Source of the DNA: Chelatococcus reniformis
Lineage (GTDB): Bacteria; Pseudomonadota; Alphaproteobacteria; Rhizobiales; Beijerinckiaceae
Reading direction: 5' to 3'
Length of the DNA stretch: 64,000 nucleotides
Assembly (NCBI RefSeq): GCF_014640075.1
Contig: NZ_BMGG01000007.1
Location: 124,001-188,000 of the forward strand
Below the pieces are notes generated by a model that saw only the letters and a list, made by a program, of their open reading frames with translations, searched no databases and had not been told where the DNA came from. Shown one piece after another: positions 1-64,000 of the stretch. Both the position numbers and the translations under genes were made by a program. Every line of letters starts with the position of its first letter. Position 1 is the first letter of the stretch.

Positions 1-897
1 GCCCCTGGCGTCGAGCTTGTGGGGGCCGGCGTCGATGACCACGTCGCCGATGCCGCGATCGGTGTAGCCGGCGGTGGTGTCCCAATAGGCCACCATGCCG
101 TCGGGCGGCGGCAGCGCGCCGCCTTTGATGGCGTCGAACTCCGCCTCGCCGAGCACGCGGCCGTGCACGCCGGGCCGGTCGATCTTGCCGCAATAGGTCT
201 GCGAGACGAAATGGCCGCGGGCCTCGTGAAAATCCCGTGTGCCGGCGATGAGGAAGGGCGTGTCGGGCAGGTGCTTGGGGCGGAAGCGGAAGGTCTCCGC
301 CACGTGGGAGCGGAAGTCGATTGGGGCGACGCGGCCGAGCAGGCCGTTGTAGCGGTTGGCGACGCTCTCCTGGTGCACCGTGGCGCGGCCGCTCGCCGGG
401 TCGAAGGTGGCGGCGACGAAATACCAGGTCTTGGCGATCAGCGGCACCTCGGCCTCGACGTAGTCGACCTCGTCGCCGCGGCCGACCCAGAACTCCAGAT
501 GCCCCTTTCGGTTGATGCCGAGGGCATAGCCCATGTTCCTGTCGTTGTCCCAGCGGCCGAGAAGGCCCTGGCGCTGCCCGGCCTCCGGCAGGCCCGGATA
601 GATGAAGGCATGGAGCGTGAGCGGCCCCTCGAGCGCCAGCACGGCCTCGGGGTCGGCGACCTCGAGGAAGGAGCCCACCTGGGTATACTGCTTGCGCACC
701 GGCCAGGGGCCGTCGGCCTCGCAGGCGACCTCCTCCTCCAGGAAGCCGGGCCCGTCCGGATGCTCGTCGCCATGGATCAGGCGCACGAGCTTGGCCTCGG
801 CTTCGCTGACGCCGTCAGCCGAGACGAAGACGTCGATCGACTGGCCCGGCTTCACCGAGATCTTGTCGGTGTAGCCGAAGATCTTAACCTCTGCCAT
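1..897 (-). CDS. N,N-dimethylformamidase large (beta) subunit-like protein, 3' end outside the window
   Basis: This reading frame starts at the ATG at 897 (MAEVKIFGYTDKISVKPGQS) and stays open for 299 codons to the left edge, so the C-terminal part is missing. The start, with GYTDKISVKPG followed by LVRLIHGD, and the jelly-roll (LamG/concanavalin-like) stretch LTLHAFIYPGLPEAGQRQG at about residues 100-118 match the family annotated as the N,N-dimethylformamidase beta subunit. Enzymes of that family hydrolyse N,N-dimethylformamide or related amides to formate and an amine. The gene lies 123 bp after livM on the same strand and is probably the last known member of an amide-uptake operon. No small (alpha) subunit gene is present between the transporter and this gene. 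The catalytic C-terminal domain cannot be seen, so the family is fairly sure and the substrate is not. Confidence 0.8.
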   Translation of the reverse strand, partial: MAEVKIFGYTDKISVKPGQSIDVFVSADGVSEAEAKLVRLIHGDEHPDGPGFLEEEVACEADGPWPVRKQYTQVGSFLEVADPEAVLALEGPLTLHAFIYPGLPEAGQRQGLLGRWDNDRNMGYALGINRKGHLEFWVGRGDEVDYVEAEVPLIAKTWYFVAATFDPASGRATVHQESVANRYNGLLGRVAPIDFRSHVAETFRFRPKHLPDTPFLIAGTRDFHEARGHFVSQTYCGKIDRPGVHGRVLGEAEFDAIKGGALPPPDGMVAYWDTTAGYTDRGIGDVVIDAGPHKLDARG

Positions 898-960
898 TGC
901 GTACTCCGGCGGTCCTGGCCGTTTCACCGATCCCGCAGCCGGCGACGTGCTTCGGGCTCT

Positions 961-1018
961 TGTGTTGACGCGTCGTCTTCACGCGGATCGGTCCACGTCC
1001 CTCGAAAGCGCCCTTAGC
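961..1018 (-). repeat. Degenerate copy of the 105-110 bp dispersed repeat
   Basis: The stretch gtcttcacgcgga..cggtccacgtccctcgaaagcg resembles the distal half of the repeat found intact at 14375, 42104, 52019, 54688 and 63072 (ttcttcacgcgaaccggcgtcca...cgctcgaaag). The half carrying the 14-bp hairpin is missing. It sits in the gap between livM and the formamidase-like gene. Confidence 0.5.
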
Positions 1019-1020
1019 GC

Positions 1021-2718
1021 TCATGTCTCCAACAGGTCCTGGACCCGGCGCAGGAACACCCCGTGATAGGCCTCGTCCTGGGTCGGGTAGACCTTGTCCT
1101 CGACGATGCGAGGCGCGACGCCGCGCTGGCCGGACAGGGCGACGATGCGGTAGGCCTGGAACGGCTTCACCACGGTGATGGCGTATTTGTCGGCGAGGGG
1201 GGCGCGTCGGAAGTAGAGCAGCAGGCGCTCCAGGGGCTCGCTGTGCTGGCCCAACGGGCTCTTGCGGTGCTCCTCGATGATCTCCGGCGAGATCAGGCTC
1301 TTGAGGTAATCTCGCTGCATCTTGTCGTAGCGGCGCCAGTAGATGAGATCCTTGTCCTTGGTCTCGGTGGCTTCTTCGGGCAGCATCTCGCCTCCTTTCT
1401 CGGCGCGCCTGGACCGCCGCTCGCTCTTCTTCTTGTCGCGCCAGGCGCCGAACTGCGCCTTGATGCCGAACAGGCCGCCCTTCAGGAACAGCACCACGCC
1501 GAGCATGATGAGACCGATCAGGATGAGCCGGATCGGGCCGGTGGCGATCAGCACCTTGTCGAGGAAGATGACGATGGCGGTGCCGACCACCGCGCCCTCG
1601 GCGCGGCCGATGCCGCCGATGACCAGCATGGCGAGGCCGAGCAGCACCGTGTCGAAGCTGAAGATGGAGAAGGACACGCCGCGATAGTGGGCGGTGTAGA
1701 AGCCGCCGATGAAGCCGAGCCCGATCGACGAGATGATGAACACCCAGATGCGGGCCCGGCGAAAGTTGACGCCGGTCGCCTCGGCGAAGGCCTCGCGCTT
1801 CTCCGGCGCCATCTTGAGGATGCGGCCGAGCCGGCGCCCGTCGACGAACCGGTACAGGATCAGCGCTGCGACCATCAGGGCAAAGCAGGCGTAATAGGCC
1901 AGCAACGACTGGCTTTCCTGGCTCCAGCTCTGAGGAATGTAGGTGTCGGCCCCGTAGAGGCCGCCGGTCGACGAGCCGAACTGCTTGGATTGCAGCGTGT
2001 AGACGCGGCAGAGCTCGTTAAGGCCGATGGTCAGGAGCGCGTAGTAGAAGCCGTCCAGGCGGATCGCCGGGATGGCGATGATCAGCCCGAACACGAGCCC
2101 GATCGCCGACCCAACCAAGGGCAGCGTCCACCACGGCAGGCCCATGTGGATCGACAGCCAGGCGGTGCCGAAGGCGGCGGCGCCGACCACGGCGTAGCTC
2201 GCCAGCGAGTAGATGCCCGCGGTGCCGATGATCAGCATCCAGCACAGGTTGATCGCCGCGTAGATGCCGAAGGTGGCGCCTGCAGTCATCAGCGTGTTCT
2301 GGAAATCCGCGGGCATGACGGCGGGCGCGAGCAGCAGGGCGACCAGCCCGAGCACCCACCAGATCGGGCGCTTGTCGACGATGGTCTTCTCGCGCCTCAG
2401 CGTCTTGGGATTGTACTCGCCGCGAATGTGGAGAACGCGCCGCCGGGTTGGCCAGTAACGCATCCGCTGCCACAGGCGCCCGCCGTGACCGGGCCATTTG
2501 TGGTAGTAGCGCAGCCGCCCCACCGGCAGCAGCGGCGCCTTCGATTCCCGCGTCCGCACCCAGACCTCGCGCGGGTCGCGGTGCGGGTTGGACGGGATTT
2601 CCTCCTCGGCGCCCTCGGCGCCCCAGGGGTGGAGCGGATTGCGCCAGGTGCTCGCCGGCGTGTCCGGTACGTCGGCGGTTGCGGTGCCGGGCCGAAGGCG
2701 CTGCTCCACGTCAACCAT
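1021..2718 (-). CDS. livM: LIV-type ABC transporter permease LivM, with long N- and C-terminal extensions
   Basis: This is one of two inner-membrane permeases of a LIV-type (HAAT family) importer. The ATG at 2718 follows a GGAGG site and comes 3 nt after the livH stop. The 565 residues far exceed the usual 320-420. Residues 1 to about 120 are soluble and basic, the membrane core with about 10 segments runs from about 122 to 430 (IWWVLGLVALLLAPAVMP opens it), and the last 125 or so residues are a charged soluble tail. The core contains the permease signature region (AEATGVNFRRARIWVFIISS). The tail is not obviously an ATPase or a known domain. Because the gene is co-transcribed with an amidase-like gene, the transported substrate is probably an amide or urea-like compound rather than a branched-chain amino acid. 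Confidence 0.88.
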   Translation of the reverse strand: MVDVEQRLRPGTATADVPDTPASTWRNPLHPWGAEGAEEEIPSNPHRDPREVWVRTRESKAPLLPVGRLRYYHKWPGHGGRLWQRMRYWPTRRRVLHIRGEYNPKTLRREKTIVDKRPIWWVLGLVALLLAPAVMPADFQNTLMTAGATFGIYAAINLCWMLIIGTAGIYSLASYAVVGAAAFGTAWLSIHMGLPWWTLPLVGSAIGLVFGLIIAIPAIRLDGFYYALLTIGLNELCRVYTLQSKQFGSSTGGLYGADTYIPQSWSQESQSLLAYYACFALMVAALILYRFVDGRRLGRILKMAPEKREAFAEATGVNFRRARIWVFIISSIGLGFIGGFYTAHYRGVSFSIFSFDTVLLGLAMLVIGGIGRAEGAVVGTAIVIFLDKVLIATGPIRLILIGLIMLGVVLFLKGGLFGIKAQFGAWRDKKKSERRSRRAEKGGEMLPEEATETKDKDLIYWRRYDKMQRDYLKSLISPEIIEEHRKSPLGQHSEPLERLLLYFRRAPLADKYAITVVKPFQAYRIVALSGQRGVAPRIVEDKVYPTQDEAYHGVFLRRVQDLLET

Positions 2719-2721
2719 GGC

Positions 2722-3603
2722 TCAGGCCTCCCGGGCGCGGTCGAGGATGCCAGCGATGCCGCGGGGGCGCATCAGCAGGATCAGGATGATCAGCAGGAAT
2801 TGGGTGATGAGCACGTACTGGCCGCCCATCAGGCGCGCCGTGAGCGCCTCGTTGAGGCCGAGCAGCACCGCGGCGATGACGGCGCCGCGCACGCTGCCCA
2901 GGCCGCCGCAGAGCGCGATGCTGACGCCCTTGATCATCGGCGCCAGGCCGCCGAACGGCGAGATGTAGTAGGTCTGCGACAGCAGCACGGCGGCAAGGCC
3001 CGCCAGCCCCCCGGTGATGGCCATGACGTAAAAGCCGGTGCGGCGCACGCCGATGCCGACGATGGCCGCGGCGTGCGGATTCATCATCATGGCGCGGATC
3101 TCGAGCCCCCGGCGGCTGGAACGCATCCACATGAGCACGGCCGTGACCACGGCGATGGAGACGACGACGTTGCCCACCTTGTCTGCGGTGAGCACCACGC
3201 CGGCGAGGCTGATCTTCCAGCTGCCGAAGATCTCGGGCAGGTTCTTGGCCCGGGGGCCGAAGATGGCGAGCAGTGCCTGGCCACCGATGAGGCTGATGGC
3301 GAGCGTGGCGATCAGGCCGCGCACGGTGAAGTTTGGCTTGTCGTGGATGGGGATGAAGGCCAGAGCGCAGACCAGCAGGCCGCCCAGCGCCCCGGTGAGC
3401 ACGCCGCAGGCGACCACGACGACACCGTTGGTGGAGATGTGCTGGGCGCCGAGCCAGGCGCCGTAGCCGGAGAGTGCGAAGATGAAGCCGTAGGCCAGGT
3501 TGATCAGGCCGACGCTCGACCAGGTGATCGACAGGCCGATGGCCAGCGTGCCGTAGATGCAGGCGAGCACGACGGCATTGGTGATAATGAAGCCCAGATC
3601 CAT
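2722..3603 (-). CDS. livH: LIV-type ABC transporter permease LivH
   Basis: This 293-residue protein is a polytopic membrane permease that partners LivM. It begins MDLGFIITNAVVLACIYGTL and has about eight hydrophobic segments. The LivH hallmark LAIGLSITWSSVGLINLAYG lies near residues 20-39, and the cytoplasmic coupling region includes RRGLEIRAMMMNPHAAAIVG. Length is normal for LivH. The gene starts 3 nt after the livF stop codon and ends 3 nt before livM, so the operon is tightly packed. An AGCTG-containing weak ribosome site precedes the ATG, which suggests translational coupling to livF. Confidence 0.92.
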   Translation of the reverse strand: MDLGFIITNAVVLACIYGTLAIGLSITWSSVGLINLAYGFIFALSGYGAWLGAQHISTNGVVVVACGVLTGALGGLLVCALAFIPIHDKPNFTVRGLIATLAISLIGGQALLAIFGPRAKNLPEIFGSWKISLAGVVLTADKVGNVVVSIAVVTAVLMWMRSSRRGLEIRAMMMNPHAAAIVGIGVRRTGFYVMAITGGLAGLAAVLLSQTYYISPFGGLAPMIKGVSIALCGGLGSVRGAVIAAVLLGLNEALTARLMGGQYVLITQFLLIILILLMRPRGIAGILDRAREA

Positions 3604-3606
3604 CGC

Positions 3607-4365
3607 TTACAGCTCCCGCCGGGTCTGGAAGGCGAGCGCGGCCGACGCTTCGCCCTTGAGCTTGCCCACATGCATGCCGATGATGCGGTCGACCTTGCCC
3701 TCGAGCAGGGCCACGTTCTGCTCGGCGATGACCATGGCCGAGCTCCCGAGCTCGACGCTCATGAGCGCCGCCATGACGCTCTTGCCGGCCTTAGGGGCCA
3801 AACCCAGCGACGGTTCGTCGACCAGGAACAGGGAGGCCTCCGCCATCAGCCCGCGGCCGATGGAGACCATGCGCCGCTCGCCGCCGGACAGGCGCCCGAC
3901 GGGCGTGTCCATCAACTTGACGAGCGGCGGGAAGATCGCCAGCACCCGTTCCTTGCGCTGCTTGCGCTCACGCCAGGCGCGCGGCGTGAAGGCGCCGGAA
4001 TCCAGGTGCTCCCCCACGGTCAGGCCGTGGAAGATCTCGTCGCCCTGGGGGATCAGCGCCAGGCCCTGGCGCACCACCAGATGCGTGAAGCGGCCGGGGC
4101 CCTGGCTGCGGGTGCGGCCGACCTCCACGCCATTCAGGCGGATCGAGCCGCGCTGCCAGCCGGTGAGACCGGCGATGGCATAGAACAGGGTCGACTTGCC
4201 GTGGCCGTTGAGGCCGACCAGCCCGACCCGCTCGCCGGAATAGACGATGAAATCGAGGGCGTGGATCACCCGCATCGGCCCGTAGCCGGCGGAGAGGCCC
4301 TTCACATTGAGGATCTCGTGCTTGGCAGGGGCGCCCCCTGGGGCGGCGATGGCCGCGGCGTCCAT
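3607..4365 (-). CDS. livF: LIV-type ABC transporter ATP-binding protein LivF
   Basis: This 252-residue cytoplasmic ATPase is one of the two nucleotide-binding subunits of the importer. Walker A is GLNGHGKSTLF, in which the usual acidic or alanine position is a histidine. The Q-loop region is LALIPQGDEIF, the ABC signature is LSGGERRMVSIGR, and Walker B is ASLFLVDEPSLGLAPK. A roughly 20-residue N-terminal leader (MDAAAIAAPGGAPAKHEILN) precedes the ABC fold. The gene lies 3 nt downstream of livG and 3 nt upstream of livH. The combination of LivF-like length and the LGLAPK motif distinguishes it from LivG. Confidence 0.92.
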   Translation of the reverse strand: MDAAAIAAPGGAPAKHEILNVKGLSAGYGPMRVIHALDFIVYSGERVGLVGLNGHGKSTLFYAIAGLTGWQRGSIRLNGVEVGRTRSQGPGRFTHLVVRQGLALIPQGDEIFHGLTVGEHLDSGAFTPRAWRERKQRKERVLAIFPPLVKLMDTPVGRLSGGERRMVSIGRGLMAEASLFLVDEPSLGLAPKAGKSVMAALMSVELGSSAMVIAEQNVALLEGKVDRIIGMHVGKLKGEASAALAFQTRREL

Positions 4366-4368
4366 CGC

Positions 4369-5127
4369 TCAGGCCTCCTCGTCCGCCATCTCGAAATAGG
4401 CCGCATGCACCTTGGGATCGGCCAGGATCTCCTTGAGCGAGCCGTGGGCGATGGCTTCGCCCGCATCCATGACCATGACCCGGTCGGCAATCTGTTCCAA
4501 GAGCTCGATGCGATGCTCGACGATGATGATCGCCACGTTCATCTCCTTGGAGAGCATGCGGATGAGGTGGTCGATCTCGTCGACTTCGGAGTTGATCAGG
4601 CCGGCCGCCGGCTCGTCCATGAGCAGCAGCGGCGGCCGCCGCATGAGCAGGCAGGCGAGCAGCAGCTTGCGCCGGTTCATGGTCTCCAGCCGCGCCGTCG
4701 GCTCCTCGTCGCGCGCGTGGAGGCCGACGAGCTCGGCGCCGTATTCGGCGTCGAAGCGGGTGAGGTAGGGCCGGTAGGCCTGGCGCGTGGCCTTGAAGGT
4801 CTCGCCGACGGTGAGTTCGTCCGGCACCACCGGCGTCTGGTAGGTGCGGCCGATGCCGAGCCGGGCCCGGGCGTGCAGCGGCAGGCCCGTCACGTCGCGG
4901 CCCTCGAACAGGACGCGACCGCTCTTGGGCCTGAGGCGGCCAGAGAGCACCTCGAACAGGCTGGTCTTGCCGGCCCCGTTGGGGCCGATGATGCCGAGCA
5001 CCTCGCCGCGGCGCACCTCGAGGCTGATGCCGTGCAGGATGGCACGACCACCGAGGTCGAGCCTGATGTCCTCGCAGCCGAACAGCGGGGCCCCCGGGGC
5101 GGAGGATGCCGCAGGAGCCGCGGGCAT
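4369..5127 (-). CDS. livG: LIV-type ABC transporter ATP-binding protein LivG
   Basis: This is the second ATPase subunit, 252 residues from the ATG at 5127 (MPAAPAASSAPGAPLFGCED). The frame is open further upstream, but that region is the 3' end of the binding-protein gene, so this start was chosen. Its ATG shares one base with the stop codon of that gene (TGATG), a coupled start. Walker A is GPNGAGKTSLFEVLSG and Walker B is RRPPLLLMDEPAAGL. The region where the LSGG signature would be expected reads RRKLLLACLLMRR and is degenerate. The C-terminal LivG-type region (VMVMDAGEAIAHGSLKEIL) is present. The degenerate signature is unusual but occurs in some paralogous LIV ATPases. Its partner LivF retains a canonical signature. 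Confidence 0.88.
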   Translation of the reverse strand: MPAAPAASSAPGAPLFGCEDIRLDLGGRAILHGISLEVRRGEVLGIIGPNGAGKTSLFEVLSGRLRPKSGRVLFEGRDVTGLPLHARARLGIGRTYQTPVVPDELTVGETFKATRQAYRPYLTRFDAEYGAELVGLHARDEEPTARLETMNRRKLLLACLLMRRPPLLLMDEPAAGLINSEVDEIDHLIRMLSKEMNVAIIIVEHRIELLEQIADRVMVMDAGEAIAHGSLKEILADPKVHAAYFEMADEEA

Positions 5128-6413
5128 CAGCTCCACCACGGCGCCGGCTTGAGCGTCGCTTCCTTGATCTCGTAGGGGTAGATGATCTTGTGCTCGCCAT
5201 CCTGCACCTGGACGTAGAGCTGGCTCATGCCCTTCTCGAGCTCGGTCGCTGTGACGGCAAAGCCGTTGTCGGGGAAGTGGGCGGCCTCCTGATATTCGTT
5301 GTTCATGTCCATGTAGCCGCACACGCCGCGGAACGGATGGGTGCGGATCCAGTCGCATGCGGCCTTGAAGTTGCTGGGATCGCCCGTCGCCTCCCAGGCG
5401 GCCTTCAGGTAGTAGGCGATGTCATAGCCGTTGCCGGTGTAGACGAGGCCCATGATGCCGGGGAAGCGCGCCTTGTATTTCTTGCGGAAGGCGTTGCCCT
5501 TCTCGTCGGCGTAGACGCCGAGCACCGTGCTCCAGCAGAAGCCGTTGGCGGCCGAGCCGGCGAGCGTCAGGAACTCCGGCTGCGAGGGCCCGTACTGGAG
5601 ATAAACCAGCGAGTTCGGCACCGGATCGGCCTGGAACTGCTTGCAGAACGCGGCGTATTCGGCGGCGACCCAGTGGTCGATCATGATGGCGCCGGCGTCG
5701 ACCGCCTTGAGCTCCTGGATCACCGGCCCCCAGTCCTGCACCGGGAACTGGATGTCGGTCACCTTGGCGACCTCGAAGCTGCTCTTCTTCAGGGCCTCCT
5801 GGGCGGCGCGCGAGATCGTCTGGCAATAGGCGACCTGCTCCTGGACGATATGGACCTTGCGGTTCTTGGGCTTCCAGTTGCCGCTGTCCTCCATCGCCTT
5901 GAGCCAGATCGGGTACGTATAGCCGTAGTGCACTTCCGAGGGGTCGGTCTGGAAGATGTGGCTGTACTTCTGCGGATCCTTCTTGAAGGCTTCGGTGGCG
6001 GCGCGCTGGGTATTGCCCTGCACGTAGGGGCATTTGTACTTGGCCGACGCGTCCATGGCCGGGATCGGCACGAACAGGAATGCGTTGGAGATGGCGTGCA
6101 CCTTGGCGTCGACGCAGGCGGCGATGGCCTGCTGGCAGCTCTCCGGCGAAAGCTTGTCGACGTCGGTGACGAACAGCTTGAGCGGGCGGCCGTTGATGCC
6201 GCCGGCGGCGTTGATCTCCTCCATGGCGAGCGTCGTGCCGTTCAGGTGATCGAGGTCGTCGGCGACGCCGGCGGCGGCGGTCTGGCTGGTCGGCACGCCG
6301 AGCACGATGGGGTCGGCCGCCCAGGCGGACCGCATCAAGAATGGGCTTGGGAGTGCGGCGGCGGCACCGCCGGCGGCGGCAACTTTCACGAGCGAGCGGC
6401 GACTGATCTTCAT
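5127..6413 (-). CDS. Periplasmic substrate-binding protein of the amide/LIV-type importer, Tat signal
   Basis: This 428-residue type I periplasmic-binding-fold protein is the receptor of the livGFHM importer. The start at 6413 was preferred over an in-frame upstream start because an AAGGGGA ribosome site precedes it and because it begins directly with a signal peptide. MKISRRSLVKVAAAGG carries a twin-arginine motif (SRRSLVK), a hydrophobic stretch and AWAADP as the probable cleavage site, which suggests export by the Tat pathway. The mature part has the AmiC/UrtA-like pattern LAMEEINAAGGINGRPLKLF. The nearby amidase-like gene and the similarity to urea and short-chain amide receptors suggest an amide ligand. 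It heads the operon and is divergent from the two-component genes. A cytoplasmic-looking paralogue is encoded at 9096. Confidence 0.9.
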   Translation of the reverse strand: MKISRRSLVKVAAAGGAAAALPSPFLMRSAWAADPIVLGVPTSQTAAAGVADDLDHLNGTTLAMEEINAAGGINGRPLKLFVTDVDKLSPESCQQAIAACVDAKVHAISNAFLFVPIPAMDASAKYKCPYVQGNTQRAATEAFKKDPQKYSHIFQTDPSEVHYGYTYPIWLKAMEDSGNWKPKNRKVHIVQEQVAYCQTISRAAQEALKKSSFEVAKVTDIQFPVQDWGPVIQELKAVDAGAIMIDHWVAAEYAAFCKQFQADPVPNSLVYLQYGPSQPEFLTLAGSAANGFCWSTVLGVYADEKGNAFRKKYKARFPGIMGLVYTGNGYDIAYYLKAAWEATGDPSNFKAACDWIRTHPFRGVCGYMDMNNEYQEAAHFPDNGFAVTATELEKGMSQLYVQVQDGEHKIIYPYEIKEATLKPAPWWS

Positions 6414-6833
6414 GATCCAAATCCCCTTGGGCGACGTTTTGGTGGCGTGGCGCGTCCCACGATTCGGGCACGCCGCCTGATCGCTGTGGCTAGATATTTT
6501 ATCTAGCTGTATTGCCAATACGCTAAGACTGGGTGGCGGCAGCGGTCAAGGCCGTTTAGAGGGCGTGACGAGACTATTTTGGGCGATGAGCTGGATATTT
6601 GCAATGCACAACGCTGCACTACAATGATGCGGTAGTATCAGAGTGTCGCCTCAAAGTAAGGCTGTGCGCGGCGTTCACCCTGATATATAGGTGATATGTC
6701 TAGATGAATCGCAAGATCGCTGCCGCGGCGCAGCGAGCCGAGGGACGCGGGTTGCGTCGCGGGCGGCGGCAAGCGAAAAGACGCGCCCGAGGCGGAAGGC
6801 CGCCGGCGTCAGGCGCCATTCGAGCGAAACGCG
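6414..6833. promoter_or_regulatory. Divergent promoter region between the amide importer and the two-component operon
   Basis: This 420-bp gap separates the binding-protein start at 6413 from the response-regulator start at 6834. It holds an A+T-rich patch at about 6485-6700 in otherwise very G+C-rich DNA. It also holds a clear palindrome at 6489-6507 and a weaker inverted repeat (TCACC...GGTGA) near 6676-6695. It must carry promoters for both directions. No convincing coding sequence was found in it. Confidence 0.6.
6489..6507. promoter_or_regulatory. 19-bp palindrome upstream of the amide importer, candidate regulator-binding site
   Basis: GCTAGATA-TTT-TATCTAGC is a perfect inverted repeat with 8-bp arms and a 3-bp spacer, 76 bp upstream of the binding-protein start. 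Its position between the transporter and a NarL-type regulator makes it a plausible operator for that regulator. The assignment is inferred from position only. Confidence 0.5.
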
Positions 6834-7505
6834 ATGAAAGTATTGATCGCCGACGATCACTGGATGGTGCGCGAGTCGCTCAAGCAGGTGATGCGGCGGC
6901 TTCGGCAGACGCTCGACGCCCTCGAGGCGGAAACCTTCGACGAGGCGATCGCGACCTTGCTCGCCCATCCCGACATCGACCTCGTGCTGGTCGACCTGGT
7001 CATGCCCGGCTTCGACGCGTTCGCAGGGCTCCAGCGCATGCGCGAGCAGTTTCCCAACGTGCCGGTGGTGGTGGTGTCGGTGCATGAGGACCTGGAGCAC
7101 GTGCTGCGCTCGGTCGAGCACGGCGTCATCGGCTACATCCCCAAGTCGGCCGACGGGCCGGAGATCGAGCGTGCCCTGGAGCGCGTGCTGGCAGGCGAGG
7201 TGTCGTTTCCGCGGCGCGTCATCGAGCGCTCGGCCGGCGCCGGCAACCCGCGTGCACCGGCCGAGCCGCCGACGCCGCCGCCCAGTGCCTACGACAGCCT
7301 CACCAACCGGGAGCGCGACGTGCTGTCGTTGCTCGGGCGCGGCTATTCGGTGAAGCGCATCGCCGAGGACCTCGACCTGAGCAGCCAGACCGTCCGGGTG
7401 CACCTGAGCAACCTGATGAAGCGGCTCGGCCTGCGCGACCGCTCGGCCGCCATCCACTATGCGATCAGCCTGGCCAACGAGACCGGGCCGGCCGGCAGAA
7501 CCTGA
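6834..7505 (+). CDS. NarL/FixJ-type response regulator
   Basis: This 223-residue DNA-binding response regulator has a receiver domain at residues 1 to about 120 and a LuxR-type helix-turn-helix at about 155-212. The receiver has the acidic pocket ADDH at residues 6-9, the phosphoacceptor Asp54 in VLVDLVMPG, and a conserved Lys in IPKSADG. The output domain includes LTNRERDVLSLLGRGYSVKR and the recognition-helix segment SSQTVRVHLSNLMKRLG. It is 12 nt upstream of a hybrid histidine kinase, its probable partner. It faces away from the amide importer, which it probably controls. Confidence 0.92.
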   Translation: MKVLIADDHWMVRESLKQVMRRLRQTLDALEAETFDEAIATLLAHPDIDLVLVDLVMPGFDAFAGLQRMREQFPNVPVVVVSVHEDLEHVLRSVEHGVIGYIPKSADGPEIERALERVLAGEVSFPRRVIERSAGAGNPRAPAEPPTPPPSAYDSLTNRERDVLSLLGRGYSVKRIAEDLDLSSQTVRVHLSNLMKRLGLRDRSAAIHYAISLANETGPAGRT

Positions 7506-7517
7506 AGGATCGGCCCG

Positions 7518-9077
7518 GTGACGGATCGCGGCGCAGACGACCTGCTCGGCACGATCCGCACCGGCCTCGATGCCATTCCGGCGGGCGTCGCGGTGTGGAG
7601 CGGCGAACGGCGGCTCGCCTATTGCAACCGGGCTTTCCGCGAGGCGCTCAACCCCGCCCCCGGCGCCATCCACGATGGCATGGCCTTCTTGGATTTCCTG
7701 CGCCTCGTCGGCCGGTCCAACGAGTGGATCCTGCCCGGTGGCGCCGACGAATGGGTCGCCGCGGAGGAGGGCGACTTCGGTGTCGACAAGAGCCACGAGA
7801 TCGGGCTCGCCGACGGCCGCACGGTCGAAGTCGTCCAGCGTGCCATCGCCGCCGGCGGCATGGTCACCACGGTGAACGACGTCACCGCGGTGAAGCGCAG
7901 CGAAGGCGCGCTACGCCGCGCGAAGGAGGCGGCGGAGGCGACCGACGAAGCCAAGTCTCGCTTCCTGCGTGCCGCCAACCACGACCTGCGACAGCCCCTG
8001 GCCACCCTGAAGATCCTTATCTACGGCTGCATGTCCGAGCAGGACCCGGAGCACCGGGCCGACATGCTGCACGCCATGGACATCGCCGCCTCCGTCATGG
8101 AGGACCTGCTCGGCGCGCTTTTGCAGATCGGCCAGCTCGACGCCGGCCGCATCCAGCCGCGGGTGACCACCTTCCAACTGGCCCAGGTGTTCGAGCGGCT
8201 GGCCATCCAGTTCCGCCATCAGGCCCAGGAGAAGGGGCTCACGCTGCGCTTCGTGTCTTCCCGCAGCACTGTGACCACCGACCGGGCGCTGCTCGAGCGC
8301 ATCCTCAGCAACCTGCTGGCCAACGCTATCCGATACACCGAGCTCGGCGGCATCGTGGTGGGCTGCCGCCGTGCCGGTCGGGCGCTGCGCATCGAGGTGA
8401 CCGACACCGGCCGCGGCATCGCAAGCGAGCACCAGGAGCGCATCTTCGACGAGTTCTACCGCATCCCCGACAACGCGCGCCGCCAGAAGACCGGCCTCGG
8501 CCTCGGCCTCAATATCGTGCGGCGCCTCGGCGACCTGCTCGGCCACCCCGTCACGCTGCGCTCGGTGCCCGGCCGAGGCTCGGTTTTCGCGGTGACCGTG
8601 CCGGTGGGCAATGTCTGGTTGAGCGACATGGGCGAGCCGGAGATCAGCGAGACCATCGGCGGCGAGTTCGTCGGCATCCGGGTGTTGCTGATCGAGGACG
8701 ACGACGTCCTGCGCCAGACCATGAAGCAGCTGCTGGAGCGCTGGGGTATCGAGGTGCTGGCGGCCGCCGACGAAGCGGCAGCGCTACGCGAGGTGGGTGC
8801 GGGCCGGCCGCCGCCCCGGCTCATCATCGCGGACTACACCTTGAAGCAGCGCACCGGCGTCGCCATCGTCGCCGCCATCCGCCGCGCGGCAGGGATCGCC
8901 ATTCCAGCGATCGTGGTGACGGCAGACACCGAGCCGCGCGTCGTCGCCCATGTGCGCGAGGCCGGCCTGCCCATCCTGATCAAGCCGGTGAGCCCGCCGC
9001 GCCTGCGCGTGCTGATGCACAACCTGCTGTTCGAGCCGAGGCTGGCGGCGGCGCCGCCGGCGAACCCGCCGCTCTAG
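7518..9077 (+). CDS. Hybrid sensor histidine kinase with PAS and C-terminal receiver domains
   Basis: This 519-residue protein appears cytoplasmic because no membrane segment is visible. The GTG start at 7518 follows GAAGGA and lies 12 nt after the response-regulator stop. A PAS-like domain covers about residues 10-125 (AIPAGVAVWSGERRLAYCNR). The phosphoacceptor is His155 in RAANHDLRQPLATLK. The ATPase domain shows SNLLANAIRYTELGG (N box), DTGRGIASEHQERIFDEFY (G1) and GLGLGLNIV (G2). A receiver domain from about residue 394 has IEDDD and the phosphorylatable Asp in IIADYTL. A soluble kinase needs an internal ligand or a soluble partner. The next gene, 18 nt downstream, encodes a binding-fold protein without a signal peptide and is a good candidate. 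Confidence 0.92.
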   Translation: MTDRGADDLLGTIRTGLDAIPAGVAVWSGERRLAYCNRAFREALNPAPGAIHDGMAFLDFLRLVGRSNEWILPGGADEWVAAEEGDFGVDKSHEIGLADGRTVEVVQRAIAAGGMVTTVNDVTAVKRSEGALRRAKEAAEATDEAKSRFLRAANHDLRQPLATLKILIYGCMSEQDPEHRADMLHAMDIAASVMEDLLGALLQIGQLDAGRIQPRVTTFQLAQVFERLAIQFRHQAQEKGLTLRFVSSRSTVTTDRALLERILSNLLANAIRYTELGGIVVGCRRAGRALRIEVTDTGRGIASEHQERIFDEFYRIPDNARRQKTGLGLGLNIVRRLGDLLGHPVTLRSVPGRGSVFAVTVPVGNVWLSDMGEPEISETIGGEFVGIRVLLIEDDDVLRQTMKQLLERWGIEVLAAADEAAALREVGAGRPPPRLIIADYTLKQRTGVAIVAAIRRAAGIAIPAIVVTADTEPRVVAHVREAGLPILIKPVSPPRLRVLMHNLLFEPRLAAAPPANPPL

Positions 9078-9095
9078 ACCGCAAGGGGCCCGACC

Positions 9096-10316
9096 ATGTC
9101 CGAGGGCGCATCCCCCATTCCGATCGGCAGCATGGTGCCGCTCACGGGCCCGTCGGCGGCCGATGGCGCCGAGTTCCGCAAGGGCATCGTGCTTGCCGTC
9201 GAGGAGATCAACGCCCGCGGCGGCCTGCTCGGGCGACCGCTCAAGCCGGTGTTCGCCGACACTGGCAGCCAGTCGGCGGAGGAGGTGGTGGCGGCGACGC
9301 GCCGGCTCATCGAGACCCACGGGGTCCACGCCGTCATCAACGGCTACAACATCGGGCCGCAGAACTCCGAGTACGAGCCGATCGCCGATGCCGGCATCAT
9401 CTACATCCACCACAATACGCTCTTGCAGCATCACGACACGGTGACGAGCGACCCCGAGCGGTATTTCGGCTGCTTCATGGGCGATCCGGCCGACTATTGG
9501 TACGGCCAGGGCTTCATCAAGTTCATCTCGTGGCTCAGAGACAGCGGCCAGTGGCGGCCCTCGTCAGACCGCATGGCCATCGTGTCGGGCTCCAAGCCCT
9601 ACAGCATCGTCATCGCCAACGCGATGGCGAGCGTCGCCTCCCAGTTCGGCTGGCGCGTGGCGCTGGGGCCGCGCATCGTCGAGACTCCCACCACCGACTG
9701 GCGCGAGGTGCTGGGTGAGGTGCGGGCCGTCGATCCCGCGGTGGTGGTCAACACCCACTTCTACGCCGGCGATCTCGCTCACTTCCAGTTGCAGTTCATG
9801 GAGAAGCCGATCGACGCCATCGTCTACCTCCAGTATGGCGCCATGCATCAGTCGTTCATCGACATCGCCCAGGACAAGGGCGTCGGCGTCATCGTCAGCA
9901 CCGTCATCGGGCTGCTGCGAGACGAGATGGGCCAGCGCTTCGCCCGCCGCTACTTCGCCCGCTTCGGCGATGGCTCCACGCCCCAGGTCGGCTGCCAGCC
10001 CTACAGCGCCATGCACCACTACGCCATCGCCGCCTCCATCGCCGGCGGCTCCGGCGCCCCGGGGGATGTCGCCCAGAACCGCAAGGTGGCCCACGCCCTG
10101 CGCAACACCATCTACCGCGGCGTGGTCGGCATCATCCGCTATCACGCCGACTGGCAGGCGGCGGTGCCCTATCCGGACTTGGCCCACGATCCCTCGCTCG
10201 GCATGCCGCACCTGTTCTACCAGGTGCGCGACGTGCGCCGCGACCTCGCGCTGATCGCGCCCGAGCCCTACAACACCGAGACCTTCGCTAGCCCGCCGTG
10301 GATCAAGCCGCGCTGA
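9096..10316 (+). CDS. Cytoplasmic-looking LIV/AmiC-type substrate-binding-fold protein, probable sensor component
   Basis: This 406-residue type I periplasmic-binding-fold protein starts directly in the fold (MSEGASPIPIGSMVPLTGPS), with no hydrophobic or twin-arginine signal peptide. An AAGGGG ribosome site supports the start, and no in-frame export signal exists upstream because the kinase gene ends 18 nt earlier. It is a paralogue of the exported receptor at 5127-6413. Shared patterns include VEEINARGGLLGRPLKPVF against MEEINAAGGINGRPLKLF, IVYLQYG against LVYLQYG, and YRGVVG against FRGVCG. AmiC of Pseudomonas is a known example of this fold acting as a cytoplasmic amide sensor. Here it probably reports ligand to the adjacent hybrid kinase. 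This role is inferred from context. Confidence 0.82.
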   Translation: MSEGASPIPIGSMVPLTGPSAADGAEFRKGIVLAVEEINARGGLLGRPLKPVFADTGSQSAEEVVAATRRLIETHGVHAVINGYNIGPQNSEYEPIADAGIIYIHHNTLLQHHDTVTSDPERYFGCFMGDPADYWYGQGFIKFISWLRDSGQWRPSSDRMAIVSGSKPYSIVIANAMASVASQFGWRVALGPRIVETPTTDWREVLGEVRAVDPAVVVNTHFYAGDLAHFQLQFMEKPIDAIVYLQYGAMHQSFIDIAQDKGVGVIVSTVIGLLRDEMGQRFARRYFARFGDGSTPQVGCQPYSAMHHYAIAASIAGGSGAPGDVAQNRKVAHALRNTIYRGVVGIIRYHADWQAAVPYPDLAHDPSLGMPHLFYQVRDVRRDLALIAPEPYNTETFASPPWIKPR

Positions 10317-10388
10317 GGCGGCCGCATGTCACATTCGCTGCCGCCGCCTCGTCTTGAGGAGACGAGATCAGGCCAGAAGGACCAAGCT

Positions 10389-11279
10389 ATGCCAGCACCT
10401 ACCCAGCCCTCCAGCCCGCAGGCGAACGCCGCCGCAAGCTTCGACCCGCTGCGGCCGAAGCTCATCCGCATCGCCTATCGCATGCTGGGCTCGGTCGCGG
10501 ACGCGGAGGACGTGGTGCAGGAGGCGTTCATCCGCTGGTTCGCCGCCGACCGCGGCGCAGTGCACGAGCCGGAGGCGTTCCTGCGGCGGGTGGTGACGCG
10601 CCTCTGCCTCGATCAGCTGAAGTCGGCGCGGCATCGGCGCGAGACCTATGTCGGCCCGTGGCTGCCGGAGCCGGTGGTGGAGCCGGCGGAGGAGGAGGTC
10701 GACGAGGACGTGACCCTGCCCTTGATGCTGGCACTGGAGCGGCTGACCCCGCTGGAGCGGGCGGCCTTCCTGCTGCACGATGTCTTCGGTCTGGGCTTCG
10801 ACGAGATCGCCGAGACCATCGGGCGGGAGGCGGCCGCCTGCCGGCAGCTGGCCAGCCGCGCCCGCACCCATGTGCGCGGCGCCCGTCCCCGCTCCGAGGT
10901 GCCCAGGCAGCGCGGGCTGGAGATCGCCGCCGCCTTCTTCGCGGCCTCGCGCAGCGGCGACATGGATGGCCTGCGGCGCCTGCTGGCCGCCGACGTGGTG
11001 GTCCAGGCCGACGGTGGCGGCAAGAAGCCGGCGGTCGGCCGGCCGATCGAGGGTGTCGACGCCGTCATGGCGTTTCACGGCTCGCTGGCCCAGGCCTTCG
11101 CCGAGACAATGTCGCGCATGGTGCGCTACGCCACCATCAACGGCCTGCCGGGCTTCATCACGCTCGAGGGTGACACGTTGCAGACAACGGCCCTCGAGAT
11201 CGAGGACGGCAGGATCAAGGCCGTCTACGTCATGCGCAACCCGGACAAGCTGCGCCACCTCCCCGAGGCGGTGCATTGA
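10389..11279 (+). CDS. ECF-type RNA polymerase sigma factor with SnoaL-like C-terminal domain (SigJ group)
   Basis: This 296-residue protein starts at the ATG at 10389, preceded by AGAAGGA at good spacing. An in-frame ATG at 10326 is possible but less well supported. Region 2 is RIAYRMLGSVADAEDVVQEA, and region 4 includes LTPLERAAFLLHDVFGLGFD and a helix-turn-helix ending in ACRQLASRARTHVR. The last 120 or so residues form a SnoaL/NTF2-like domain (AAFFAASRSGDMDGLRRLL) typical of ECF41/SigJ proteins, where it modulates activity in place of an anti-sigma factor. No anti-sigma gene is adjacent. Carboxymuconolactone-type or oxidoreductase targets common for this group are not seen nearby. Confidence 0.9.
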   Translation: MPAPTQPSSPQANAAASFDPLRPKLIRIAYRMLGSVADAEDVVQEAFIRWFAADRGAVHEPEAFLRRVVTRLCLDQLKSARHRRETYVGPWLPEPVVEPAEEEVDEDVTLPLMLALERLTPLERAAFLLHDVFGLGFDEIAETIGREAAACRQLASRARTHVRGARPRSEVPRQRGLEIAAAFFAASRSGDMDGLRRLLAADVVVQADGGGKKPAVGRPIEGVDAVMAFHGSLAQAFAETMSRMVRYATINGLPGFITLEGDTLQTTALEIEDGRIKAVYVMRNPDKLRHLPEAVH

Positions 11280-11360
11280 CGTTCGGCAGCGGGCCTGAAC
11301 GGTCGGGTCAAGCCAGGTCAAGCCGGGCGTTGACGCGTGCGAGCGCCGGCGCGACGGACG

Positions 11361-12503
11361 TCACACCGCCTCCAGGATGGTCGCCACCCCCTGGCCGCCG
11401 CCGACGCATTGGGTGGAGAGCGCGAGTCGCGCGCCCCGGCGCTTCATGAGCTGGGCCGCCTTGGCCGTGATGCGGGCGCCAGTGGCGCCGAGCGGGTGGC
11501 CGATGGCGATGCCGCCGCCGTCGAGGTTGACCTTGTCCTCGGGGATGTCGAGCTCGCGCAGGCAGGCGACGGCCTGGCTGCCGAACGCTTCGTTGATCTC
11601 GACCACATCGATGTCGTCGATGGTGAGCCCAGCCCGCGCCAGCGCCTTCAGGGTGGCCGGCACCGGCCCCATGCCCATGACCTCCGGCGGGCAGCCCGCC
11701 GCGGCGACGGCGCGGATGCGGGCCAAGATGGCGAGGCCGTGGGCGCGGGCATAGTCCTCGCTGCACACCAGCACCGCCGAGGCGCCGTCGGTGAGGGGGG
11801 AAGCCGTGCCGGCGGTGACGCTGCCGTTGGGGCGGAAGGCGGGCTTGAGCCCGGCGAGCCCCTCCCGCGTGGTCTGCGGGCGCAGGCAGCCGTCGGCCTC
11901 GATCACGCCCTCGGCCGTGGTGACCGGCACGATCTCGTCGATGAGGCGTCCGCTCGCCTGGGCCTCGGCCGCCTTCTGCTGTGAGGCGTAAGCCAACTCT
12001 TCCTGGTCGGCGCGGGTGATGCCGTAGCGTTCGGCCACGTTCTCGGCCGTCTCGCCCATGGCGATATAGGCGTCGATCACCGGGTCCGGCCCCGCAAAGC
12101 GGGGGTTGGGCGAAGCGTTGAAGCCGCCCTGTGGCACCCGCGTCATGGACTCCACGCCGCCGCAGATGAAGGCCTCGCCCGCGCCGATGGCGATCTGCCC
12201 GGCGGCCACGTGGATCGCCGACATGGACGAGCCGCAGAAGCGGTTGAGGGTCATGCCGGGCACCTCGATCGGCAGCCCGGCCAGCAGCAGCGCGATGCGG
12301 GCGATGTTGCTGCCCTGCTCGGCCTCCGGATAGGCGCAGCCCAGGATGACGTCGTCGATGCCGGCGGGATCGAGGCCGGTACGCTCCACCAGGCCCTTGA
12401 TGGCCACGGCGGCCAGGTCGTCCGGCCGCACGCCGGTCAGCGCGCCCTTGCGGGCGAAATGGAACGGGGTGCGGGCATAGCCCGCGATGACGGCTTGGCT
12501 CAT
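11361..12503 (-). CDS. Acetyl-CoA acetyltransferase / 3-ketoacyl-CoA thiolase
   Basis: This 380-residue thiolase-superfamily enzyme cleaves or condenses 3-ketoacyl-CoA with CoA. The nucleophilic Cys90 lies in LNRFCGSSM, His336 in GHPLGATGARI and the second catalytic Cys366 in QCVGGGQG, so all expected catalytic residues are present. Length is normal. It stands alone, convergent with the sigma factor and divergent from exonuclease III. A perfect 20-bp palindrome 73 bp upstream of its start suggests control by a TetR- or GntR-type regulator. No such regulator gene adjoins it. Confidence 0.92.
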   Translation of the reverse strand: MSQAVIAGYARTPFHFARKGALTGVRPDDLAAVAIKGLVERTGLDPAGIDDVILGCAYPEAEQGSNIARIALLLAGLPIEVPGMTLNRFCGSSMSAIHVAAGQIAIGAGEAFICGGVESMTRVPQGGFNASPNPRFAGPDPVIDAYIAMGETAENVAERYGITRADQEELAYASQQKAAEAQASGRLIDEIVPVTTAEGVIEADGCLRPQTTREGLAGLKPAFRPNGSVTAGTASPLTDGASAVLVCSEDYARAHGLAILARIRAVAAAGCPPEVMGMGPVPATLKALARAGLTIDDIDVVEINEAFGSQAVACLRELDIPEDKVNLDGGGIAIGHPLGATGARITAKAAQLMKRRGARLALSTQCVGGGQGVATILEAV

Positions 12504-12575
12504 CGGCGTGACGTCTCCTGTTGCGGGGCGTGATGCCTTGCAGGCCGAGGCCGGCGCGCCACCCGCCAGCGATAT

Positions 12576-12595
12576 AATAGTGTATATACACTATT
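12576..12595. promoter_or_regulatory. Perfect 20-bp palindrome between thiolase and exonuclease III, candidate operator
   Basis: AATAGTGTATATACACTATT reads identically on both strands. It lies in an A+T-rich island 73 bp upstream of the thiolase ATG and 76 bp upstream of the exonuclease ATG. A symmetric 10-bp half-site of this kind fits a TetR-family dimer. It probably controls the thiolase gene, since exonuclease III genes are usually housekeeping. Confidence 0.65.
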
Positions 12596-12670
12596 GCAAG
12601 AACGACCTTGCCCGGGCGATTGTTGGGCTCGACGCGCCCCTCGACCGCCAGACCCGCCGCGCTTCCTCCC

Positions 12671-13498
12671 ATGAAAATTGCCACCTTCAACGTCAACGGC
12701 ATCAATGGACGCCTGCCGGTGCTGTTGGGCTGGCTCGCCGAGGCGGAGCCGGATGTGGTCTGCCTGCAGGAGCTGAAGGCGCCCGACGAGAAGTTCCCGC
12801 GCCGCGCCCTGGAGGCGGCCGGCTACGGGGCGGTCTGGCACGGACAGAAGAGCTGGAACGGCGTCGCGATCCTTGCCCGCGGCGCAGAGCCGCTGGAGAC
12901 GCGCCGCGCGCTGCCCGGCGACAGTGACGACAGCCATAGCCGTTACATCGAGGCGGCGGTGCGCGGCGTGCTCGTCGCTTGTCTCTATCTGCCGAACGGC
13001 AATCCGGCGCCGGGGCCGAAGTTCGCCTACAAGCTCGCCTGGTTCGAGCGCCTCATCGCCCACGCCGCCGACCTGCTGGGGAGCACCGCGCCGGTCGTCC
13101 TCGCCGGCGATTTCAATGTCATGCCCACGGACCTCGACGTCTACAAACCCGAGCGCTGGGAGGGCGACGCGCTGTTTCGGCCCGAGGTGCGCGACGCCTA
13201 TCAGCGCCTGCTGGCGCAGGGGTGGACCGATGCGGTGCGCAGCCTGCATCCGGGCGAGCGCATCTATACCTTCTGGGACTATTTTCGGAACGCTTGGGGC
13301 CGAAATGCCGGGCTGCGGCTGGACCATCTGCTGCTCAGTCCGTCGCTTGCCGATCGCCTGGCCGCGGCGGGGGTCGACCGCGACGTGCGCGGCTGGGAGA
13401 AGGCGAGCGATCACGCGCCGGCCTGGATCGAGCTCGGTGAGCCCCGCAGGCCCCAGGCCGGCCGGCGCGCCCGGCGTCCACGCGCTGGCGCGGACTGA
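12671..13498 (+). CDS. xth: Exodeoxyribonuclease III (AP endonuclease)
   Basis: This 275-residue enzyme of the exonuclease/endonuclease/phosphatase fold cuts DNA at abasic sites during base-excision repair. The ATG at 12671 gives the canonical start MKIATFNVNGINGRL. Metal-binding and catalytic motifs are visible in order: N in FNVNGI, E in CLQELKAPDEKFP, D and N in LAGDFNVMPTDLDVY, and the C-terminal LDHLLLS and SDHAP. Upstream in-frame codons were rejected because they lack a ribosome site and conservation. The C-terminus carries a basic tail of about 20 residues (RRPQAGRRARRPRAGAD). It is followed 23 nt later by the phosphotransferase gene. Confidence 0.93.
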   Translation: MKIATFNVNGINGRLPVLLGWLAEAEPDVVCLQELKAPDEKFPRRALEAAGYGAVWHGQKSWNGVAILARGAEPLETRRALPGDSDDSHSRYIEAAVRGVLVACLYLPNGNPAPGPKFAYKLAWFERLIAHAADLLGSTAPVVLAGDFNVMPTDLDVYKPERWEGDALFRPEVRDAYQRLLAQGWTDAVRSLHPGERIYTFWDYFRNAWGRNAGLRLDHLLLSPSLADRLAAAGVDRDVRGWEKASDHAPAWIELGEPRRPQAGRRARRPRAGAD

Positions 13499-13521
13499 AC
13501 TCTCTCTGTAAACGCGATCCC

Positions 13522-14337
13522 ATGGCCACGACACCCCTCGAACGGCTGCTTCCGAACGCCCCGCCGGGACACCGCTGGGCGCGGGTCGAGACGGGCGAAT
13601 CCACAGACCAGGTTTTTCGGCGCAGCGACGGGTCGGCCTATGCCAAGCTGTCGGACCGCCGTGGTGCGGCGCGCCTCGAGGATGAGCGGCGCCGGACGGA
13701 ATGGCTCGCCGGCATGGGTCTTGGGTCGCCGGCGGTGATCGACTGGCTTCATTGCGAGCTTGGCGCGTGCCTCGTCACGGCCGCCGTGCCCGGCGTGTCG
13801 GCCGCTGAACTCTCCGGCGCCGCGCTGAGCGCCGCGTGGCCATCGATCTGCCGCCAGCTCAAGTCGTTGCACGATGTGCCGGTCGCGGACTGCCCTTTCG
13901 AGCGGACCCTTGCCACCATGTTCGGGCGGGCCGTCGACGTGGTGGCGCGGGCCGCCGTCAATGCGGACTTTCTGCTCCCGGCCGACAAGGGCACGCCGCC
14001 CGCTATCCTGCTGGCGAACGTGAAGGCCGACCTGCCGGCGCGGCTGGCGCAGGAGCCCGGCGACCTCGTCGTCTGTCACGGCGACGCCTGCCTGCCAAAC
14101 CTTCTGGTCGATCCCGAGACGCTGCGCTGTACGGGGATGATCGATCTTGGCCGGTTGGGCCTGGCGGACCGCTACGCCGATCTTGCCCTGCTCCTCGCCA
14201 ATGCGAGCGAAAGCTGGTCTTCTCCCGCCGACGCCCAACTCGCTCGGGCGCGCTTGTTCGACATCCACCAGATCTCGACGCCGGACAACGACCGGCTGGA
14301 TTTCTATCTTCGACTGGACCCGCTGACCTGGGGATGA
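13522..14337 (+). CDS. StrA-like aminoglycoside 3''-O-phosphotransferase, APH(3'') family
   Basis: This 271-residue kinase-fold protein has the catalytic motif VCHGDACLPN with His186, Asp188 and Asn193, and the magnesium-binding IDLGRLGLADRYADLAL with Asp208. The pattern across the whole protein follows the streptomycin 3''-phosphotransferase StrA/APH(3'')-Ib, as I recall that sequence. Examples are ACLVTAAVPGVSAAELSGA, FERTLATMFGRAVDVVARAA and the ending RLDFYLRLDPLTWG. It is clearly a divergent member, not the mobile gene itself. No strB, transposon or integron feature is nearby and its composition matches the neighbours, so it looks chromosomal. Phosphorylation of streptomycin is expected from the family but untested. 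Confidence 0.85.
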   Translation: MATTPLERLLPNAPPGHRWARVETGESTDQVFRRSDGSAYAKLSDRRGAARLEDERRRTEWLAGMGLGSPAVIDWLHCELGACLVTAAVPGVSAAELSGAALSAAWPSICRQLKSLHDVPVADCPFERTLATMFGRAVDVVARAAVNADFLLPADKGTPPAILLANVKADLPARLAQEPGDLVVCHGDACLPNLLVDPETLRCTGMIDLGRLGLADRYADLALLLANASESWSSPADAQLARARLFDIHQISTPDNDRLDFYLRLDPLTWG

Positions 14338-14374
14338 GACACGACCATCCTCGGCGGATATCGTTGCCGGATCG

Positions 14375-14480
14375 TCTAGAGCTTTTCGAGCGAAGTGGAC
14401 GCCGGTTCGCGTGATGAAAACGCGACAAGTCAAGCAGATAGAGCATTTCGGCGATTCGAAGAAACGCGGAAAGGCTCTAG
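14375..14480 (+). repeat. 105-110 bp dispersed repeat, copy A
   Basis: This copy runs from TCTAGAGC to GCTCTAG. It shares the blocks TTTTCGAGCGAAGTGGACGC, CGGTTCGCGTGA and CATTT..CGATTCGAAGAAACGC with four other near-complete copies. Copies A and E read in one orientation and copies B, C and D in the other. The A+T-richer distal half can fold into a hairpin, which is imperfect in this copy. It fills part of the gap between the aminoglycoside phosphotransferase and the LysR gene. Confidence 0.85.
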
Positions 14481-14529
14481 GAATGCTCCGTCTCGTTGTC
14501 TGTGGTGTGCATCTCCGGACGGGTATGTG

Positions 14530-15453
14530 ATGGCGCTTCGTCTCCCCCCGCTGCCGGCCCTGCGCTTCTTCGAAGCGGCGGGGCGCCACAAGAGCTTCAA
14601 GCTCGCCGCCGCCGAGCTCAACGTGACGCCCAGTGCCGTGAGCCACGGCATCGTCGGCCTGGAACAGGCGCTCGGCGTCACGCTCTTTGCGCGCAACGGG
14701 CGCACGCTGTCGCTGACGGCGGCGGGCGCCGACTATCTGCCCTATGTCGCGGAGGCTCTGTCGCTGATCGCGATCGGCACCCAGCGCCTGCCGGCCGGGC
14801 GCGGAGCCCGTGCGCTTGCCGTGAGCTGCGCGCCGACGCTCGCCGCGCGCTGGCTGTTGCCGCGGCTGCAGCGATTCCAGAGCCGCTGGCCGCAGGTCGG
14901 CGTGACCGTCGACACATCGCACCGGCAGGTGGGCTTTCCTGTCGACGGTTTCGATTTCGCCATCCGCCTGAGCCGGGCGCCGGCCGTCGGCGCCCGCTGG
15001 ACCCGGCTCTTCGGCCAGCGGCTGATCCCCGTGTGCAGTCCGGCCTATCGCGCCCGGCTGGGCGATGGGGCGGGGCATGTGGATCTCGGCCGCGCCTCGC
15101 TGATCCACGTCATGACCGCGAGCGAGGACTGGCAGGCCTGGTTCGACGTACACGAATTAGGGGAGGTCGAGATCGCAGGCGGCCTGCGCTTCGACGAGTT
15201 CCACCTCGCCTTCGAAGCCGCCGCCGCCGGCCTCGGCGTTGCGCTCGGCCGCCGGCCACTGGTCGATCGCGAGCTCGCCAGCGGAGCCTTGGTCGAAGTG
15301 GCGGCGCAGCCGATCAGCGGTGACACGGCCTATTGGCTGGTGAGCGCCGACGGTGCCGACCAGCGCTCCGATCTGCGTGCCTTCAAGGCCTGGCTGCTGA
15401 AGGAGGCGCAGGCCTCGGACGCGGACGCCGTCACCGCCGCGGCGGGACCATGA
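14530..15453 (+). CDS. LysR-family transcriptional regulator, GcvA-like
   Basis: This 307-residue regulator starts at the ATG at 14530. The longer open frame upstream is the dispersed repeat and was discarded. The winged helix-turn-helix at about residues 5-65 reads LPALRFFEAAGRHKSFKLAA and NVTPSAVSHGIVGLEQALG. It is followed by a type 2 periplasmic-like effector domain (FDFAIRLSRAPAVGARWTRL). The helix-turn-helix text is typical of GcvA-like members. It reads in the same direction as the MFS transporter 107 bp downstream, which may be its target. LysR targets are often divergent, so this is uncertain. Confidence 0.9.
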   Translation: MALRLPPLPALRFFEAAGRHKSFKLAAAELNVTPSAVSHGIVGLEQALGVTLFARNGRTLSLTAAGADYLPYVAEALSLIAIGTQRLPAGRGARALAVSCAPTLAARWLLPRLQRFQSRWPQVGVTVDTSHRQVGFPVDGFDFAIRLSRAPAVGARWTRLFGQRLIPVCSPAYRARLGDGAGHVDLGRASLIHVMTASEDWQAWFDVHELGEVEIAGGLRFDEFHLAFEAAAAGLGVALGRRPLVDRELASGALVEVAAQPISGDTAYWLVSADGADQRSDLRAFKAWLLKEAQASDADAVTAAAGP

Positions 15454-15560
15454 GTGGCCCTCCCGCCCGCTCGGATGAAGATCCTTCATCCATCGTCGAA
15501 ACCTTCTCCTTTGCCGGGACGGGGACGGCTCTGCCATGTTCACGGGCCAAGGAGGGCCCC

Positions 15561-16823
15561 ATGGCCTTGGCATCCGCGACCAGACGCTCCGCACCCATGG
15601 TGAGCAACGCGACCCTCGTCATGGTCGCCGGCGCCCTGATCCTCAGCGCCGCCATGGGCGTCCGCCAGACGTTCGGGCTCTATCTCGCTCCCTTCGCGCT
15701 CGAGCGGGCCATTCCCGTCACCCAGTTCGCGCTCGCCATCGCTCTGCACAATCTGGTCTGGGGGGTGGCGCAACCTTTTGCCGGGGCCGCCGCCGACCGC
15801 TACGGCGCCGCGCCGGTCGCCGGCTTCGGTGTCGTCGCCCTCGCCGCCGGCCTCGCTCTCGCGGCGTTCGCCGGGTCGGGCGGGATGCTGATCGCGGGCA
15901 TCGGTCTGCTCGTCGGCATCGGCATCAGCTGCACCAGCTTCGGCGTGGTGCTGGCGGCGGTCGGACGTGCCGTTTCGGCGGAAAGGCGCAGCATGGCCAT
16001 GGGGATCGCCAGCGCCGGCGGCTCGCTCGGGCAGGTGCTGATGGTGCCCGTGGCGCAGACCGCGACCGAGCTGGCCGGGCTCACCAATTCATTGCTCGTC
16101 CTCGCCGCCATCGTGCTGCTCGCGGCGCCGCTCGGCCTGCTCCTCGATCGCCGTGACGCCACGGCTCCGGCGGCGGGGCCCGCCGCCGTGCCGCTCGGCG
16201 AGGCGCTGACCGAGGCGGCCCGGCATCGGGGCTTCCAGCTGTTGACCCTCGGCTTCTTCACGTGCGGCTTCCAGCTCGCCTTCATCGCCACCTATCTGCC
16301 GGGCTATCTGACCCTCTGCCACATGCCGCCGTCGCTGGGGGCCACCGCGCTGGCGCTGATCGGGCTGTTCAACATGGCCGGCAGCTGGGCCTGCGGCTGG
16401 CTCGGCGGCCGCTTCCGGCAGCAGTATGTGCTCGGCTGGCTCTACCTGATCCGCGGCGCCGCCATCGCCGTCTTCCTGGCGCTGCCCCCCTCCACTGCCT
16501 CCGTGGTGATCTTCGCCGCGGTGATGGGGCTGACCTGGCTCGGCACCGTGCCGCTGACCAGCGGGCTGGTGGCCAAGTTCTTCGGCCTGCGTCACCTGGG
16601 CACCCTGTTCGGCGTCTGCTTCCTCAGCCACCAGGTCGGCTCCTTCCTCGGCGCCTGGCTGGGGGGCGCCGTCTTCGACGCCACAGGCTCCTACACCTTC
16701 ATCTGGGCGGCGACGGCGGCGGCGGGACTCGTGGCCGCGCTGCTTCATTTCGCCATCAAGGACCGGCCGGGCGACGGCTCGTCCCAGCCAGCGCCCCCTC
16801 AAGCCATGCCCGCGAGCGCCTGA
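15561..16823 (+). CDS. MFS transporter
   Basis: This 420-residue polytopic membrane protein has about 12 hydrophobic segments. The ATG at 15561 is preceded by AAGGAGGG. An ATG overlapping the LysR stop is in frame but lacks a good ribosome site. The region after TM2 (AGAAADRYGAAPVAGFGVVA) is the MFS loop 2-3 motif, and the central loop RRDATAPAAGPAAVPLGEAL separates two six-helix halves. Family resemblance is to the carboxylate/aromatic acid type permeases and related exporters. The substrate cannot be read from sequence. It is followed 5 nt later by a hydrolase gene, probably co-transcribed. Confidence 0.88.
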   Translation: MALASATRRSAPMVSNATLVMVAGALILSAAMGVRQTFGLYLAPFALERAIPVTQFALAIALHNLVWGVAQPFAGAAADRYGAAPVAGFGVVALAAGLALAAFAGSGGMLIAGIGLLVGIGISCTSFGVVLAAVGRAVSAERRSMAMGIASAGGSLGQVLMVPVAQTATELAGLTNSLLVLAAIVLLAAPLGLLLDRRDATAPAAGPAAVPLGEALTEAARHRGFQLLTLGFFTCGFQLAFIATYLPGYLTLCHMPPSLGATALALIGLFNMAGSWACGWLGGRFRQQYVLGWLYLIRGAAIAVFLALPPSTASVVIFAAVMGLTWLGTVPLTSGLVAKFFGLRHLGTLFGVCFLSHQVGSFLGAWLGGAVFDATGSYTFIWAATAAAGLVAALLHFAIKDRPGDGSSQPAPPQAMPASA

Positions 16824-16828
16824 CGCCC

Positions 16829-17779
16829 ATGGATCCGCAGCCCATCACCATCACCTGCCGCGACGGCTATCGCCTCGGCGGTCACCTTTGGGCCAGCGAG
16901 TCGGAGCGCGCGGCGGCCACCGTCATCGTCAATCCCGCCACCGGCGTGCTTGCGCGCTACTACCACGCTTACGCCCGCTGGCTCGCCGAGCAGGGCTTCG
17001 CGGTCGTCACCTATGACTACCGCGGCATCGGCGCCTCGCGGCCGCCGCGGCTGCGCGGCAGCGCCATCCGCTGGCGCGACTGGGGCGAGCTGGACTTCGA
17101 TGCGGCGGCGGTTTGGGCCAAGCAGCGTGATCCGCATGGCCGCCTCTGGGTCGTGGGCCACAGCATCGGCGGCATGCTGGTGGGCTTCGCGCCCGCCGCC
17201 GTCCACGTCGACCGCCTGCTCACCATGGGCGCGCAATACGCCTATTGGCGCGACTATGCCGCCGCCGCCCGCGCCCGGCTGCTGCTCAAGTGGCACCTGG
17301 CGATGCCGGCGATCACGGCCACCCTCGGCTTTCTTCCGGGCAAGCGGCTGGGCTGGCTGGAGGATCTGCCGGCGGGCGTCGCCTTCGAATGGTGCCGGCG
17401 CCGCGCCCGCTTCGAATGGAGCTACCCGGTCCGCGAGCGCGAGCCAATCCTGGGCCGCTTCGCCGCGGTGACGGCACCGATTCTCGCGATCGGCGTCAGC
17501 GACGACGAGTTCGGCACGCCGCAGGCCATTGCTCGCACGCTCGCCTACTACCGCGGCAGCGAGCGCCGGCAGGTGATGCTGACCCCGCGCGACCTCGGCT
17601 ACGACGCGATCGGCCACTTCAGCCTGTTCCACGCCCGCCACCGCGACGGCTTCTGGCCGGCGACTCTGGGCTGGCTGCGCGACGATGTCGTTCCGTGGCC
17701 CGTTGGTGTCGCGCTGGCGCCGGAGCGAGAGGGCCGTGCGGGCGAAACAGTCCCGGCAGCGGCGTCCCGCGTGGCCTAA
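16829..17779 (+). CDS. Alpha/beta hydrolase, serine-esterase type
   Basis: This 316-residue protein begins MDPQPITITCRDGYRLGGHL and has the alpha/beta-hydrolase fold. The oxyanion and early-strand region is VNPATGVLARYYHAYARWL. The nucleophile elbow is GHSIGGM, with Ser as nucleophile, and the probable catalytic His lies in AIGHFSLFHARHRDGFW near the C-terminus. It resembles esterase/lipase members of the S33/UPF0227-like group found beside transporters. The gene starts 5 nt after the MFS stop and ends overlapping, tail to tail by 4 nt, with the GFA gene. The substrate is unknown. Confidence 0.82.
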   Translation: MDPQPITITCRDGYRLGGHLWASESERAAATVIVNPATGVLARYYHAYARWLAEQGFAVVTYDYRGIGASRPPRLRGSAIRWRDWGELDFDAAAVWAKQRDPHGRLWVVGHSIGGMLVGFAPAAVHVDRLLTMGAQYAYWRDYAAAARARLLLKWHLAMPAITATLGFLPGKRLGWLEDLPAGVAFEWCRRRARFEWSYPVREREPILGRFAAVTAPILAIGVSDDEFGTPQAIARTLAYYRGSERRQVMLTPRDLGYDAIGHFSLFHARHRDGFWPATLGWLRDDVVPWPVGVALAPEREGRAGETVPAAASRVA

Positions 17780-18174
17780 ATTCCGTCCCACGGACCGGGG
17801 AAGACCGGCAGGCTGTCGCACAGTGGCTCCCAGCGCAGCTTCTCGGCCGTCCATGTGTGGTCCCTGGGCGCCGCGGCCTCGGGATCGTCGAGGCTCGCCG
17901 TGGTCACGTCGATCTCGTCCGGCAGGCCGTCGTGCTCATAGGTCAGCGCCGTGCCGCAGCTTCCGCAGAAACGCCGTGTCACCCGCGGGCTGGAGCGGAA
18001 GCTCGCCGGCGCCGTGGCGGTGAAGTGGAAGCTGGCGCGGGGCACGCTGAACCAGGCGACCGAAGCGGCCCCGGCGATCCGGCGGCAGTCGGCGCAATGG
18101 CATAGCGTTGCGTGGAAGGGCGGTGCCTCGGCGTCGTAGCGCACCTGCCCGCAGTAGCAGCCTCCGCTCAGCAT
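17776..18174 (-). CDS. GFA (CENP-V/glutathione-dependent formaldehyde-activating-like) family protein
   Basis: This 132-residue zinc-binding protein starts at the ATG at 18174, after a GGAGGA site; longer frames upstream have no support. Zinc-ligand cysteines are visible in GGCYCGQVRY (Cys6, Cys8), ATLCHCADCRR (Cys25, Cys27, Cys30) and RFCGSCGTAL. The family is named after an enzyme proposed to join glutathione and formaldehyde, but most members have no proven reaction. The coding end overlaps the hydrolase end by 4 nt in convergent orientation. Confidence 0.9.
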   Translation of the reverse strand: MLSGGCYCGQVRYDAEAPPFHATLCHCADCRRIAGAASVAWFSVPRASFHFTATAPASFRSSPRVTRRFCGSCGTALTYEHDGLPDEIDVTTASLDDPEAAAPRDHTWTAEKLRWEPLCDSLPVFPGPWDGI

Positions 18175-18282
18175 CGGGTCCTCCGTCGCCGCATCGCGTC
18201 GCGCCCAGCGCGCGTCCTGCTCAACACGCGTCCTGGCGACAACGCAGCGGACGCCGGGAGGTTCGGTTGTGGCGCGCGACAT

Positions 18283-19485
18283 CTAGGGGGCCGGCACCTC
18301 CCAGCTCTTGCCGTTGAACCGCTGGATCTTCAGCGACTTGAAGGTGTCGTAGTCCTGCGGCGTGCTGCGCAGCGCGATGCCGGGCAGCACCATCGGAAAA
18401 TCCACCGCGTCGAGGCTCGTCGCGATCTCGAGGATGTGCTCGCGCGTCAGCCGGTTGCCGGCGGCCTCTAGGATTCGCCGCAGCATCGCCGCCGAGGCGT
18501 AGCCGTAGGCCGCGCTCGCGTCGTCGGCGCGGCCATCGAGCCCCACCCTGCGCATGAAGGCCAGGTAGTCCTTGACGTCGGGTGTCTCCGCCCAGACGGG
18601 ATCGAGCGGCGCCTTGAACGCCAGCGCCGAGACGATGCCCTTCGCCAGCGCGAGTCCCGCCGGCTGGAACACGCCGGCGATCGAGGTGGCCGGGCTCCAG
18701 AAGAGGCGCAGCGGCTCCCAGCCGATCTCATGGGCGCGGCGGATCGCCTGGACGGCGAATTTCGGCGGCCCGGCGAAGACGAGGACGTCGCTGCCGGCCG
18801 CCTTCATGTTCAGCAGTGGCGAGTCGACCGTGGGGTCTGCGACCTCGAACCCGATCTGGGAGACGATGCGACCCTTGAAGTCGTCCCCCAGGCTCTTCTT
18901 CAGGTCGGCCAGGAAGTCGCGCCCGGAATCGTCGTTCTGGTAGAGCACGGCGATGTTGGCGCCCGGATTGGTCGCCTTGATGTAACTGGCATAGGCCTGC
19001 GCCTCGCGCCGGTACGAGGGATAGAAGGTCATGCTCCAGCGGAACTTGTCCGGGTTGTGCCACTTCGAGCTGCCGCTGCCGATCAAGAGGTGGGGAATGC
19101 GCTTGGCGTTCAGATAGGCCTGGATGGCGGCGTTGGTGGGCGTGCCCAGTGAGCCGGCGATGAACAGCACCTCCTCGCCCTCGACGAGCTTGCGCGTCTG
19201 CTCCACCGTCTTGGGTGGACTGTAGCCATCGTCGAGCGAGATCAGGTTGACCATCCGTCCGTTGATGCCGCCGCGGCTGTTCAGATCGTTGAAGTAGGCC
19301 GTCATCACCGTGCCCTGGAGCGCCAGCACCGACTGCGGGCCGCTGTAGGGCATGGTCTGGCCGATCCGGATCTCGGTATTGCTGGCACCGGGGTCGTAGG
19401 CCGCGTCCATCGCCGTCCCGCCCGCCGCAGAAGCGGCGCTGACGGCAAGCGAGCCGACGAGCCCAAGTAAAGCACGAGCTATCAT
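18283..19485 (-). CDS. Orphan LIV-type ABC transporter substrate-binding protein
   Basis: This 400-residue receptor is predicted periplasmic. It begins MIARALLGLVGSLAVSAASA, a Sec signal peptide likely cut after ASAAGG. The ATG at 19485 has GGTGGG upstream, and a GTG at 19494 is the alternative. The mature domain has ASNTEIRIGQTMPYSGPQS and AYFNDLNSRGGINGRMVNL, typical of LIV receptors. No permease or ATPase gene is adjacent, so it must use a transporter encoded elsewhere or serve another role. The next gene on this strand is the GFA-like gene's opposite neighbour region, and upstream lies a GMC oxidoreductase. Confidence 0.88.
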   Translation of the reverse strand: MIARALLGLVGSLAVSAASAAGGTAMDAAYDPGASNTEIRIGQTMPYSGPQSVLALQGTVMTAYFNDLNSRGGINGRMVNLISLDDGYSPPKTVEQTRKLVEGEEVLFIAGSLGTPTNAAIQAYLNAKRIPHLLIGSGSSKWHNPDKFRWSMTFYPSYRREAQAYASYIKATNPGANIAVLYQNDDSGRDFLADLKKSLGDDFKGRIVSQIGFEVADPTVDSPLLNMKAAGSDVLVFAGPPKFAVQAIRRAHEIGWEPLRLFWSPATSIAGVFQPAGLALAKGIVSALAFKAPLDPVWAETPDVKDYLAFMRRVGLDGRADDASAAYGYASAAMLRRILEAAGNRLTREHILEIATSLDAVDFPMVLPGIALRSTPQDYDTFKSLKIQRFNGKSWEVPAP

Positions 19486-19765
19486 GGTTCCCACCCAGGT
19501 TTATGCGTCCGCCACGAGCGCGGAGGCGTGTAGTGGCCGGAGCGATTTGCCGGCGGCGGCTTCGGCGCTTGCGGCCGGGCCACGGCCCGAGCGCGTGACG
19601 CTGCCCCGATGCAGCGCGAAAGCGTGTCGAGTGCAGGGTTAGATCTGTCACTGAGCAGTCGTGGCAGCTCTGTAGTTAGGATCGGCAGATCGTCCGCAGA
19701 GTCTGCGCGAGATCAATATTTGCTCGAGATCCCACTCGGGCAGAGCCGCCTGATCTTCGGTTGTT

Positions 19766-21406
19766 CTATCGACGCATATCCTGCAGCACCATATCGGCGG
19801 CTTTCTCGCCGATCATGATGGCCGGAGCATTGGTGTTGCCCGAGACGATGGTCGGCATGATCGACGCGTCGGCGACGCGCAGGCCACCGACGCCGCGCAC
19901 GCGCAGACGCTCGTCGACCACCGCATCCTCGCCTGCGCCCATGGCGCACGTCCCCACCGGGTGGTACATCGTGTTGGCGCAGCCGCGGATATAGGCCTCC
20001 AGTTCCCCGTCGTCGCCGACGTCGATGCCCTCCGCCGGCGCGAGTCGCTTGACGAGGACCTCGCGGATCTGGGGCGAGGCATAGATGGTGTCGACCAGCC
20101 GCAGGGCGCTCATCAGCGCGGCGAGATCGCTGTGATGCGACAGGTAGTTGGCGTGGATGGCGGGGGCCGCGGCCGGCGCCGCCGCCTTGAGCCGGATCTG
20201 GCCGCGCGACTTGGGCCGCAGATACGACACCGATGCCGACCAGCCAGGAAACGTGTGGTCTCCCGGCGTGCCCGAGACCATCGCCTCGGTGCTGTAGGCG
20301 CGAAAGCCGATCTGCGTGTCGGGCGTGTCGGCGCCGGGGAGCGACCGGCAGAAGATATAGGCGCTGCTGGAACCGGTGGTGAGCAGGCCGCTGCCGCGCG
20401 CGTAATAGCGCAGGATATGGGGCAGCAGCCGCACGCCGCGCGTCTCGGCATTGAAGCTGAACCCCGGCTTCACCTCGTGCACCCAGTGCACATACATGTG
20501 GTCCTGCAGGTTCTGGCCGACGCGCGGGCTGTGACGGGCGACCTCGATGCCCCATTCCTTGAGATGCTCGCCCGGTCCGATGCCGGACAGCATCAGGATC
20601 TGCGGTGAATTGACGGCGCCGGCCGACAGGATGATTTCGCCGGTGCAACCGACGCGCTTCGTCTGGCCATCGCGGGCGACGTCGACGGCAATCGCCCGTC
20701 CGCTCTCGGTGACGATCCGTTCGACCATCGCCTCGGTCCAGATGGACAGGTTGGGCCGCGCATCGATGGAGCGCAGATAGGCGGTCGCCGTCGTGTGCCG
20801 GCGCCCCCGGTTGTCGATGGTGTGATCGATCCAGCCGATCCCGTCCTGCTTCGCGCCGTTGAAGTCGGTGTTCAGCGGCAGCCCGGCGGCGAGGCCCGCG
20901 TCGATGAAGGCCCGGGTCGCCCGGTGGATAGAGGATCCGGGCGGCTGGCGATGGGCGGTGCTGGTGACGCGCACGTTGCCGTCGCTGCCGTGGAGCCGGC
21001 TGGCGCCGCCCCAGTAGCTCTCGCTCCTCCTGAAATACGGCAGCACGTCGTCCCAGGACCAGCCCTTGGCGCCCGACTGCGCCCACTGATCGTAGTCTTC
21101 CGGCTGGCCTCGCACATAGGCCATGCCGTTGATGGCGCTCGAGCCGCCCAGCGTCTTGCCGCGCGGCCAATAGACGGTGCGGCCGTTGAGGTTGGGCTCC
21201 GGTTCGGTGGAATAGGCCCAGTTGATGCGGGTGTCGAGGAAGACGCGTTGCATGCCCGCCGGGATGTGGATCCACATGCTGGTGTCGCGCGGCCCCGCCT
21301 CCAGCAACAGCACCCGGTGGCGCGGGTCCGCCGACAGCCGGTTGGCCAGCACGCACCCGGCGGAGCCCGCCCCTATGACGATGAAATCGAATGTCTCGGC
21401 CACCAT
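19766..21406 (-). CDS. GMC-family FAD-dependent oxidoreductase, choline dehydrogenase-like
   Basis: This 546-residue flavoenzyme oxidises an alcohol to an aldehyde. The N-terminal FAD-binding motif is DFIVIGAGSAGCVLANRLS, followed by the GMC signature-1 region GKTLGGSSAINGMAYVRG and signature-2 region ILSAGAVNSPQILMLSGIGP. The C-terminal catalytic region has MYHPVGTCAMG with the active-site His and GNTNAPAIMIGEKAADMV. Length fits BetA/AlkJ-like members. No betB follows, but an SCP2-hydrolase and an aldehyde dehydrogenase lie in the same direction upstream (21523-24397). An alcohol to aldehyde to acid route is therefore plausible. The substrate is unknown. Confidence 0.92.
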   Translation of the reverse strand: MVAETFDFIVIGAGSAGCVLANRLSADPRHRVLLLEAGPRDTSMWIHIPAGMQRVFLDTRINWAYSTEPEPNLNGRTVYWPRGKTLGGSSAINGMAYVRGQPEDYDQWAQSGAKGWSWDDVLPYFRRSESYWGGASRLHGSDGNVRVTSTAHRQPPGSSIHRATRAFIDAGLAAGLPLNTDFNGAKQDGIGWIDHTIDNRGRRHTTATAYLRSIDARPNLSIWTEAMVERIVTESGRAIAVDVARDGQTKRVGCTGEIILSAGAVNSPQILMLSGIGPGEHLKEWGIEVARHSPRVGQNLQDHMYVHWVHEVKPGFSFNAETRGVRLLPHILRYYARGSGLLTTGSSSAYIFCRSLPGADTPDTQIGFRAYSTEAMVSGTPGDHTFPGWSASVSYLRPKSRGQIRLKAAAPAAAPAIHANYLSHHSDLAALMSALRLVDTIYASPQIREVLVKRLAPAEGIDVGDDGELEAYIRGCANTMYHPVGTCAMGAGEDAVVDERLRVRGVGGLRVADASIMPTIVSGNTNAPAIMIGEKAADMVLQDMRR

Positions 21407-21522
21407 CGGCGCGGGCTCTTCTGCTTGGAGATGATTGTTCGCTGCCCGGGCGGGCGGCTACCGCCCCCGGCGCGGCGATGATCACGGCCCCGCGGGCACC
21501 GCTCCCACCGCGCGGCTCGTGC

Positions 21523-22788
21523 CTATGCGCCGCGCTGGGCGCGGATCTGTTTCAGGACCGGCAACAGATATTCGACGAAGACGTCCGGGTTCTCCGACAT
21601 GGGGAAGTGACCGATGTCGTTCATCGCGGTCCAGGTCGATCCGGGGATCGCCGCGTGGGCAGCCTGGCCATGCTCCATCGTGCCGCTGGCATCGTATTCG
21701 CCCGACAGGATGTGGACCGGGACCTTCGATGTATCGATGCGGCCCGCCGCCTGGCGCAGATCGTAATCGACCAGATAATAGTAGAGGTCGCCGAGAAAAG
21801 CTGGCGGCCATCCGGCGGCGTAGACCTGGCTCGTCTCCTTGCGATAGGCCTCCGGCGAGGTCGGGCTCATCAAGGCGTTCATCAGTCGCGCTTTGTATTC
21901 GTTGCTCACCTGGGGATGCCAGAGCGCGTCGAGCTCGTTGATGTCGGTCTCGATCTTGAGTGCGCCCTCCAGCGAGATCACCGCGCCGAACGTCTCGGCA
22001 TGGTGGCGGGCGAGGTCCAGGGCGAGGAGGCCGCCTACCGAGCAGCCCATGAACACCGGGCGGTCGAGGGCCAGCGCGCCCGCGAGCGCGACGGGCAGGG
22101 CGCGCGCAAAGCTCGCGGTCAGGCGGTACTCGTTCGCCCACCACTTCGGCCCCACCGGCGGCAGCGACTTGCCGTGGAAGGGCATGTCGTAGGCGATCAG
22201 CCGGAAGTGGTCGGTGATCGCCTTGCACTCGAACAGGTGGCGCCACTGGGAGCCATGGCAGCCCGCGGTGTGCTGCAGGAGCAGCGGAATGCCGGCACCT
22301 GCCTCCTCGAAATAGACGCGGTAGCTCTGGCTCTCGACGTCCAGATGAATGTAGCGGCCGACTGGGCTGTCGAACGTGCCGGTCCGGACGGCGGCGGGGG
22401 CCGCGGCGGCTGCCGCCAGGGCCGGTCGCAGCAGCTCGATCGCCCGCATGACGGCGGGGTAGTATTGGGCGAACTGGACCGGATCGGCTTCGAGCGTCAT
22501 CTCGCCGAGGGCCATGATGCCGAAGATGTCGTTGTAGAAGCGCGGCGGCGTGCCGGCGATCAGCTTCTCCCACACCGGCTCCGCCGCCGCCAGCGTGATC
22601 ACCCCGGGCGCGTCCTTAGCTGGCTCGCCTGGCCCGATCCGGCCCGCGGTCACCGTCAGGCCTGCCGTGCGCCCGGGCGCCTCCAGCCGCAGCCCGCCCG
22701 TCCAGTGGCGCGCGGCCAGGGCGAATTCGCCGTCGTCGCCGCAGACGGACGACAGCGCCGCGGACGTGAGATTGTCGATTGATGGCAT
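21523..22788 (-). CDS. SCP2-like domain fused to an alpha/beta hydrolase
   Basis: This 421-residue protein starts at the ATG at 22788, preceded by AGGGAGGA. Residues 1 to about 125 resemble the SCP2 sterol-carrier fold (LTVTAGRIGPG, VITLAAAEPVWEKLIAGTPP), a lipid-binding module. Residues of about 150-421 form an alpha/beta hydrolase: LLLQHTAGCHGSQWRHLFE for the oxyanion region, FMGCSVGGLLALDLARHH as nucleophile elbow, SGEYDASGTMEHG as acid region and DIGHFPMSENP as probable His region. The two-domain arrangement suggests hydrolysis of an ester held by the SCP2 part. Neighbours are a GMC oxidoreductase and an aldehyde dehydrogenase on the same strand. Confidence 0.8.
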   Translation of the reverse strand: MPSIDNLTSAALSSVCGDDGEFALAARHWTGGLRLEAPGRTAGLTVTAGRIGPGEPAKDAPGVITLAAAEPVWEKLIAGTPPRFYNDIFGIMALGEMTLEADPVQFAQYYPAVMRAIELLRPALAAAAAAPAAVRTGTFDSPVGRYIHLDVESQSYRVYFEEAGAGIPLLLQHTAGCHGSQWRHLFECKAITDHFRLIAYDMPFHGKSLPPVGPKWWANEYRLTASFARALPVALAGALALDRPVFMGCSVGGLLALDLARHHAETFGAVISLEGALKIETDINELDALWHPQVSNEYKARLMNALMSPTSPEAYRKETSQVYAAGWPPAFLGDLYYYLVDYDLRQAAGRIDTSKVPVHILSGEYDASGTMEHGQAAHAAIPGSTWTAMNDIGHFPMSENPDVFVEYLLPVLKQIRAQRGA

Positions 22789-22910
22789 TGCGTCCTCCCT
22801 CTGCTTGCGCTGCGGGCGCCGGCGATGCGGTTGCGTCTCGCGCATTGTCCCGCTCACGCCCGGCGGCAGCCGACGTCGGCATGACGTCAAATCGATCTGC
22901 TGTTATGCAA

Positions 22911-22929
22911 GATCACATTAAGTGTGATC
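22911..22929. promoter_or_regulatory. Inverted repeat upstream of the SCP2-hydrolase gene, candidate operator
   Basis: GATCACA-TTAAG-TGTGATC has 7-bp perfect arms around a 5-bp spacer. It lies in a strikingly A+T-rich gap (about 22890-22980) between the aldehyde dehydrogenase end and the hydrolase start, 123 bp upstream of the hydrolase ATG. The spacing fits a dimeric regulator such as a GntR or CRP-like protein. The regulator is unknown. Confidence 0.55.
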
Positions 22930-22960
22930 ATGTGTCTTTTAGTAATAATATTATATATTG

Positions 22961-24397
22961 TTACAGTTTGATCGTGATGCATTTGAGCTGCGTGTAGTGA
23001 TGCAGCGCCTCGATGCCCTTCTCACGGCCGTAGCCGCTGTTCTTGTAGCCGCCGAGCGGCGTCTCGACCCCGCCGGCCTGATACTCGTTGACGTAGATCT
23101 GGCCGGCCTCGACGGCAGCCGCCACCCGGTGGACGCGCGACACGTCGCGCGTCCAGATGCCGGCGGCCAGGCCGTAGCTCGTATCGTTGGCGATGCGGAT
23201 CGCTTCGGCCTCGTCTGCGAAGGGGATGACCACGAGCACCGGCCCGAAGATCTCCTCGCGGGCGATGCGCATGTCGTTGCGCACGCCGACATAGATGGTC
23301 GGCGGCACGAACCAGCCCTCACGCCAGGCCTCGTCCGGCGCGAGCTCACCGCCCACGATCGCCCGCGCGCCCTCCTGCCGGGCGACGTCGAAGTAGCTCC
23401 GGACGCGCCGGTACTGCGCCTCGGTGGTGAGGGGCCCGACCGTGGCGTCGGCCGCGGGCCCCACCCGCAGCGCGCCGACCGCCTGAGTGAGGCCGGCCAC
23501 GACCTGATCATGGATCGACGCTTGCACCAGCAGGCGGCTGCCGGCCAGGCAGACCTGGCCGGCGTTGGCGGTGAAGGCACGCACCGCACCGGGAATGGCC
23601 TGCGTCAGGTCGGCGTCGTCGAAGATGATGTTCGGCGACTTGCCGCCCAGCTCCAGCGTCAGCGGAATGATCCGCTCCGCCGCGATGCGACCGATCTCGC
23701 GGCCGGCGCGGACGCTGCCGGTGAAGGCCACCTTGCGGACCAGCGGCTGCGAGACGAGGGCCGCGCCGGCGACGTCCCCTGCGCCGAGCACGACATTGAG
23801 CACGCCCGGCGGCAGGCCGCAGGCCTCGCACGCCATCTGCGCCAGGGCCACGGTGGTGCCGGAGGTGAACTCCGAGGGCTTGGCCACCACCGTGTTGCCG
23901 GCTGCGAGCGCCGGCGCGATGGCGCGCGCCGCCTGGTTCAGCGGCGCGTTCCAGGGGGTGATGACGCCGACGACGCCGTAGGGCTCGCGCACCGTGTAGG
24001 AGTGGTAGCCGGCGCCGAGATTGATCGTCTCGCCTTGAAAGACGTTCGTTAGGCCGCCGTAGAACTCGAAGTATTGCGCCGCGATCTCGATCTCGAAGGG
24101 CGCCTGCCATTGTGGCTTGCCCGTCTCCAGGCGTTCGAGGTCCGCGAGCTCGGCCGCCTTGTCGCGGATGGCGCGCGCGATGGCGAGCAGGATGCGGCCG
24201 CGCTCGATCGGTCGCCGGCTGCGCCAGGCCGGCGCGGCCGTAGCCGCCGCCGCGACCGCGCGCTCGACGTCGCCCGCATTTCCCGAAGCAACGCGAGCGG
24301 CGGCCTGACCTGCGCACGGATCAAACGAGCGTAGATATTCGCCGGACGACGGCGCTTGGCTGTGTCCATCAATGTAATGGTGCCACTGATCCGCCAT
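22961..24397 (-). CDS. Aldehyde dehydrogenase (NAD(P)-dependent)
   Basis: This 478-residue enzyme oxidises an aldehyde to its acid. The start MADQWHHYIDG at 24397 is preceded by AGGAGGA at good spacing, so more upstream in-frame codons were rejected. Catalytic Cys283 lies in NAGQVCLAGSR and the general base Glu249 in LTLELGGKSPNIIF. The cofactor region GVITPWNAPLNQ has Asn150, and the C-terminal EIFGPVLVVIPF is canonical. It is similar in type to phenylacetaldehyde/betaine-aldehyde dehydrogenases, but the substrate cannot be assigned. It is divergent from the phosphotransferase at 24750, sharing a 352-bp promoter region. Confidence 0.92.
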   Translation of the reverse strand: MADQWHHYIDGHSQAPSSGEYLRSFDPCAGQAAARVASGNAGDVERAVAAAATAAPAWRSRRPIERGRILLAIARAIRDKAAELADLERLETGKPQWQAPFEIEIAAQYFEFYGGLTNVFQGETINLGAGYHSYTVREPYGVVGVITPWNAPLNQAARAIAPALAAGNTVVAKPSEFTSGTTVALAQMACEACGLPPGVLNVVLGAGDVAGAALVSQPLVRKVAFTGSVRAGREIGRIAAERIIPLTLELGGKSPNIIFDDADLTQAIPGAVRAFTANAGQVCLAGSRLLVQASIHDQVVAGLTQAVGALRVGPAADATVGPLTTEAQYRRVRSYFDVARQEGARAIVGGELAPDEAWREGWFVPPTIYVGVRNDMRIAREEIFGPVLVVIPFADEAEAIRIANDTSYGLAAGIWTRDVSRVHRVAAAVEAGQIYVNEYQAGGVETPLGGYKNSGYGREKGIEALHHYTQLKCITIKL

Positions 24398-24749
24398 GCG
24401 GGCCCGTTCCTCCTGCATTCTGCTTGGCATGATCTAAGCCGAGCCGGCGACCGGGCGGAAGTCGTCGTGGCGACAAATCATATATGTGATGGCGTGACTC
24501 GCCGACGGCACAGGAGGCCGCGGCGTGCAGCGAGCCGGTGCTATGCCGCGCGCGGCCGTCCCCCAGTCCGTCCGGCGCCCCGGCGATGGCGGACTGTCAC
24601 GGCGAATGGCCGCGCCCGGCCGGACGCCACCGCCCGTTCGGCACGGGCTCTTCTCCGCCGCGCAGATCCCTTCGAGAGGATGGACGCCGTTCTTTGACAA
24701 CGCGGCGTAACACTGTTATTTCGATGGGTGATCAGGAGAATGCAGCCCC
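24398..24749. promoter_or_regulatory. Divergent promoter region between aldehyde dehydrogenase and phosphotransferase
   Basis: This 352-bp gap holds no supported gene. It contains the first of four TAAC-N3-GTTA operator copies at 24708-24718. Closer to the dehydrogenase it holds an imperfect palindrome ATCATATATGTGAT at 24477-24490. Confidence 0.55.
24708..24718. promoter_or_regulatory. Operator copy 1 of the TAAC-N3-GTTA regulon
   Basis: TAACACTGTTA lies 31 bp before the GTG start of the phosphotransferase gene, in a promoter-proximal position. The half-site TAACA is symmetric. The same motif occurs at 27606, 29060 and 33062. Confidence 0.65.
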
Positions 24750-25802
24750 GTGACAGCCGACGAACTCGCCCCCCGCCTGCTGACCTGGGCCCGGTCCCAC
24801 TACGGCGGCGGCGTGCATGTCGACCACGTCCGTTCCCTCGGCGGCCACTCCGGCGTCACCATCGGCTTCGATGTGCTGGAAGCGGGGCAACCGATCGACC
24901 GCCTCGTCCTCAAGATGCCCCCGGCCGGCGTCAGCCGCAAAGGCAGCTACGACGTGCTGCGGCAGGTGCCGCTGCTGCGCGTCTTGGAGGAGCATGGCGT
25001 GCCCGCGCCGGCGGTTCGCTGGTCGTCCGACGATGAGAGCCTTCTCGGTGGGCCTTATCTGATGATGTCGCGTCTCAGCGGCGCCTCGCCGCCGGATCTG
25101 TTTCGGCCCGAGGAGGCTGGTCGGGGTGTCGATCAGCCCGAGCAGCTGTTCCGCGAGGCAATCGAGGCGCTGGTCAAGATCCACGCCATCGACGCCTTGG
25201 GCGAACTCGGAGATTGGAGCGCTCCTCGGCTGCCGCCGGCGGAGATCGAGTATTGGGTGGCTGTCCTGCACAAATCGAGCAACGCCGCCTGGATCGCGCA
25301 GGGCATGGCGCTGCGCGAGCTGCTCCATCGCGCGGCGCCGGAGGCGTGCTCCATCGGGCTCGTGCATGGTGACTTCTACTCGAACAACTGGTTGTTCGAC
25401 AGCGGTCATCTGGCCGGCATAGTCGATTGGGAAGGGACCTCGGTGGGCCCGGTGCTCCTCGACCTTGGCTGGGTCTGCATGATGTACGATCCCCACGGCT
25501 GGGGACCGGTGCGGCGCGCCAGCATGCATTGGCAGCCGGGGCCCGAGCAGTTCATCGAGGTCTACGCGGGGCTGTCCAGCGCCAACCTCGGCGATCTGCC
25601 GTTCTACCGGGCTCTTGCCGCCTACCGACTGGCCTGTCTGACGGCTTACTACGTCGAGCTGCATCGCAGCGGCAAGCGCCCCAACCCGGCGTGGGACGTC
25701 TTTGCGGATTCGTTTCCCTTCATGGTCGCACGCGCCTCGGCGCTGCTGATGGACCGCATCGGCCGCGTCGGCGCGGGGCGCACTGCCGTTCCCGTCCGCT
25801 GA
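24750..25802 (+). CDS. Phosphotransferase-family protein, ACAD10/11 N-domain type
   Basis: This 350-residue APH-fold kinase-like protein starts at a GTG (MTADELAPRLLTWARSHYGG) with GGAG 11 nt upstream. The nucleotide-binding lysine region is IDRLVLKMPPAG. The catalytic loop is LVHGDFYSNNWLFD with HGD and Asn, followed by the metal-binding DWEGTSVGPVLLDLGW. This subfamily corresponds to the kinase domain of human ACAD10/11 and to LvaA-like proteins, which act on CoA thioesters of hydroxy acids. No acyl-CoA dehydrogenase adjoins it, but a crotonase does (95 bp downstream). An operator 31 bp upstream suggests control by the TetR regulator at 26959. Confidence 0.85.
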   Translation: MTADELAPRLLTWARSHYGGGVHVDHVRSLGGHSGVTIGFDVLEAGQPIDRLVLKMPPAGVSRKGSYDVLRQVPLLRVLEEHGVPAPAVRWSSDDESLLGGPYLMMSRLSGASPPDLFRPEEAGRGVDQPEQLFREAIEALVKIHAIDALGELGDWSAPRLPPAEIEYWVAVLHKSSNAAWIAQGMALRELLHRAAPEACSIGLVHGDFYSNNWLFDSGHLAGIVDWEGTSVGPVLLDLGWVCMMYDPHGWGPVRRASMHWQPGPEQFIEVYAGLSSANLGDLPFYRALAAYRLACLTAYYVELHRSGKRPNPAWDVFADSFPFMVARASALLMDRIGRVGAGRTAVPVR

Positions 25803-25896
25803 CGCGCCAATTCGAGGCAGATACGCAAGCAGCTCATCGCAGCGGCCGAATGCTGCGGCGCGGTCGCCGCATGCTCGAGGGAGGAGGCCCTCAACT

Positions 25897-26802
25897 ATGA
25901 ATTATGAAGCGATTGACTATCACGTGGACGGCGCGTCGTGCTTCATTACGCTCAACCGGCCCGACGATCTGAACACGATCGTTCCGCCCATGCTCGACGA
26001 GCTGGAGAGCGCGGTCGGCCGGGCCATCCGCGACCGGGCCGTAAAGGTCATCATCCTGCAGGGCGCCGGGCGGTCGTTCTGCGCCGGGTTCAATTTCTCG
26101 GGCGGCTTCAGCCAGTGGGACGACAAGATCGCCACGGACGGCCAATGGGATGCCGGGCGCGACCTGATGATGGTGACGTCGCAGGAGCTCGGCTGGGTGC
26201 CTCGCTTCATGTCGCTGTGGCGCAGCCCCAAGCCGGTCATTGCGCAGGTCCATGGCTGGTGCGTGGGCGGCGGCAGCGAGATGGCCCTGTGCGCCGACAT
26301 CGTCATCGCCTCCGAGGATGCGCAGATCGGCACGCCGTACGCGCGCATGTGGGGGTGCCACCACGCCGGCATGTGGGTCTACCGTCTGGGATTGGCGAAG
26401 GCCAAGGAACTGGCGCTGACCGGGCGCGCGGTGTCGGGACGGGAGGCCGAGCAGATCGGTCTCATCAACAAGGCGGTGCCGTTCGACCAGCTGGAAGCGG
26501 AGGTGCGGTCGCTGGCCGACCAGCTCGCCACCATCCCCTCCTCGCAGCTCGCGTCGATGAAGCTCGTCGTCAACCAGGCCTACGACAACATGGGGCTGGG
26601 AACGACGCAGCTGCTCGGCTCGGTGATGGACAGCATGATGCGCAACACGCCCGAGGCGCTGCAATTCATCGACAAGGCCAAGCGGGAAAGCGTGCAGGCC
26701 GCGGTGGCGGAGCGCGATCGCCCGTTCGGCGACTACAGCCAGGGCTCCAAGCCCAACCCGGCCCATGTCGTCGTGCCGCCGTCGCGGCGCGCCGCCAGAT
26801 AG
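25897..26802 (+). CDS. Enoyl-CoA hydratase/isomerase family protein (crotonase)
   Basis: This 301-residue crotonase has a strong GGAGGAGG-type ribosome site. The oxyanion-hole motif is GRSFCAGFNFSG, and the second backbone-amide region is HGWCVGGGSEMALCADIVIA. At the position of the usual catalytic Glu in the helix after CADI the text reads IGTPYARMWGCHHAGMW. The C-terminal tail (FGDYSQGSKPNPAHVVVP) is longer than in classic hydratases and resembles crotonases of unknown specificity. It follows the phosphotransferase and precedes tetR on the same strand, so it probably acts in the same CoA-ester pathway. Confidence 0.88.
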   Translation: MNYEAIDYHVDGASCFITLNRPDDLNTIVPPMLDELESAVGRAIRDRAVKVIILQGAGRSFCAGFNFSGGFSQWDDKIATDGQWDAGRDLMMVTSQELGWVPRFMSLWRSPKPVIAQVHGWCVGGGSEMALCADIVIASEDAQIGTPYARMWGCHHAGMWVYRLGLAKAKELALTGRAVSGREAEQIGLINKAVPFDQLEAEVRSLADQLATIPSSQLASMKLVVNQAYDNMGLGTTQLLGSVMDSMMRNTPEALQFIDKAKRESVQAAVAERDRPFGDYSQGSKPNPAHVVVPPSRRAAR

Positions 26803-26958
26803 GCTCCTGCCGTCCGCGCCGGAGCCCGGCCGCGCCCGGCTGGCGAAGGCGCGTTTTATGGCCTAACTATCGTCGATCGGCCCGTTGCATCAGGCCGTCG
26901 GTCGCTTGCCGGCCCGCGGGCTCCCAACGGGCCAGCATCGACGAGCGAGGTCATGCCC

Positions 26959-27588
26959 ATGGACACTGGGGTTCCGTTTGCAGGCGACGGCGCTTCCCGC
27001 CAGTTGCGACGGGAGGCCGTGCTGGCGGCGGCGCGAAAGGTGTTCGAGATGAGAGGCCTCGATGGAGCCTCGATCAGGCTCATCGCCAAGGAGGCCGGCT
27101 GCACCACAGGTTCCATCTATCCCTACTTCAAGGGCAAGGAGGAGATCTACGCCGAGGTGCTGTCGCTGTCGCTCGACGACTACAAGGCGCGCCTCGTGGC
27201 CGATGTCGACGCCGCAAAGACCCCGGAAGCGCGCTTCGAGGCGGCGCTGTGGTCGCACTTCAGGTTCTACGAGACGCGGCCGAGCGACATGTCGCTCGCC
27301 CTGTACCTGTTCAATGGCTTGAAGCCGCAAGGCTTGACGAGGGAGCTCGATGCTCGGCTCAACGAGCAGCTGATCTCGATCTTGACCATCTTCAAGGATT
27401 GCCTGCGCTCCATGGTGAATTGCAGCGCGCGGGATGCGGAGATCGAAGTGGGCCTCCATTTCTCGATGCTCTTCGGCCTGCTGACCCTGCTGCACACGAA
27501 GCGGACTCGCGTCTTCAAGATCGATCCGCGCGCCCTATTGAAGCTGCACATCCGCCGCTCCGTCGAACGTCTGACGGCCGGCTCTTGA
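26959..27588 (+). CDS. TetR-family transcriptional regulator, probable regulator of the TAAC-N3-GTTA regulon
   Basis: This 209-residue protein starts at 26959, where GAGG is 8 nt upstream; an ATG 6 nt earlier is too close to that site. The N-terminal helix-turn-helix includes AARKVFEMRGLDGASIRLIA and KEAGCTTGSIYPYFKGKEEI, canonical for TetR proteins. The C-terminal ligand domain is helical (HFRFYETRPSDMSLALYLFN). It lies inside the gene group flanked by the four operator copies, and one copy lies 18 bp after its stop codon. An acyl-CoA ligand is plausible given the neighbours but is inferred. Confidence 0.9.
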   Translation: MDTGVPFAGDGASRQLRREAVLAAARKVFEMRGLDGASIRLIAKEAGCTTGSIYPYFKGKEEIYAEVLSLSLDDYKARLVADVDAAKTPEARFEAALWSHFRFYETRPSDMSLALYLFNGLKPQGLTRELDARLNEQLISILTIFKDCLRSMVNCSARDAEIEVGLHFSMLFGLLTLLHTKRTRVFKIDPRALLKLHIRRSVERLTAGS

Positions 27589-27605
27589 CAATGGATATTC
27601 AGTTA

Positions 27606-27616
27606 TAACAGTGTTA
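27606..27616. promoter_or_regulatory. Operator copy 2 of the TAAC-N3-GTTA regulon
   Basis: TAACAGTGTTA is a perfect odd-length palindrome between the tetR stop and the lipocalin-like gene, 67 bp before the latter's ATG. It would allow separate control of the downstream gene. Confidence 0.65.
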
Positions 27617-27683
27617 CGGACGGTAAAGAAACGTTCTGCAGGACGACGGCGCTGATCCTGGGCTGCCGCGTCCCCCGCCCGGA

Positions 27684-28811
27684 ATGGAGACGGCTGTGAG
27701 GCTGACGGCATACGACGAATTCCCGTTCCACCAGCATCCGACGCCGTTCCACATCCCGGCTACTTCAGACGTTCACTTCAACGACGGCTACTTCTGCGCC
27801 GCCTTCGCCGACGATTGGTACGTCGTGGCGGGCGTGCGCCTGCACCCGAACATGAACGTGATCGACGGCTTTGCCGGCATCGCGCGCCGGGGCGAGCAGC
27901 GCGTGCTGCGCGCGTCCCGTGTGCTGCGGCCGAACGCGGCCGAGCTGGCCGTGGGACCCTTGCGCATCGACATCAGGGAGCCGATGCGCAAGGTGACGAT
28001 CTCGCTGGCCGACAACGAGGCGGATTTCGCTTTCGATCTGACCTTCGAGGCCAAGGCGTCGCCGTTCCTCGAGGCGCCCTATCAGTTCCGCAAATACGGC
28101 CACCTCATTCACGATCTCGTTCGCTACACACAGATCTGCAGCGCGACGGGCACCGTCCGCCGCGGCGACGAGACCGTCGCGCCCCAGCAGTGGCACGCAA
28201 TCCGCGATCACTCCTGGGGCGTGCGCGCGGGCATGGGGCCGGTGACCTCCCATGGCGGCATCGAGCGGGAGGAGGAGGAGATCGACCGCCGGCGCTTCCG
28301 CGTCTGGGCCCCGTTCTCGCTCGACCGCTACACCGGTTTCTTCAATACGCATGAGGATGAGGACGGCAGGCCGCTCGACTTCGAGGGCTGCCTCGACATG
28401 CCGGACGGCAGCCGCCTCAGGCTCACCGGACTGCGCCACAAGCTCGACTATGCGCCGGGGACCAAGAACGTGGTGGGCGGCACATTCGAGCTCTGCGACG
28501 AACACGGCCGCTGGCGCGCCTATCGCATCGAGGCGGCCGGCACCCCGGCGGATGTCCAGGGCCTCGGCTATTACGGCGGCTGGCGCGACGGCGGCAGCGC
28601 CGGCGTCTATCGCGGCGCCGGGCCCGTCGTCGAGACGGACCGCTACCCATCGGCGGCGCACCTGGGCAAGACGGGGCTGCTGTCGTTGCCCGAGTCGAAG
28701 CGGCTGGGCCCCACCGAGTTTCCTTGTGTCATGACCGGCCCGGATGGCGAGACCGGCATGGTGCACTTCGAGCAGCACGTATTTGGTGCCTACAGGCCAT
28801 ACGGCTTCTGA
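27684..28811 (+). CDS. Protein with tandem lipocalin-like domains (AttH/CrtC-like, DUF7064/7065 type)
   Basis: This 375-residue protein has no signal peptide and no transmembrane segment. The text has two beta-rich halves. The first includes DVHFNDGYFCAAFADDWYVV and the joint HAIRDHSWGVRAG near residues 172-184. The latter HxxRDHSWG-like block is the hallmark of the AttH/CrtC (hydroxyneurosporene-synthase-like) lipocalin group. The second half includes RYTGFFNTHEDED-like strands. The function of this family in catabolic clusters is unknown. A GTG at 27696 with GGAG upstream is an alternative start. It is preceded by operator copy 2, so it probably belongs to the regulon. Confidence 0.7.
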   Translation: METAVRLTAYDEFPFHQHPTPFHIPATSDVHFNDGYFCAAFADDWYVVAGVRLHPNMNVIDGFAGIARRGEQRVLRASRVLRPNAAELAVGPLRIDIREPMRKVTISLADNEADFAFDLTFEAKASPFLEAPYQFRKYGHLIHDLVRYTQICSATGTVRRGDETVAPQQWHAIRDHSWGVRAGMGPVTSHGGIEREEEEIDRRRFRVWAPFSLDRYTGFFNTHEDEDGRPLDFEGCLDMPDGSRLRLTGLRHKLDYAPGTKNVVGGTFELCDEHGRWRAYRIEAAGTPADVQGLGYYGGWRDGGSAGVYRGAGPVVETDRYPSAAHLGKTGLLSLPESKRLGPTEFPCVMTGPDGETGMVHFEQHVFGAYRPYGF

Positions 28812-29114
28812 CGTACCGGACGCCGCCGGCGCCTACCGTGGGCCTTTCCTGCTCGCACGTGATCGCCCGATCCGGTTGCGAGACGTCGGAGCATTGTGCG
28901 AACCACCGGTCGGGCCCGGCGCAATTGATCCCATCGCTCCAAGTCTGGATCGCTCTTCTCCGACCGGGAAACGCCGCGGGCCGCTGGCCGGGCGCGCATG
29001 GAGCAACTTGCTGCGTTGCGGCGAGCGTTCGATGGTTTTGCGCGATAAGGCTATGTACATAACATCGTTATTGTTGCACAATCGACCTCTCAAATAATAT
29101 CACGGGAGGTTCGC
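28812..29114. promoter_or_regulatory. Intergenic region before the orphan binding protein, with operator copy 3
   Basis: This 303-bp gap has no supported gene. Its last 90 bases are A+T-rich and carry the third operator copy followed by a strong ribosome site (CGGGAGG). This is the promoter region of the binding-protein gene at 29115. Confidence 0.6.
29060..29070. promoter_or_regulatory. Operator copy 3 of the TAAC-N3-GTTA regulon
   Basis: TAACATCGTTA, within ATAACATCGTTATT, lies 44 bp before the ATG of the orphan LIV-type binding protein. It shares the TAAC...GTTA halves with the copies at 24708, 27606 and 33062. Confidence 0.65.
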
Positions 29115-30323
29115 ATGCGACTGCTTGCCACGATGGCCGCAGCCTGTGTCGTCTGGAGTTCCTGCGTCGTGGCGCAGGGCTCAGACGGCGTCTTCAAGAT
29201 CGGGGTCATCAACGATCAGAGCGGCGTCTATTCCTATGTGACCGGGCGCGGCAGCGTCGAAGCCACGCGTCTCGCCGTCGAAGACGCGGGTGGCAAGGTC
29301 CTGGGCAAGCGCATCGAAGTCCTCGTCGGCGACGACCAGAACAAGCCCGACATTGCCGCGGCGATCGTGCGCAAATGGATGGATGTCGACGGCGTCAACG
29401 TCATCCTGGCGGGCGGCGGCAGCGCGACGACCGTGGCCGCCATCACCGTCGCCAAGGAAAAGAACAAGACGATCCTCGTCGCCGGTGCGGGATCATCGGA
29501 CATCACGGGCAAATTGTGTGCGCCCAACGTGACGCACTGGGTGTTCGATACCTACGGGCTTGCCGCCAGCGTGGGCAAGGCAGTCGTCGCACAGGGCGGC
29601 AAGTCCTGGTTCTTCGTGACGGCCGACTATTCCTTCGGTCTGGCGCTCGAGCGAGACACGGCCCGCTTCATCCAAGCGGGCGGCGGCAAGCTGCTGGGCG
29701 ACGCCAAGCATCCCCTGAACTCGCCGGATTTCGCCTCCTACCTGCTCCAGGCGAAGGCGTCGGGCGCCCAGGTCGTCGGCTTCGCCAACGCCGGCGGCGA
29801 CATGGTGAACTCGATCAAGCAGGCCCGCGAATTCGGCATCGGGCAGGGCGGACAGCGGCTGGTCGGCCTCCTGCTCTACGTCAATGACATCCAGGCCCTC
29901 GGCTTGCCGACCGCTGACGGTATCCTCGGAGTAGCGTCCTTCTACCACGACCTGAACGATGCGACCCGTGCCTGGACCAAGCGCTATATGGAGCGCTTCC
30001 CGGGCGGCAACATTCCGAACATGACCCACGCGGGTGCCTATGCGGCGATCAATCATTACCTCAAGGCCGTCACGACGGCAGGGTCCGACGATGCGGCGAT
30101 CGTCGGCAAGACGATGCGCCAGATGCCGGTCAACGACTTCTACGACAAGGATGTCCGCATCCGCGCGGACGGGCGCGTGCTGCAGAACATGATGCTGTGG
30201 CAGGCGAAGTCACCGCAGGAGTCGAAAGGCCCCTACGATCTGCTCACCATTCGCCAGACGCTGCCCGGCGCGGACGTCTACCGGCCCGAGAGCGAGGGTG
30301 CCTGTCCGCTGGTCGCGAACTGA
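29115..30323 (+). CDS. Orphan LIV-type ABC transporter substrate-binding protein
   Basis: This 402-residue protein is predicted periplasmic. The signal peptide MRLLATMAAACVVWSSCVVA is likely cut after VVAQ. The mature part has FKIGVINDQSGVYSYVTGRG and the LIV-receptor pattern AVEDAGGKVLGKRIEVLVGD. It closely resembles the receptor at 40818-42047 (INDQSG/LNDQSG, QGGKSWFF in both, SVKQANEFGI against SIKQAREFGI). No transporter membrane gene is adjacent. Operator copy 3 is 44 bp upstream, so uptake or sensing of the pathway substrate is its probable role. A terminator-like hairpin follows the stop codon. Confidence 0.88.
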   Translation: MRLLATMAAACVVWSSCVVAQGSDGVFKIGVINDQSGVYSYVTGRGSVEATRLAVEDAGGKVLGKRIEVLVGDDQNKPDIAAAIVRKWMDVDGVNVILAGGGSATTVAAITVAKEKNKTILVAGAGSSDITGKLCAPNVTHWVFDTYGLAASVGKAVVAQGGKSWFFVTADYSFGLALERDTARFIQAGGGKLLGDAKHPLNSPDFASYLLQAKASGAQVVGFANAGGDMVNSIKQAREFGIGQGGQRLVGLLLYVNDIQALGLPTADGILGVASFYHDLNDATRAWTKRYMERFPGGNIPNMTHAGAYAAINHYLKAVTTAGSDDAAIVGKTMRQMPVNDFYDKDVRIRADGRVLQNMMLWQAKSPQESKGPYDLLTIRQTLPGADVYRPESEGACPLVAN

Positions 30324-30331
30324 GGGGTAGC

Positions 30332-30363
30332 GCGGCGCGGGGCAGCGATCTGCCCCGCGCCGC
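30332..30363 (+). terminator. Perfect 14-bp hairpin after the binding-protein gene
   Basis: GCGGCGCGGGGCAG-CGAT-CTGCCCCGCGCCGC is a perfect 14-bp stem with a 4-base loop, starting 9 bp after the stop codon. There is no T-tract, so it may protect the 3' end of the transcript or act as a terminator for convergent transcripts. Confidence 0.7.
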
Positions 30364-30464
30364 CGCGGATCGCGGATGGCAGCGCCGGCTTCGGATCCCG
30401 CCCAAGCGGCACCGCTACGGCGGACGGCAGCGCGTGCACGCCGAGAGCGGTGCCGCTCGCCGCC

Positions 30465-32093
30465 TCAGCTCGCTCGGCCGGGTACATGGGCGCCGCCAAA
30501 GCGTTCGCGCAGCACGAACTTCTGCGGCTTGCCGCTCGATGTACGCGGCATGGCGTCGACGAAATGGACGATGGCCGGTTTCTTGAAGCCGGCTAGATGA
30601 TCCGCGCAGAAGGCGATGAGCTCGACCGCCGTGACCTGTCGGTCGACCAGCGCCTCGACCACGGCGCACACCTGCTCGCCCCATTTCTCATGCGGGACGC
30701 CGATGACAGAGACGTCGGCGACGCCGGGGTGCCGCCGCAGGACGTCCTCGATCTCGGAGGGATAGATGTTCATGCCGCCGCTGATGATCATGTCCTTCTT
30801 GCGCCCGGTGACGAACAGATAGCCGTCGTCGTCGAGATGGCCGACGTCGCCGGTGCGCAGCCAGTCGCCCCCCAGGACCTCGCGCGTCAACTCGGGTTCG
30901 TCCCAATAGCCGGCGCTCATCGACGGGGCGCGGACCCAGATCTCGCCGTCGCTGCCGGAGGGCAGGTCGCCGCCGAGGTCGTCGACGATGCGGATCGCGA
31001 CGTGCAGCGAGGGGCGTCCGGCCGAGGCCGGCTTGCGCGACGACATATGGGGCGGCATGCACGTCACGCTGCCGCCGCCCTCCGTGAGGCCGTAGACCTG
31101 AATGAAGGCGCTTTGCGGAAAGCGTGCCTGCATGGCGTCGACGGTGCTGGCCGACAGCGGCTGGCCGCCGCACATGATCATGCGGAGCGCGCTGGAATCG
31201 AAGGGCGCCATGTCGTCGATGCGGAGGATCTCGTAGACCATCGTCGGCACCCACAGGACATGGCTGATGGCGTGGTCGCAGACGTAGCGCACCGCAGCCT
31301 CCGCATCGAAGCCGCTGGACTCCTTGATATGGACCGTGCCGCCGGCGTGCAGCACCGGCCAAGTGAAGTCGTGGCGGCCACCGATGTAGTGCAGGTCGAT
31401 CATCGCATAGGTCGAGCTCTCCGGCCCTATGCGATAGTCGACCACCTGCTGGAGTGAGTTGAACAGCAGTCCGCCGTTGGTCCACACCACGCCCTTCGGC
31501 CGGCCGGTCGTGCCCGACGTGAAGATGATCTCGTGAGGATCGTCGAAGCGTGGTTCCCGCGGAACGGGCCCGTCGGAGGCGGTGATCAGGTTTGCGTAGC
31601 CGACGTCGCCGACCACGTCGTCGAGATCGACGATGACCTCGAGGTCGGGAAGGGCACCCTGCTGGCGCAGTTCCACCACCGCTGCCGCCGTCTTGGCCTC
31701 GACGAAGATGGCGCGGGCGCCCGAGCGCTTCAGGATGGTGCCGATCTCGGGCGGCCTGAGCCGCCAGTTGATCGGCACCATGATGGCGCAGGTGGCGGCG
31801 ATCCCGGCCTCGATCTCCAGATATTCGAGCCGGTTGGTCGACAGTACGGCGACGCGATCGGCGGGCTCGATGCCGAGCCGGATCAGGCCATTGCCGACGC
31901 GCCGCATTTGGCGGCGCATGTCACGGTAGGTCCGCCGGCTCCCCTTGAAGACGACGGCGGGCGCGTTCGGCTCATGGCCGCCGCGCTCGAACAGGTCGGG
32001 CAGCGCCAGGCTGCGCCAGCGTGGCGCCTCATCCAGGTCGAGCTTGATCTTGCTCGCCCGTGACGGCTCGGACATCGCCTCGATGGGTGCCAC
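30465..32093 (-). CDS. Acyl-CoA synthetase (AMP-forming, ANL superfamily)
   Basis: This 542-residue enzyme activates a carboxylic acid to its CoA thioester with ATP. The GTG at 32093 (MAPIEAMSEPSRASK) follows AAGGAGG; longer frames upstream overlap the neighbouring crotonase and were discarded. The P-loop motif is IIFTSGTTGRPKGVVW, the adenylate motif region is IQVYGLTEGGG, and the hinge region WLRTGDVGHLDDDGYLFVTG precedes GRKKDMIISGGMNIYPSEIE. The C-terminal catalytic Lys lies in RTSSGKPQKFVLR. It is followed on this strand by nothing close and preceded by a crotonase (158-bp gap). The substrate is unknown; an aliphatic or aryl acid fits the pathway. Confidence 0.93.
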   Translation of the reverse strand: MAPIEAMSEPSRASKIKLDLDEAPRWRSLALPDLFERGGHEPNAPAVVFKGSRRTYRDMRRQMRRVGNGLIRLGIEPADRVAVLSTNRLEYLEIEAGIAATCAIMVPINWRLRPPEIGTILKRSGARAIFVEAKTAAAVVELRQQGALPDLEVIVDLDDVVGDVGYANLITASDGPVPREPRFDDPHEIIFTSGTTGRPKGVVWTNGGLLFNSLQQVVDYRIGPESSTYAMIDLHYIGGRHDFTWPVLHAGGTVHIKESSGFDAEAAVRYVCDHAISHVLWVPTMVYEILRIDDMAPFDSSALRMIMCGGQPLSASTVDAMQARFPQSAFIQVYGLTEGGGSVTCMPPHMSSRKPASAGRPSLHVAIRIVDDLGGDLPSGSDGEIWVRAPSMSAGYWDEPELTREVLGGDWLRTGDVGHLDDDGYLFVTGRKKDMIISGGMNIYPSEIEDVLRRHPGVADVSVIGVPHEKWGEQVCAVVEALVDRQVTAVELIAFCADHLAGFKKPAIVHFVDAMPRTSSGKPQKFVLRERFGGAHVPGRAS

Positions 32094-32251
32094 TGCCGCC
32101 TCCTTTCCGTCCCGGCGCATCGCGGTGGGCGGGATCACCCGGTTATCGCGAGGCGTTCCAGATCGACGAGCTTGGAGCGGTCCCGCGCGTGGATGAACAC
32201 ATCCCGCGGGGCAACGCTCCGGCGAAGGGCCCCGCGGCCGGGGCGATGGCT

Positions 32252-33040
32252 TCAGCTTTGGCGGTTTGCCGCGCCCGGGCGCGGCGGCGCCGGGCGGCTG
32301 CCGTCGGCGAAGCGCCGCATGCCGGCCATGGCCTCCTCGCTCAGTGCCGGGGAGTGGCAGAGCTCCGCCTCCAGATCGAGCCCCTGCTCGAGCGACAGGC
32401 CGATGGTCGCCAGCGCCGCTTGCCGGTCGGCGCGAATGCCGCCCTGCGAGTAGTCGGCGATATGCTGCGCGAGCTGCAACGACCGCTCCAGCGCCGTGCC
32501 GGCAGGCACGACCTCCTGGGCGAGACCCATGCGCAAAGCATGCTGCGCGTCGATCTCCATGCCCGTCTCGATCATGTAGAGTGCATTGCCGATGCCGACG
32601 ACGCGGGGCAGGCGCTGGGTGCCGCCGTCCGCCAGCGACAACCCCCAACGCTTGTTGAGCAGACCGAACTTGGCCCGCTCGTCGACGATCCGGAAATCGC
32701 ACCACACCGCCAGCTCGACGCCGCCCGCGTAGCAATTGCCGTTGATGGCGGCGATCACCGGCTTGCCGGGGTCGAGCCGGGCGAAGCCCATGGGCCCCGC
32801 CGTGTGGGTGTGACGGTGCTCGAAGAGCTCGCGCATGCCCTTGAGGTTGGCACCGGCGCAGAACGTCTTGTCGCCGGCCCCCGTGATCACCAGCACGTTG
32901 GACGCCTCGTCCGCGCCGAAGGCGATGATGGCATCGGCCAGCTCCATGGCCAGCTCGTCGTCCACGTTGTTGTGAACCTCTACCCGGTTCAACGTGAACA
33001 GCGTGACGTTTCCTCGGCGCTCGATCAGCAGCTTAGGCAT
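32252..33040 (-). CDS. Enoyl-CoA hydratase/isomerase family protein (crotonase)
   Basis: This 262-residue crotonase starts at the ATG at 33040 (MPKLLIERRGNVTLF), with AGAGGA upstream. Oxyanion-hole motifs are DKTFCAGANLKGM and NGNCYAGGVELAVWCDFRI. The length is normal. Operator copy 4 lies 22 bp upstream of the start, so it is probably repressed by the TetR protein at 26959. It is followed by the acyl-CoA synthetase and is divergent from the nitronate monooxygenase-like gene. Confidence 0.88.
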   Translation of the reverse strand: MPKLLIERRGNVTLFTLNRVEVHNNVDDELAMELADAIIAFGADEASNVLVITGAGDKTFCAGANLKGMRELFEHRHTHTAGPMGFARLDPGKPVIAAINGNCYAGGVELAVWCDFRIVDERAKFGLLNKRWGLSLADGGTQRLPRVVGIGNALYMIETGMEIDAQHALRMGLAQEVVPAGTALERSLQLAQHIADYSQGGIRADRQAALATIGLSLEQGLDLEAELCHSPALSEEAMAGMRRFADGSRPAPPRPGAANRQS

Positions 33041-33061
33041 TGCGCTGTCCTCTTGTGTTAA

Positions 33062-33072
33062 TAACACCGTTA
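33062..33072. promoter_or_regulatory. Operator copy 4 of the TAAC-N3-GTTA regulon
   Basis: TAACACCGTTA, inside the wider palindrome AATAACACCGTTATT, sits 22 bp upstream of the crotonase ATG and within the divergent promoter shared with the nitronate monooxygenase-like gene. Confidence 0.65.
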
Positions 33073-33237
33073 TTTAGCCTCGTGATCTGCGCGCGGTCAA
33101 GCAGGCGATCGCTGCTGCCCGCGGGGCGCGGCGAATGCGGGCGCGCCGAGGCCCGTGCCCGGGCGCGAAAGCCTCTGGCCTCGCCTCGCGGAATGTGGGA
33201 GGCAGCGGCAAGCGAGACTACAAGGGTGGAAACCGAC

Positions 33238-34185
33238 ATGTTCGAAGGCAATCGCGTCGTGGCGCATACGCGCGCCCGCTATCCGATCTTCCAGTCACCG
33301 ATGACCTGGATCGCCCGGGCACCGCTGGTGTCGGCCGTGTCGGCCGCGGGGGCGTTCGGCCTGCTCGAGAGCACCTCCCGCGACCTCGCCATGACGACGC
33401 GCGAGTTCAATGCCATCCGCGCCGCCACCAACCAGCCCTTCGGCGTCAACCTGCCGGTGCGCTACCTCAAGGATGATCCCAAGGAGGAGAAGGCGATCAT
33501 CGACTGGCTGCTCGCCCAGAACATCCACTTCGTCACCACGTCGGCGGGCGATCCCGGCCGCTACGTGCGCACGCTGAAGGACGCGGGCGTCACCGTCTAC
33601 CACGCCACCGCCACCCTCTACGGGGCGCAGAAGGCCGTCGACGTCGGCGTCGACGGCCTGATCGTCGAGGGAGCGGAGAGCGCGGGCGTCCGCAATCCCG
33701 ACGAGGTGCACAGCTTCGCTTTGCTGCAAGCGGTGCGCGAGAAGACGACGGTGCCGCTCGTCGCCGCCGGCGGCATCGTCGACGGCCGCGGCATGGCCGC
33801 AGCCTTCGCGCTCGGGGCCGAGGGCGTCACCATGGGCACGCGCTTCGTTGCGTCCACCGAGAGCCCGGTGCACCTCAACTACAAGAACGCCATCGTGGCG
33901 GCGCCGATTACCGGCACGCTCATGCTCGACAATCCGCCCCGCGCCCGGGCGCGGGGCCTGCGCACCCCCTACGCGGAGGGCGTGAGCGGGGGCGAACGCG
34001 AGCCTCTGCCCCCCATGGCCATCCTCGAAAAGCTCTATGTGGGCGGCGACGTCGACAACACCTCCGGGGCGGCCGGCGAGAGCGCCGGCCTGATCCACGA
34101 GATCAAGTCGGTCCGCGACATCGTCGAGGACACCGTGGCCGGCTTCTGGCGCGAGATTGACCGGTTGGCGGCGCTGCGCCGCTGA
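33238..34185 (+). CDS. Nitronate monooxygenase/2-nitropropane dioxygenase-like FMN protein
   Basis: This 315-residue TIM-barrel flavoprotein starts at the ATG at 33238, with GGTGGA upstream. It begins ARYPIFQSPMTWIARAPL, the typical first strand of the NMO family. FMN-phosphate motifs are VPLVAAGGIVDGRGMAAAFA and LGAEGVTMGTRFVA. The family oxidises nitronates, but many members in catabolic clusters have other, often unknown, FMN-dependent roles. It is divergent from the crotonase and shares the operator-bearing promoter region. It is slightly shorter than the 330-380 residues of typical NMOs. Confidence 0.85.
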   Translation: MFEGNRVVAHTRARYPIFQSPMTWIARAPLVSAVSAAGAFGLLESTSRDLAMTTREFNAIRAATNQPFGVNLPVRYLKDDPKEEKAIIDWLLAQNIHFVTTSAGDPGRYVRTLKDAGVTVYHATATLYGAQKAVDVGVDGLIVEGAESAGVRNPDEVHSFALLQAVREKTTVPLVAAGGIVDGRGMAAAFALGAEGVTMGTRFVASTESPVHLNYKNAIVAAPITGTLMLDNPPRARARGLRTPYAEGVSGGEREPLPPMAILEKLYVGGDVDNTSGAAGESAGLIHEIKSVRDIVEDTVAGFWREIDRLAALRR

Positions 34186-34228
34186 GGCGGGCGACGGCGC
34201 CTAAACCAATTTTGCGACGTGACCTCAG

Positions 34229-34345
34229 TCGTCATGGCCGGGCTTGACCCGGCCATCCATCGCATCAAACGACTTCACGCGATGAGGTTCGCATCGACGC
34301 GTTGTTCTCGTGGCGCGTGATCCCGGAAAATGGACACCGGCTCTC
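34229..34345. repeat. Second repeat family (ATGGCCGGG hairpin), copy 1
   Basis: This intergenic element contains ATGGCCGGG-CTTGA-CCCGGCCAT at 34234-34256, a perfect 9-bp hairpin. A tail reading gtggcgcgtgatcccgga..atggacaccgg follows. Elements of this kind are common in Hyphomicrobiales genomes. Degenerate relatives are at 39851 and 51904. Confidence 0.7.
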
Positions 34346-34401
34346 GGGGAAGGTCGTGTCGACCCGGCCACCGTCACCCTCCGATCGACGTGCACCGTTC
34401 C

Positions 34402-34863
34402 TCAAGGCATTCTGCCCCTGAAAAGATTGCTCTTTCGATAGCGCTCATCATGTGTGACCTCGACGCCAAGCCACGGCGGGCGCGGGAATTCGGTCTCGCT
34501 TGTCGGCAGCTCCAATTCGGCAATCACTATCCCCGCAAGCTGGCCGCCATACTCATCGACCTCCCAGGCGAAGCCGGCATACGAGACGAAGTAGCGCGTC
34601 TTCTCGACAACCCTGCCATGGCAGTGATTGGCGAGGAGTTCATTCGCGTCGGCGAGCGGTATGCCGTATTCGAATTCCGCCCTGCGCAGCCCGTCGCGGG
34701 CACCCTTGACGGCAATGGTCGCGTGGTGGTCCGTGATGCGCACGCGTACCTTGCGGCCATTCTCCACAGCAATCAGGCCGTCGCGAATGCCGAGCCTGTC
34801 CGCCTGGAGCGCTCGCCACTCATCGTTTGCCAGCAGGAATTTTCGTTCGATCTCGGTCGCCAT
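34402..34863 (-). CDS. CYTH-domain protein (inorganic triphosphatase/adenylyl cyclase-like)
   Basis: This 153-residue protein starts MATEIERKFLL, which contains the signature EIERKF motif of the CYTH (CyaB-thiamine triphosphatase) tunnel fold. Further charged strands follow (KVRVRITDHHATIAVKG, AEFEYGIPLADANELL, FAWEVDEYGGQLAGIVIAEL). Bacterial CYTH proteins usually hydrolyse tripolyphosphate. It is isolated, and the length is typical for stand-alone CYTH domains. Confidence 0.9.
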   Translation of the reverse strand: MATEIERKFLLANDEWRALQADRLGIRDGLIAVENGRKVRVRITDHHATIAVKGARDGLRRAEFEYGIPLADANELLANHCHGRVVEKTRYFVSYAGFAWEVDEYGGQLAGIVIAELELPTSETEFPRPPWLGVEVTHDERYRKSNLFRGRMP

Positions 34864-35077
34864 GCACCAGACTACAATTCACCCCCCGCAACTGTCATCA
34901 AGCACCATCCCGCAGCTTACCAAAATGGTCGTTGCCGGAGCCATCGTCGCCGGCCGTGGTGCGCCGGACGCATCGACCATTGCGCGCGAGCCCATGCCGT
35001 CGGCAGCAGAGCGGCGGCGGGAGCCGAGGGCGAACGTCAATCTCGCCGGCTCGGAGGCGGCCGCCCGTTTGGACCGG

Positions 35078-35464
35078 CTACCCGCCGGCGAGCTCCTTTC
35101 CCATCAGCGGGATCACCGTGTTCAGGGCCTTCAGCGGTCGCAGCATCACCTTGAAGAGAGTTATGCGGCCGTCGTCGTTCCAGTGGATGAGGTCGACGCC
35201 GTTGACGTGGAGGTCGTCGAGCGTCAACTCGAACTCCAGCACGGCGGAGCGCTCGCCCAGCCATTCCCCGACATAGGTGAAGCTGGGGTTGTTGAGCACG
35301 ACCATTGCCGCGCCGAGGTATTTGGCCACCAGCGCCTTGCCCGCCTGGGGCGTATGGACGGCGGGCGACTGGAAGACCGCGTCGTCCGCCAACAGCGCCT
35401 CCAGCTTGTCCGGAGCCGGATCGGCGACGTAGGCATGCCAACGCTCGAGCACTTCGGGCCTCAT
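35078..35464 (-). CDS. NTF2/SnoaL-like family protein
   Basis: This 128-residue cytoplasmic protein has the ATG at 35464, after GGGGAGG. The text MRPEVLERWHAYVADPAPDK, with DDAVFQSPAVHTPQAG and the strand-rich end NGVDLIHWNDDGRITLFKVM, matches the cone-shaped NTF2-like fold. The polyketide cyclase/limonene epoxide hydrolase group is possible. No catalytic residues can be named. It is divergent from the flavin monooxygenase at 35704. Confidence 0.78.
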   Translation of the reverse strand: MRPEVLERWHAYVADPAPDKLEALLADDAVFQSPAVHTPQAGKALVAKYLGAAMVVLNNPSFTYVGEWLGERSAVLEFELTLDDLHVNGVDLIHWNDDGRITLFKVMLRPLKALNTVIPLMGKELAGG

Positions 35465-35703
35465 GGCTCACCTCCCCTTCGCGCCGGTACGGCCTGCCCG
35501 GCGGTGATGACCTTTGTCGTCCGCCCGGCAGGCACGCGTCAATGATCGCGATGGCGTTGGCCGGGCGGCGGATGGCCAACGCATGCTGCCGCGGCAGGCC
35601 CCGCTTGCGGCCGGACGCCTTGTCCCATTTCGCGGAATGGCCTACCCGGCTTGGAAAGCCTTGCGTGGACCGGTAGCGCGGGCAATGCACGGGGAGGATG
35701 GCG

Positions 35704-36942
35704 ATGGCGCGCTCGATGAGGCACGGGATCTTTTTGCCGCCGTTCCACGCGGTGGAGGAGAACCCCGCGGCGGCACTCGACCGCGACTTCGCACTGATGG
35801 AGTTCCTCGACAAGCTCGGCTTCGAGGAGGCCTGGATCGGCGAGCATCACTCCGCCGGCTACGAGACGATTGCCTCGCCCGAGCTGTTCATCGCCACCGC
35901 GGCGGAGCGCACCAAGCACATCCGCTTCGGCACCGGGGTGATCTCGCTGCCCTACCACAACCCGCTGATGGTCGCGAACCGCATCATCCAGCTCGACCAC
36001 CAGACCCGCGGCCGCATCATGTTCGGTGCCGGGCCCGGCCTGCTCGCCTCCGACGCGATCATGCTCGACATCGATCCGCGCGTGCAGCGCGACCGCATGG
36101 AGCAGAGCCTCGACGTGATCCTGCGCCTGTTCAAGGGCGAGGTGATCACCGAGAAGACCGATTGGTATTCGCTCAAGGAGGCGCGGGCCCATCTGCTGCC
36201 CTTCACCGAGCCCTACCCCGAAGTGGTGGTGGCGAGCGCGGTGACGCCGTCGGGCGGCCGGCTCGCGGGCCGCTACGATCTGGGCATGCTGTGCGTGGCG
36301 GCGGCCGAAGGGCCGGGCTTCAAGGTGCTCAGGAGCAACTGGGAGGCGGCCTGCGAGATCGCCGCCGAGCACGGCCGCACCATGGATCCGCAGCGCCTGC
36401 GCCTGGTGGCCCCCATCCACATCGCCGAAACGCGCGAGCAGGCGCGCAAGGACGTGCGCTGGGGGCTGCAGAAATATGTCGACTACGTGAACAACAACAT
36501 GCCGCGCCTGCACGTGCCGCCGGGCAAGGACGTGGTGGACTGGTGGATCGAGACCAACATGGGCGTCGCCGGCACGCCCGACGATGCCATCGCGCTGATC
36601 GAGAAGCTTAAGGCGCAGCAGGGCGATTTCGGCGTGATGCTCACCATGGTGTCCAACATCGTCGACTTCGAGCCGCTGAAGAAATCCTTCGAGCTCTACC
36701 GGCGTTACGTCGTCCCGCACTTCAACCGCAGCAACCAGGCCCGCCGCGATTCCTACGCCTGGGTCACCCGCAACACCCAGACCTTCTCGGAGCTGCGCAG
36801 CGAGGCCGCCAAGCTGATGGTGGAGAAGCACGAGCGCGAGCGCAGCGTCGCCCGTGCCGCCAAGGGGACGGCGAGCAAGGGGGACGGCGAGGCGCCGGCG
36901 CCGCGCGCGAGCGACGGCAAGGGCGGCCATCTGATCTCCTGA
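35704..36942 (+). CDS. Luciferase-like (LLM class) flavin-dependent oxidoreductase
   Basis: This 412-residue TIM-barrel protein has its ATG at 35704 with GGGAGG 6 nt upstream; an ATG at 35698 abuts that site. Key text is RHGIFLPPFHAVEENPAAAL, EEAWIGEHHSAGYE and RIMFGAGPGLLASDAIML. These are hallmarks of the bacterial luciferase-like family (FMNH2- or F420-dependent). A C-terminal charged extension follows (EKHERERSVARAAKGTASK). Such enzymes often oxygenate ring ketones or alkanes. The gene is not in an obvious operon. Confidence 0.9.
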   Translation: MARSMRHGIFLPPFHAVEENPAAALDRDFALMEFLDKLGFEEAWIGEHHSAGYETIASPELFIATAAERTKHIRFGTGVISLPYHNPLMVANRIIQLDHQTRGRIMFGAGPGLLASDAIMLDIDPRVQRDRMEQSLDVILRLFKGEVITEKTDWYSLKEARAHLLPFTEPYPEVVVASAVTPSGGRLAGRYDLGMLCVAAAEGPGFKVLRSNWEAACEIAAEHGRTMDPQRLRLVAPIHIAETREQARKDVRWGLQKYVDYVNNNMPRLHVPPGKDVVDWWIETNMGVAGTPDDAIALIEKLKAQQGDFGVMLTMVSNIVDFEPLKKSFELYRRYVVPHFNRSNQARRDSYAWVTRNTQTFSELRSEAAKLMVEKHERERSVARAAKGTASKGDGEAPAPRASDGKGGHLIS

Positions 36943-36970
36943 GCCGGGGGCGCCGGCGCAGGCGACCGCC

Positions 36971-37795
36971 TCAGGCGAAGGGAAAGGGCCCGGCGAATTC
37001 GCCGATCGGCACCAGATGCGTCATCAGGCCGGTCTCTGCCGACCAGCGATGCAGCAGGTATCCGGGAGGCTCCAGATAGGACGCTGGCTTGGCCCCGGCG
37101 CCGAGGTCCAGGGCGATCTGCGTCGCGGTGCTCGGGGCGGTGAGCGCGAGCGTGCCGGCCCAGCGTCGCTGCATGGAACGATGTACGTGTCCGCAGACCA
37201 CGCGCTCGATATGTCCGTGGCGCTGGATCACCGCGGCCAGGGCGTCCGGGTTCATGCATCGGTACGGATCGAGATAGGGGATGCCGCAGGCGAACGGCGG
37301 CTGGTGCATGGCGATGATCGTGGGCGCCACCGGGGCTTTCGCCAACGTCGCCGACAGCCAGGCCAGGGTCGCGTCGTCCGCGTGGCCGTGGTGGGCGCCG
37401 GGGACGGTGACATCGATGGCGACGATGCGCACCGGGGTGCCCTCGACGGCGAAGTTGATCGGCCCCTCGGCCGGCATGTAGCGATGCGCGGCGAAGGCCG
37501 TCCGCAGCGCGTCGCGATCGTCGTGATTGCCGGGCATGACGTAGAGCGGGGCTCGCAACTCGCCCAGGATGCGGTGGGCGACCGCGTATTGCGACGGCGT
37601 GCCGTGCTCTGTCACGTCGCCCGTGAGCAGCACCAGATCGGGGGCCGGCGCCAGGGCGTTGACCTGGGCGACGGCGCGGCGGGCCATGTCGTTCGTCGAC
37701 ACCACGCCGTTGTAGAGCGCGCCCTCGTCGCAGAGATGCAGGTCGGAGAGTTGCACGATCAGCATGGAAGCTACGCCGTTGCTCGTCGTTGTCAT
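36971..37795 (-). CDS. Metallophosphoesterase, CpdA/Icc-like
   Basis: This 274-residue calcineurin-like phosphoesterase has its probable start at 37795 (MTTTSNGVASMLIVQLSDLH). Metal-ligand motifs are present in order: QLSDLHL, LLTGDVTEHG, MPGNHDDRDAL, and the His pairs in AMHQPPF and CGHVHRS. This set is that of 3',5'-cyclic-nucleotide phosphodiesterases of the CpdA group. The length matches. It is convergent with the LLM oxidoreductase, ending 28 bp from it. Confidence 0.9.
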   Translation of the reverse strand: MTTTSNGVASMLIVQLSDLHLCDEGALYNGVVSTNDMARRAVAQVNALAPAPDLVLLTGDVTEHGTPSQYAVAHRILGELRAPLYVMPGNHDDRDALRTAFAAHRYMPAEGPINFAVEGTPVRIVAIDVTVPGAHHGHADDATLAWLSATLAKAPVAPTIIAMHQPPFACGIPYLDPYRCMNPDALAAVIQRHGHIERVVCGHVHRSMQRRWAGTLALTAPSTATQIALDLGAGAKPASYLEPPGYLLHRWSAETGLMTHLVPIGEFAGPFPFA

Positions 37796-37873
37796 CGGCT
37801 CATCGTTCCTCGGGGCGAGGCCGCCCGCGCTCCGGCCGGGGATCTCCACCACCCGGCCCGTCCTGTCGCCATA

Positions 37874-38236
37874 TCATCTTCGTGGGCGCCGCGGTCGGCG
37901 GGAATCCGGCGGCTTGCGCGATCCGCTGCGCTGCCGCGGCACGGGCACGGTGATCGAGCCGCGCAGCTGATCGAGCAGCGACGGCGACGCCGGGCCGCGG
38001 CTGGCCTCGTCCGTTCGCGCAGGCGCACTCGCGTGTCGTTCCGTGGCGTACAGATCCCGGATCTCCTCGTTGACATAGCGTCCCTTCGACGGCGCCCGGC
38101 ACAGCTCCTCGAAGACCTGTGGCGGCACGTCGGCATAGTCGTAGCGCCCCTCCGACCCGGTGAACCAGATCCGGAGGACGCGGGTCTCGGGGTCGTATTC
38201 GGCTCGCGTGACGGCCGATGAGCTGAAGGTGGGCAT
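37874..38236 (-). CDS. KTSC-domain protein
   Basis: This 120-residue protein starts at the ATG at 38236 (MPTFSSSAVTRAEYDPETRV). The short KTSC fold covers the first 65 residues, with SSAV-, LRIWFTGSEGRYDYADVP and GRYVNEEIRD motifs. The C-terminus is a basic, proline-rich tail (SGSRKPPDSRRPRRPRR). KTSC domains are often found with RNA- or tRNA-related proteins; the role here is unknown. Confidence 0.82.
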   Translation of the reverse strand: MPTFSSSAVTRAEYDPETRVLRIWFTGSEGRYDYADVPPQVFEELCRAPSKGRYVNEEIRDLYATERHASAPARTDEASRGPASPSLLDQLRGSITVPVPRQRSGSRKPPDSRRPRRPRR

Positions 38237-38581
38237 GGATCCGGGCCGGGCGCAGTTGGTATCGGAGAATATAGGACGGCGTCCCCGGAGCGCGTCAACG
38301 CCGGGCGCGGCGGCCTCCGCCCGGGCCATAGGATGTTCGTCCCTTCGCTGCATCGCCTTCGGAACAATATTCGCTTGCGGCGACGCGTACCCGGCGCGCA
38401 TGAATATGGTAATCGTCCAACCGATCGATCCATCTCTTCGAGATCAATCGCCCAGATTTATCTGACCGACGTCTCACACCGCCTATGCGGGCCCGACGCT
38501 GCGGGAGAACCTCGGGCTCGAACGGCCCCCGGCCGGCGCCTGGCGTGCCCGCATCACCCGGCGCGAGCAGAGGAAGCGCGC
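38237..38581. other. Gene-free divergent gap before the OsmC pseudogene
   Basis: This 345-bp gap lies between the KTSC start and the OsmC frame. It is A+T-rich around 38360-38470 and must hold the promoters of both. I see no clear palindrome, repeat or RNA gene in it. Confidence 0.5.
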
Positions 38582-39042
38582 ATGACATCGGGCCCCATCG
38601 CCACGGCGCCCCCGGCGAGCGAGGATCTCGTCACCGTCACCGGCCGCTCCATCGGCCTTGCCGGCCGCTTCCTCATCAGCGCCGGGCACAACCATTTCGT
38701 GTCGGATGCGCGCGTCTCGGCCGGCGGTCCGGGCGAGGCGCTCCAGGCCGGCGAACTGCTGCTCGGGGCGCTCGCCTCGTGCGGCCTGGCGCTGGTTCAC
38801 AAGCACGCGAGGGTGCTGGGCGTCGCCCTCAGCTCGTCCGGCGTCTCAGTCTCGTTCAAGCGCGACGCGGGCGACCCCACGCGTATGCCTACATCCGCCT
38901 TCGCTTCGTCCTGGGCGGCGTCGAATTGGCGACCGCTCGCGAGCTCGTCGGCCACTTCACCGGCACCTGTCCGATCTACAACACGCTGCGCCGCGGCGGG
39001 CCGATCGAGGCGGAGGTCGAGGTCGCGGTGGCGGACGGATAG
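38582..39042 (+). pseudogene. OsmC-family peroxide-reductase-like gene with an apparent frameshift
   Basis: The N-terminal frame starts at 38582 (MTSGPIATAPPASEDLVTV) with an AGAGGAAG-type ribosome site. It reads an OsmC-like protein with LLLGALASCGLALVHKHARV, where Cys is the family's catalytic cysteine. Near 38885 (after ...GDPTR) the homologous text continues in another frame as YAYIRLRFVLGGVELATA and ends GGPIEAEVEVAVADG at 39042. A single-base deletion explains this. The gene is therefore broken, or the assembly has an error at that point. If whole it would encode about 153 residues. Confidence 0.75.
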
Positions 39043-39059
39043 CCGGCGGGCCCGGCGCC

Positions 39060-39791
39060 TCAAGTCGGCTCCGCCGCGACCAGCAGGAACATGGGACGCT
39101 CGCGCTCCTGACCGAGCTCCGGCTGCTGTGCGATCTGCGCTTCGCTCGGGCCGAATTCCTCCACATGCCGAATGATGAAGCCCTGACGGATGAGGAGGTT
39201 CAGCGTCGTGCCCAAGGTCCGGTGATACTTGAGCACCCCATCGGTGAGCCAGGAGGTCCGGCGCGGTCCCTCCGCCTGATAGCTGTCCACGGGCCAACTC
39301 CGGCGGCCTTGCGCGTCGGTGATCCAGGCGGGCTGGCGCGGCGCCATGAAGATGGGATGCTCGATCGAGAAGACAAAGCTGGCGCCGGGCGCCAGCGCGC
39401 GGCGCACGGTCGCCAACAGCCGCTCCAGATCGTCGATGTAGTGCAGGGCGAGCGAGCTGTAGGCGAGGTCGAACGCGGCGGGCGGCAGGTCGAGCTGCTC
39501 CAGATCCGCCCGGCGGTAGATTAGCGCCTCGTCTTGCGGTTCGGCCCGAGCGCGCGCCAGCATGTTCTCGGACACGTCGAGGCCGAGCACGTGGGCTGCC
39601 CCCGCCTGGCGAGCCCAGCGGCAGAACCAGCCGAAGCCGCAGCCGAGGTCGACCACCCGCAGGCCTGCCATGCTTGGCAGGAGCGCCCGTAGCATGGGCC
39701 ATTCGGGCGCGGCAGCCAATCCGTCCAGCGAGCGAGGCAGCTGGCTGTAACCCATGAAGAAGACCGGATCGTCATAGATATTCTGGATCAT
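39060..39791 (-). CDS. Class I SAM-dependent methyltransferase
   Basis: This 243-residue protein uses S-adenosylmethionine. Motif I is RVVDLGCGFGWFCRWARQAG, the acidic motif II is LGLDVSENMLARAR, and the post-I region reads DLAYSSLALHYIDDLERLL. It matches the methyltransferase type 11 (UbiE/MenG-like) class. The target is unknown. It ends 18 bp from the OsmC pseudogene, in convergent orientation. Confidence 0.9.
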   Translation of the reverse strand: MIQNIYDDPVFFMGYSQLPRSLDGLAAAPEWPMLRALLPSMAGLRVVDLGCGFGWFCRWARQAGAAHVLGLDVSENMLARARAEPQDEALIYRRADLEQLDLPPAAFDLAYSSLALHYIDDLERLLATVRRALAPGASFVFSIEHPIFMAPRQPAWITDAQGRRSWPVDSYQAEGPRRTSWLTDGVLKYHRTLGTTLNLLIRQGFIIRHVEEFGPSEAQIAQQPELGQERERPMFLLVAAEPT

Positions 39792-39850
39792 CTCATCTGT
39801 TCATCTTGAGAAATTTTTTGCCATGCGCAGCAAACGCGGCCGTTTGAATG

Positions 39851-39955
39851 GGATGACTGGCCGGGGCAAGGCCAGCCATGACGAAGGTGTATTCGATTTC
39901 GACGCCAGGACGCAGCCGTCAACCGGCCGAAAGATCCCGAAAAGGTGCCCCAAAC
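39851..39955. repeat. Second repeat family, degenerate copy 2
   Basis: The core CTGGCC-GGGGCAA-GGCCAG at 39857-39875 lies next to GCCATGACG. A downstream tail (gatcccgaaaaggtgcccc) resembles the tail of the element at 34229. It lies between the methyltransferase start and the end of the next crotonase gene. Confidence 0.5.
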
Positions 39956-39982
39956 CGACATCTGATCAACAGAAGTTGGTCG

Positions 39983-40780
39983 CTACCGTCCGACGAAGCG
40001 CGCCTCGCGCTTCTCCCGGAAGGCGGCGGTGCCCTCCTTCAGATCGTCGGTGCGGCCCAGATCGTAGAACGAGCGGGATTCGAGGCGGAGCGCCTCGTCC
40101 AGCGGCAGTCCGACCGCGCGCTTCATCACATCCTTGGCGAGGCCCTGAGCCAACGGAGAACGCTTGGCCAGCATCTGAGCATAAGCGAGCGTTTGCTCGA
40201 GCAGCTCGGCCTGCGCATAGATGCGGTTGACCAGCCCGATGCGCAGGGCGTGCTCGGCGCCGACCCGCTCCCCCGACAGGACGATCTCCATGGCGTGGCC
40301 GAGGCCGACGATCTGGGGCAGCCGGATCAGCCCGCCGTCGCAGGCGTGGAAGCCCCATCGCACGTCCTGCAAGGCAAACTCCGCATCGGGCGAGCAGAAG
40401 CGGATGTCGCAGGCGAGCGCCAGCTCGAAGCCGCCCGAGATGGCGTAGCCGTTCACGGCCGCGACGATGGGCTTCAGGATGTCCATGTTGCGGGTCACGC
40501 CGCCGAAGCCGGGCCCATCGGTGTAGCGGCGCCGGAATTCCGGTGCCGGACGGTTGGCGAAGTCCATCGTATAGGTCTTCAGGTCGGCGCCGGCACAGAA
40601 GCTCTTGCTTCCCGACCCCGTCACCACCGCGACCCGTGCATCGGGGTCCTCGGCAAACGTGCGGAATGCCTCGACCAGGGCATCGTTGGCAGCGAAGTCG
40701 AGGGAGTTCATCTTGTCGGGCCGGTTGATCGTGATCAACCGAACCGCGTCATGCTTGTCGTATTGAATATCGGAACTCAT
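39983..40780 (-). CDS. Enoyl-CoA hydratase/isomerase family protein (crotonase)
   Basis: This 265-residue protein starts MSSDIQYDKHDAVRLITINR at 40780, with AGAGGG upstream. Oxyanion-hole motifs are SKSFCAGADLKTY and NGYAISGGFELALACDIRF. It has normal crotonase length. The gap of 37 bp to the orphan binding-protein gene on the same strand suggests one operon with 40818-45216, although the repeat copy at 42104 lies between parts of it. Confidence 0.88.
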   Translation of the reverse strand: MSSDIQYDKHDAVRLITINRPDKMNSLDFAANDALVEAFRTFAEDPDARVAVVTGSGSKSFCAGADLKTYTMDFANRPAPEFRRRYTDGPGFGGVTRNMDILKPIVAAVNGYAISGGFELALACDIRFCSPDAEFALQDVRWGFHACDGGLIRLPQIVGLGHAMEIVLSGERVGAEHALRIGLVNRIYAQAELLEQTLAYAQMLAKRSPLAQGLAKDVMKRAVGLPLDEALRLESRSFYDLGRTDDLKEGTAAFREKREARFVGR

Positions 40781-40817
40781 GTGCAACCCTCTGCTGTCGA
40801 CAGGTGCATCGGCCGGC

Positions 40818-42047
40818 TCACGGCCTCTTGATCATCGGGCATTTGCTTTGCTCGAGCGGACGAAAGGCCTGCGATCCCGGCGTCGTCTTGACGATCTTGA
40901 ACAGGTCCCATTCGCCCGTGGATTCCGCGGGCGTCTTGACCTGCAGCAGCAGGATGTCGTGCAGCATGATGCCGTCCTCGCGCACGCGCCCGTCCGGCAC
41001 GATGGCGTCACGCACCGGCAGCTCGCGGATCTTCCTGGCGATGTCGTCGCGGTTGTCCGAGCCCGCGGCGGCGACGCTCTTCAGGTAGTGCAGCACGGCG
41101 GAGTAGACGCCCATCTGGATCGAGCTCGGCATGCGACCGTTGTGGCGCTTCTGGAAGCGCTCGGCCCAGGCGCGCGTTTCGGACGTCTGATCCCAGTAGT
41201 AGCCGTCCGCGACGAGCAGGCCCTGCGCCGTGTCGAGGCCGACGGAACGGGCGTCGTTCAGGTAGAACAGCCCGGTCGCCAGCCGCTGGCCGCCGCTGAC
41301 GATGCCGAATTCGTTGGCCTGCTTGACCGAGTTGATGGTGTCGGCGCCCGCGTTCAGCAGCGCCACCACGTCGGCTTTCGAGGCTTGCGCTCGCAGCAGG
41401 AACGACGAGTAGTCGGCGGTATTCAGCGGCGTCTTGACGGAACCCGTGACCGTGCCACCGCTCGCCTGGACCGCGGCAGAGAGGTCGGCGGACAGGGCTT
41501 CGCCCCAGGCGTAGTCGACGGGCAGGAAGAACCAGCTTTTGCCGCCCTGCGCCGTGACGGCCCGGCCCATGCTGTTCGCGAGCGCATAGCTGTCGTAGAC
41601 CCACATGAAGCCGTAGGGCGAGCACGCCTCCGAGGTGAAGCGGGAGGTGCCGCCGCCGGCGGCGATGAGGATGCCGGACGTGTTGCGCACGATCTCCTGC
41701 ACGGCGAGCAGAATGCCCGAGTTCGGCACATCGACGATGAGGTCGACCTTGTCCGCATCGAGCCACTTGCGGGCGATGGTGTTGGCCACGTCGGGCTTCT
41801 GCTGGTGGTCGGCGAAAATGAGCTTGACCGGCTTGCCCAGGACCCGACCGCCGAAATCCTCGACCGCCATGCGGGCGGCGATCACCGAGCCCTGCCCCGT
41901 GATGTCCGCGTAGGGGCCCGACTGGTCGTTGAGGACGCCGATCGTGATGCCGTCGGGACCGGCCACGGCGGTCCCGCCCCCGTGCAGTAGCGCCAGGCCC
42001 AGTGCCGCCGCGGCCATCCCGAACCGCTGCCATCTATGCTTGCTCAT
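40818..42047 (-). CDS. Orphan LIV-type ABC transporter substrate-binding protein
   Basis: This 409-residue protein is predicted periplasmic. It starts MSKHRWQRFGMAAAALGLAL at 42047 with GGGAGG upstream; the signal peptide ends near TAVAGP. The LIV-receptor text includes GITIGVLNDQSGPYADITGQ and AVEDFGGRVLGKPVKLIFAD. It is a close paralogue of the receptor at 29115. No permease or ATPase is near, so it is orphaned. Its position between a crotonase and an SCP-x thiolase and acyl-CoA synthetase ties it to the uptake of the acid activated by that synthetase. Confidence 0.88.
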   Translation of the reverse strand: MSKHRWQRFGMAAAALGLALLHGGGTAVAGPDGITIGVLNDQSGPYADITGQGSVIAARMAVEDFGGRVLGKPVKLIFADHQQKPDVANTIARKWLDADKVDLIVDVPNSGILLAVQEIVRNTSGILIAAGGGTSRFTSEACSPYGFMWVYDSYALANSMGRAVTAQGGKSWFFLPVDYAWGEALSADLSAAVQASGGTVTGSVKTPLNTADYSSFLLRAQASKADVVALLNAGADTINSVKQANEFGIVSGGQRLATGLFYLNDARSVGLDTAQGLLVADGYYWDQTSETRAWAERFQKRHNGRMPSSIQMGVYSAVLHYLKSVAAAGSDNRDDIARKIRELPVRDAIVPDGRVREDGIMLHDILLLQVKTPAESTGEWDLFKIVKTTPGSQAFRPLEQSKCPMIKRP

Positions 42048-42103
42048 GGTCTGCCTCCCGTTTCGTTTATGCTTGTGGTGACTGTTCATTCAGCGCTGTT
42101 GCG

Positions 42104-42207
42104 CTAGAGAATTTCCGCGTTTCTTCGAATCGCCGAAATGCTCTATCGCTTGACTTGTCGTGTTTTCCTTCACGCGAACCGGCGTCCCCTTCGCGCGAAA
42201 ACACTCT
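42104..42207 (-). repeat. 105-110 bp dispersed repeat, copy B
   Basis: This copy is in the opposite orientation to copies A and E. It begins CTAGAGAATTTCCGCG and ends CGCGCGAAAACACTCTGG. It sits upstream of the orphan binding-protein gene, between its start and the end of the OB-fold gene. Confidence 0.82.
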
Positions 42208-42222
42208 GGCGGCCGGTTTCGA

Positions 42223-42543
42223 TCACCGGTCGAGCGCGAAGACCGGGATCCGGTCCTGGCACCCGACCAGGCTCACGCGCTCGCCCAGCGCAGCGTGGGC
42301 GGGCGTGTTCCGCAGCCGGCCGGTGATGCGCACGCCCGCGTCCAGATCGACGATGGCGATGCAATAGGCGCCGTGCTCGCGGAAGCTCTTGGGCGGGCGC
42401 CGGATGACCGTCCAGGAGACCAGCGTGCCGGCGCCCTCCACCGGCATCGATGTGAGCGCGCCGGCACAGGCCGGGCACATGTCCCGCGGGCCCGCGTCGA
42501 GGCGCCCGCAGGCACTGCACGTCAGGATGCTGAGCGCTGCCAT
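42223..42543 (-). CDS. Zn-ribbon/OB-fold (DUF35) protein, thiolase partner
   Basis: This 106-residue protein has a rubredoxin-like zinc ribbon at residues 9-27 (CSACGRLDAG, CPACAG; four Cys) followed by an OB fold (GTLVSWTVIRRPPKSFREHG). The family functions as an accessory to thiolase/SCP-x enzymes, in some systems required for their activity. The gene starts 4 nt after the thiolase stop, so it is translationally linked. Confidence 0.9.
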   Translation of the reverse strand: MAALSILTCSACGRLDAGPRDMCPACAGALTSMPVEGAGTLVSWTVIRRPPKSFREHGAYCIAIVDLDAGVRITGRLRNTPAHAALGERVSLVGCQDRIPVFALDR

Positions 42544-42547
42544 CGGC

Positions 42548-43711
42548 TCAGGCGTCCAGGCGCTTCAGGATGTTGACGGTGCAGGCGACGCCGGTGCCGC
42601 CCAGGTTGTGGGTCAGGCCGAAGGCTGCGTCGCGCACCTGGTTGGGATGCGCGCCGCGCAGCTGCAGCACCGTCTCGTAGATCTGTCCGATGCCGGTGGC
42701 GCCGACCGGGTGGCCCTTGGCCAGCAGCCCGCCACTCGGGTTGATCGGCCGGTCGCCGCCGACGCCCGTGCGCCCTTCGCGCGCCCAGGCCGCGCTCTCG
42801 CCGCGCGGGATGAGGCCGAGGTCCTCCGCATCGATGATCTCGGCGATGGAGAAGCAGTCGTGCAGCTCGACCAGATCGACCATCCGCGGCTCGATCCCCG
42901 CCGTGGCGAAGGCCTGGCGGGCGGCGCTCACCGTCGCGTCGAAGCTGCAAAGGTCGCGGTGACCCCCAATGCGCGGACTGCCGCGCGTCTGCACCGATGC
43001 GGCGACCTCCACCGGCTGGGCCGTGAGCTCGGCGTGCAAGTCCGCGGCGGCGAGCACCACCGCCGCGGCGCCGTCGCTGACCGGACAGCAATCATAGAGC
43101 CGCAGGGGATCGCAGATCTGCGGCGAGGCCTCGATCTCCTCATCCCGGAGCGTGGCCCCCATCTGCGCCAGCGGATTGCGGAGACCGTTACCTTTGTTCT
43201 TGCGCACGACGGCCGACAGCTCGGCGCGGCCGACGCCGTAGCGTTCGCCGTAGAGGCGCGCGGCGAGACCGAACAGGCCCGGAAAGGTGAGGCCGCTCAC
43301 GCCGTCGGCCGCGTTGTCCATGGCACAGTTCAAGGCGGCCGTGACGCTCGCCGTGTCGGCGTGGGACATCTTCTCAGCACCGACCGCGATGGCGACGTCG
43401 CAGAGCCCCGTCGCGATCGCGAGATAGGCATGGCGGAAGGCGATGCCGCCGGAGGCGCAGGCGCCTTCCACCTTGGTGCATGGGATCTGCGCCAGGCCGA
43501 GCCCGTCGGCGACCAGACCCGCGAGCACCTCCTGCCCGGTCAGCGGCCCGGCGATGAAGTTGCCGAGGTAGAGGGAGCCGATGCGCGCGCGATCGAGCCC
43601 GGACTCGGCGATGGCGGCGCCGGCCGCGTGCAGGGCGAGGGAGGTGATGGTGGCATCGCCGTGGCGACCGAACGGGGTGGACCCGATGCCGGCGACAAGG
43701 ACGCGTCTCAT
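42548..43711 (-). CDS. SCP-x type thiolase (acetyl-CoA acetyltransferase family)
   Basis: This 387-residue protein starts MRRVLVAGIGSTPFGRHGDA at 43711, overlapping the stop of the synthetase gene by 4 nt (ATGA). The nucleophilic Cys is in KVEGACASGGIAFRHAYL, the His in AKGHPVGATGIGQI and the terminal motif is NLGGTGVACTV. This arrangement is the sterol-carrier (SCP-x) subtype of thiolase, which works with a DUF35 partner; one is encoded just downstream. It would cleave a 3-ketoacyl-CoA, or a related non-decarboxylating target. Confidence 0.9.
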   Translation of the reverse strand: MRRVLVAGIGSTPFGRHGDATITSLALHAAGAAIAESGLDRARIGSLYLGNFIAGPLTGQEVLAGLVADGLGLAQIPCTKVEGACASGGIAFRHAYLAIATGLCDVAIAVGAEKMSHADTASVTAALNCAMDNAADGVSGLTFPGLFGLAARLYGERYGVGRAELSAVVRKNKGNGLRNPLAQMGATLRDEEIEASPQICDPLRLYDCCPVSDGAAAVVLAAADLHAELTAQPVEVAASVQTRGSPRIGGHRDLCSFDATVSAARQAFATAGIEPRMVDLVELHDCFSIAEIIDAEDLGLIPRGESAAWAREGRTGVGGDRPINPSGGLLAKGHPVGATGIGQIYETVLQLRGAHPNQVRDAAFGLTHNLGGTGVACTVNILKRLDA

Positions 43712-45216
43712 GGGATCGCCTCCTCCCCGAGAAGCTGCTGCCTGAGCTCGGTCTTGAGGATCTTGCCGTAGTTGTTCTTCGGCAGCTGCGCGACGAAGCG
43801 GTAGAGTTTGGGCCGCTTGAACCGGGCGATGTGCGCCAGGCACAGCGCATCGAGTTCGCCCTCGGTCGCCGACTGTCCGGGCACGCAGGCGATGACGGCG
43901 ACCACCTCCTCGCCCCAGTCGGCGTGCGGCCGGCCGATCACCGAGACCTCCAGGACCGCCGGGTGGAGCAGCAGAACCTCCTCCACCTCGCGGGGATAGA
44001 TGTTGGTGCCGCCGGAGATGATCATGTCCTTCGAGCGGTCGCGCAGGGTGAGGAAGCCGCGCTCGTCGAGCGAGCCGAGATCGCCGGTGTGCAGCCAGCC
44101 CCGCTGCAATGCCGATGCGGTGGCCTCGGCATTGCCGAGGTATTCCTTCATCACGCAGTCGCTGCGGGTCAGCACCTCGCCAACTTCGCCAACCGGCAGT
44201 TCGTTCCCGTCGTCGTCCGCAACGCGCACCTCGACGCCGGATCGCGCGACGCCGCACGTGGCGAGCAGCTCGTCATCGCCGTGCAGGGTCTTGGCGAGGC
44301 CGGTGATGGTCATCGGCGATTCGCCTTGACCGAACAGTTGAAACAGCCGTGGGCCGAAGATCTCGACCGCCTTGCGCAGATCTGCCCTGTAGGTAGGGCC
44401 TCCGCCGTAGTAGATCGTCTTCAGGTTCTGGATCTTGGCGCGGCCGATGTCGGCGTGATTGATGAGCCGCGTCAGCATGGTCGGAGCGGCGAAGAACGTC
44501 AGGTTCCGATGTTGTTCCAGGGCCTCGAAGATCCGCTCGACGTCGAACCCCGCCTGAATCACCTGATGGCTGCCCTTGAGCAGGTGGGGCAGGCCGTAGA
44601 GCCCCGAGCCGTGCGACATGGGCGCCGCGTGCAGCTTGGTATCGCGCGCGTCGATCTGGTCGATGTCGGCGTAATAAACGTTGCTCATGAAGATGAGGTT
44701 GCGGTGGGTGAGCACGGCGCCCTTGGGCCGGCCCGTCGTACCGCTGGTGTAGAAGATCCAGGCAGGGTCGTCGCCGGCGCGCTCGCGGGGTGTCAGGCGG
44801 TCTGCGCCGAGCAGCGCCCGGTAGTCGTCGGTGCCCGTCTGAATGACGCGCAGGTCTGCGACGCTGCCGGCGAGCGGGGTCGGATCGTCGAGCAACCCGG
44901 GCGTCGTGAACAGCAGCCTGGCCGCGCAATTCTCGATGATGAAGGCGACCTCGCGCACGTGCAGCTTGGCATTGATGGGCACGGCGACCAGCCCTGCCGT
45001 CCACGCCGCGGCCAGCACCTCCAGGAACTCGCCGCAATTCTCCATGTAGAGCGCGACCCGGTCGCCCGGCCGGGCGCCGCGTGCCGCCATGGTGAAGGCG
45101 ATGCGGGCGACGCGATCGATCCACTGGCCGTAGGAGAGGGTGCCGCGCCCGTCGGTGACCGCCGGCCGGTCGGGCAGCGTCCGGGCCACCGCGAACAGCA
45201 AAGATGCGAGATTCAT
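43708..45216 (-). CDS. Acyl-CoA synthetase (AMP-forming, ANL superfamily)
   Basis: This 502-residue enzyme starts at the ATG at 45216 (MNLASLLFAVARTLPDRPAV). The P-loop is IFYTSGTTGRPKGAVLTH, the adenylation region includes FQLFGQGESPMTITG, and the hinge region is LRDRSKDMIISGGTNIYPRE. The catalytic Lys is in PKNNYGKILKTELRQQL. It heads an operon with thiolase and DUF35 protein and is divergent from a TetR regulator, with a palindrome in between. The substrate is unknown. Confidence 0.93.
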   Translation of the reverse strand: MNLASLLFAVARTLPDRPAVTDGRGTLSYGQWIDRVARIAFTMAARGARPGDRVALYMENCGEFLEVLAAAWTAGLVAVPINAKLHVREVAFIIENCAARLLFTTPGLLDDPTPLAGSVADLRVIQTGTDDYRALLGADRLTPRERAGDDPAWIFYTSGTTGRPKGAVLTHRNLIFMSNVYYADIDQIDARDTKLHAAPMSHGSGLYGLPHLLKGSHQVIQAGFDVERIFEALEQHRNLTFFAAPTMLTRLINHADIGRAKIQNLKTIYYGGGPTYRADLRKAVEIFGPRLFQLFGQGESPMTITGLAKTLHGDDELLATCGVARSGVEVRVADDDGNELPVGEVGEVLTRSDCVMKEYLGNAEATASALQRGWLHTGDLGSLDERGFLTLRDRSKDMIISGGTNIYPREVEEVLLLHPAVLEVSVIGRPHADWGEEVVAVIACVPGQSATEGELDALCLAHIARFKRPKLYRFVAQLPKNNYGKILKTELRQQLLGEEAIP

Positions 45217-45227
45217 CCCTAGACCTT

Positions 45228-45239
45228 TACTCATGAGTA
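45228..45239. promoter_or_regulatory. Perfect 12-bp palindrome between synthetase and TetR, candidate operator
   Basis: TACTCATGAGTA lies 12 bp upstream of the acyl-CoA synthetase ATG and 82 bp upstream of the tetR ATG. It overlaps the probable promoter region of the synthetase operon, so it is a good site for repression by the adjacent TetR protein. Confidence 0.6.
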
Positions 45240-45320
45240 GGGTAGATTGATTTTCAAGTAACGTATCCGCCTCCGCGGTCGCATGCAAGGGGCTGACGGG
45301 GGATCGTGTATGGAGACGGG

Positions 45321-45962
45321 ATGAGCCTGACCGAGGACATGCGAGCGGCCGGCACCGACCCGTTCGATCGCGCGCAGCAGCGTCTCCGCAAGAAGGCGGC
45401 GGTGCTCAAGGCGGCGGCGACGGCGTTCAACCGGCGCGGCTTCGCCAATACATCGATGGATGAGGTCGCCGCGACGCTCGGCATCTCGAAGCCGTCGCTT
45501 TATCAGTATTTCAAAAGCAAGCAGGAAATACTCTACCAGTGCCATCTGCTCGCGGTCGAGCACGGCGAGGCGGGCGTCGTCGAGGCCCAGGCGACGAGCG
45601 GGTCCGGCTTGGCCAAGTTTCTGACCTATGTGCGCCGCTATCTGCGCGGTTATTTCGACGACCTCGGCAGCTGTGCGGTTCTGCTCGACGTCTATTCGCT
45701 GTCCGGCGAACACGTGGACGAGATCGTGCGCCGCCGGGACGGTGTGACCCGAGCGGTGCAGGAGTTCATCGATGCGGGCATCGCCGACGGCAGCATCGTC
45801 GATTGCGATCCCACATTGGCCACTTTCTTTGCCTTCGGCGCCGTGAACTGGATGTCCGTCTGGTACCGGCCGACGGGGGCCCGGTCGCCGGACGAGATCA
45901 TCGAGACGTTCACCAGGCTGTTCACCTCTGGAATGGCCGCCCGGCCACCTGCCGGAACGTAG
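45321..45962 (+). CDS. TetR-family transcriptional regulator
   Basis: This 213-residue repressor starts at the ATG at 45321 (MSLTEDMRAAGTDPFDRAQQ), with GGAGACGG upstream. The helix-turn-helix includes AATAFNRRGFANTSMDEVAA and TLGISKPSLYQYFKSKQEIL. The ligand domain is helical. Divergent position next to an acyl-CoA synthetase suggests it controls that operon and senses an acyl-CoA. This is a family-based inference. Confidence 0.92.
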   Translation: MSLTEDMRAAGTDPFDRAQQRLRKKAAVLKAAATAFNRRGFANTSMDEVAATLGISKPSLYQYFKSKQEILYQCHLLAVEHGEAGVVEAQATSGSGLAKFLTYVRRYLRGYFDDLGSCAVLLDVYSLSGEHVDEIVRRRDGVTRAVQEFIDAGIADGSIVDCDPTLATFFAFGAVNWMSVWYRPTGARSPDEIIETFTRLFTSGMAARPPAGT

Positions 45963-46100
45963 CAGCCCGCTCCGTTTCTTCCTCTAGCCATCCATCCTGG
46001 GGGTCGGGTCCGCGGTGTGGTTGCGATCGCCGCAGGCCGGGGATGCGGGGAGCTCGCGTGGCTCCCACTCCGGTTCGGCTTGACGTCGGCGATCTGGATG

Positions 46101-46111
46101 ATGATTATCAT
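46101..46111. promoter_or_regulatory. Short palindrome upstream of GST gene
   Basis: ATGATTATCAT is a perfect 11-base palindrome in the A+T-rich patch 70 bp before the GST start. Its 3' flank (ATCATGTAGAT) resembles ATCATGCAGAT at about 48504-48514, in the promoter region between the TetR gene at 47862 and the crotonase at 48594. A shared regulator is possible but weakly supported. Confidence 0.35.
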
Positions 46112-46181
46112 GTAGATATCCGACGACCGGGGCCGGTGCGTAGGGCATCGTCATGGACGGTCGCGGTGGGAGCGGGAGGCG

Positions 46182-47000
46182 ATGATGGCCGTGCTCAGGA
46201 TCTTCTCCTATCTGCCCAACCCGCGGATCTGGAAGGCCACCATCGCGGCCCGCCTCGTTGGCGTCGAGGTCGAGGTCCGCGGCGCAAAGTCGGCGGAGCT
46301 GGCGCAGTGGCTCTGGGATTTCGAGGCCCGGCCGCTCTCCGAGGCGGAGCGCGTGGAGCGCGGCGATCTGGCGCGCGTCGGGCGGGTCGGCTTCCGCGGC
46401 ACGTCGATCCTGAAGACGGAGGCCTTTCTCGACGCCCATCCCTTCGGCACGGTGCCGGCCGCCTTCGGGCCCGACGGCGATGTCGGCATCTTCGAGTCGA
46501 ACAGCATCATGCGCGCCGTGGCGCGGCTCGGCGGTCCGCAAAGCACGCTCTACGGGCGCGATCCCTACGAGGCCTCGCGCATCGACAGCTTCCTCGACGC
46601 CGGCCTCGTCTTCGCCCGCGACGGCCAGCACTATCTGCTGGCGCTGCGTGGCCAAGCGGTGTCGGCGGAGACGCATGCGCGGGCACGCGACGCCTTCCAG
46701 ATCTACCTCGCCGGCATCGAGCGGGCACTGGCACCAGCGCGCGAGGCGATCGTCGGCGACACGCTGACGCTCGCCGACATCTGCTTCGCGACCGAGCTGG
46801 CGCTGTTCGCCAACGAGCGGATCCAGCAGGACGTCCTCGCGCGCGAGGGCCTGGCGCAGGCCTGGGACGGCGCGGTGGAGGCGGCCCATCCCCGCGCCTT
46901 CGCGCATTTTTCGCGCCTGCGCCGTCATCCAGCCTTCGCGCCGGACATGGCGGCCTACCTCGATAAGCTCGAGCAGCGTTCGGCGCCGGCGCCGGCCTGA
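46182..47000 (+). CDS. Glutathione S-transferase-like protein
   Basis: This 272-residue protein has a thioredoxin-like N-terminal domain (RIFSYLPNPRIWKATIAARL) and a helical C-terminal domain. The cis-Pro region reads FGTVPAAFGPDG, and the ES pair that binds the glutathione gamma-glutamyl part is in GIFESNSIMRAVARLGG. It also resembles the N-terminal part of eukaryotic elongation factor 1-gamma (GST fold). It precedes the SDR gene by 39 bp on the same strand and probably shares its operon. An electrophile-detoxifying role is a guess. Confidence 0.82.
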   Translation: MMAVLRIFSYLPNPRIWKATIAARLVGVEVEVRGAKSAELAQWLWDFEARPLSEAERVERGDLARVGRVGFRGTSILKTEAFLDAHPFGTVPAAFGPDGDVGIFESNSIMRAVARLGGPQSTLYGRDPYEASRIDSFLDAGLVFARDGQHYLLALRGQAVSAETHARARDAFQIYLAGIERALAPAREAIVGDTLTLADICFATELALFANERIQQDVLAREGLAQAWDGAVEAAHPRAFAHFSRLRRHPAFAPDMAAYLDKLEQRSAPAPA

Positions 47001-47039
47001 TCGCCGCCCGCTTCCATCGCCCTCCTTCGGAGCCCTCCC

Positions 47040-47807
47040 ATGACCTCGTCGTTGACCCTTCCGCCACTCGATCCGCCCGCGCCTCGCGGCAGCCTGCTCG
47101 TCGTCGGCGTCGGCGCCTCCCATGGCCTCGGCGCCGCCATCGCGCGGCGCTTCGCCGCCGGCGGCTATCCCGTCGCCGTCGCCGGGCGCAACGCGCCCAA
47201 GCTCGAGGCGACGGCCGCCGAGCTGCGCGAAGCGGGCGCCAGCGTGGTCAGCGTCGTCGGCGATGCGTCGACGGCCGACGATGCCCGGCGCTTTGTGGCG
47301 GCGGCCCAGGAATTGGCGCCGCTCGCCATTGCCGTCCACAACGCCGGCAGCAACCGCCCGGCGCCGTTCCTGGAGGTCAGCGAGCAACGTTTCGAGGGTC
47401 ATTGGCGCGAGCACGCGCTCGGCGGTTTCCATGTGGCCCAGGCCGTGCTGCCCGTGCTGGTGACGCGCGGCGGCGGCAGCCTGATCTTCACCGGCGCCAG
47501 CGGCAGCCTGCGCGGCAAGGCCCACTACGCGCCCTTCGCCGCCGCCAAGGCGGCGCTGCGGGCCACCGCCCAGAGCATCGCCCGCGAGTTCGGGCCGCAG
47601 GGCGTGCATGTCGGGCACGTGGTCGTCGACGGCGGCATCGAAGGCGACCGGCTGCTGTCGCTCCGGCCGGGGCTCAAGGACCAGCAGGGCCCCGACGGCC
47701 TGCTGAACATCGCCGCCATCGCCGAGGCCTATTGGACGCTGCACCACCAGCATCGCAGTGCCTGGACCCTCGAGCTCGACTTGCGACCCTGGGCGGAGAC
47801 GTTTTGA
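47040..47807 (+). CDS. Short-chain dehydrogenase/reductase, atypical active site
   Basis: This 255-residue Rossmann protein has the cofactor motif VVGVGASHGLGAAIARRF. The NAG motif is VHNAGSN and the catalytic Ser is in IFTGASGSLRGKAHY. The usual Tyr-x3-Lys is replaced by a motif reading YAPFAAAKAAL, in which the residue three before Lys is Phe-type. This pattern occurs in a small subgroup of SDRs with unproven catalysis. It may be a structural or non-reducing member. The gene follows GST, and a terminator-like hairpin follows it. Confidence 0.82.
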   Translation: MTSSLTLPPLDPPAPRGSLLVVGVGASHGLGAAIARRFAAGGYPVAVAGRNAPKLEATAAELREAGASVVSVVGDASTADDARRFVAAAQELAPLAIAVHNAGSNRPAPFLEVSEQRFEGHWREHALGGFHVAQAVLPVLVTRGGGSLIFTGASGSLRGKAHYAPFAAAKAALRATAQSIAREFGPQGVHVGHVVVDGGIEGDRLLSLRPGLKDQQGPDGLLNIAAIAEAYWTLHHQHRSAWTLELDLRPWAETF

Positions 47808-47820
47808 CGGTCCTGCGCTG

Positions 47821-47848
47821 GTCTCGGTTGCGGCAGCGCCGCTGAGAC
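47821..47848. terminator. Hairpin between convergent SDR and TetR genes
   Basis: GTCTC-GGTT-GCGGC-AGC-GCCGC-T-GAGAC forms a two-step stem with a small internal loop, 13 bp after the SDR stop and 13 bp from the TetR stop. There is no strong T-run. A bidirectional terminator is plausible. Confidence 0.45.
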
Positions 47849-47861
47849 TTGCGCTGCACCG

Positions 47862-48434
47862 CTAAGCCGGCCCGTCGGGCTGCATGGCGGTGACGTGGTC
47901 CTTGACCGCCTTCAGGATGGCGTCGGAGCGGGCGGGATCGGTGATCACGCGCGCGATCGCCAGGGCGCCCACCATGGCGCTGACCGCGGCGATGGCCTTG
48001 GCGTCGTCGCCGCCGAGATCGTCGGCGACGCTGGTGATGTAGCGCTCGATGTAATCGGTCATGATCACACGCGAGCGCCGGTCGGCGCGGCCCACGTCGG
48101 AGGCCAGCGCCCCGATTGCGCATCCGGACTGGCGCGCATCGCGGTGTGCGCGGCTGAGATAGCTGCGCACGAAGCCCGCGAGACGGCCGGGGCGGCCCGC
48201 CGGCACCGCGGCCCGGGCGTTGTGCTGGCCCTCCGCCAGCGCTCGCTCAAGTGCCTGCGCCAACAGGTCGGAGCGCGACTCGAAATGCCCGTAGAAGCCG
48301 CCATGGGTGAGGTTCACGGCCTGCATCAGCTTGCCGACGCTGACCGATTCCAGGCCGTCCGCGCGGATCTGCTCGGCGGCGGCGGCCAGGATGCGCTCGC
48401 GGTTCTGTGCCTTCTCGGCCTGCGAATGACCCAT
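47862..48434 (-). CDS. TetR-family transcriptional regulator
   Basis: This 190-residue protein starts MGHSQAEKAQNRERILAAAA at 48434, preceded by a GGAGGGG-type site. The helix-turn-helix contains LESVSVGKLMQAVNLTHGGF and YGHFESRSDLLAQALERAL. The C-terminal domain carries CAIGALASDVGRADRRSRVI, typical of the TetR/AcrR group regulating stress or catabolic genes. It is divergent from the crotonase at 48594, its probable target. Confidence 0.92.
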   Translation of the reverse strand: MGHSQAEKAQNRERILAAAAEQIRADGLESVSVGKLMQAVNLTHGGFYGHFESRSDLLAQALERALAEGQHNARAAVPAGRPGRLAGFVRSYLSRAHRDARQSGCAIGALASDVGRADRRSRVIMTDYIERYITSVADDLGGDDAKAIAAVSAMVGALAIARVITDPARSDAILKAVKDHVTAMQPDGPA

Positions 48435-48593
48435 GTCCTTGTCCCCTCCAGTTCGGTCCCTTGACCATCAGCATTATATCCATCATCGTTCTGAATGACG
48501 AATATCATGCAGATGGGCTACGCCGCCCCGGGCCGCACGGTGACGAGTCGCCATCGGGCCGCCGGCGCACCAGAAGCGGGAGAGGGAACGACC

Positions 48594-49382
48594 ATGTCCG
48601 AGACGAGCACCCCCGGCCGCGTGCGTCACGAGCGCCACGACCACATCCTGAAGATCATCATCGACAATCCGGCCAAGAAGAACTCCTTCCAGCCGGAGAT
48701 GATGGCCGAGCTGTCGGACGCGCTGACCCTGCTCGACACCGACGACGAACTGTGGATCGGCGTGCTCTGCGCCGCCGGCGACAACTTCACCGCCGGGCTC
48801 GACATGCCGAAGTTCTTCGGCCCGACGGCGAAGCGGATTGAGAGCCCGCCCACCAACATCGATCCCTTCGGCCTGCGCAACCAGTGCCGCAAGCCGATCG
48901 TGACGGCGGTGCAGGGCATCTGCTTCACCGTCGGCATCGAGATCATGCTGGCCGGCGACATCGTCGTGGCCGCCGACGATTGCCGCTTCTGCCAGATGGA
49001 GGCCAAGCGCGGCATTGCCCCGTTGGGCGGCGCGCACTTCCGCTTCCTCACCCGTGCCGGCTGGGGCAACGCCATGTATCACCTGATGCTCTGCGACGAG
49101 TTCGGCGCCGCCGAGGCCTACCGCATCGGGCTGGTGCAGGAGGTGGTGCCTGCGGGCCGCCAGGTGGAGCGGGCGATGGAGATCGCGCGGCTCATCAACG
49201 CCAATGCGCCGCTCGGTATCCAGGTCACCAAGGAGGCCGGCCGCACGTTCATCGCGGCAGGCGAGCAGGCGGCCATCGCCGCCATCCCCACGATCCGCGA
49301 CCGGGTGATGCAGAGCGCCGATGCGGCGGAGGGCATCCGCTCCTTCGTCGAGCGTCGCGCGGCCAACTTCCAGGGGCGCTGA
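48594..49382 (+). CDS. Enoyl-CoA hydratase/isomerase family protein (crotonase)
   Basis: This 262-residue crotonase has its ATG at 48594 (MSETSTPGRVRHERHDHILK). Oxyanion-hole motifs are GDNFTAGLDMPKFFG and QGICFTVGIEIMLAGDIVV. The latter has VGIE in place of the usual GGG pattern. The neighbouring zinc alcohol dehydrogenase lies 128 bp downstream on the same strand. The sequence places it in a less usual crotonase subgroup, so hydration is not certain. Confidence 0.85.
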   Translation: MSETSTPGRVRHERHDHILKIIIDNPAKKNSFQPEMMAELSDALTLLDTDDELWIGVLCAAGDNFTAGLDMPKFFGPTAKRIESPPTNIDPFGLRNQCRKPIVTAVQGICFTVGIEIMLAGDIVVAADDCRFCQMEAKRGIAPLGGAHFRFLTRAGWGNAMYHLMLCDEFGAAEAYRIGLVQEVVPAGRQVERAMEIARLINANAPLGIQVTKEAGRTFIAAGEQAAIAAIPTIRDRVMQSADAAEGIRSFVERRAANFQGR

Positions 49383-49510
49383 CGCGTTGCGCCCAGGCCG
49401 GCGCAGATTTGCGCCGGCTTGGGCTCGACGCGGCCAAGCCGTTCACGCCATCATCCCCGCCGGTTGAATCGGCAAGAGGCGCTCCAGGCAGAGGGCGCCG
49501 GGAGGAAACG

Positions 49511-50593
49511 ATGCGTGCAGCGGTTTTCCGCGGCGGCGAGCTGGTCGTCGACGATGTGGCGGAGCCTGTTCCCGGCAAAGGCCAGGTGCTGGTCAAGACG
49601 TTGGCCTGCGGGATTTGTGGCTCGGACCTGCACGCGCTGCACTATGCGCCGCGCATGGTCGAAGCCTCCCGCCGCGTGAGCGGACGGCCGGGCATGGACC
49701 TCGCGCAGGACATCGTGTTCGGCCACGAGTTCTGCGCCGAGGTGATCGAGCACGGCCCCGGCACCGACAAGCGCCACAAGGTCGGCACGCGCGTCTGCTC
49801 GGTGCCGGTGACCTTCACGGCGGCCGGGTCTGCGACGGTCGGCTATTCGAACATCGCGCCGGGCGGCTACGCCGAGCGCATGGTGCTGAGCGAAGGGCTG
49901 ATGATCGAGGTGCCGAACGGCTTGTCCGACGAGCAGGCGGCGCTGACCGAGCCGATGGCGGTGGGCTGGCACGCGGTCGAGCGCGCGCGTCTGACGCCGA
50001 ACGACGTGCCCCTCGTCATCGGCTGCGGCCCTGTCGGGCTGGCCGTCATCGCCGGACTCCGGATCAAGGGCGTGCATCCCATCCTGGCGGCCGATTTCTC
50101 GCCGGCGCGGCGGCGGCTGGCCGAGACCATGGGCGCCGACATCGTCCTCGATCCGGCCGAGCATTCCCCCTACACGCGCTGGCAGGACGAGGCGACGCCG
50201 GAGGGCTTCGATCCCGAAAATCCCCTCGCCCGGCTGGGCGTCGGGCCGCAGCGGCGGCCGGGCGTCGTCTTCGAATGTGTCGGCGTTCCCGGCATCATCC
50301 AGCAGATCTTCGAGGGCGCCATGCGCAACACCCGCGTCGTGGTGGTGGGCGTCAACATGGAGAGCGACACCATCGAGCCGTTCTTCGGCATCACCAAGGA
50401 AATCGACCTCCAGTTCGTGCTGGGCTACACGCCGCAGGAGTTCGCGCTGGCGCTGCACCACCTGGCCGAAGGCAAGATCGACGGCGCGCCGCTGGTCACC
50501 GGCAAGGTCGGCGTCGAGGGCGTGAAGCAGGCCTTCCAGGACCTCGCCAATCCCGAGGCGCATGCCAAGATCATGGTCGAGCCCTGGCGCTGA
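49511..50593 (+). CDS. Zinc-dependent medium-chain alcohol dehydrogenase
   Basis: This 360-residue enzyme has its ATG at 49511 with GGAGGAAACG upstream. Catalytic zinc ligands are Cys36 in CGICGSDLHALHY and His72-Glu73 in FGHEFCAEVIEHG. The NAD-binding motif is VIGCGPVGLAVIAGLRIKG. The structural four-cysteine zinc loop of classical horse-liver-type enzymes is not visible. The protein resembles threonine/sorbitol dehydrogenase-type members. It oxidises an unknown alcohol, perhaps the product of the hydratase encoded upstream. Confidence 0.92.
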   Translation: MRAAVFRGGELVVDDVAEPVPGKGQVLVKTLACGICGSDLHALHYAPRMVEASRRVSGRPGMDLAQDIVFGHEFCAEVIEHGPGTDKRHKVGTRVCSVPVTFTAAGSATVGYSNIAPGGYAERMVLSEGLMIEVPNGLSDEQAALTEPMAVGWHAVERARLTPNDVPLVIGCGPVGLAVIAGLRIKGVHPILAADFSPARRRLAETMGADIVLDPAEHSPYTRWQDEATPEGFDPENPLARLGVGPQRRPGVVFECVGVPGIIQQIFEGAMRNTRVVVVGVNMESDTIEPFFGITKEIDLQFVLGYTPQEFALALHHLAEGKIDGAPLVTGKVGVEGVKQAFQDLANPEAHAKIMVEPWR

Positions 50594-50620
50594 CGGCCGA
50601 GCGGCGCGGCTTCGGTCCGG

Positions 50621-51880
50621 CTACAGCGGGCGGACGTGCTCCGGCCGGAAGCCGAGGCCGATCAGCCGGCCGGCGAGATGAGCGAGCCAGGGTTGTCGCG
50701 CGATGGCGCGCATGAAGGCGGGGGGCCCGGTGCGCTTGGCGCCGTCCGCCTCGCGCTGGCGCCGGTCGCGCCGCATCATCAGTTGCAGTCTCTGCGTCGC
50801 TTTGGTCGGAAAGGCCCGCCGGGCCTGGACGGCGGCGAGGTGCCGGTCGACCAGCGTACCGTCTTTCAGCGGCCGGGCGAGGATGTTGGCGGCCGCCACC
50901 GCATCCTGGATCGCCAGGTTCACGCCGACCCCGCCGATCGGCGACATGGCGTGCGCGGCATCGCCGATGCAGATCAGGCCGGGCTTCCACCAGCGCGTCA
51001 GCCGGTCGATGCGCACGCTGAGCAGGTGCACGTCGTCCCAGGAGCGCACCTCCTCGAGGCGCTCGGCGGGCAGCGGCGAGACGGCCGCGACGGCAGCGCG
51101 GAACGCCTCGATACCTTGGCTCTTCACGTCGGCGAAGCTGCCCCTGCGGACCACGTAGCCGCATTGCCAGCTGGCGCCGCGGTCGATCATGACGAAGCCT
51201 TGGCGCGGGCCGCCGTGGCCCATGGTGTAGGGGGGATCGGCCGGCTGGTGGGAGAGCTTCATCCACAGCACGTCGCTCGGGCTACCGAAGCTCTCGACGG
51301 CGAGGCCCGCCTGGGCGCGGACGACGGAGTTGCGGCCGTCGGCGCCGACCACGAGGGCGGCGCGCAGCGCCAGTTCGCTGTCGCGCGTGCGGGCCTTGAG
51401 CCCGACCACGCGGCCGGCTTCCTCGGCCAGGCTGGTCACCTCGGCCTCGAGGAGCATGCGGAAGTTCGGGTACCGTCCGGCTTGCCGCGCGATGTAGTCG
51501 AGAAAGTCCCATTGCGGCATGAAGGCAATGAAGCGGCAGCGGGTCGGCAGGCGCGAGAAATCGGCGATGGTGACGTCGGCCCCGCCGATCTCGGCGTTGA
51601 GCCGTGGAGCCTGGGTATGTGGCAACGCCAGCAGCCCCTCCAGGAGGCCGAGCTCGTACATCACCTCGAGCGTCGAGGGATGGATGGTGTCGCCCCGGAA
51701 ATCGCGGAGGAAATCGGCGTGCTTCTCGACGACGGTGACCTCCACGCCGGCGCGCGCGAGCAGCAGGCCCAGCATCAACCCGGCGGGACCGGCGCCCACG
51801 ATGGCACAGGCGCTCGCCGCGGCTCCAGGGGCTCCCGCCTCGCTGCCGTGCCTGCGCTCACCGATCGCTCGACCGACCAT
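50621..51880 (-). CDS. FAD-dependent monooxygenase (PHBH/UbiH-like)
   Basis: This 419-residue group A flavoprotein monooxygenase starts MVGRAIGERRHGSEAGAPGA at 51880. The dinucleotide motif is CAIVGAGPAGLMLGLLLARA, the DG motif is LVVGADGRNSVVRAQAG, and the GD motif is CIGDAAHAMSPIGGVGVN. Such enzymes hydroxylate phenolic or aromatic acids with NAD(P)H and O2. No ring-cleavage gene is near. It converges on the zinc dehydrogenase, 28 bp from its end. Confidence 0.92.
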   Translation of the reverse strand: MVGRAIGERRHGSEAGAPGAAASACAIVGAGPAGLMLGLLLARAGVEVTVVEKHADFLRDFRGDTIHPSTLEVMYELGLLEGLLALPHTQAPRLNAEIGGADVTIADFSRLPTRCRFIAFMPQWDFLDYIARQAGRYPNFRMLLEAEVTSLAEEAGRVVGLKARTRDSELALRAALVVGADGRNSVVRAQAGLAVESFGSPSDVLWMKLSHQPADPPYTMGHGGPRQGFVMIDRGASWQCGYVVRRGSFADVKSQGIEAFRAAVAAVSPLPAERLEEVRSWDDVHLLSVRIDRLTRWWKPGLICIGDAAHAMSPIGGVGVNLAIQDAVAAANILARPLKDGTLVDRHLAAVQARRAFPTKATQRLQLMMRRDRRQREADGAKRTGPPAFMRAIARQPWLAHLAGRLIGLGFRPEHVRPL

Positions 51881-51903
51881 GACCCCTCCCGCTCCGTCGT
51901 CGT

Positions 51904-51922
51904 GGCCGGCCTCGACCCGGCC
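51904..51922. repeat. Second repeat family, short copy 3
   Basis: GGCCGG-CCTCGAC-CCGGCC is a hairpin of the same kind as those at 34234 and 39857, within the flank gtcgtcgtggccgg. It is the shortest copy in this window. Confidence 0.45.
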
Positions 51923-52018
51923 GCTGCCGAGCGGTTCCCCGCGCCTCGTTCCTGACGGCTCCTGTTTCGGCTCGGAGCCTCGCCGAGCTTATCGGGCGGC
52001 GCAGGGCAGCGCAGCCCG

Positions 52019-52128
52019 TTAGAGCATTTCCGCGTTTCTTCGAATCGCGGAAATGCTCTATCTGTTTGTTTTGTCGCGTTTTCTTCACGCGAACCGGCGT
52101 CCACATCGCTCGAAAGCGGATACTCTAG
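52019..52128 (-). repeat. 105-110 bp dispersed repeat, copy C (best hairpin)
   Basis: In this copy AGAGCATTTCCGCG and CGCGGAAATGCTCT form a perfect 14-bp stem around an 11-base loop. The remaining half carries CACGCGAACCGGCGTCCACA and the terminal TACTCTAG. Orientation is as in copies B and D. Confidence 0.88.
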
Positions 52129-52372
52129 CGCTCGTGAGCAGGACGAGCCGAGCTCAGCCCCGTCGGCCCGCATCTCGATCGGTGACGGTCCCGTGGGCGG
52201 GCGCCGCGCGTCATGCCGTGCGGTCGCCACGACCTCCGGCTGGTTTCAAAGACTCGTGCATGGGCTATGACGTGGCGCCCGATCGACAGTGCTTGCGGAC
52301 GACCATGACAGCGACGACCTGCTCTCACCACGACGACAGTCTTCAGCCGGCGCCTTTGGCGGGGGGCGAATC

Positions 52373-52840
52373 ATGAGGCGCGCAATCCTCGCCGTGGTCG
52401 GGGCCCTGACGTTGGGGGGCGTGGCGACGGCGGGCGAGCCGAAGATGGAGGAACTGATCGCCCGCCAGGTCGCCTGTCGCGCGCCCTCGCCGCCGGGGGC
52501 CGCGCTGCTCGATCTCAAGCGCGCCAACCTCATTGACGCCAAACCGGTGTGGGTCACCAATCGTCTCAACTACTTCAAGCTCAAGCGGCCGCTGATGGTC
52601 GAAGGCCTTCGGGTCGTCGGCGTCTTCGGTTTTGACGACAGCGGCCAATTTCCGTTCGTGCGCAGCCGCGGCACCGGGCCGGCCGATGTCTTCGGCGTGG
52701 TGACTTCGTCCAGCGACACGCTGATCGCCCGGTGGCGGAGCCGATACGCCGGCAAGGAGATCGTCTGGGACAACGAGTCCGACTTCGGGCCGGGCTTCGC
52801 ACAGATCTATTGCAGCAAAGCGTCGGGGGCGGACGAGTAG
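52373..52840 (+). CDS. Small secreted protein of unknown function
   Basis: This 155-residue protein starts at the ATG at 52373 (MRRAILAVVGALTLGGVATA), which reads as a Sec signal peptide cut before GEPKME. The mature part has only two cysteines (in RQVACRAPSPP and QIYCSKASG), which may form a disulfide. Text such as VEGLRVVGVFGFDDSG is not one I recognise from a known family. It ends 8 bp before the LysR gene on the opposite strand. Confidence 0.65.
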   Translation: MRRAILAVVGALTLGGVATAGEPKMEELIARQVACRAPSPPGAALLDLKRANLIDAKPVWVTNRLNYFKLKRPLMVEGLRVVGVFGFDDSGQFPFVRSRGTGPADVFGVVTSSSDTLIARWRSRYAGKEIVWDNESDFGPGFAQIYCSKASGADE

Positions 52841-52848
52841 GCGCTCCG

Positions 52849-53769
52849 TCACAGCGGCGCCACCCCGGGGATGGCGCCGATCTCCGCGGCGAGGAAGTCG
52901 ACCAGCAGTCGCACCCGCGCGATCCCCGCCCGCTCCGGCACGATGAGCAGGCTCAGGGGGACGGAGGGAAGGGCGTAAGCCGGCAAGATCGCCTCCAGCC
53001 GGTCGGTACGCAGCAGATCGTCGACAAGCCAACGATGGGCCGGCGCGATGCCGCGGCCGGCGACGAGCGCCTCGCGCGCGGCAAGCCCGTGGTCGACACG
53101 CAGCCGCCCGCCGAAGGGCACCGCATGGCGGGCGCCGTCCGGCCCCAGCAGAGCCAGCGTGTCGCTGCCCGCCACATTCGACATGCGGATGCCGTCGTGA
53201 CCCGAGAGGTCTTGCGGCGCCACGGGCCGTCCTCGCCGCGCCAGGTAGTCCGGCGCCGCCACCATGAGACGGCGCGAGTGGCCGAGCGCCCTGAGCCGCA
53301 TGGAGCTGTCGCTCAGCGGGCCAAGACGCAGGGCGATGTCGACGCCTTCGCGCACCAGATCGATGCGCTCGTCCGTCAGGCTCAGGTCGATCGCGATGCC
53401 GGGATAGCGGTCTTGAAAGGCGAAGATGAGCCGGCTCACGTGCAGGACGCCGATCGCCGCCGTGCAGGAGATGCGGATGGTGCCGGCGGGCGCACCGCGT
53501 GTGACCCGCGCCTCGTCACCGGCCTGCTCGACGAGGCGCAGGATCTGGACGCTGTCGGTGTAGTAGCGGGCCCCTTCTTCGGTCGGCGTCACGCGCCGGG
53601 TGGTGCGGCTGATCAGCGGCACGCCGACCGCTTCCTCCAGCTCGCGCAGCTGCCGCGTCACCGTGGACTGCCCCACGCCCAGCTCGCGCGCCACTGCCGA
53701 CAGGCTGCCGCGCTCGGCGACGCGGACGAAGGTACGCATGCGTTCGAGCGTGACGTCAGACTTATCCAT
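52849..53769 (-). CDS. LysR-family transcriptional regulator
   Basis: This 306-residue regulator has its helix-turn-helix at residues of about 8-60 (LERMRTFVRVAERGSLSAVA, ELGVGQSTVTRQLRELEEAV). The effector domain has TRGAPAGTIRISCTAAIGVL and GVDIALRLGPLSDSSMRLRA. It is divergent from the quinone reductase gene, 92 bp from it, and probably regulates that gene. The position and family support this, as LysR proteins often control a divergent oxidoreductase. Confidence 0.92.
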   Translation of the reverse strand: MDKSDVTLERMRTFVRVAERGSLSAVARELGVGQSTVTRQLRELEEAVGVPLISRTTRRVTPTEEGARYYTDSVQILRLVEQAGDEARVTRGAPAGTIRISCTAAIGVLHVSRLIFAFQDRYPGIAIDLSLTDERIDLVREGVDIALRLGPLSDSSMRLRALGHSRRLMVAAPDYLARRGRPVAPQDLSGHDGIRMSNVAGSDTLALLGPDGARHAVPFGGRLRVDHGLAAREALVAGRGIAPAHRWLVDDLLRTDRLEAILPAYALPSVPLSLLIVPERAGIARVRLLVDFLAAEIGAIPGVAPL

Positions 53770-53861
53770 ATATCGGCATAATCATATGCATCAACGCAAG
53801 CTAGCGGCAATTTCGGCCTGTGGCTACCTGGGGGGCGTCGCCCCCTTGACGGAGCCGGTCC

Positions 53862-54662
53862 ATGAATATTCTGCTCGTCTTTGCCCACCCCGAGCCACGC
53901 TCGCTCAACGGTGCGCTTCGCGATGTCGCCGTCGCCGAGCTCGCCGGCCAGGGCCACGCGGTGCGCGTCTCCGATCTCTACGCTCAAGGCTGGAAATCCG
54001 TTGTCGACCGGGCCGACTTCCCGGCCCTGGCACCCGGGGCGCGGCTCATGCCGGCGCCGGCGTCGGGCCAGGCGTTCGCCGGGGGCGGGCTGACCGAGGA
54101 CGTCAAGGCCGAGCAGGCCAAGCTGCTCTGGGCCGACGTCCTGATCCTGCAGTTTCCGCTGTGGTGGTACACCATGCCGGCGATCCTCAAGGGCTGGGTC
54201 GACCGGGTGTTCGCCTACGGTTTCGCCTATGGCGTGGGCGAGCACAGCGAACGCCACTGGGGCGACCGCTTCGGCGAGGGCACGCTGGCAGGCAAGCGCG
54301 CCATGCTGATCGTGACCGCTGGCGGCTGGGGCGAGCACTACGCCCCCCGCGGCGTCAACGGGCCGATCGACGACCTGTTGTTCCCGATCAACCACGGCAT
54401 CCTCTACTATCCCGGCTACGAGGTGCTGCCTGCGTTCGTGGCCTATCGGGCCGACCGCCTCGACGACGGGGGCTTCGCGCACGTTGCCGAGCGCCTGCGG
54501 GCGAGGATGCGGACGCTGGCGACGACCCCGCCCATTCCCTATCGGCGTCAGAATGGCGGCGATTATCTGATTCCGAGCCTGCACCTGCGCCCGGGGCTGG
54601 ACGCGCCCGGCACCACCGGCTTCGCGCTCCACGTGAACGGGACTGCGCACGAACCCGGGTGA
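53862..54662 (+). CDS. Flavodoxin-fold NAD(P)H:quinone oxidoreductase
   Basis: This 266-residue protein begins MNILLVFAHPEPRSLNGALR, the classical start of NQO/KefF-type enzymes with FAD- or FMN-binding. Middle motifs are DVLILQFPLWWYTMPAILKG and GWVDRVFAYGFAYGVGEH, then IVTAGGWGEHYAPRGVNGPI. It reduces quinones by two electrons. The C-terminal 50 residues extend beyond the core (IPYRRQNGGDYLIPSLHLRP). It is the likely target of the divergent LysR regulator. Confidence 0.9.
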   Translation: MNILLVFAHPEPRSLNGALRDVAVAELAGQGHAVRVSDLYAQGWKSVVDRADFPALAPGARLMPAPASGQAFAGGGLTEDVKAEQAKLLWADVLILQFPLWWYTMPAILKGWVDRVFAYGFAYGVGEHSERHWGDRFGEGTLAGKRAMLIVTAGGWGEHYAPRGVNGPIDDLLFPINHGILYYPGYEVLPAFVAYRADRLDDGGFAHVAERLRARMRTLATTPPIPYRRQNGGDYLIPSLHLRPGLDAPGTTGFALHVNGTAHEPG

Positions 54663-54687
54663 CTGGGCTCGCAGGCGCGCGGCACCA

Positions 54688-54795
54688 CTAGTGCATTTCC
54701 GCGTTTCTTCGAATCGCCGAAATGCTCTATCTGATTGATCTGTCGTGTTTTCTTCACGCGAACCGGCGTCCACTTCGCTCGAAAACGCTCTCTAG
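54688..54795 (-). repeat. 105-110 bp dispersed repeat, copy D
   Basis: This copy runs from CTAGTGCATTTCCGCG to CGCTCTCTAG, with the internal block TTCACGCGAACCGGCGTCCA. It fills most of the 140-bp gap between the convergent quinone reductase and ABC ATPase genes, where it may act as a shared 3' hairpin. Confidence 0.86.
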
Positions 54796-54802
54796 CCCTG
54801 TT

Positions 54803-56299
54803 TTAATGGATCGCCGCATACATGATCTTTTCCTCGGTCGCCTCGAGCGCCGAGAACTCCTCGACCACCTTGCCCTGCCGGCACACCAGGACGCGGTCGG
54901 ACAGCGCCAGGATCTCCGGCAGGTAGGAGGAGATCATCACCACGGCCCGGCCCTCGTCGGCGAGGCGGTTCAGCAGCTGGTGGATCTCGGCGATGGCGCC
55001 GACGTCGACGCCCCGCGTCGGCTCGTCGAAGATGATCAGCTCCGGCTCCTGCACCAGCGACTTGGCGACGACCACCTTCTGCTGGTTGCCACCGGAGAGC
55101 TCGATGACCTTCACGTCCTTGCTGATGGCACGGACGTTGAGGTTCTTGATCCAGCTCTCGCCGATGCTGGCGGCCTCGCGGCGCAGCATGAAGGGCCGCT
55201 TGCCTCCCATCTTGGCGAGAAAGCCCATGTAGACGTTGCGGGCGATCGACATGGTCTCGAAAAAGCCTTCGACCTTGCGGTCCTCCGTGACGTAGGCGAC
55301 GCCGGAGCGCACGGCCGCCGCGGGCACGGCGAACCGCACCGGCCGCCCGTTGAGGACGATCTCGCCGCCGTGGAAGAAATCCCGCTTCAGCACGCCCGAG
55401 ACCACCTTGAACGTCTCGGTGCGGCCGGCGCCGACGAGCCCGAAGACGCCGGTGATCTGCCCGGCGAAGATCGAGAACGAGTTGTTCTTGACCATCGGCG
55501 CCATGCGCAGATTCTGCACCGAGAGCACGCGCGGGCCGCGGGGCCGAACCGTCTCCTTGTGGCGGCCGTAGACGGTCTGCGACAGGTCGCGGCCCACCAT
55601 CGCCTGCACGATGCGGGCGCGGTCGAAGTTGGCCGTCATATCGGTCACCACATGCTTGCCGTCGCGCAGCACGGTGATGCGGTCGGAGATCAGCAGCGCC
55701 TCCTCCAGCGCGTGCGAGATGAAGATCACCGAGACGCCGCGGCGCTTGAGCTCCAGCACGAGGTCGAAGAAATATTTCTTCTCCTCCGGCGTCAGGCTGG
55801 CGGTCGGTTCGTCGAAGATGATGACCTGGGCGTTGTGCAGGACAGCGCGGGCGATCTCGACCATCTGCTTCTTGGCCGCGCCGAGCAGGCTGACCGTCGC
55901 CGTCGGCGACACATCGAAATTGAGCGATTGCAGGAATTGCTGTGCAGCGATGTAGATCCCGCGCAGGCGGTTGAAGTATTTCTCCTGGCCGAGAAAGAGG
56001 TTCTGGGCGACGGTCATCGACGGCACCAGGCTGTTCTCCTGGAACACCATTGCGACGCCGAGATGGCGTGCCTCCAGCGGCGTGCGCGGCTGGATTTCGC
56101 GGCCGTCGACCAGCATCTGCCCCGACGTCAGCGAGACGACGCCGGCCATGACTTTGGTGAGGGTGGACTTGCCGGCGCCGTTCTCGCCGACGAGGGCGTG
56201 AATCTCGCCGCGCTCGAGGGCGAAGTCGACGCCGTCGATGGCCGGGACGCCGCCGTAGGCCTTGGTCGCCTGGCGCAGCTCGAGCACGGGTCCGGTCAC
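54803..56299 (-). CDS. Sugar-type ABC transporter ATP-binding protein (RbsA/MglA-like, two ABC domains)
   Basis: This 498-residue protein starts with a GTG at 56299 (MTGPVLELRQATKAYGGVPA), overlapping the stop of the upstream gene by 4 nt (GTGA). Two ATPase halves are visible. The first has Walker A GENGAGKSTLTKVMAG and VIIFDEPTASLTPEEKKYFF; the second has the degenerate Walker A FGLVGAGRTETFKV with the signature IELSGGNQQKVVVAKSL and Walker B ELIIFDEPTRGVDVGA. This fused pair is the standard for carbohydrate importers of the CUT2 class. It is the last gene of the five-gene operon. Confidence 0.93.
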   Translation of the reverse strand: MTGPVLELRQATKAYGGVPAIDGVDFALERGEIHALVGENGAGKSTLTKVMAGVVSLTSGQMLVDGREIQPRTPLEARHLGVAMVFQENSLVPSMTVAQNLFLGQEKYFNRLRGIYIAAQQFLQSLNFDVSPTATVSLLGAAKKQMVEIARAVLHNAQVIIFDEPTASLTPEEKKYFFDLVLELKRRGVSVIFISHALEEALLISDRITVLRDGKHVVTDMTANFDRARIVQAMVGRDLSQTVYGRHKETVRPRGPRVLSVQNLRMAPMVKNNSFSIFAGQITGVFGLVGAGRTETFKVVSGVLKRDFFHGGEIVLNGRPVRFAVPAAAVRSGVAYVTEDRKVEGFFETMSIARNVYMGFLAKMGGKRPFMLRREAASIGESWIKNLNVRAISKDVKVIELSGGNQQKVVVAKSLVQEPELIIFDEPTRGVDVGAIAEIHQLLNRLADEGRAVVMISSYLPEILALSDRVLVCRQGKVVEEFSALEATEEKIMYAAIH

Positions 56300-57396
56300 T
56301 GGTTGAGCTCCGCTTCGATCTCGGCAATGGGCAGCCGCAGGATGCGCTCGTTGCCCTTGGTGAGGACGTAGAGGTGACCGGCGCATTCGACCGCCGCGAC
56401 GACACCGTGATTGCGGCCGCCGGTGCGGCTGTGCAGCGAGTAGAGGGGGCTGCCGTCCGCCGCGAGCCGGATCACCAGGCCGTAGGAGACGGGGGGTGCC
56501 CAGGGCTTGAGGATGCCCATGGTCTTGATGTGCGCGCCCTGCATCGGCTCCAGGAAGGTGTGGCCGGAGCTCAACTTGGGGGCGATCCAGTATTGCGGTT
56601 CGATCTCCTTCATCATGCGACGCCGGTAGGCGGTTTCGCGCAGCACGAACTCGACGAGCTGGGTGCGCGCGGTGAAGGCGGTCAACCAGAAGCCGCCCCC
56701 GGTCGCGGGCGCGAGCCGAGAGGGATACACCGGCAGGGCGTCGAGCACCGCCTTGCCGGCCGCCTCGCGCTCGACGGTGACGAGCCGGTGACGCCAGCTC
56801 TCGCAGACCCAGATGTCGCCTTCGGCGCTTTGACAGGCGCCGAAGGCGTAGGCGAGCCCCCTGGCGAGTTCGCGCGGCTGGCCGCGGCCCGGGTCGAGCG
56901 CGATCACGCGACCGCTTCGGCCCCGCAGCATCAGGTCGTGGCACCAGTTTGCATACGGCTGCGTGCGCGACCCGTCGGTGGCGAGCACCGTGCCCGCAGC
57001 CGTCGCCGCGAGGGCATTGATGGCGTTGAAGGGGACGCCGTTGGCCGCCTCGCACACGTAGCCGTCCCCCGCGCCGCCGACGATCTCGACTCGGCGGCCG
57101 CCGAGCGCGACCGCCATGCCACCGTCCGCGAGGAGGCAAAAGGCCGTGATGGGCTGATCGAAGCGCGCATGCATCGTGGGCGGGCCGCCCGTCAATCGCA
57201 GGATCTGCGTCCGCTGCGCGGCGAACAGCTCGCGGCCGTCGCTGGCGAGATCCTCCAGATCCGGCAGCTCGGCGAAGACGGCCGCGTCCTCCAGGTGCTG
57301 GTTGGGCTTCAGTGCGCCGTCGAAGGGCGGCACGGTGACCGCCGCCTCGCCGCGCCCGAGCAGGCGATCGGTGATCCGGGCGAGCATTCCGGTCAA
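56296..57396 (-). CDS. Beta-propeller-like protein in a sugar ABC operon
   Basis: This 366-residue protein has no signal peptide. Its start is a TTG at 57396 overlapping the previous stop (TTGA) with GGGGGA upstream; an ATG at 57387 is an alternative. Blade-like repeats can be read: QILRLTGGPPTMHARF, GYVCEAANGVPFNAINALAA, RGLAYAFGACQSAEGDIWVC and LAPATGGGFWLTAFTARTQL. It resembles the strictosidine synthase/SMP-30 group and the propeller half of the permease gene next to it. No catalytic metal site can be assigned. It may be a cytoplasmic lactonase-like enzyme or a regulatory subunit. Confidence 0.68.
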   Translation of the reverse strand: MTGMLARITDRLLGRGEAAVTVPPFDGALKPNQHLEDAAVFAELPDLEDLASDGRELFAAQRTQILRLTGGPPTMHARFDQPITAFCLLADGGMAVALGGRRVEIVGGAGDGYVCEAANGVPFNAINALAATAAGTVLATDGSRTQPYANWCHDLMLRGRSGRVIALDPGRGQPRELARGLAYAFGACQSAEGDIWVCESWRHRLVTVEREAAGKAVLDALPVYPSRLAPATGGGFWLTAFTARTQLVEFVLRETAYRRRMMKEIEPQYWIAPKLSSGHTFLEPMQGAHIKTMGILKPWAPPVSYGLVIRLAADGSPLYSLHSRTGGRNHGVVAAVECAGHLYVLTKGNERILRLPIAEIEAELNQ

Positions 57397-59510
57397 TGCT
57401 GCTTCCCCCAGCGCACGTCGTATTGCACGAATGTCGGATCGGCATCGGGCAAGGCGTAACGGCCGATGCGGTTGTTCAGGATGCCGCCCAGGTAGAGATG
57501 GCCGCGATGCTCACGCATCGACGTGATCATCGGGTGGTTGACGCCGCCGAGATCCCACAGCGAGTCCAGCACGCGCCCCTCGTCGTCGAACTTGATGACG
57601 CAGCCGGTGTTGATGTTGGGGAACAGCCATTCGTCGACGGGGAGCCGCTTGGCCATGCGGCGGCGGAAGCCGGGCATGCGCCAGGCAAGGTCCAGGGCCG
57701 GGCAGCGCATGCCCACCATGGCCAGCCAGTAGTTGCCGTCGGAGGCCAAATTGATGTTGTCGGGATAGCCCGGCAGGTTGTCGAGCACCGTCTCCACTTG
57801 CCCCTTCTTGGGGCCGGCGAACCAGTAGCGCTTGACGGTGCAGCCCCACGTCTCGGCGAAGAACAGCGACTGGCCGTTCTTCGCAATGCAGATGCCGTTG
57901 GGAAATTTCAGCCCCTTCAGGGCCGTATGCGTGGTCTTGGTGGCGGGGTCGTAGCAGATGATGCGCCCGTTGCCGCGCGCCTCGAGGCCGTCCACCGGCC
58001 ACTCGTGCATCTCGTAGCGCACGGTCGCCTCTGAGAAGAAGATGCGCCCGTCGTCGGCGATGTCGAGATCGTCGGCGAGCCTGAGCCGGCTGTCGTCGGT
58101 GACCGAGGTCAGGCTGCGGTTGGTCTCGTCGGTCGCCTTCTCGACGTGCCGGTCCGGGGTGATCCGGTAAAGCCCCATGCCGCCGACGCAGACGTAGAGA
58201 TTGTCCTTGCGGTCGAAGGCCATGCCGAGCGGGCTGCCGCCGATGTGGGCGTAGACCTCCATGCGCTCGTAATCGGGCGGGAAGAAGCGGATGATGTCGC
58301 CCTGCCGCGAGCCGGCATAGAGGTAGTCGTTGCGGTCGAGGATGACGTCCTCGGGCGCTTCGATGCGGCCGACACCGATGGCCGTCGCCCGGCGCAGCCT
58401 GTCGTTCTGGGCGAACGGCGTGCCGCTGTCGGCCGCCGTCGACGGCAGCGCCGGCATGCCGTGGTAGGTCGGGCTGACGTAGACCTTGCTGATGATGCGA
58501 TGGCGGTTCTTGAGCCAGCGGATGTCGATCACCGCGGCGAGGACGAGGATCGTGGCGAGCACCATGCGGGTGACGCCGCCGGGTGCCGAGAGCGTGGTGA
58601 GCCCGTTGGTGATCAGCAGCACGATCAGCGTGCCGACCATGGCCTTGACCACCGAGCCCTTGCCGCCGCCCAGGCTGATGCCGCCGAGGATGGCGGCGGT
58701 CAGCACCGTGACCTCCAGGCCGGTGCCGATGTCGCCGCCGACGGTGCCGAGCCGGGCGGCGAAGAAGAGGGCGCCGATGGCGGTCAGCACGCCACTCGCC
58801 ACGTAGCAGCGGGCGATCACCGAGCGCACCGGGATGCCCGAGTTGTAGGCCGAGCGGCGCGAGCCGCCGATGGCGCTGATGTGCCAGCCCGGCCGCAGCC
58901 GCGTCAGGAAGATGTGGCCGAAGATGGCGAGGGCGGCATAGAGCAGGGCATCGCTCGGGACGCCGAAGACGTCGCCGCCGCCCATGAAGTTCCACAGCGG
59001 CGTGTCGGGAAAGGCCGCTGCGATCTGGTTGGAATGCTCCAGGATGAGGATGTCGTAGAGCGCCCGGTAGATGATCAGCGTGATCAGCGTGGTGATGAAG
59101 GCGCGCAGCCGCAGATAGCCGATCAGGATGCCGTTGACGGCGCCGAGCAGGGCCCCCGCAACGAGCGTCGCGACGATCACCAGCGGCACGGGCCAGTTGA
59201 GGATGTTGAGGCAGAACAGCGCGCAGAAGTTGGTCAGTGCGAACATCGAGCCGACCGAGAGGTCGATGCCGCCGACCAGGATGACGAGCGCCATGCCGAA
59301 GGTGACGAAGCCGATTTCGCCGAACTGGCGCGCCGTATCGCCGAGGCTGGCGGGCGCCAGGAAGCCGGGGATGGCCCGGCTGAACACGAGGGCGACCACG
59401 ATGAGAACGAAGACCGGAATTGCCGTCTCGGTCCAGCGCTTGGAGAGGATCTCGCCCAGCAGGTGATCGGGCCAGTAGCGGTAGCGCAGCTTGAGGAGGG
59501 TGTCGCTCAT
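57393..59510 (-). CDS. Fusion of a CUT2 sugar ABC permease and an SMP-30/strictosidine synthase-like beta-propeller
   Basis: This is a single 705-residue frame from the ATG at 59510 (MSDTLLKLRYRYWPDHLLGE). Residues 40 to about 350 are a RbsC-like permease: PVFVLIVVALVFSRAIPGFL, FGMALVILVGGIDLSVGSMF (the family signature) and TAAILGGISLGGGKGSVVKA. A linker near residues 350-390 leads to about 315 residues of propeller: APEDVILDRNDYLYAGSRQG, DDLDIADDGRIFFSEATVRY, KFPNGICIAKNGQSLFFAET and LPGYPDNINLASDGNYWLAM. The last two blocks are the strictosidine synthase/APMAP hallmark. Coupling an importer to a possible lactonase suggests uptake with immediate hydrolysis. No frameshift or internal start was seen. 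Confidence 0.88.
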   Translation of the reverse strand: MSDTLLKLRYRYWPDHLLGEILSKRWTETAIPVFVLIVVALVFSRAIPGFLAPASLGDTARQFGEIGFVTFGMALVILVGGIDLSVGSMFALTNFCALFCLNILNWPVPLVIVATLVAGALLGAVNGILIGYLRLRAFITTLITLIIYRALYDILILEHSNQIAAAFPDTPLWNFMGGGDVFGVPSDALLYAALAIFGHIFLTRLRPGWHISAIGGSRRSAYNSGIPVRSVIARCYVASGVLTAIGALFFAARLGTVGGDIGTGLEVTVLTAAILGGISLGGGKGSVVKAMVGTLIVLLITNGLTTLSAPGGVTRMVLATILVLAAVIDIRWLKNRHRIISKVYVSPTYHGMPALPSTAADSGTPFAQNDRLRRATAIGVGRIEAPEDVILDRNDYLYAGSRQGDIIRFFPPDYERMEVYAHIGGSPLGMAFDRKDNLYVCVGGMGLYRITPDRHVEKATDETNRSLTSVTDDSRLRLADDLDIADDGRIFFSEATVRYEMHEWPVDGLEARGNGRIICYDPATKTTHTALKGLKFPNGICIAKNGQSLFFAETWGCTVKRYWFAGPKKGQVETVLDNLPGYPDNINLASDGNYWLAMVGMRCPALDLAWRMPGFRRRMAKRLPVDEWLFPNINTGCVIKFDDEGRVLDSLWDLGGVNHPMITSMREHRGHLYLGGILNNRIGRYALPDADPTFVQYDVRWGKQH

Positions 59511-59598
59511 CGGCCATCCGGCGAAAAGGGCAGGGGGCGTGCCTGGAAGCACGACCGCCCGGCTGCGGGCCATGGTCCGTGCGCCAGGCGCCGAGGGA

Positions 59599-59621
59599 GC
59601 GGCGGGCCGCCGGCCCGCCGC
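59599..59621. promoter_or_regulatory. Strong hairpin between binding-protein and permease-fusion genes
   Basis: GCGGCGGGCC-GCC-GGCCCGCCGC has 10-bp arms and a 3-base loop, 10 bp after the binding-protein stop on the minus strand. Such hairpins after receptor genes commonly stabilise or attenuate the transcript so that the receptor is made in excess. Confidence 0.6.
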
Positions 59622-59630
59622 GCGATGGGC

Positions 59631-60662
59631 TCAATGGGAGCTGGTGAGCTTGTCGAGGCTCCAGCAGGTGCCGTCGATCGCGGCGTTCGCCTTGGTGATC
59701 GGGATCAGCGTCGAATAGACGGAGCTCTTGGCCTGGCCCGCCTTCAGGTCGCTGGCGAGCAGCCACTTGATCATGCTGGCCATGTTGGAGGCCTGGGTGG
59801 GCACGTCGTAGCTGAGATCGAGGTCGAAGGCGCCGGCCTTCACCTGGTCGCAGGCGCCCTTCTGTTCGCCGCCGCCGGAGGTGGCGACAAACACCTTGCC
59901 GGTGAGCCCGGCCTCCCTCACGGCGGCCGCCGTGCCGATGTCCATGCCGTCCCAGAAGCCGACGATGCCGCACAGGTCGGGATTTTGCTGGAGCACCGTC
60001 TGGGTGATGGCCTTGGCCTTGGTCGCGTCCCAGTCCGCCGCCTGGCTCGACACCACCTTGATCTCGGGATGCTTGGCGAGAACGTTCTCGACGCCCTTCA
60101 GCGTATAGGCGCTGGCGGCGGCCGACAGCGCGCCCTGGACGATGGCGATCTTGTTGGACTTGCCCTTGCAGGCATCGACGACCGCCTGGGCCCCGCGCTC
60201 GCCGATCTCCACCCAGTTGGCGCCGACGAAGCCGGTGGTGCGGTAGGCCGATCCCATGTTGATCTGGATGACGTAGGTGCCGCTGTTCTCGGCCCGCTGC
60301 AAAAGCTTGGCATAGGTCTGCACATCGGGATTATGGACGATGATCGCCGCGGGCTTCTCCGACAGCAGCGTGGTGACGGCCTGGGCCCCCGCCGTCGTGC
60401 TCCAGTTGGGGTCGCGCACCTCCACCTTCACGCCCCAGGGCTCGAGCTCCTTCTTGATGCCGGCGACCCAGCCCTGGGCCAGGTCGAAGTTCATGGCGAC
60501 GGGGACGATCGCCACCACCTTGCCTTGGAGCGCCTGCCGGAACGGGCCCTGGAACGGCTCGTCGAGCCCCTTCTGCGCCAGGGCCGGTCCGGCCACCACG
60601 CCGGCGAAAACCAATCCGGCCACGGCGTTCGCCAGGCGCGGCAACAACAGCTTCAGACCCAT
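59631..60662 (-). CDS. Sugar-type ABC transporter substrate-binding protein
   Basis: This 343-residue protein is predicted periplasmic. The ATG at 60662 (MGLKLLLPRLANAVAGLVFA) follows CGGGAGG; the signal peptide ends near PALAQK. The ribose-binding-protein-like fold shows VVAIVPVAMNFDLAQGWVAG, LSEKPAAIIVHNPDVQTYAK and GIVGFWDGMDIGTAAAVREA. It is the receptor for the CUT2 importer. It lies 59 bp after the first permease gene and is separated from the fusion gene by a 120-bp gap with a hairpin. Confidence 0.9.
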   Translation of the reverse strand: MGLKLLLPRLANAVAGLVFAGVVAGPALAQKGLDEPFQGPFRQALQGKVVAIVPVAMNFDLAQGWVAGIKKELEPWGVKVEVRDPNWSTTAGAQAVTTLLSEKPAAIIVHNPDVQTYAKLLQRAENSGTYVIQINMGSAYRTTGFVGANWVEIGERGAQAVVDACKGKSNKIAIVQGALSAAASAYTLKGVENVLAKHPEIKVVSSQAADWDATKAKAITQTVLQQNPDLCGIVGFWDGMDIGTAAAVREAGLTGKVFVATSGGGEQKGACDQVKAGAFDLDLSYDVPTQASNMASMIKWLLASDLKAGQAKSSVYSTLIPITKANAAIDGTCWSLDKLTSSH

Positions 60663-60721
60663 GTCGTCCTCCCGTATTCGTTGGTTTTTCACCCGGTGCG
60701 ACCGGCACGAGGCGCGGGTGT

Positions 60722-61693
60722 TCAGATGTCGCCTTGCTGGGCTGTCTCCTCGTTGCGTGGATTGACGAAGGAGTCGGCGAGGATGGCGACGAGGAGCACA
60801 AGCCCCTTCACCAGGTTCTGTGCCGAATAGGACAGGTTGAGGATGGTCATGGCGTTGAGCATGGTGCCGATCAACAGCGTGCCGACGATCGTGTTGAGCA
60901 CCCCGCCGCGGCCGCCGGACAGGCCGATGCCGCCCAGCACGACCACCAGGATCACGTCGTAGATCAGGGTGGAGTTGAAGATGCGCGTCGGCATGCTGTT
61001 GATGGAGGCCGCGAGCACCAGGCCGGCAAATGCGCCGATCAGGGCGGCGAGCACGTATTGCAGCACGATGAGCGGGCGCACCGGCACGCCGCCGACCCGG
61101 GCCGCATTGGGGTTGTCGCCCATGGCATAGATGTAGGCGCCGAGGCGTGTCGACTTGAGGAACAGCGCGACCGCCAGGCTCGCCAGCCCGAACATGATCA
61201 CCGGCGTCGGGATGCCGAAGAGCGTGCCACGGCCGATTACCGCCAGGCCGTCGAGTGCCGCGCTCCACTGCACCACGTCGATCTTGAAGAAGGCGACCTG
61301 GCCGAGGCCCGCCAGGAAGAGCCCGGAAGCGAGCGTGGTGAACAGCGACGGCACGTCCGCGTAGGCGATCAGCCAGCCATTGACCAGCCCGAACGCCAGA
61401 GCCAGCGCGAGGCCGGCGGCGAGCGCGGCCGGGACCGAATGGCCGTACTGCACCATCTGGAGCACCAGGCCCGCCGGGACCGAGAGCGAGGCGACCAGGG
61501 ACAGATCGACGCCGCGGCCGATGACCACGATCGACATGGCCAGGCCCAGGATGCCGAGAATGGCGACGTTCTGGAGCAGCGTCAGCAGATTGTTGGATCT
61601 GAAGAAGCCCGGGAGAAACGCAGAAAATCCGACGAACAGGACAACGAACAGGATGAAGACGATGACCTGTTGGGAGAGCCGGATCTTCATCAT
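60722..61693 (-). CDS. CUT2 sugar ABC transporter permease (RbsC-like)
   Basis: This 323-residue membrane protein starts at the ATG at 61693 (MMKIRLSQQVIVFILFVVLF) with GAGG upstream; a GTG 12 nt earlier is too close to that site. Eight or more membrane segments and the signature LAMSIVVIGRGVDLSLVASL are seen. The coupling region includes AMGDNPNAARVGGVPVRPLI. It is the first gene of the operon. The importer has two different permeases, this one and the propeller fusion, as in many CUT2 systems. Confidence 0.92.
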   Translation of the reverse strand: MMKIRLSQQVIVFILFVVLFVGFSAFLPGFFRSNNLLTLLQNVAILGILGLAMSIVVIGRGVDLSLVASLSVPAGLVLQMVQYGHSVPAALAAGLALALAFGLVNGWLIAYADVPSLFTTLASGLFLAGLGQVAFFKIDVVQWSAALDGLAVIGRGTLFGIPTPVIMFGLASLAVALFLKSTRLGAYIYAMGDNPNAARVGGVPVRPLIVLQYVLAALIGAFAGLVLAASINSMPTRIFNSTLIYDVILVVVLGGIGLSGGRGGVLNTIVGTLLIGTMLNAMTILNLSYSAQNLVKGLVLLVAILADSFVNPRNEETAQQGDI

Positions 61694-62063
61694 CGCGTCG
61701 CGCACCTCGTCGGCCGAACGGATCGCGGATCGGTCATAGGAGTCGCTGACGCGGCATGGGGCGAGCGCTCACCGCAGCGGGCGGCGCGGCACCTCGGGCG
61801 TGGGCGAATGACACCTGCATCCACGTCGCCTCCCTGTCGCCGTCGCGCGGCGATCGTCTGCGGCTGGCCCTCGCGGGATACCGCGCCGGTCCATCTGCTC
61901 CACCGTGCCCCCGGTGAGTGGGGACAACGACGGCTTGAGCCGGCTTTGCACCAGCATGTTCGCTTCGCCGGACCCATGTCAAGCATACTGAACTGAAAAT
62001 AAGTTCAGTTGATTGACATGAGGTTCAGGTCCCCGCATCCTGGCAAGCCAAGGGGAGGACTTG
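61694..62063. promoter_or_regulatory. Divergent promoter region of the sugar importer and the phosphotransferase
   Basis: This 370-bp gap contains a clear inverted repeat at 61987-62009 close to the phosphotransferase start. The rest is G+C-rich with no other supported gene. Confidence 0.55.
61987..62009. promoter_or_regulatory. Inverted repeat upstream of the phosphotransferase gene, candidate operator
   Basis: ACTGAACT-GAAAATA-AGTTCAGT has perfect 8-bp arms around 7 bases. It lies 54 bp before the phosphotransferase ATG in the only A+T-rich patch of the gap. A TetR or GntR dimer would fit. No regulator gene is in view. Confidence 0.6.
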
Positions 62064-63074
62064 ATGTCTGGGGCGGCGATCGAAGGACGGTTGAGGAACA
62101 AGGTCGGCCGCGACAGCGGCGGCGCCGACGCGCTCGCCTATTTCGGCGTGCTCGCCGACGGGCACGCCGGGCTGACCTTCGAGTTCGGCGTCGCCGGCCC
62201 GGGCGGCGAACGCCACTACGTCCTGAAGATCGCCCCCATCGGCGTGACCCGTCGCGGCAACACCGACGTCTATCGCCAGGCGCCGCTGCTGCGCGCGTTG
62301 CACCGCGCGGGCCTGCCCGTTCCGGATGTGCCCTTCGCCTCGGCCGAGGAGGACGAACTCGGCACGCCGTATATCGTCATGGAGCGGCTGCCCGGGCGCA
62401 GCTTCGTGGTCTGGGAGCCGCACGCCAGCTTTTCCCGCGAGCCCGCCGAGGTCGACCGCGTCTGGCGCTCGGCGGTCGCGGCCCTGGCCGGCCTGCACGC
62501 CTTCGACTGGCGCACCGCGCTCGCGGCCTGGGAGGCGCCCCGTCCCCTGGCGGACGAGGTCGGCTACTGGGCGCCCATCCTGGAGAAGGCACAGGAGGAG
62601 ACGTGGCGGGCCAAAGGGCGGCGGCTAGGCGCTCTGCTGGCGCGCACGGTGCCGCCGCCGGGACCGATCGGTATCGTCCACGGCGACTACCAGCCCGGCA
62701 ACGTGCTCTATCGCGACGGCCGTTTGACCGGAGTGATCGACTGGGAACTGGCCAGCATCGGCGCCCAGATGCTCGACCTCGGCTGGCTTGCCATGATGGC
62801 CGATCGTGCCTGCTGGCACGCCGACTGGCAGCCGGTGTCGACCTTCGGGCGCGAGGACGTGGCGCAGGCGTATGCGGCGGCGGGCGGCTTCGAGGTGAGC
62901 CACCTCGGCTGGTTCCAGGCGCTCGCCTGCTACCGCCTGGGGTCGATCGCCTGCCTCAACGTGCGGCTGCACCGGACCGGACGGCGCGTCGACGAACTCT
63001 GGGAGCGCTTCGTCTCCAGCATCGACGTGTTGTTCGAACGGGGCCTGGAACTCGCGGCGGCGGACGCCGGATAG
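62064..63074 (+). CDS. Phosphotransferase-family protein, ACAD10/11 N-domain type
   Basis: This 336-residue APH-fold protein has its ATG at 62064, preceded by AGGGGAGG; a TTG directly before it is in frame but less likely. The probable nucleotide-binding Lys is in HYVLKIAPIGVTRRGNTD. The catalytic loop is GIVHGDYQPGNVLYRDG with the metal-binding DWELASIGAQMLDLGWLA. Members of this group, including the kinase domain of ACAD11 and LvaA, are thought to phosphorylate a 4-hydroxyacyl-CoA before elimination. An acyl-CoA dehydrogenase gene follows, as in the fused animal proteins. The stop codon lies inside the dispersed repeat. Confidence 0.86.
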   Translation: MSGAAIEGRLRNKVGRDSGGADALAYFGVLADGHAGLTFEFGVAGPGGERHYVLKIAPIGVTRRGNTDVYRQAPLLRALHRAGLPVPDVPFASAEEDELGTPYIVMERLPGRSFVVWEPHASFSREPAEVDRVWRSAVAALAGLHAFDWRTALAAWEAPRPLADEVGYWAPILEKAQEETWRAKGRRLGALLARTVPPPGPIGIVHGDYQPGNVLYRDGRLTGVIDWELASIGAQMLDLGWLAMMADRACWHADWQPVSTFGREDVAQAYAAAGGFEVSHLGWFQALACYRLGSIACLNVRLHRTGRRVDELWERFVSSIDVLFERGLELAAADAG

Positions 63075-63176
63075 AGCATTTTCGAGCGAAGTGGACGCCG
63101 GTTCGCGTGAAAAAAATGCGACAAAACAGGCAAGTAGAGCATTCCGCGATTCGGAGAAACGCGGAAATGCTCGAGA
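63072..63176 (+). repeat. 105-110 bp dispersed repeat, copy E
   Basis: This copy is in the same orientation as copy A. It runs from TAGAGCATTTTCGAGCGAAG to GCGGAAATGCTCGAGA and provides the stop codon of the phosphotransferase gene (TAG at 63072-63074). It lies between that gene and the acyl-CoA dehydrogenase. Confidence 0.86.
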
Positions 63177-63191
63177 GGAGGGGCAGCGGCG

Positions 63192-64000
63192 ATGATCGAC
63201 TTCTCGGTACCACCTGAACTGGCATCCGTCGGCGAGCGCATCGCCGCCTTCATTCGGGACGAGGTGATCCCGTTCGAGGCCGATCCGCGGCAGGGCCCGC
63301 ACGGCCCGAGCGAGGAGTTGCGGCGGGAGCTGGTTGGCCGGTCGCGCCGGGCCGGACTTCTTTCGCCGCACGGACCTGCGGAGTGGGGCGGGCTGGGCCT
63401 CGATCACGTCGGCATCGCCATCGCCTTCGAGCAGGCCGGCTATTCGCCGCTCGGCCCCCTCGCGCTCAACATCCAGGCGCCCGACGAGGGCAACGTCAAT
63501 CTCCTCAACGTGGTGGCCACGCCCGCCCAGAAGAAGAGGTGGCTCGGCCCCCTGGTGGCCGGCGAGATCCGCACCGTCTTCATGATGACCGAGCCGAACA
63601 ACGGCGCCGGCTCCGACCCGTCGCTGCTGTCGACGGTGGCGCGGCGGCACGGCGATCATTTCGTCATCGACGGCCTGAAGTGGCTGATCACCGGCTACCC
63701 CGACTCGGCGCTCACCATCATCCTGGCGCGGGCGCTGGACGAGGACGGTGCCGACCTCGGCGCCACCATGTTCCTGGTGCCGACGGGCACGCCGGGCATC
63801 CGCATGGTGCGCATGCTCGATTCGATCGACAGCAATTCGCCGGGGGGCCACGCGGTGATGGCGCTGGAGGGGCTTCGGGTTGGCCGCGAGGATGTGCTGG
63901 GCGAGGTCGGCCACGGCTTTCGCCATGCCCAGGTGCGCCTCGGCCCCGCCCGGCTGACCCATTGCATGCGCTGGCTCGGGCAGGCGCGGCGCTGCCACGA
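63192..64000 (+). CDS. Acyl-CoA dehydrogenase, 3' end outside the window
   Basis: This frame starts at the ATG at 63192 (MIDFSVPPELASVGERIAAF), with GAGGAGGGG upstream, and is open for 269 codons to the right edge. The FAD-binding and acyl-CoA dehydrogenase pattern MMTEPNNGAGSDPSLLSTVA is present, with the FAD-contact region DGLKWLITGYPDSA. The N-terminal text RSRRAGLLSPHGPAEWGGLG is also typical. The catalytic base lies in the missing part. The gene is paired with an ACAD10/11-type phosphotransferase, so the substrate may be a 4-hydroxyacyl-derived or branched acyl-CoA. Confidence 0.9.
   Translation, partial: MIDFSVPPELASVGERIAAFIRDEVIPFEADPRQGPHGPSEELRRELVGRSRRAGLLSPHGPAEWGGLGLDHVGIAIAFEQAGYSPLGPLALNIQAPDEGNVNLLNVVATPAQKKRWLGPLVAGEIRTVFMMTEPNNGAGSDPSLLSTVARRHGDHFVIDGLKWLITGYPDSALTIILARALDEDGADLGATMFLVPTGTPGIRMVRMLDSIDSNSPGGHAVMALEGLRVGREDVLGEVGHGFRHAQVRLGPARLTHCMRWLGQARRCH

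What the first reader, a model, noticed from the sequence alone, without database searches (positions are those of the whole stretch)
24708..33072. Four copies of TAAC-N3-GTTA define a compact TetR regulon for an unknown acid
Sites at 24708, 27606, 29060 and 33062 are TAACACTGTTA, TAACAGTGTTA, TAACATCGTTA and TAACACCGTTA. Each is in front of a transcription unit: phosphotransferase-crotonase-tetR, lipocalin-like gene, orphan receptor, and divergent crotonase-synthetase/nitronate monooxygenase. The TetR gene lies inside the region. Together these genes look like a complete import and CoA-activation pathway not matching one I know.
Basis: partly seen in the sequence, partly recalled or inferred. 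Interest (0 to 1): 0.7.

Follow-up and report, generated by a model that had tools for sequence, protein, structure and literature searches.

The report
TetR regulon around an alcohol-removing kinase/lyase pair
Four near-identical DNA sites, one of them in front of the operon that carries the gene of the protein that probably binds them, seem to control a small set of genes that use ATP to strip a stubborn hydroxyl group from an unknown compound so that it can be degraded.

Summary
The four TAAC-N3-GTTA sites are exact and are four of only five in the 6.81-Mb genome. The motif recurs beside homologues of this TetR: 53 of 110 loci, against at most 6 of 110 for 15 control palindromes. It tracks the TetR recognition helix (18 of 21 loci with this helix type, 5 of 31 without). 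In Vineibacter terrae it precedes the orthologous kinase gene. A TetR regulon is very likely.

The pathway reading changes. The "lipocalin-like" gene belongs to NF053593, whose only solved relatives are named 25-phosphosteroid lyase; an Asp that is Asn in one deposited form is invariant here. The "phosphotransferase" is an APH-fold kinase. Such kinases adjoin NF053593 genes in 20 of 25 loci examined in the class.

Best explanation: a TetR-repressed, ATP-dependent alcohol dehydration module (phosphorylate, then eliminate phosphate), with crotonases, a CoA ligase and an uptake receptor attached. Substrate unknown; a hydroxylated acid, terpenoid or steroid side chain is most likely. TetR binding and both activities are inferred, not measured.

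The parts
24708..24718 (.). Operator 1, TAACACTGTTA, between a TTGACA -35-like box and a TATTTC -10-like box, 31 bp before the kinase start; also in the gap to the divergent aldehyde dehydrogenase gene (start 24430)
   Evidence: Exact match; promoter-like context (not reported by the stricter scan)
24750..25802 (+). APH-fold small-molecule kinase (PF01636), GTG start, with HGD...N and DWE motifs
   Evidence: Pfam 108.9 bits; PDB relatives 9o56, 3dxp, 3ats, 9fsg and the ACAD11 entries; alignment A6
25897..26802 (+). Crotonase 1, NF009125 (PRK12478) family
   Evidence: 460.6 bits, cut-off 347; 84% identical in Vineibacter
26953..27588 (+). TetR-family regulator with recognition helix CTTGSIY; presumed repressor of all four sites, its own operon included
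   Evidence: PF00440; no NCBIfam cut-off reached; motif/helix correlation
27606..27616 (.). Operator 2, TAACAGTGTTA, 67 bp before the lyase-family gene
27684..28811 (+). Rv3169-family (NF053593) protein, presumed phospho-alcohol lyase; relative of 25-phosphosteroid lyase; D175 aligns with the Asp that is Asn in PDB 9g4c
   Evidence: 258.1 bits, cut-off 150; PDB 9fzn E 1.4e-28 over residues 6-182; family profile E 8.9e-89 over profile positions 1-346 of 350; D175 invariant in 26 of 26 aligned
29060..29070 (.). Operator 3, TAACATCGTTA, within a perfect ATAACATCGTTAT
29115..30323 (+). Periplasmic receptor of the branched-chain amino acid transporter type (PF13458), without a permease gene beside it
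   Evidence: 334.4 bits; neighbours
30465..32120 (-). AMP-forming acyl-CoA synthetase (start ATG 32120 or ATG 32075)
   Evidence: PF00501 267.7 bits (run from 32090, which is not a start codon); below all 25 NCBIfam cut-offs shown
32134..32146 (-). Candidate degenerate site ATAACCGGGTGAT, 13 bp before ATG 32120 of the synthetase; unproven
   Evidence: One mismatch to ATAACNNNGTTAT, read; such matches are not enriched genome-wide
32252..33040 (-). Crotonase 2 (enoyl-CoA hydratase/isomerase family)
   Evidence: PF00378 157 bits
33062..33072 (.). Operator 4, TAACACCGTTA, within a perfect ATAACACCGTTAT; 21 bp before crotonase 2 and 165 bp before the divergent gene
33238..34185 (+). Nitronate-monooxygenase family flavoprotein (NMO/FabK-like), possible target of operator 4
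   Evidence: PF03060 160.9 bits; TIGR03151 213.1 bits, cut-off 453.1, not met
22961..24430 (-). Aldehyde dehydrogenase, divergent from the kinase operon, followed by an alpha/beta hydrolase (21523-22890) and a GMC oxidoreductase (19766-21406); possible associated genes without a site of their own
   Evidence: shares only the intergenic region that holds operator 1

Best explanation
A TetR-family repressor (26953-27588) binds ATAAC-N3-GTTAT operators that overlap or adjoin four promoters and shuts off its own operon and three other units until an inducer, probably a pathway intermediate or its CoA ester, is present. The core of the regulon is a two-enzyme, ATP-dependent dehydration: the APH-fold kinase phosphorylates a hard-to-remove (probably tertiary or gamma) hydroxyl, and the NF053593-family lyase eliminates the phosphate to leave a C=C bond. 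Around it, the receptor helps uptake, the acyl-CoA synthetase makes the CoA ester, and two crotonases hydrate, isomerise or cleave the products; the kinase/lyase step would stand in for an acyl-CoA dehydrogenase. Shown by sequence: the sites, their rarity, their recurrence next to homologous tetR genes, family membership of kinase and lyase, and kinase-lyase gene pairing. Inferred: TetR binding, repression, the promoters, the two catalytic activities, their order and the substrate.
For: Sites: 4 of 5 genomic copies lie here. Palindrome count upstream of 52 dereplicated tetR homologues: TAAC-N3-GTTA in 23, the same half-site at ten other spacings mean 0.1, max 1; the inner register AACA-N-TGTT in 29. 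Over all 110 loci 53, against at most 6 for any of 15 control half-sites. Motif tracks the recognition helix, 18 of 21 against 5 of 31, Fisher p 6.8e-7. In Vineibacter terrae the kinase gene (60% identical) has TAACAGTGTTA ending 69 bp before its ATG, one of three exact sites in that 8.8-Mb genome, and crotonase 1 (84%), TetR (63%) and lyase (77%) lie contiguous on another contig. Lyase: NF053593 cut-off passed; its only PDB relatives are named 25-phosphosteroid lyase; D175 invariant in 26 of 26 aligned and equal to the D that is N in 9g4c. Kinase adjacency: 20 of 25 NF053593 loci fetched from 24 other genomes of the class have an APH open frame on the same strand, 19 overlapping or within 25 bp and one at 367 bp; by genus 13 of 17 (genus labels). 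The same kinase profile finds none in 1.43 Mb of tetR loci. Pfam confirms APH in the 10 partner kinases tested, 8 of those 20 plus the two of this genome. Both other NF053593 genes of this genome have an APH gene at 452 and 2881 bp. Literature: ATP-dependent dehydration by kinase plus lyase in sterol degradation (PMC8449060, PMC11061730, passages); a TetR represses the pair Rv3168-Rv3169 (PMC5340868, passages).
Against: No binding or enzyme data. The lyase is a divergent member: 258 bits against 356 and 353 for the two paralogues, and 20-31% identical to the 24 aligned relatives other than Vineibacter, so substrate or even reaction could differ. The single-sequence match to 25-phosphosteroid lyase covers only residues 6-182. 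The kinase's best PDB relative is 9o56, not 9fsg. 29 of 52 dereplicated upstream regions, and 57 of 110 in all, lack the exact motif; so do four family loci L002-L005 left out of the 110. The helix grouping was made after seeing the helices, the scan itself selected for such helices, and Fisher's test treats related loci as independent. The kinase-pairing loci include several from one genus, and the control loci come from other genomes than the paired loci. The wider regulon is not conserved in Vineibacter: the best synthetase there is 36% and receptors are ten paralogues of 41-52%, and its three exact sites lie by the kinase, by a second crotonase-tetR pair and in an unexplained place. The stricter promoter scan reports no sigma-70-like promoter at the sites; the looser score does.
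Confidence: 0.75

Rival explanations
1. The regulon degrades a 4-hydroxy (gamma-hydroxy) fatty acid in the way of the LvaA/LvaC or ACAD10/ACAD11 route: CoA ligation first, then kinase on the 4-hydroxyacyl-CoA, then phosphate elimination, here with the NF053593 protein in place of the acyl-CoA-dehydrogenase-type eliminase.
For: The kinase matches the ACAD11 entries in their first ~320 residues (E 1.2e-5 alone; 8.2e-43 with the family profile). A CoA ligase and two crotonases are in the regulon. PMC11342911 passages describe kinase, then elimination to an enoyl-CoA.
Against: No acyl-CoA dehydrogenase domain among the 30 window proteins scanned. The lyase family's solved relatives are named for a steroid phosphoester.
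Confidence: 0.3
2. The regulon serves a steroid or terpenoid side chain with a tertiary alcohol, as in anaerobic sterol degradation.
For: 25-phosphosteroid lyase is the only solved relative; partner kinases of some NF053593 genes also score as ecdysteroid kinase-like (3 of 10 tested).
Against: No ring-degradation or sterol hydroxylase gene was recognised among the 30 window proteins scanned; the synthetase is far below the steroid-24-oyl-CoA cut-off (273.9 against 750 bits); the kinase is not closest to 9fsg.
Confidence: 0.3
3. The TetR regulon is real but the NF053593 protein is not a lyase here: it is a ligand-binding barrel protein, and the kinase acts on a different small molecule.
For: The window protein is divergent and the structure prediction was too poor to test the fold (mean pLDDT 36).
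Against: D175 and its RDxSWGxR surroundings are kept; kinase and lyase-family genes are paired in 20 of 25 loci.
Confidence: 0.15
4. The four sites belong to another regulator and the TetR gene sits among them by chance.
For: No binding data; the fifth genomic site (C1:613755) has no relative of this TetR in the 20 kb inspected.
Against: The same palindrome stands next to homologous tetR genes in many genera and tracks the recognition helix.
Confidence: 0.05

Closest known systems
25-hydroxysteroid kinase / 25-phosphosteroid lyase of Sterolibacterium denitrificans (PMC8449060, PMC11061730, passages read; PDB 9fzn, 9g2i, 9g4c seen by name and alignment only)
   Same: A phosphotransferase-type kinase plus an NF053593-like lyase; ATP-dependent removal of an alcohol; conserved Asp
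   Different: Here both genes are in one TetR regulon with a CoA ligase, receptor and crotonases; the 2021 paper reports no lyase candidate near the kinase gene. The window pair is divergent and no steroid gene was recognised among those scanned. That the PDB lyase comes from this organism is my assumption.
Rv3167c-Rv3168-Rv3169 of Mycobacterium tuberculosis (PMC5340868, passages read)
   Same: A TetR repressor next to an operon of Rv3168 (an APH-fold protein, PDB 3ats; recalled) and Rv3169, the protein that names NF053593
   Different: No chemistry, receptor or CoA ligase in the passages read; operator not compared here
LvaA/LvaC levulinate route and ACAD10/ACAD11 (PMC11342911, passages read)
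   Same: A related kinase phosphorylates a hydroxyl that is then eliminated as phosphate to feed beta-oxidation
   Different: Their eliminase is an acyl-CoA dehydrogenase family protein; none was found among the window proteins scanned
TetR regulators of lipid and sterol degradation (KstR, KstR2, PsrA, FadR)
   Same: TetR fold and control of crotonase and CoA-ligase genes (recalled); nearest PDB sequences include a fatty acid metabolism regulator (3whb) and KstR2
   Different: The NCBIfam cut-offs are missed by a wide margin (KstR 19.6 of 280 bits, FadR 50.8 of 200, PsrA 20 of 300)

Membership tests
TetR family regulator | TetR_N helix-turn-helix domain over the curated cut-off | tested here: met
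   PF00440 53.1 bits, cut-off 24
TetR family regulator | Palindromic candidate operator at its own operon | tested here: met
   Operator 1 heads the kinase-crotonase-tetR unit; in Vineibacter the same motif heads the kinase gene
TetR family regulator | Binding of the operator and release by a ligand | not testable with these tools
   Needs purified protein
NF053593 (Rv3169 family, includes 25-phosphosteroid lyase) | Family score over cut-off | tested here: met
   258.1 bits, cut-off 150
NF053593 (Rv3169 family, includes 25-phosphosteroid lyase) | Conserved Asp that is Asn in PDB 9g4c | tested here: met
   D175, invariant in 26 of 26 aligned
NF053593 (Rv3169 family, includes 25-phosphosteroid lyase) | Same fold as 9fzn | tested here: inconclusive
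   Model of the window protein too poor (mean pLDDT 36.2); no fold search made
25-phosphosteroid lyase proper | Elimination of phosphate from a 25-phosphosteroid | not testable with these tools
   Only family-level similarity is shown
APH-fold small-molecule kinase | PF01636 domain with HGD...N and DWE motifs | tested here: met
   108.9 bits; G207, D208, N213, D226, W227 invariant or nearly so in 17 aligned
25-hydroxysteroid kinase orthologue | Closest to the solved 25-hydroxysteroid kinase | tested here: inconclusive
   9fsg E 3.7e-8, but 9o56 E 5.2e-19 is closer; that 9fsg is the steroid kinase is my inference from its name and neighbouring entry codes
LvaA/LvaC-type 4-hydroxyacyl-CoA route | Acyl-CoA dehydrogenase family eliminase with the kinase | tested here: not met
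   No such domain among the 30 window proteins scanned; not every window ORF was scanned
KstR / PsrA / FadR regulators | NCBIfam equivalog cut-off | tested here: not met

The most novel reading that the evidence does not exclude
NF053593 proteins are general phospho-alcohol lyases that, paired with APH-fold kinases, form a widespread and overlooked bacterial module for ATP-dependent dehydration of unreactive alcohols; this cassette is a new branch with its own TetR switch (ATAAC-N3-GTTAT), which feeds the alkene to crotonases in place of an acyl-CoA dehydrogenase step and acts on a non-steroid hydroxy acid or terpenoid.
Probability: 0.45. Interest if true: 0.72.

Novelty: new variant of a known kind. 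Interest (0 to 1): 0.55.

Why it matters
The operator and its link to the recognition helix give a regulatory signature with which to find further cassettes, their inducers and hence their substrates. The homologous mycobacterial pair has a known TetR repressor, but the passages I read give it no chemistry.

Tried and rejected
Close TetR orthologues within the family: 5 of 149 genomes had a match, one of them the window's own. The four others (L002-L005) are 41-42% identical, no other regulon gene was recognised beside them, and none has the exact motif in the 3.0-3.6 kb held.

The fifth genomic site (C1:613755) lies about 9 kb from an NF053593 paralogue, with an IclR-family gene on one side and a small NapE-like frame on the other (named from recall). 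I treat it as unrelated. The third Vineibacter site (C35:6815) was fetched but no regulon gene was recognised there, and I went no further.

PA3973 of Pseudomonas (PMC9736018, passages): different motif. Literature for the motif: TAACNNNGTTA 0 papers; TetR with TAACA, TGTTA and enoyl-CoA hydratase 16 papers, 12 seen in the listing, none opened; the one there on TetR control of catabolism concerns KstR and KstR2. 'Phosphosteroid lyase' 2 papers; Rv3169 14 papers, 8 seen in the listing. These cover one open library only.

Structure prediction of the lyase with two sequences gave mean pLDDT 36.2, so no fold search was made.

The strict promoter scan found nothing at the sites; a looser score of my own puts all four at 8 to 9 of 12, against 1.2% of random window positions at 8 or more, but those positions are more G+C-rich, so this is weak.

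One search read three of its four homologue rows on the wrong strand and was replaced. In one search, 22 of the 25 fetched class loci were aligned (left out: L145, close to L144; L158, incomplete; the second gene of G771). One search used open frames read stop to stop, so small overlaps between lyase and kinase frames are not gene overlaps; L183 starts 49 bp from its contig end, so its missing kinase may be a contig break.


Full report
Observation. The four sites exist exactly as described and are the only exact TAAC-N3-GTTA in the window (0.03 expected). The whole genome, 6.81 Mb in 39 contigs, holds five, four of them here. Two of the four extend to a perfect ATAACNNNGTTAT and two miss one outer base. 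Degenerate versions are not enriched (300 against 410 for the reversed control), so the candidate weak site before the synthetase (32134-32146) is only noted.

Genes. Operator 1 heads an APH-fold kinase, a crotonase (NF009125) and the TetR gene; operator 2 heads an NF053593 gene; operator 3 a branched-chain-type periplasmic receptor; operator 4 lies between a crotonase-synthetase pair and an NMO-family flavoprotein. The sites end 21 to 67 bp before the start codons (165 bp for the NMO gene). At operator 1 a TTGACA box and a TATTTC box flank the site with a 17-bp spacer, a usual place for a repressor site; the stricter scan does not report it.

Does this TetR own the motif? I counted 110 loci with a TetR homologue: the 80 kept of 312 confirmed in one scan of the species collection, and 30 from order and class searches (11 of 397 and 20 of 385 genomes had a match at the thresholds used, the window's own genome counted in each). 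Four loci of the family search (L002-L005) were not in the count; none has the motif. In the 1.2 kb upstream and first 60 bases of tetR, TAAC-N3-GTTA occurs in 53 of 110 loci (11 of 30 and 42 of 80), against 0 to 6 for the other eleven orderings of the same bases and four further half-sites. After removing near-identical regions 52 remain and 23 have it. In a count of all 4-base half-site palindromes with spacers 0 to 10, the 15 commonest are this motif (23, mean 0.1 at other spacings), its inner register AACA-N-TGTT (29, mean 1.2) and thirteen G+C-rich palindromes that are common at many spacings. Where a crotonase gene like crotonase 1 directly precedes tetR in the loci, 11 of 13 have the motif just before the crotonase gene, 930-1016 bp before tetR. 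Of 27 Achromobacter and Bordetella loci, 26 have it 38-118 bp before the matched start of tetR.

Recognition helix. Homologues with a helix of the type G-C/M/V-T/S-T-G, like the window's, have the motif in 18 of 21 cases, the others in 5 of 31. I set this grouping after seeing the helices, and related loci are not independent. Of the three misses, L028 has three sites on the other side of tetR and L045 is Vineibacter, next paragraph; L023 has none.

Nearest relative. In Vineibacter terrae an 8.3-kb contig holds crotonase 1 (84% identical), TetR (63%) and the NF053593 gene (77%) in that order. A second contig ends 127 bp after the kinase gene (60%), which has TAACAGTGTTA ending 69 bp before its ATG and a one-mismatch copy directly before the ATG. 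It is one of three exact sites in that 8.8-Mb genome. The contigs were not joined. Another of the three precedes a second crotonase-tetR pair (43% each), with a synthetase homologue 0.8 kb away on the other side; the third is unexplained. The best relatives of the window synthetase there are 36% and the receptor has ten paralogues of 41-52%. So the conserved core is kinase, crotonase 1, TetR and lyase; the other units look like additions in this genome. No close lyase orthologue was found in 397 sampled genomes of the order (the four other genomes with a match are 28-34% identical).

What the core does. The NF053593 protein's only PDB relatives are three entries named 25-phosphosteroid lyase, and a profile of 26 family members matches them over positions 1-346 of 350 (E 8.9e-89). 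One of these, 9g4c, carries N where the others carry D in RDRSWGVRP; that D is D175 here and is invariant in 26 of 26 aligned sequences. Reading 9g4c as an inactivated variant is my inference. In 289 genomes of the class the family matches in 33, over its cut-off in 25, the window's genome counted. I fetched all 25 over-cut-off places outside the window's genome, from 24 genomes: 20 have an APH frame on the same strand, 19 of these overlapping or within 25 bp and one at 367 bp; 5 have none. By the genus labels this is 13 of 17 genera. The same kinase profile found no hit in 1.43 Mb of tetR loci from other genomes. Ten partner kinases were checked with Pfam, 8 of the 20 and the two of this genome; all ten pass PF01636. 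Both other NF053593 genes of this genome have an APH gene near, one on the opposite strand 2.9 kb away.

Mechanism from known chemistry. In anaerobic sterol degradation a kinase phosphorylates the tertiary C25 alcohol and a separate lyase eliminates phosphate (PMC8449060, PMC11061730, passages read); in those papers the lyase gene was unknown or putative. In levulinate and 4-hydroxy fatty acid breakdown a kinase acts on a hydroxyacyl-CoA and an acyl-CoA dehydrogenase family protein eliminates the phosphate (PMC11342911, passages). The window regulon has the kinase and the NF053593 lyase, a CoA ligase and crotonases, and no acyl-CoA dehydrogenase among the 30 proteins scanned. I therefore propose that the kinase/lyase pair makes the double bond that an acyl-CoA dehydrogenase would make elsewhere, on a substrate whose hydroxyl blocks ordinary beta-oxidation. 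Substrate, order of steps and inducer are open.

Comparison and novelty. A TetR repressor of the Rv3168-Rv3169 pair is known (PMC5340868, passages; that Rv3168 has the APH fold is recalled), so the theme is not new; the operator, the additional genes and the reading as a dehydration module are, as far as my searches go. I found no paper on this motif or on NF053593 genes as lyases in the searches made, which cover one open library and whose listed papers were mostly not opened; the PDB names show that others have worked on the steroid enzyme.

Verdict. The finding is real and the regulon claim is strong (about 0.9 by my judgement); the chemistry is well supported at family level (about 0.75); the substrate is unknown.

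Noticed in passing
window 13522-14337 (+): An APH(3'')-type aminoglycoside phosphotransferase gene (NF032896, 342.5 bits, cut-off 325) outside the regulon.
   Followed up: no
L014 (own genome C6:364500-384400): A second NF053593 gene in a cluster with an APH kinase, acyl-CoA synthetases, a receptor like the window's 18283-19494 gene and ABC transporter genes, with no TAAC-N3-GTTA site.
   Followed up: partly
L013 (own genome C1:598000-617900): A third NF053593 gene 452 bp after an APH kinase frame; the fifth genomic TAAC-N3-GTTA lies about 9 kb away in another gene context.
   Followed up: partly
L054 and other Achromobacter and Bordetella loci: TetR homologues with the same motif upstream (26 of 27 loci) but with none of the window's core genes recognised in the DNA held: the same TetR subfamily seems to control other genes in betaproteobacteria.
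   Followed up: no
L136:7169-10930: A second crotonase-tetR pair in Vineibacter with its own TAACGACGTTA site before the crotonase gene and a synthetase homologue on the other side.
   Followed up: partly
L182, L184, L188: Kinase partners of NF053593 genes that score as ecdysteroid kinase-like (PF02958) as well as APH.
   Followed up: no
L016 and L017: TetR homologue matches reported with one in-frame TGA inside the matched stretch.
   Followed up: no
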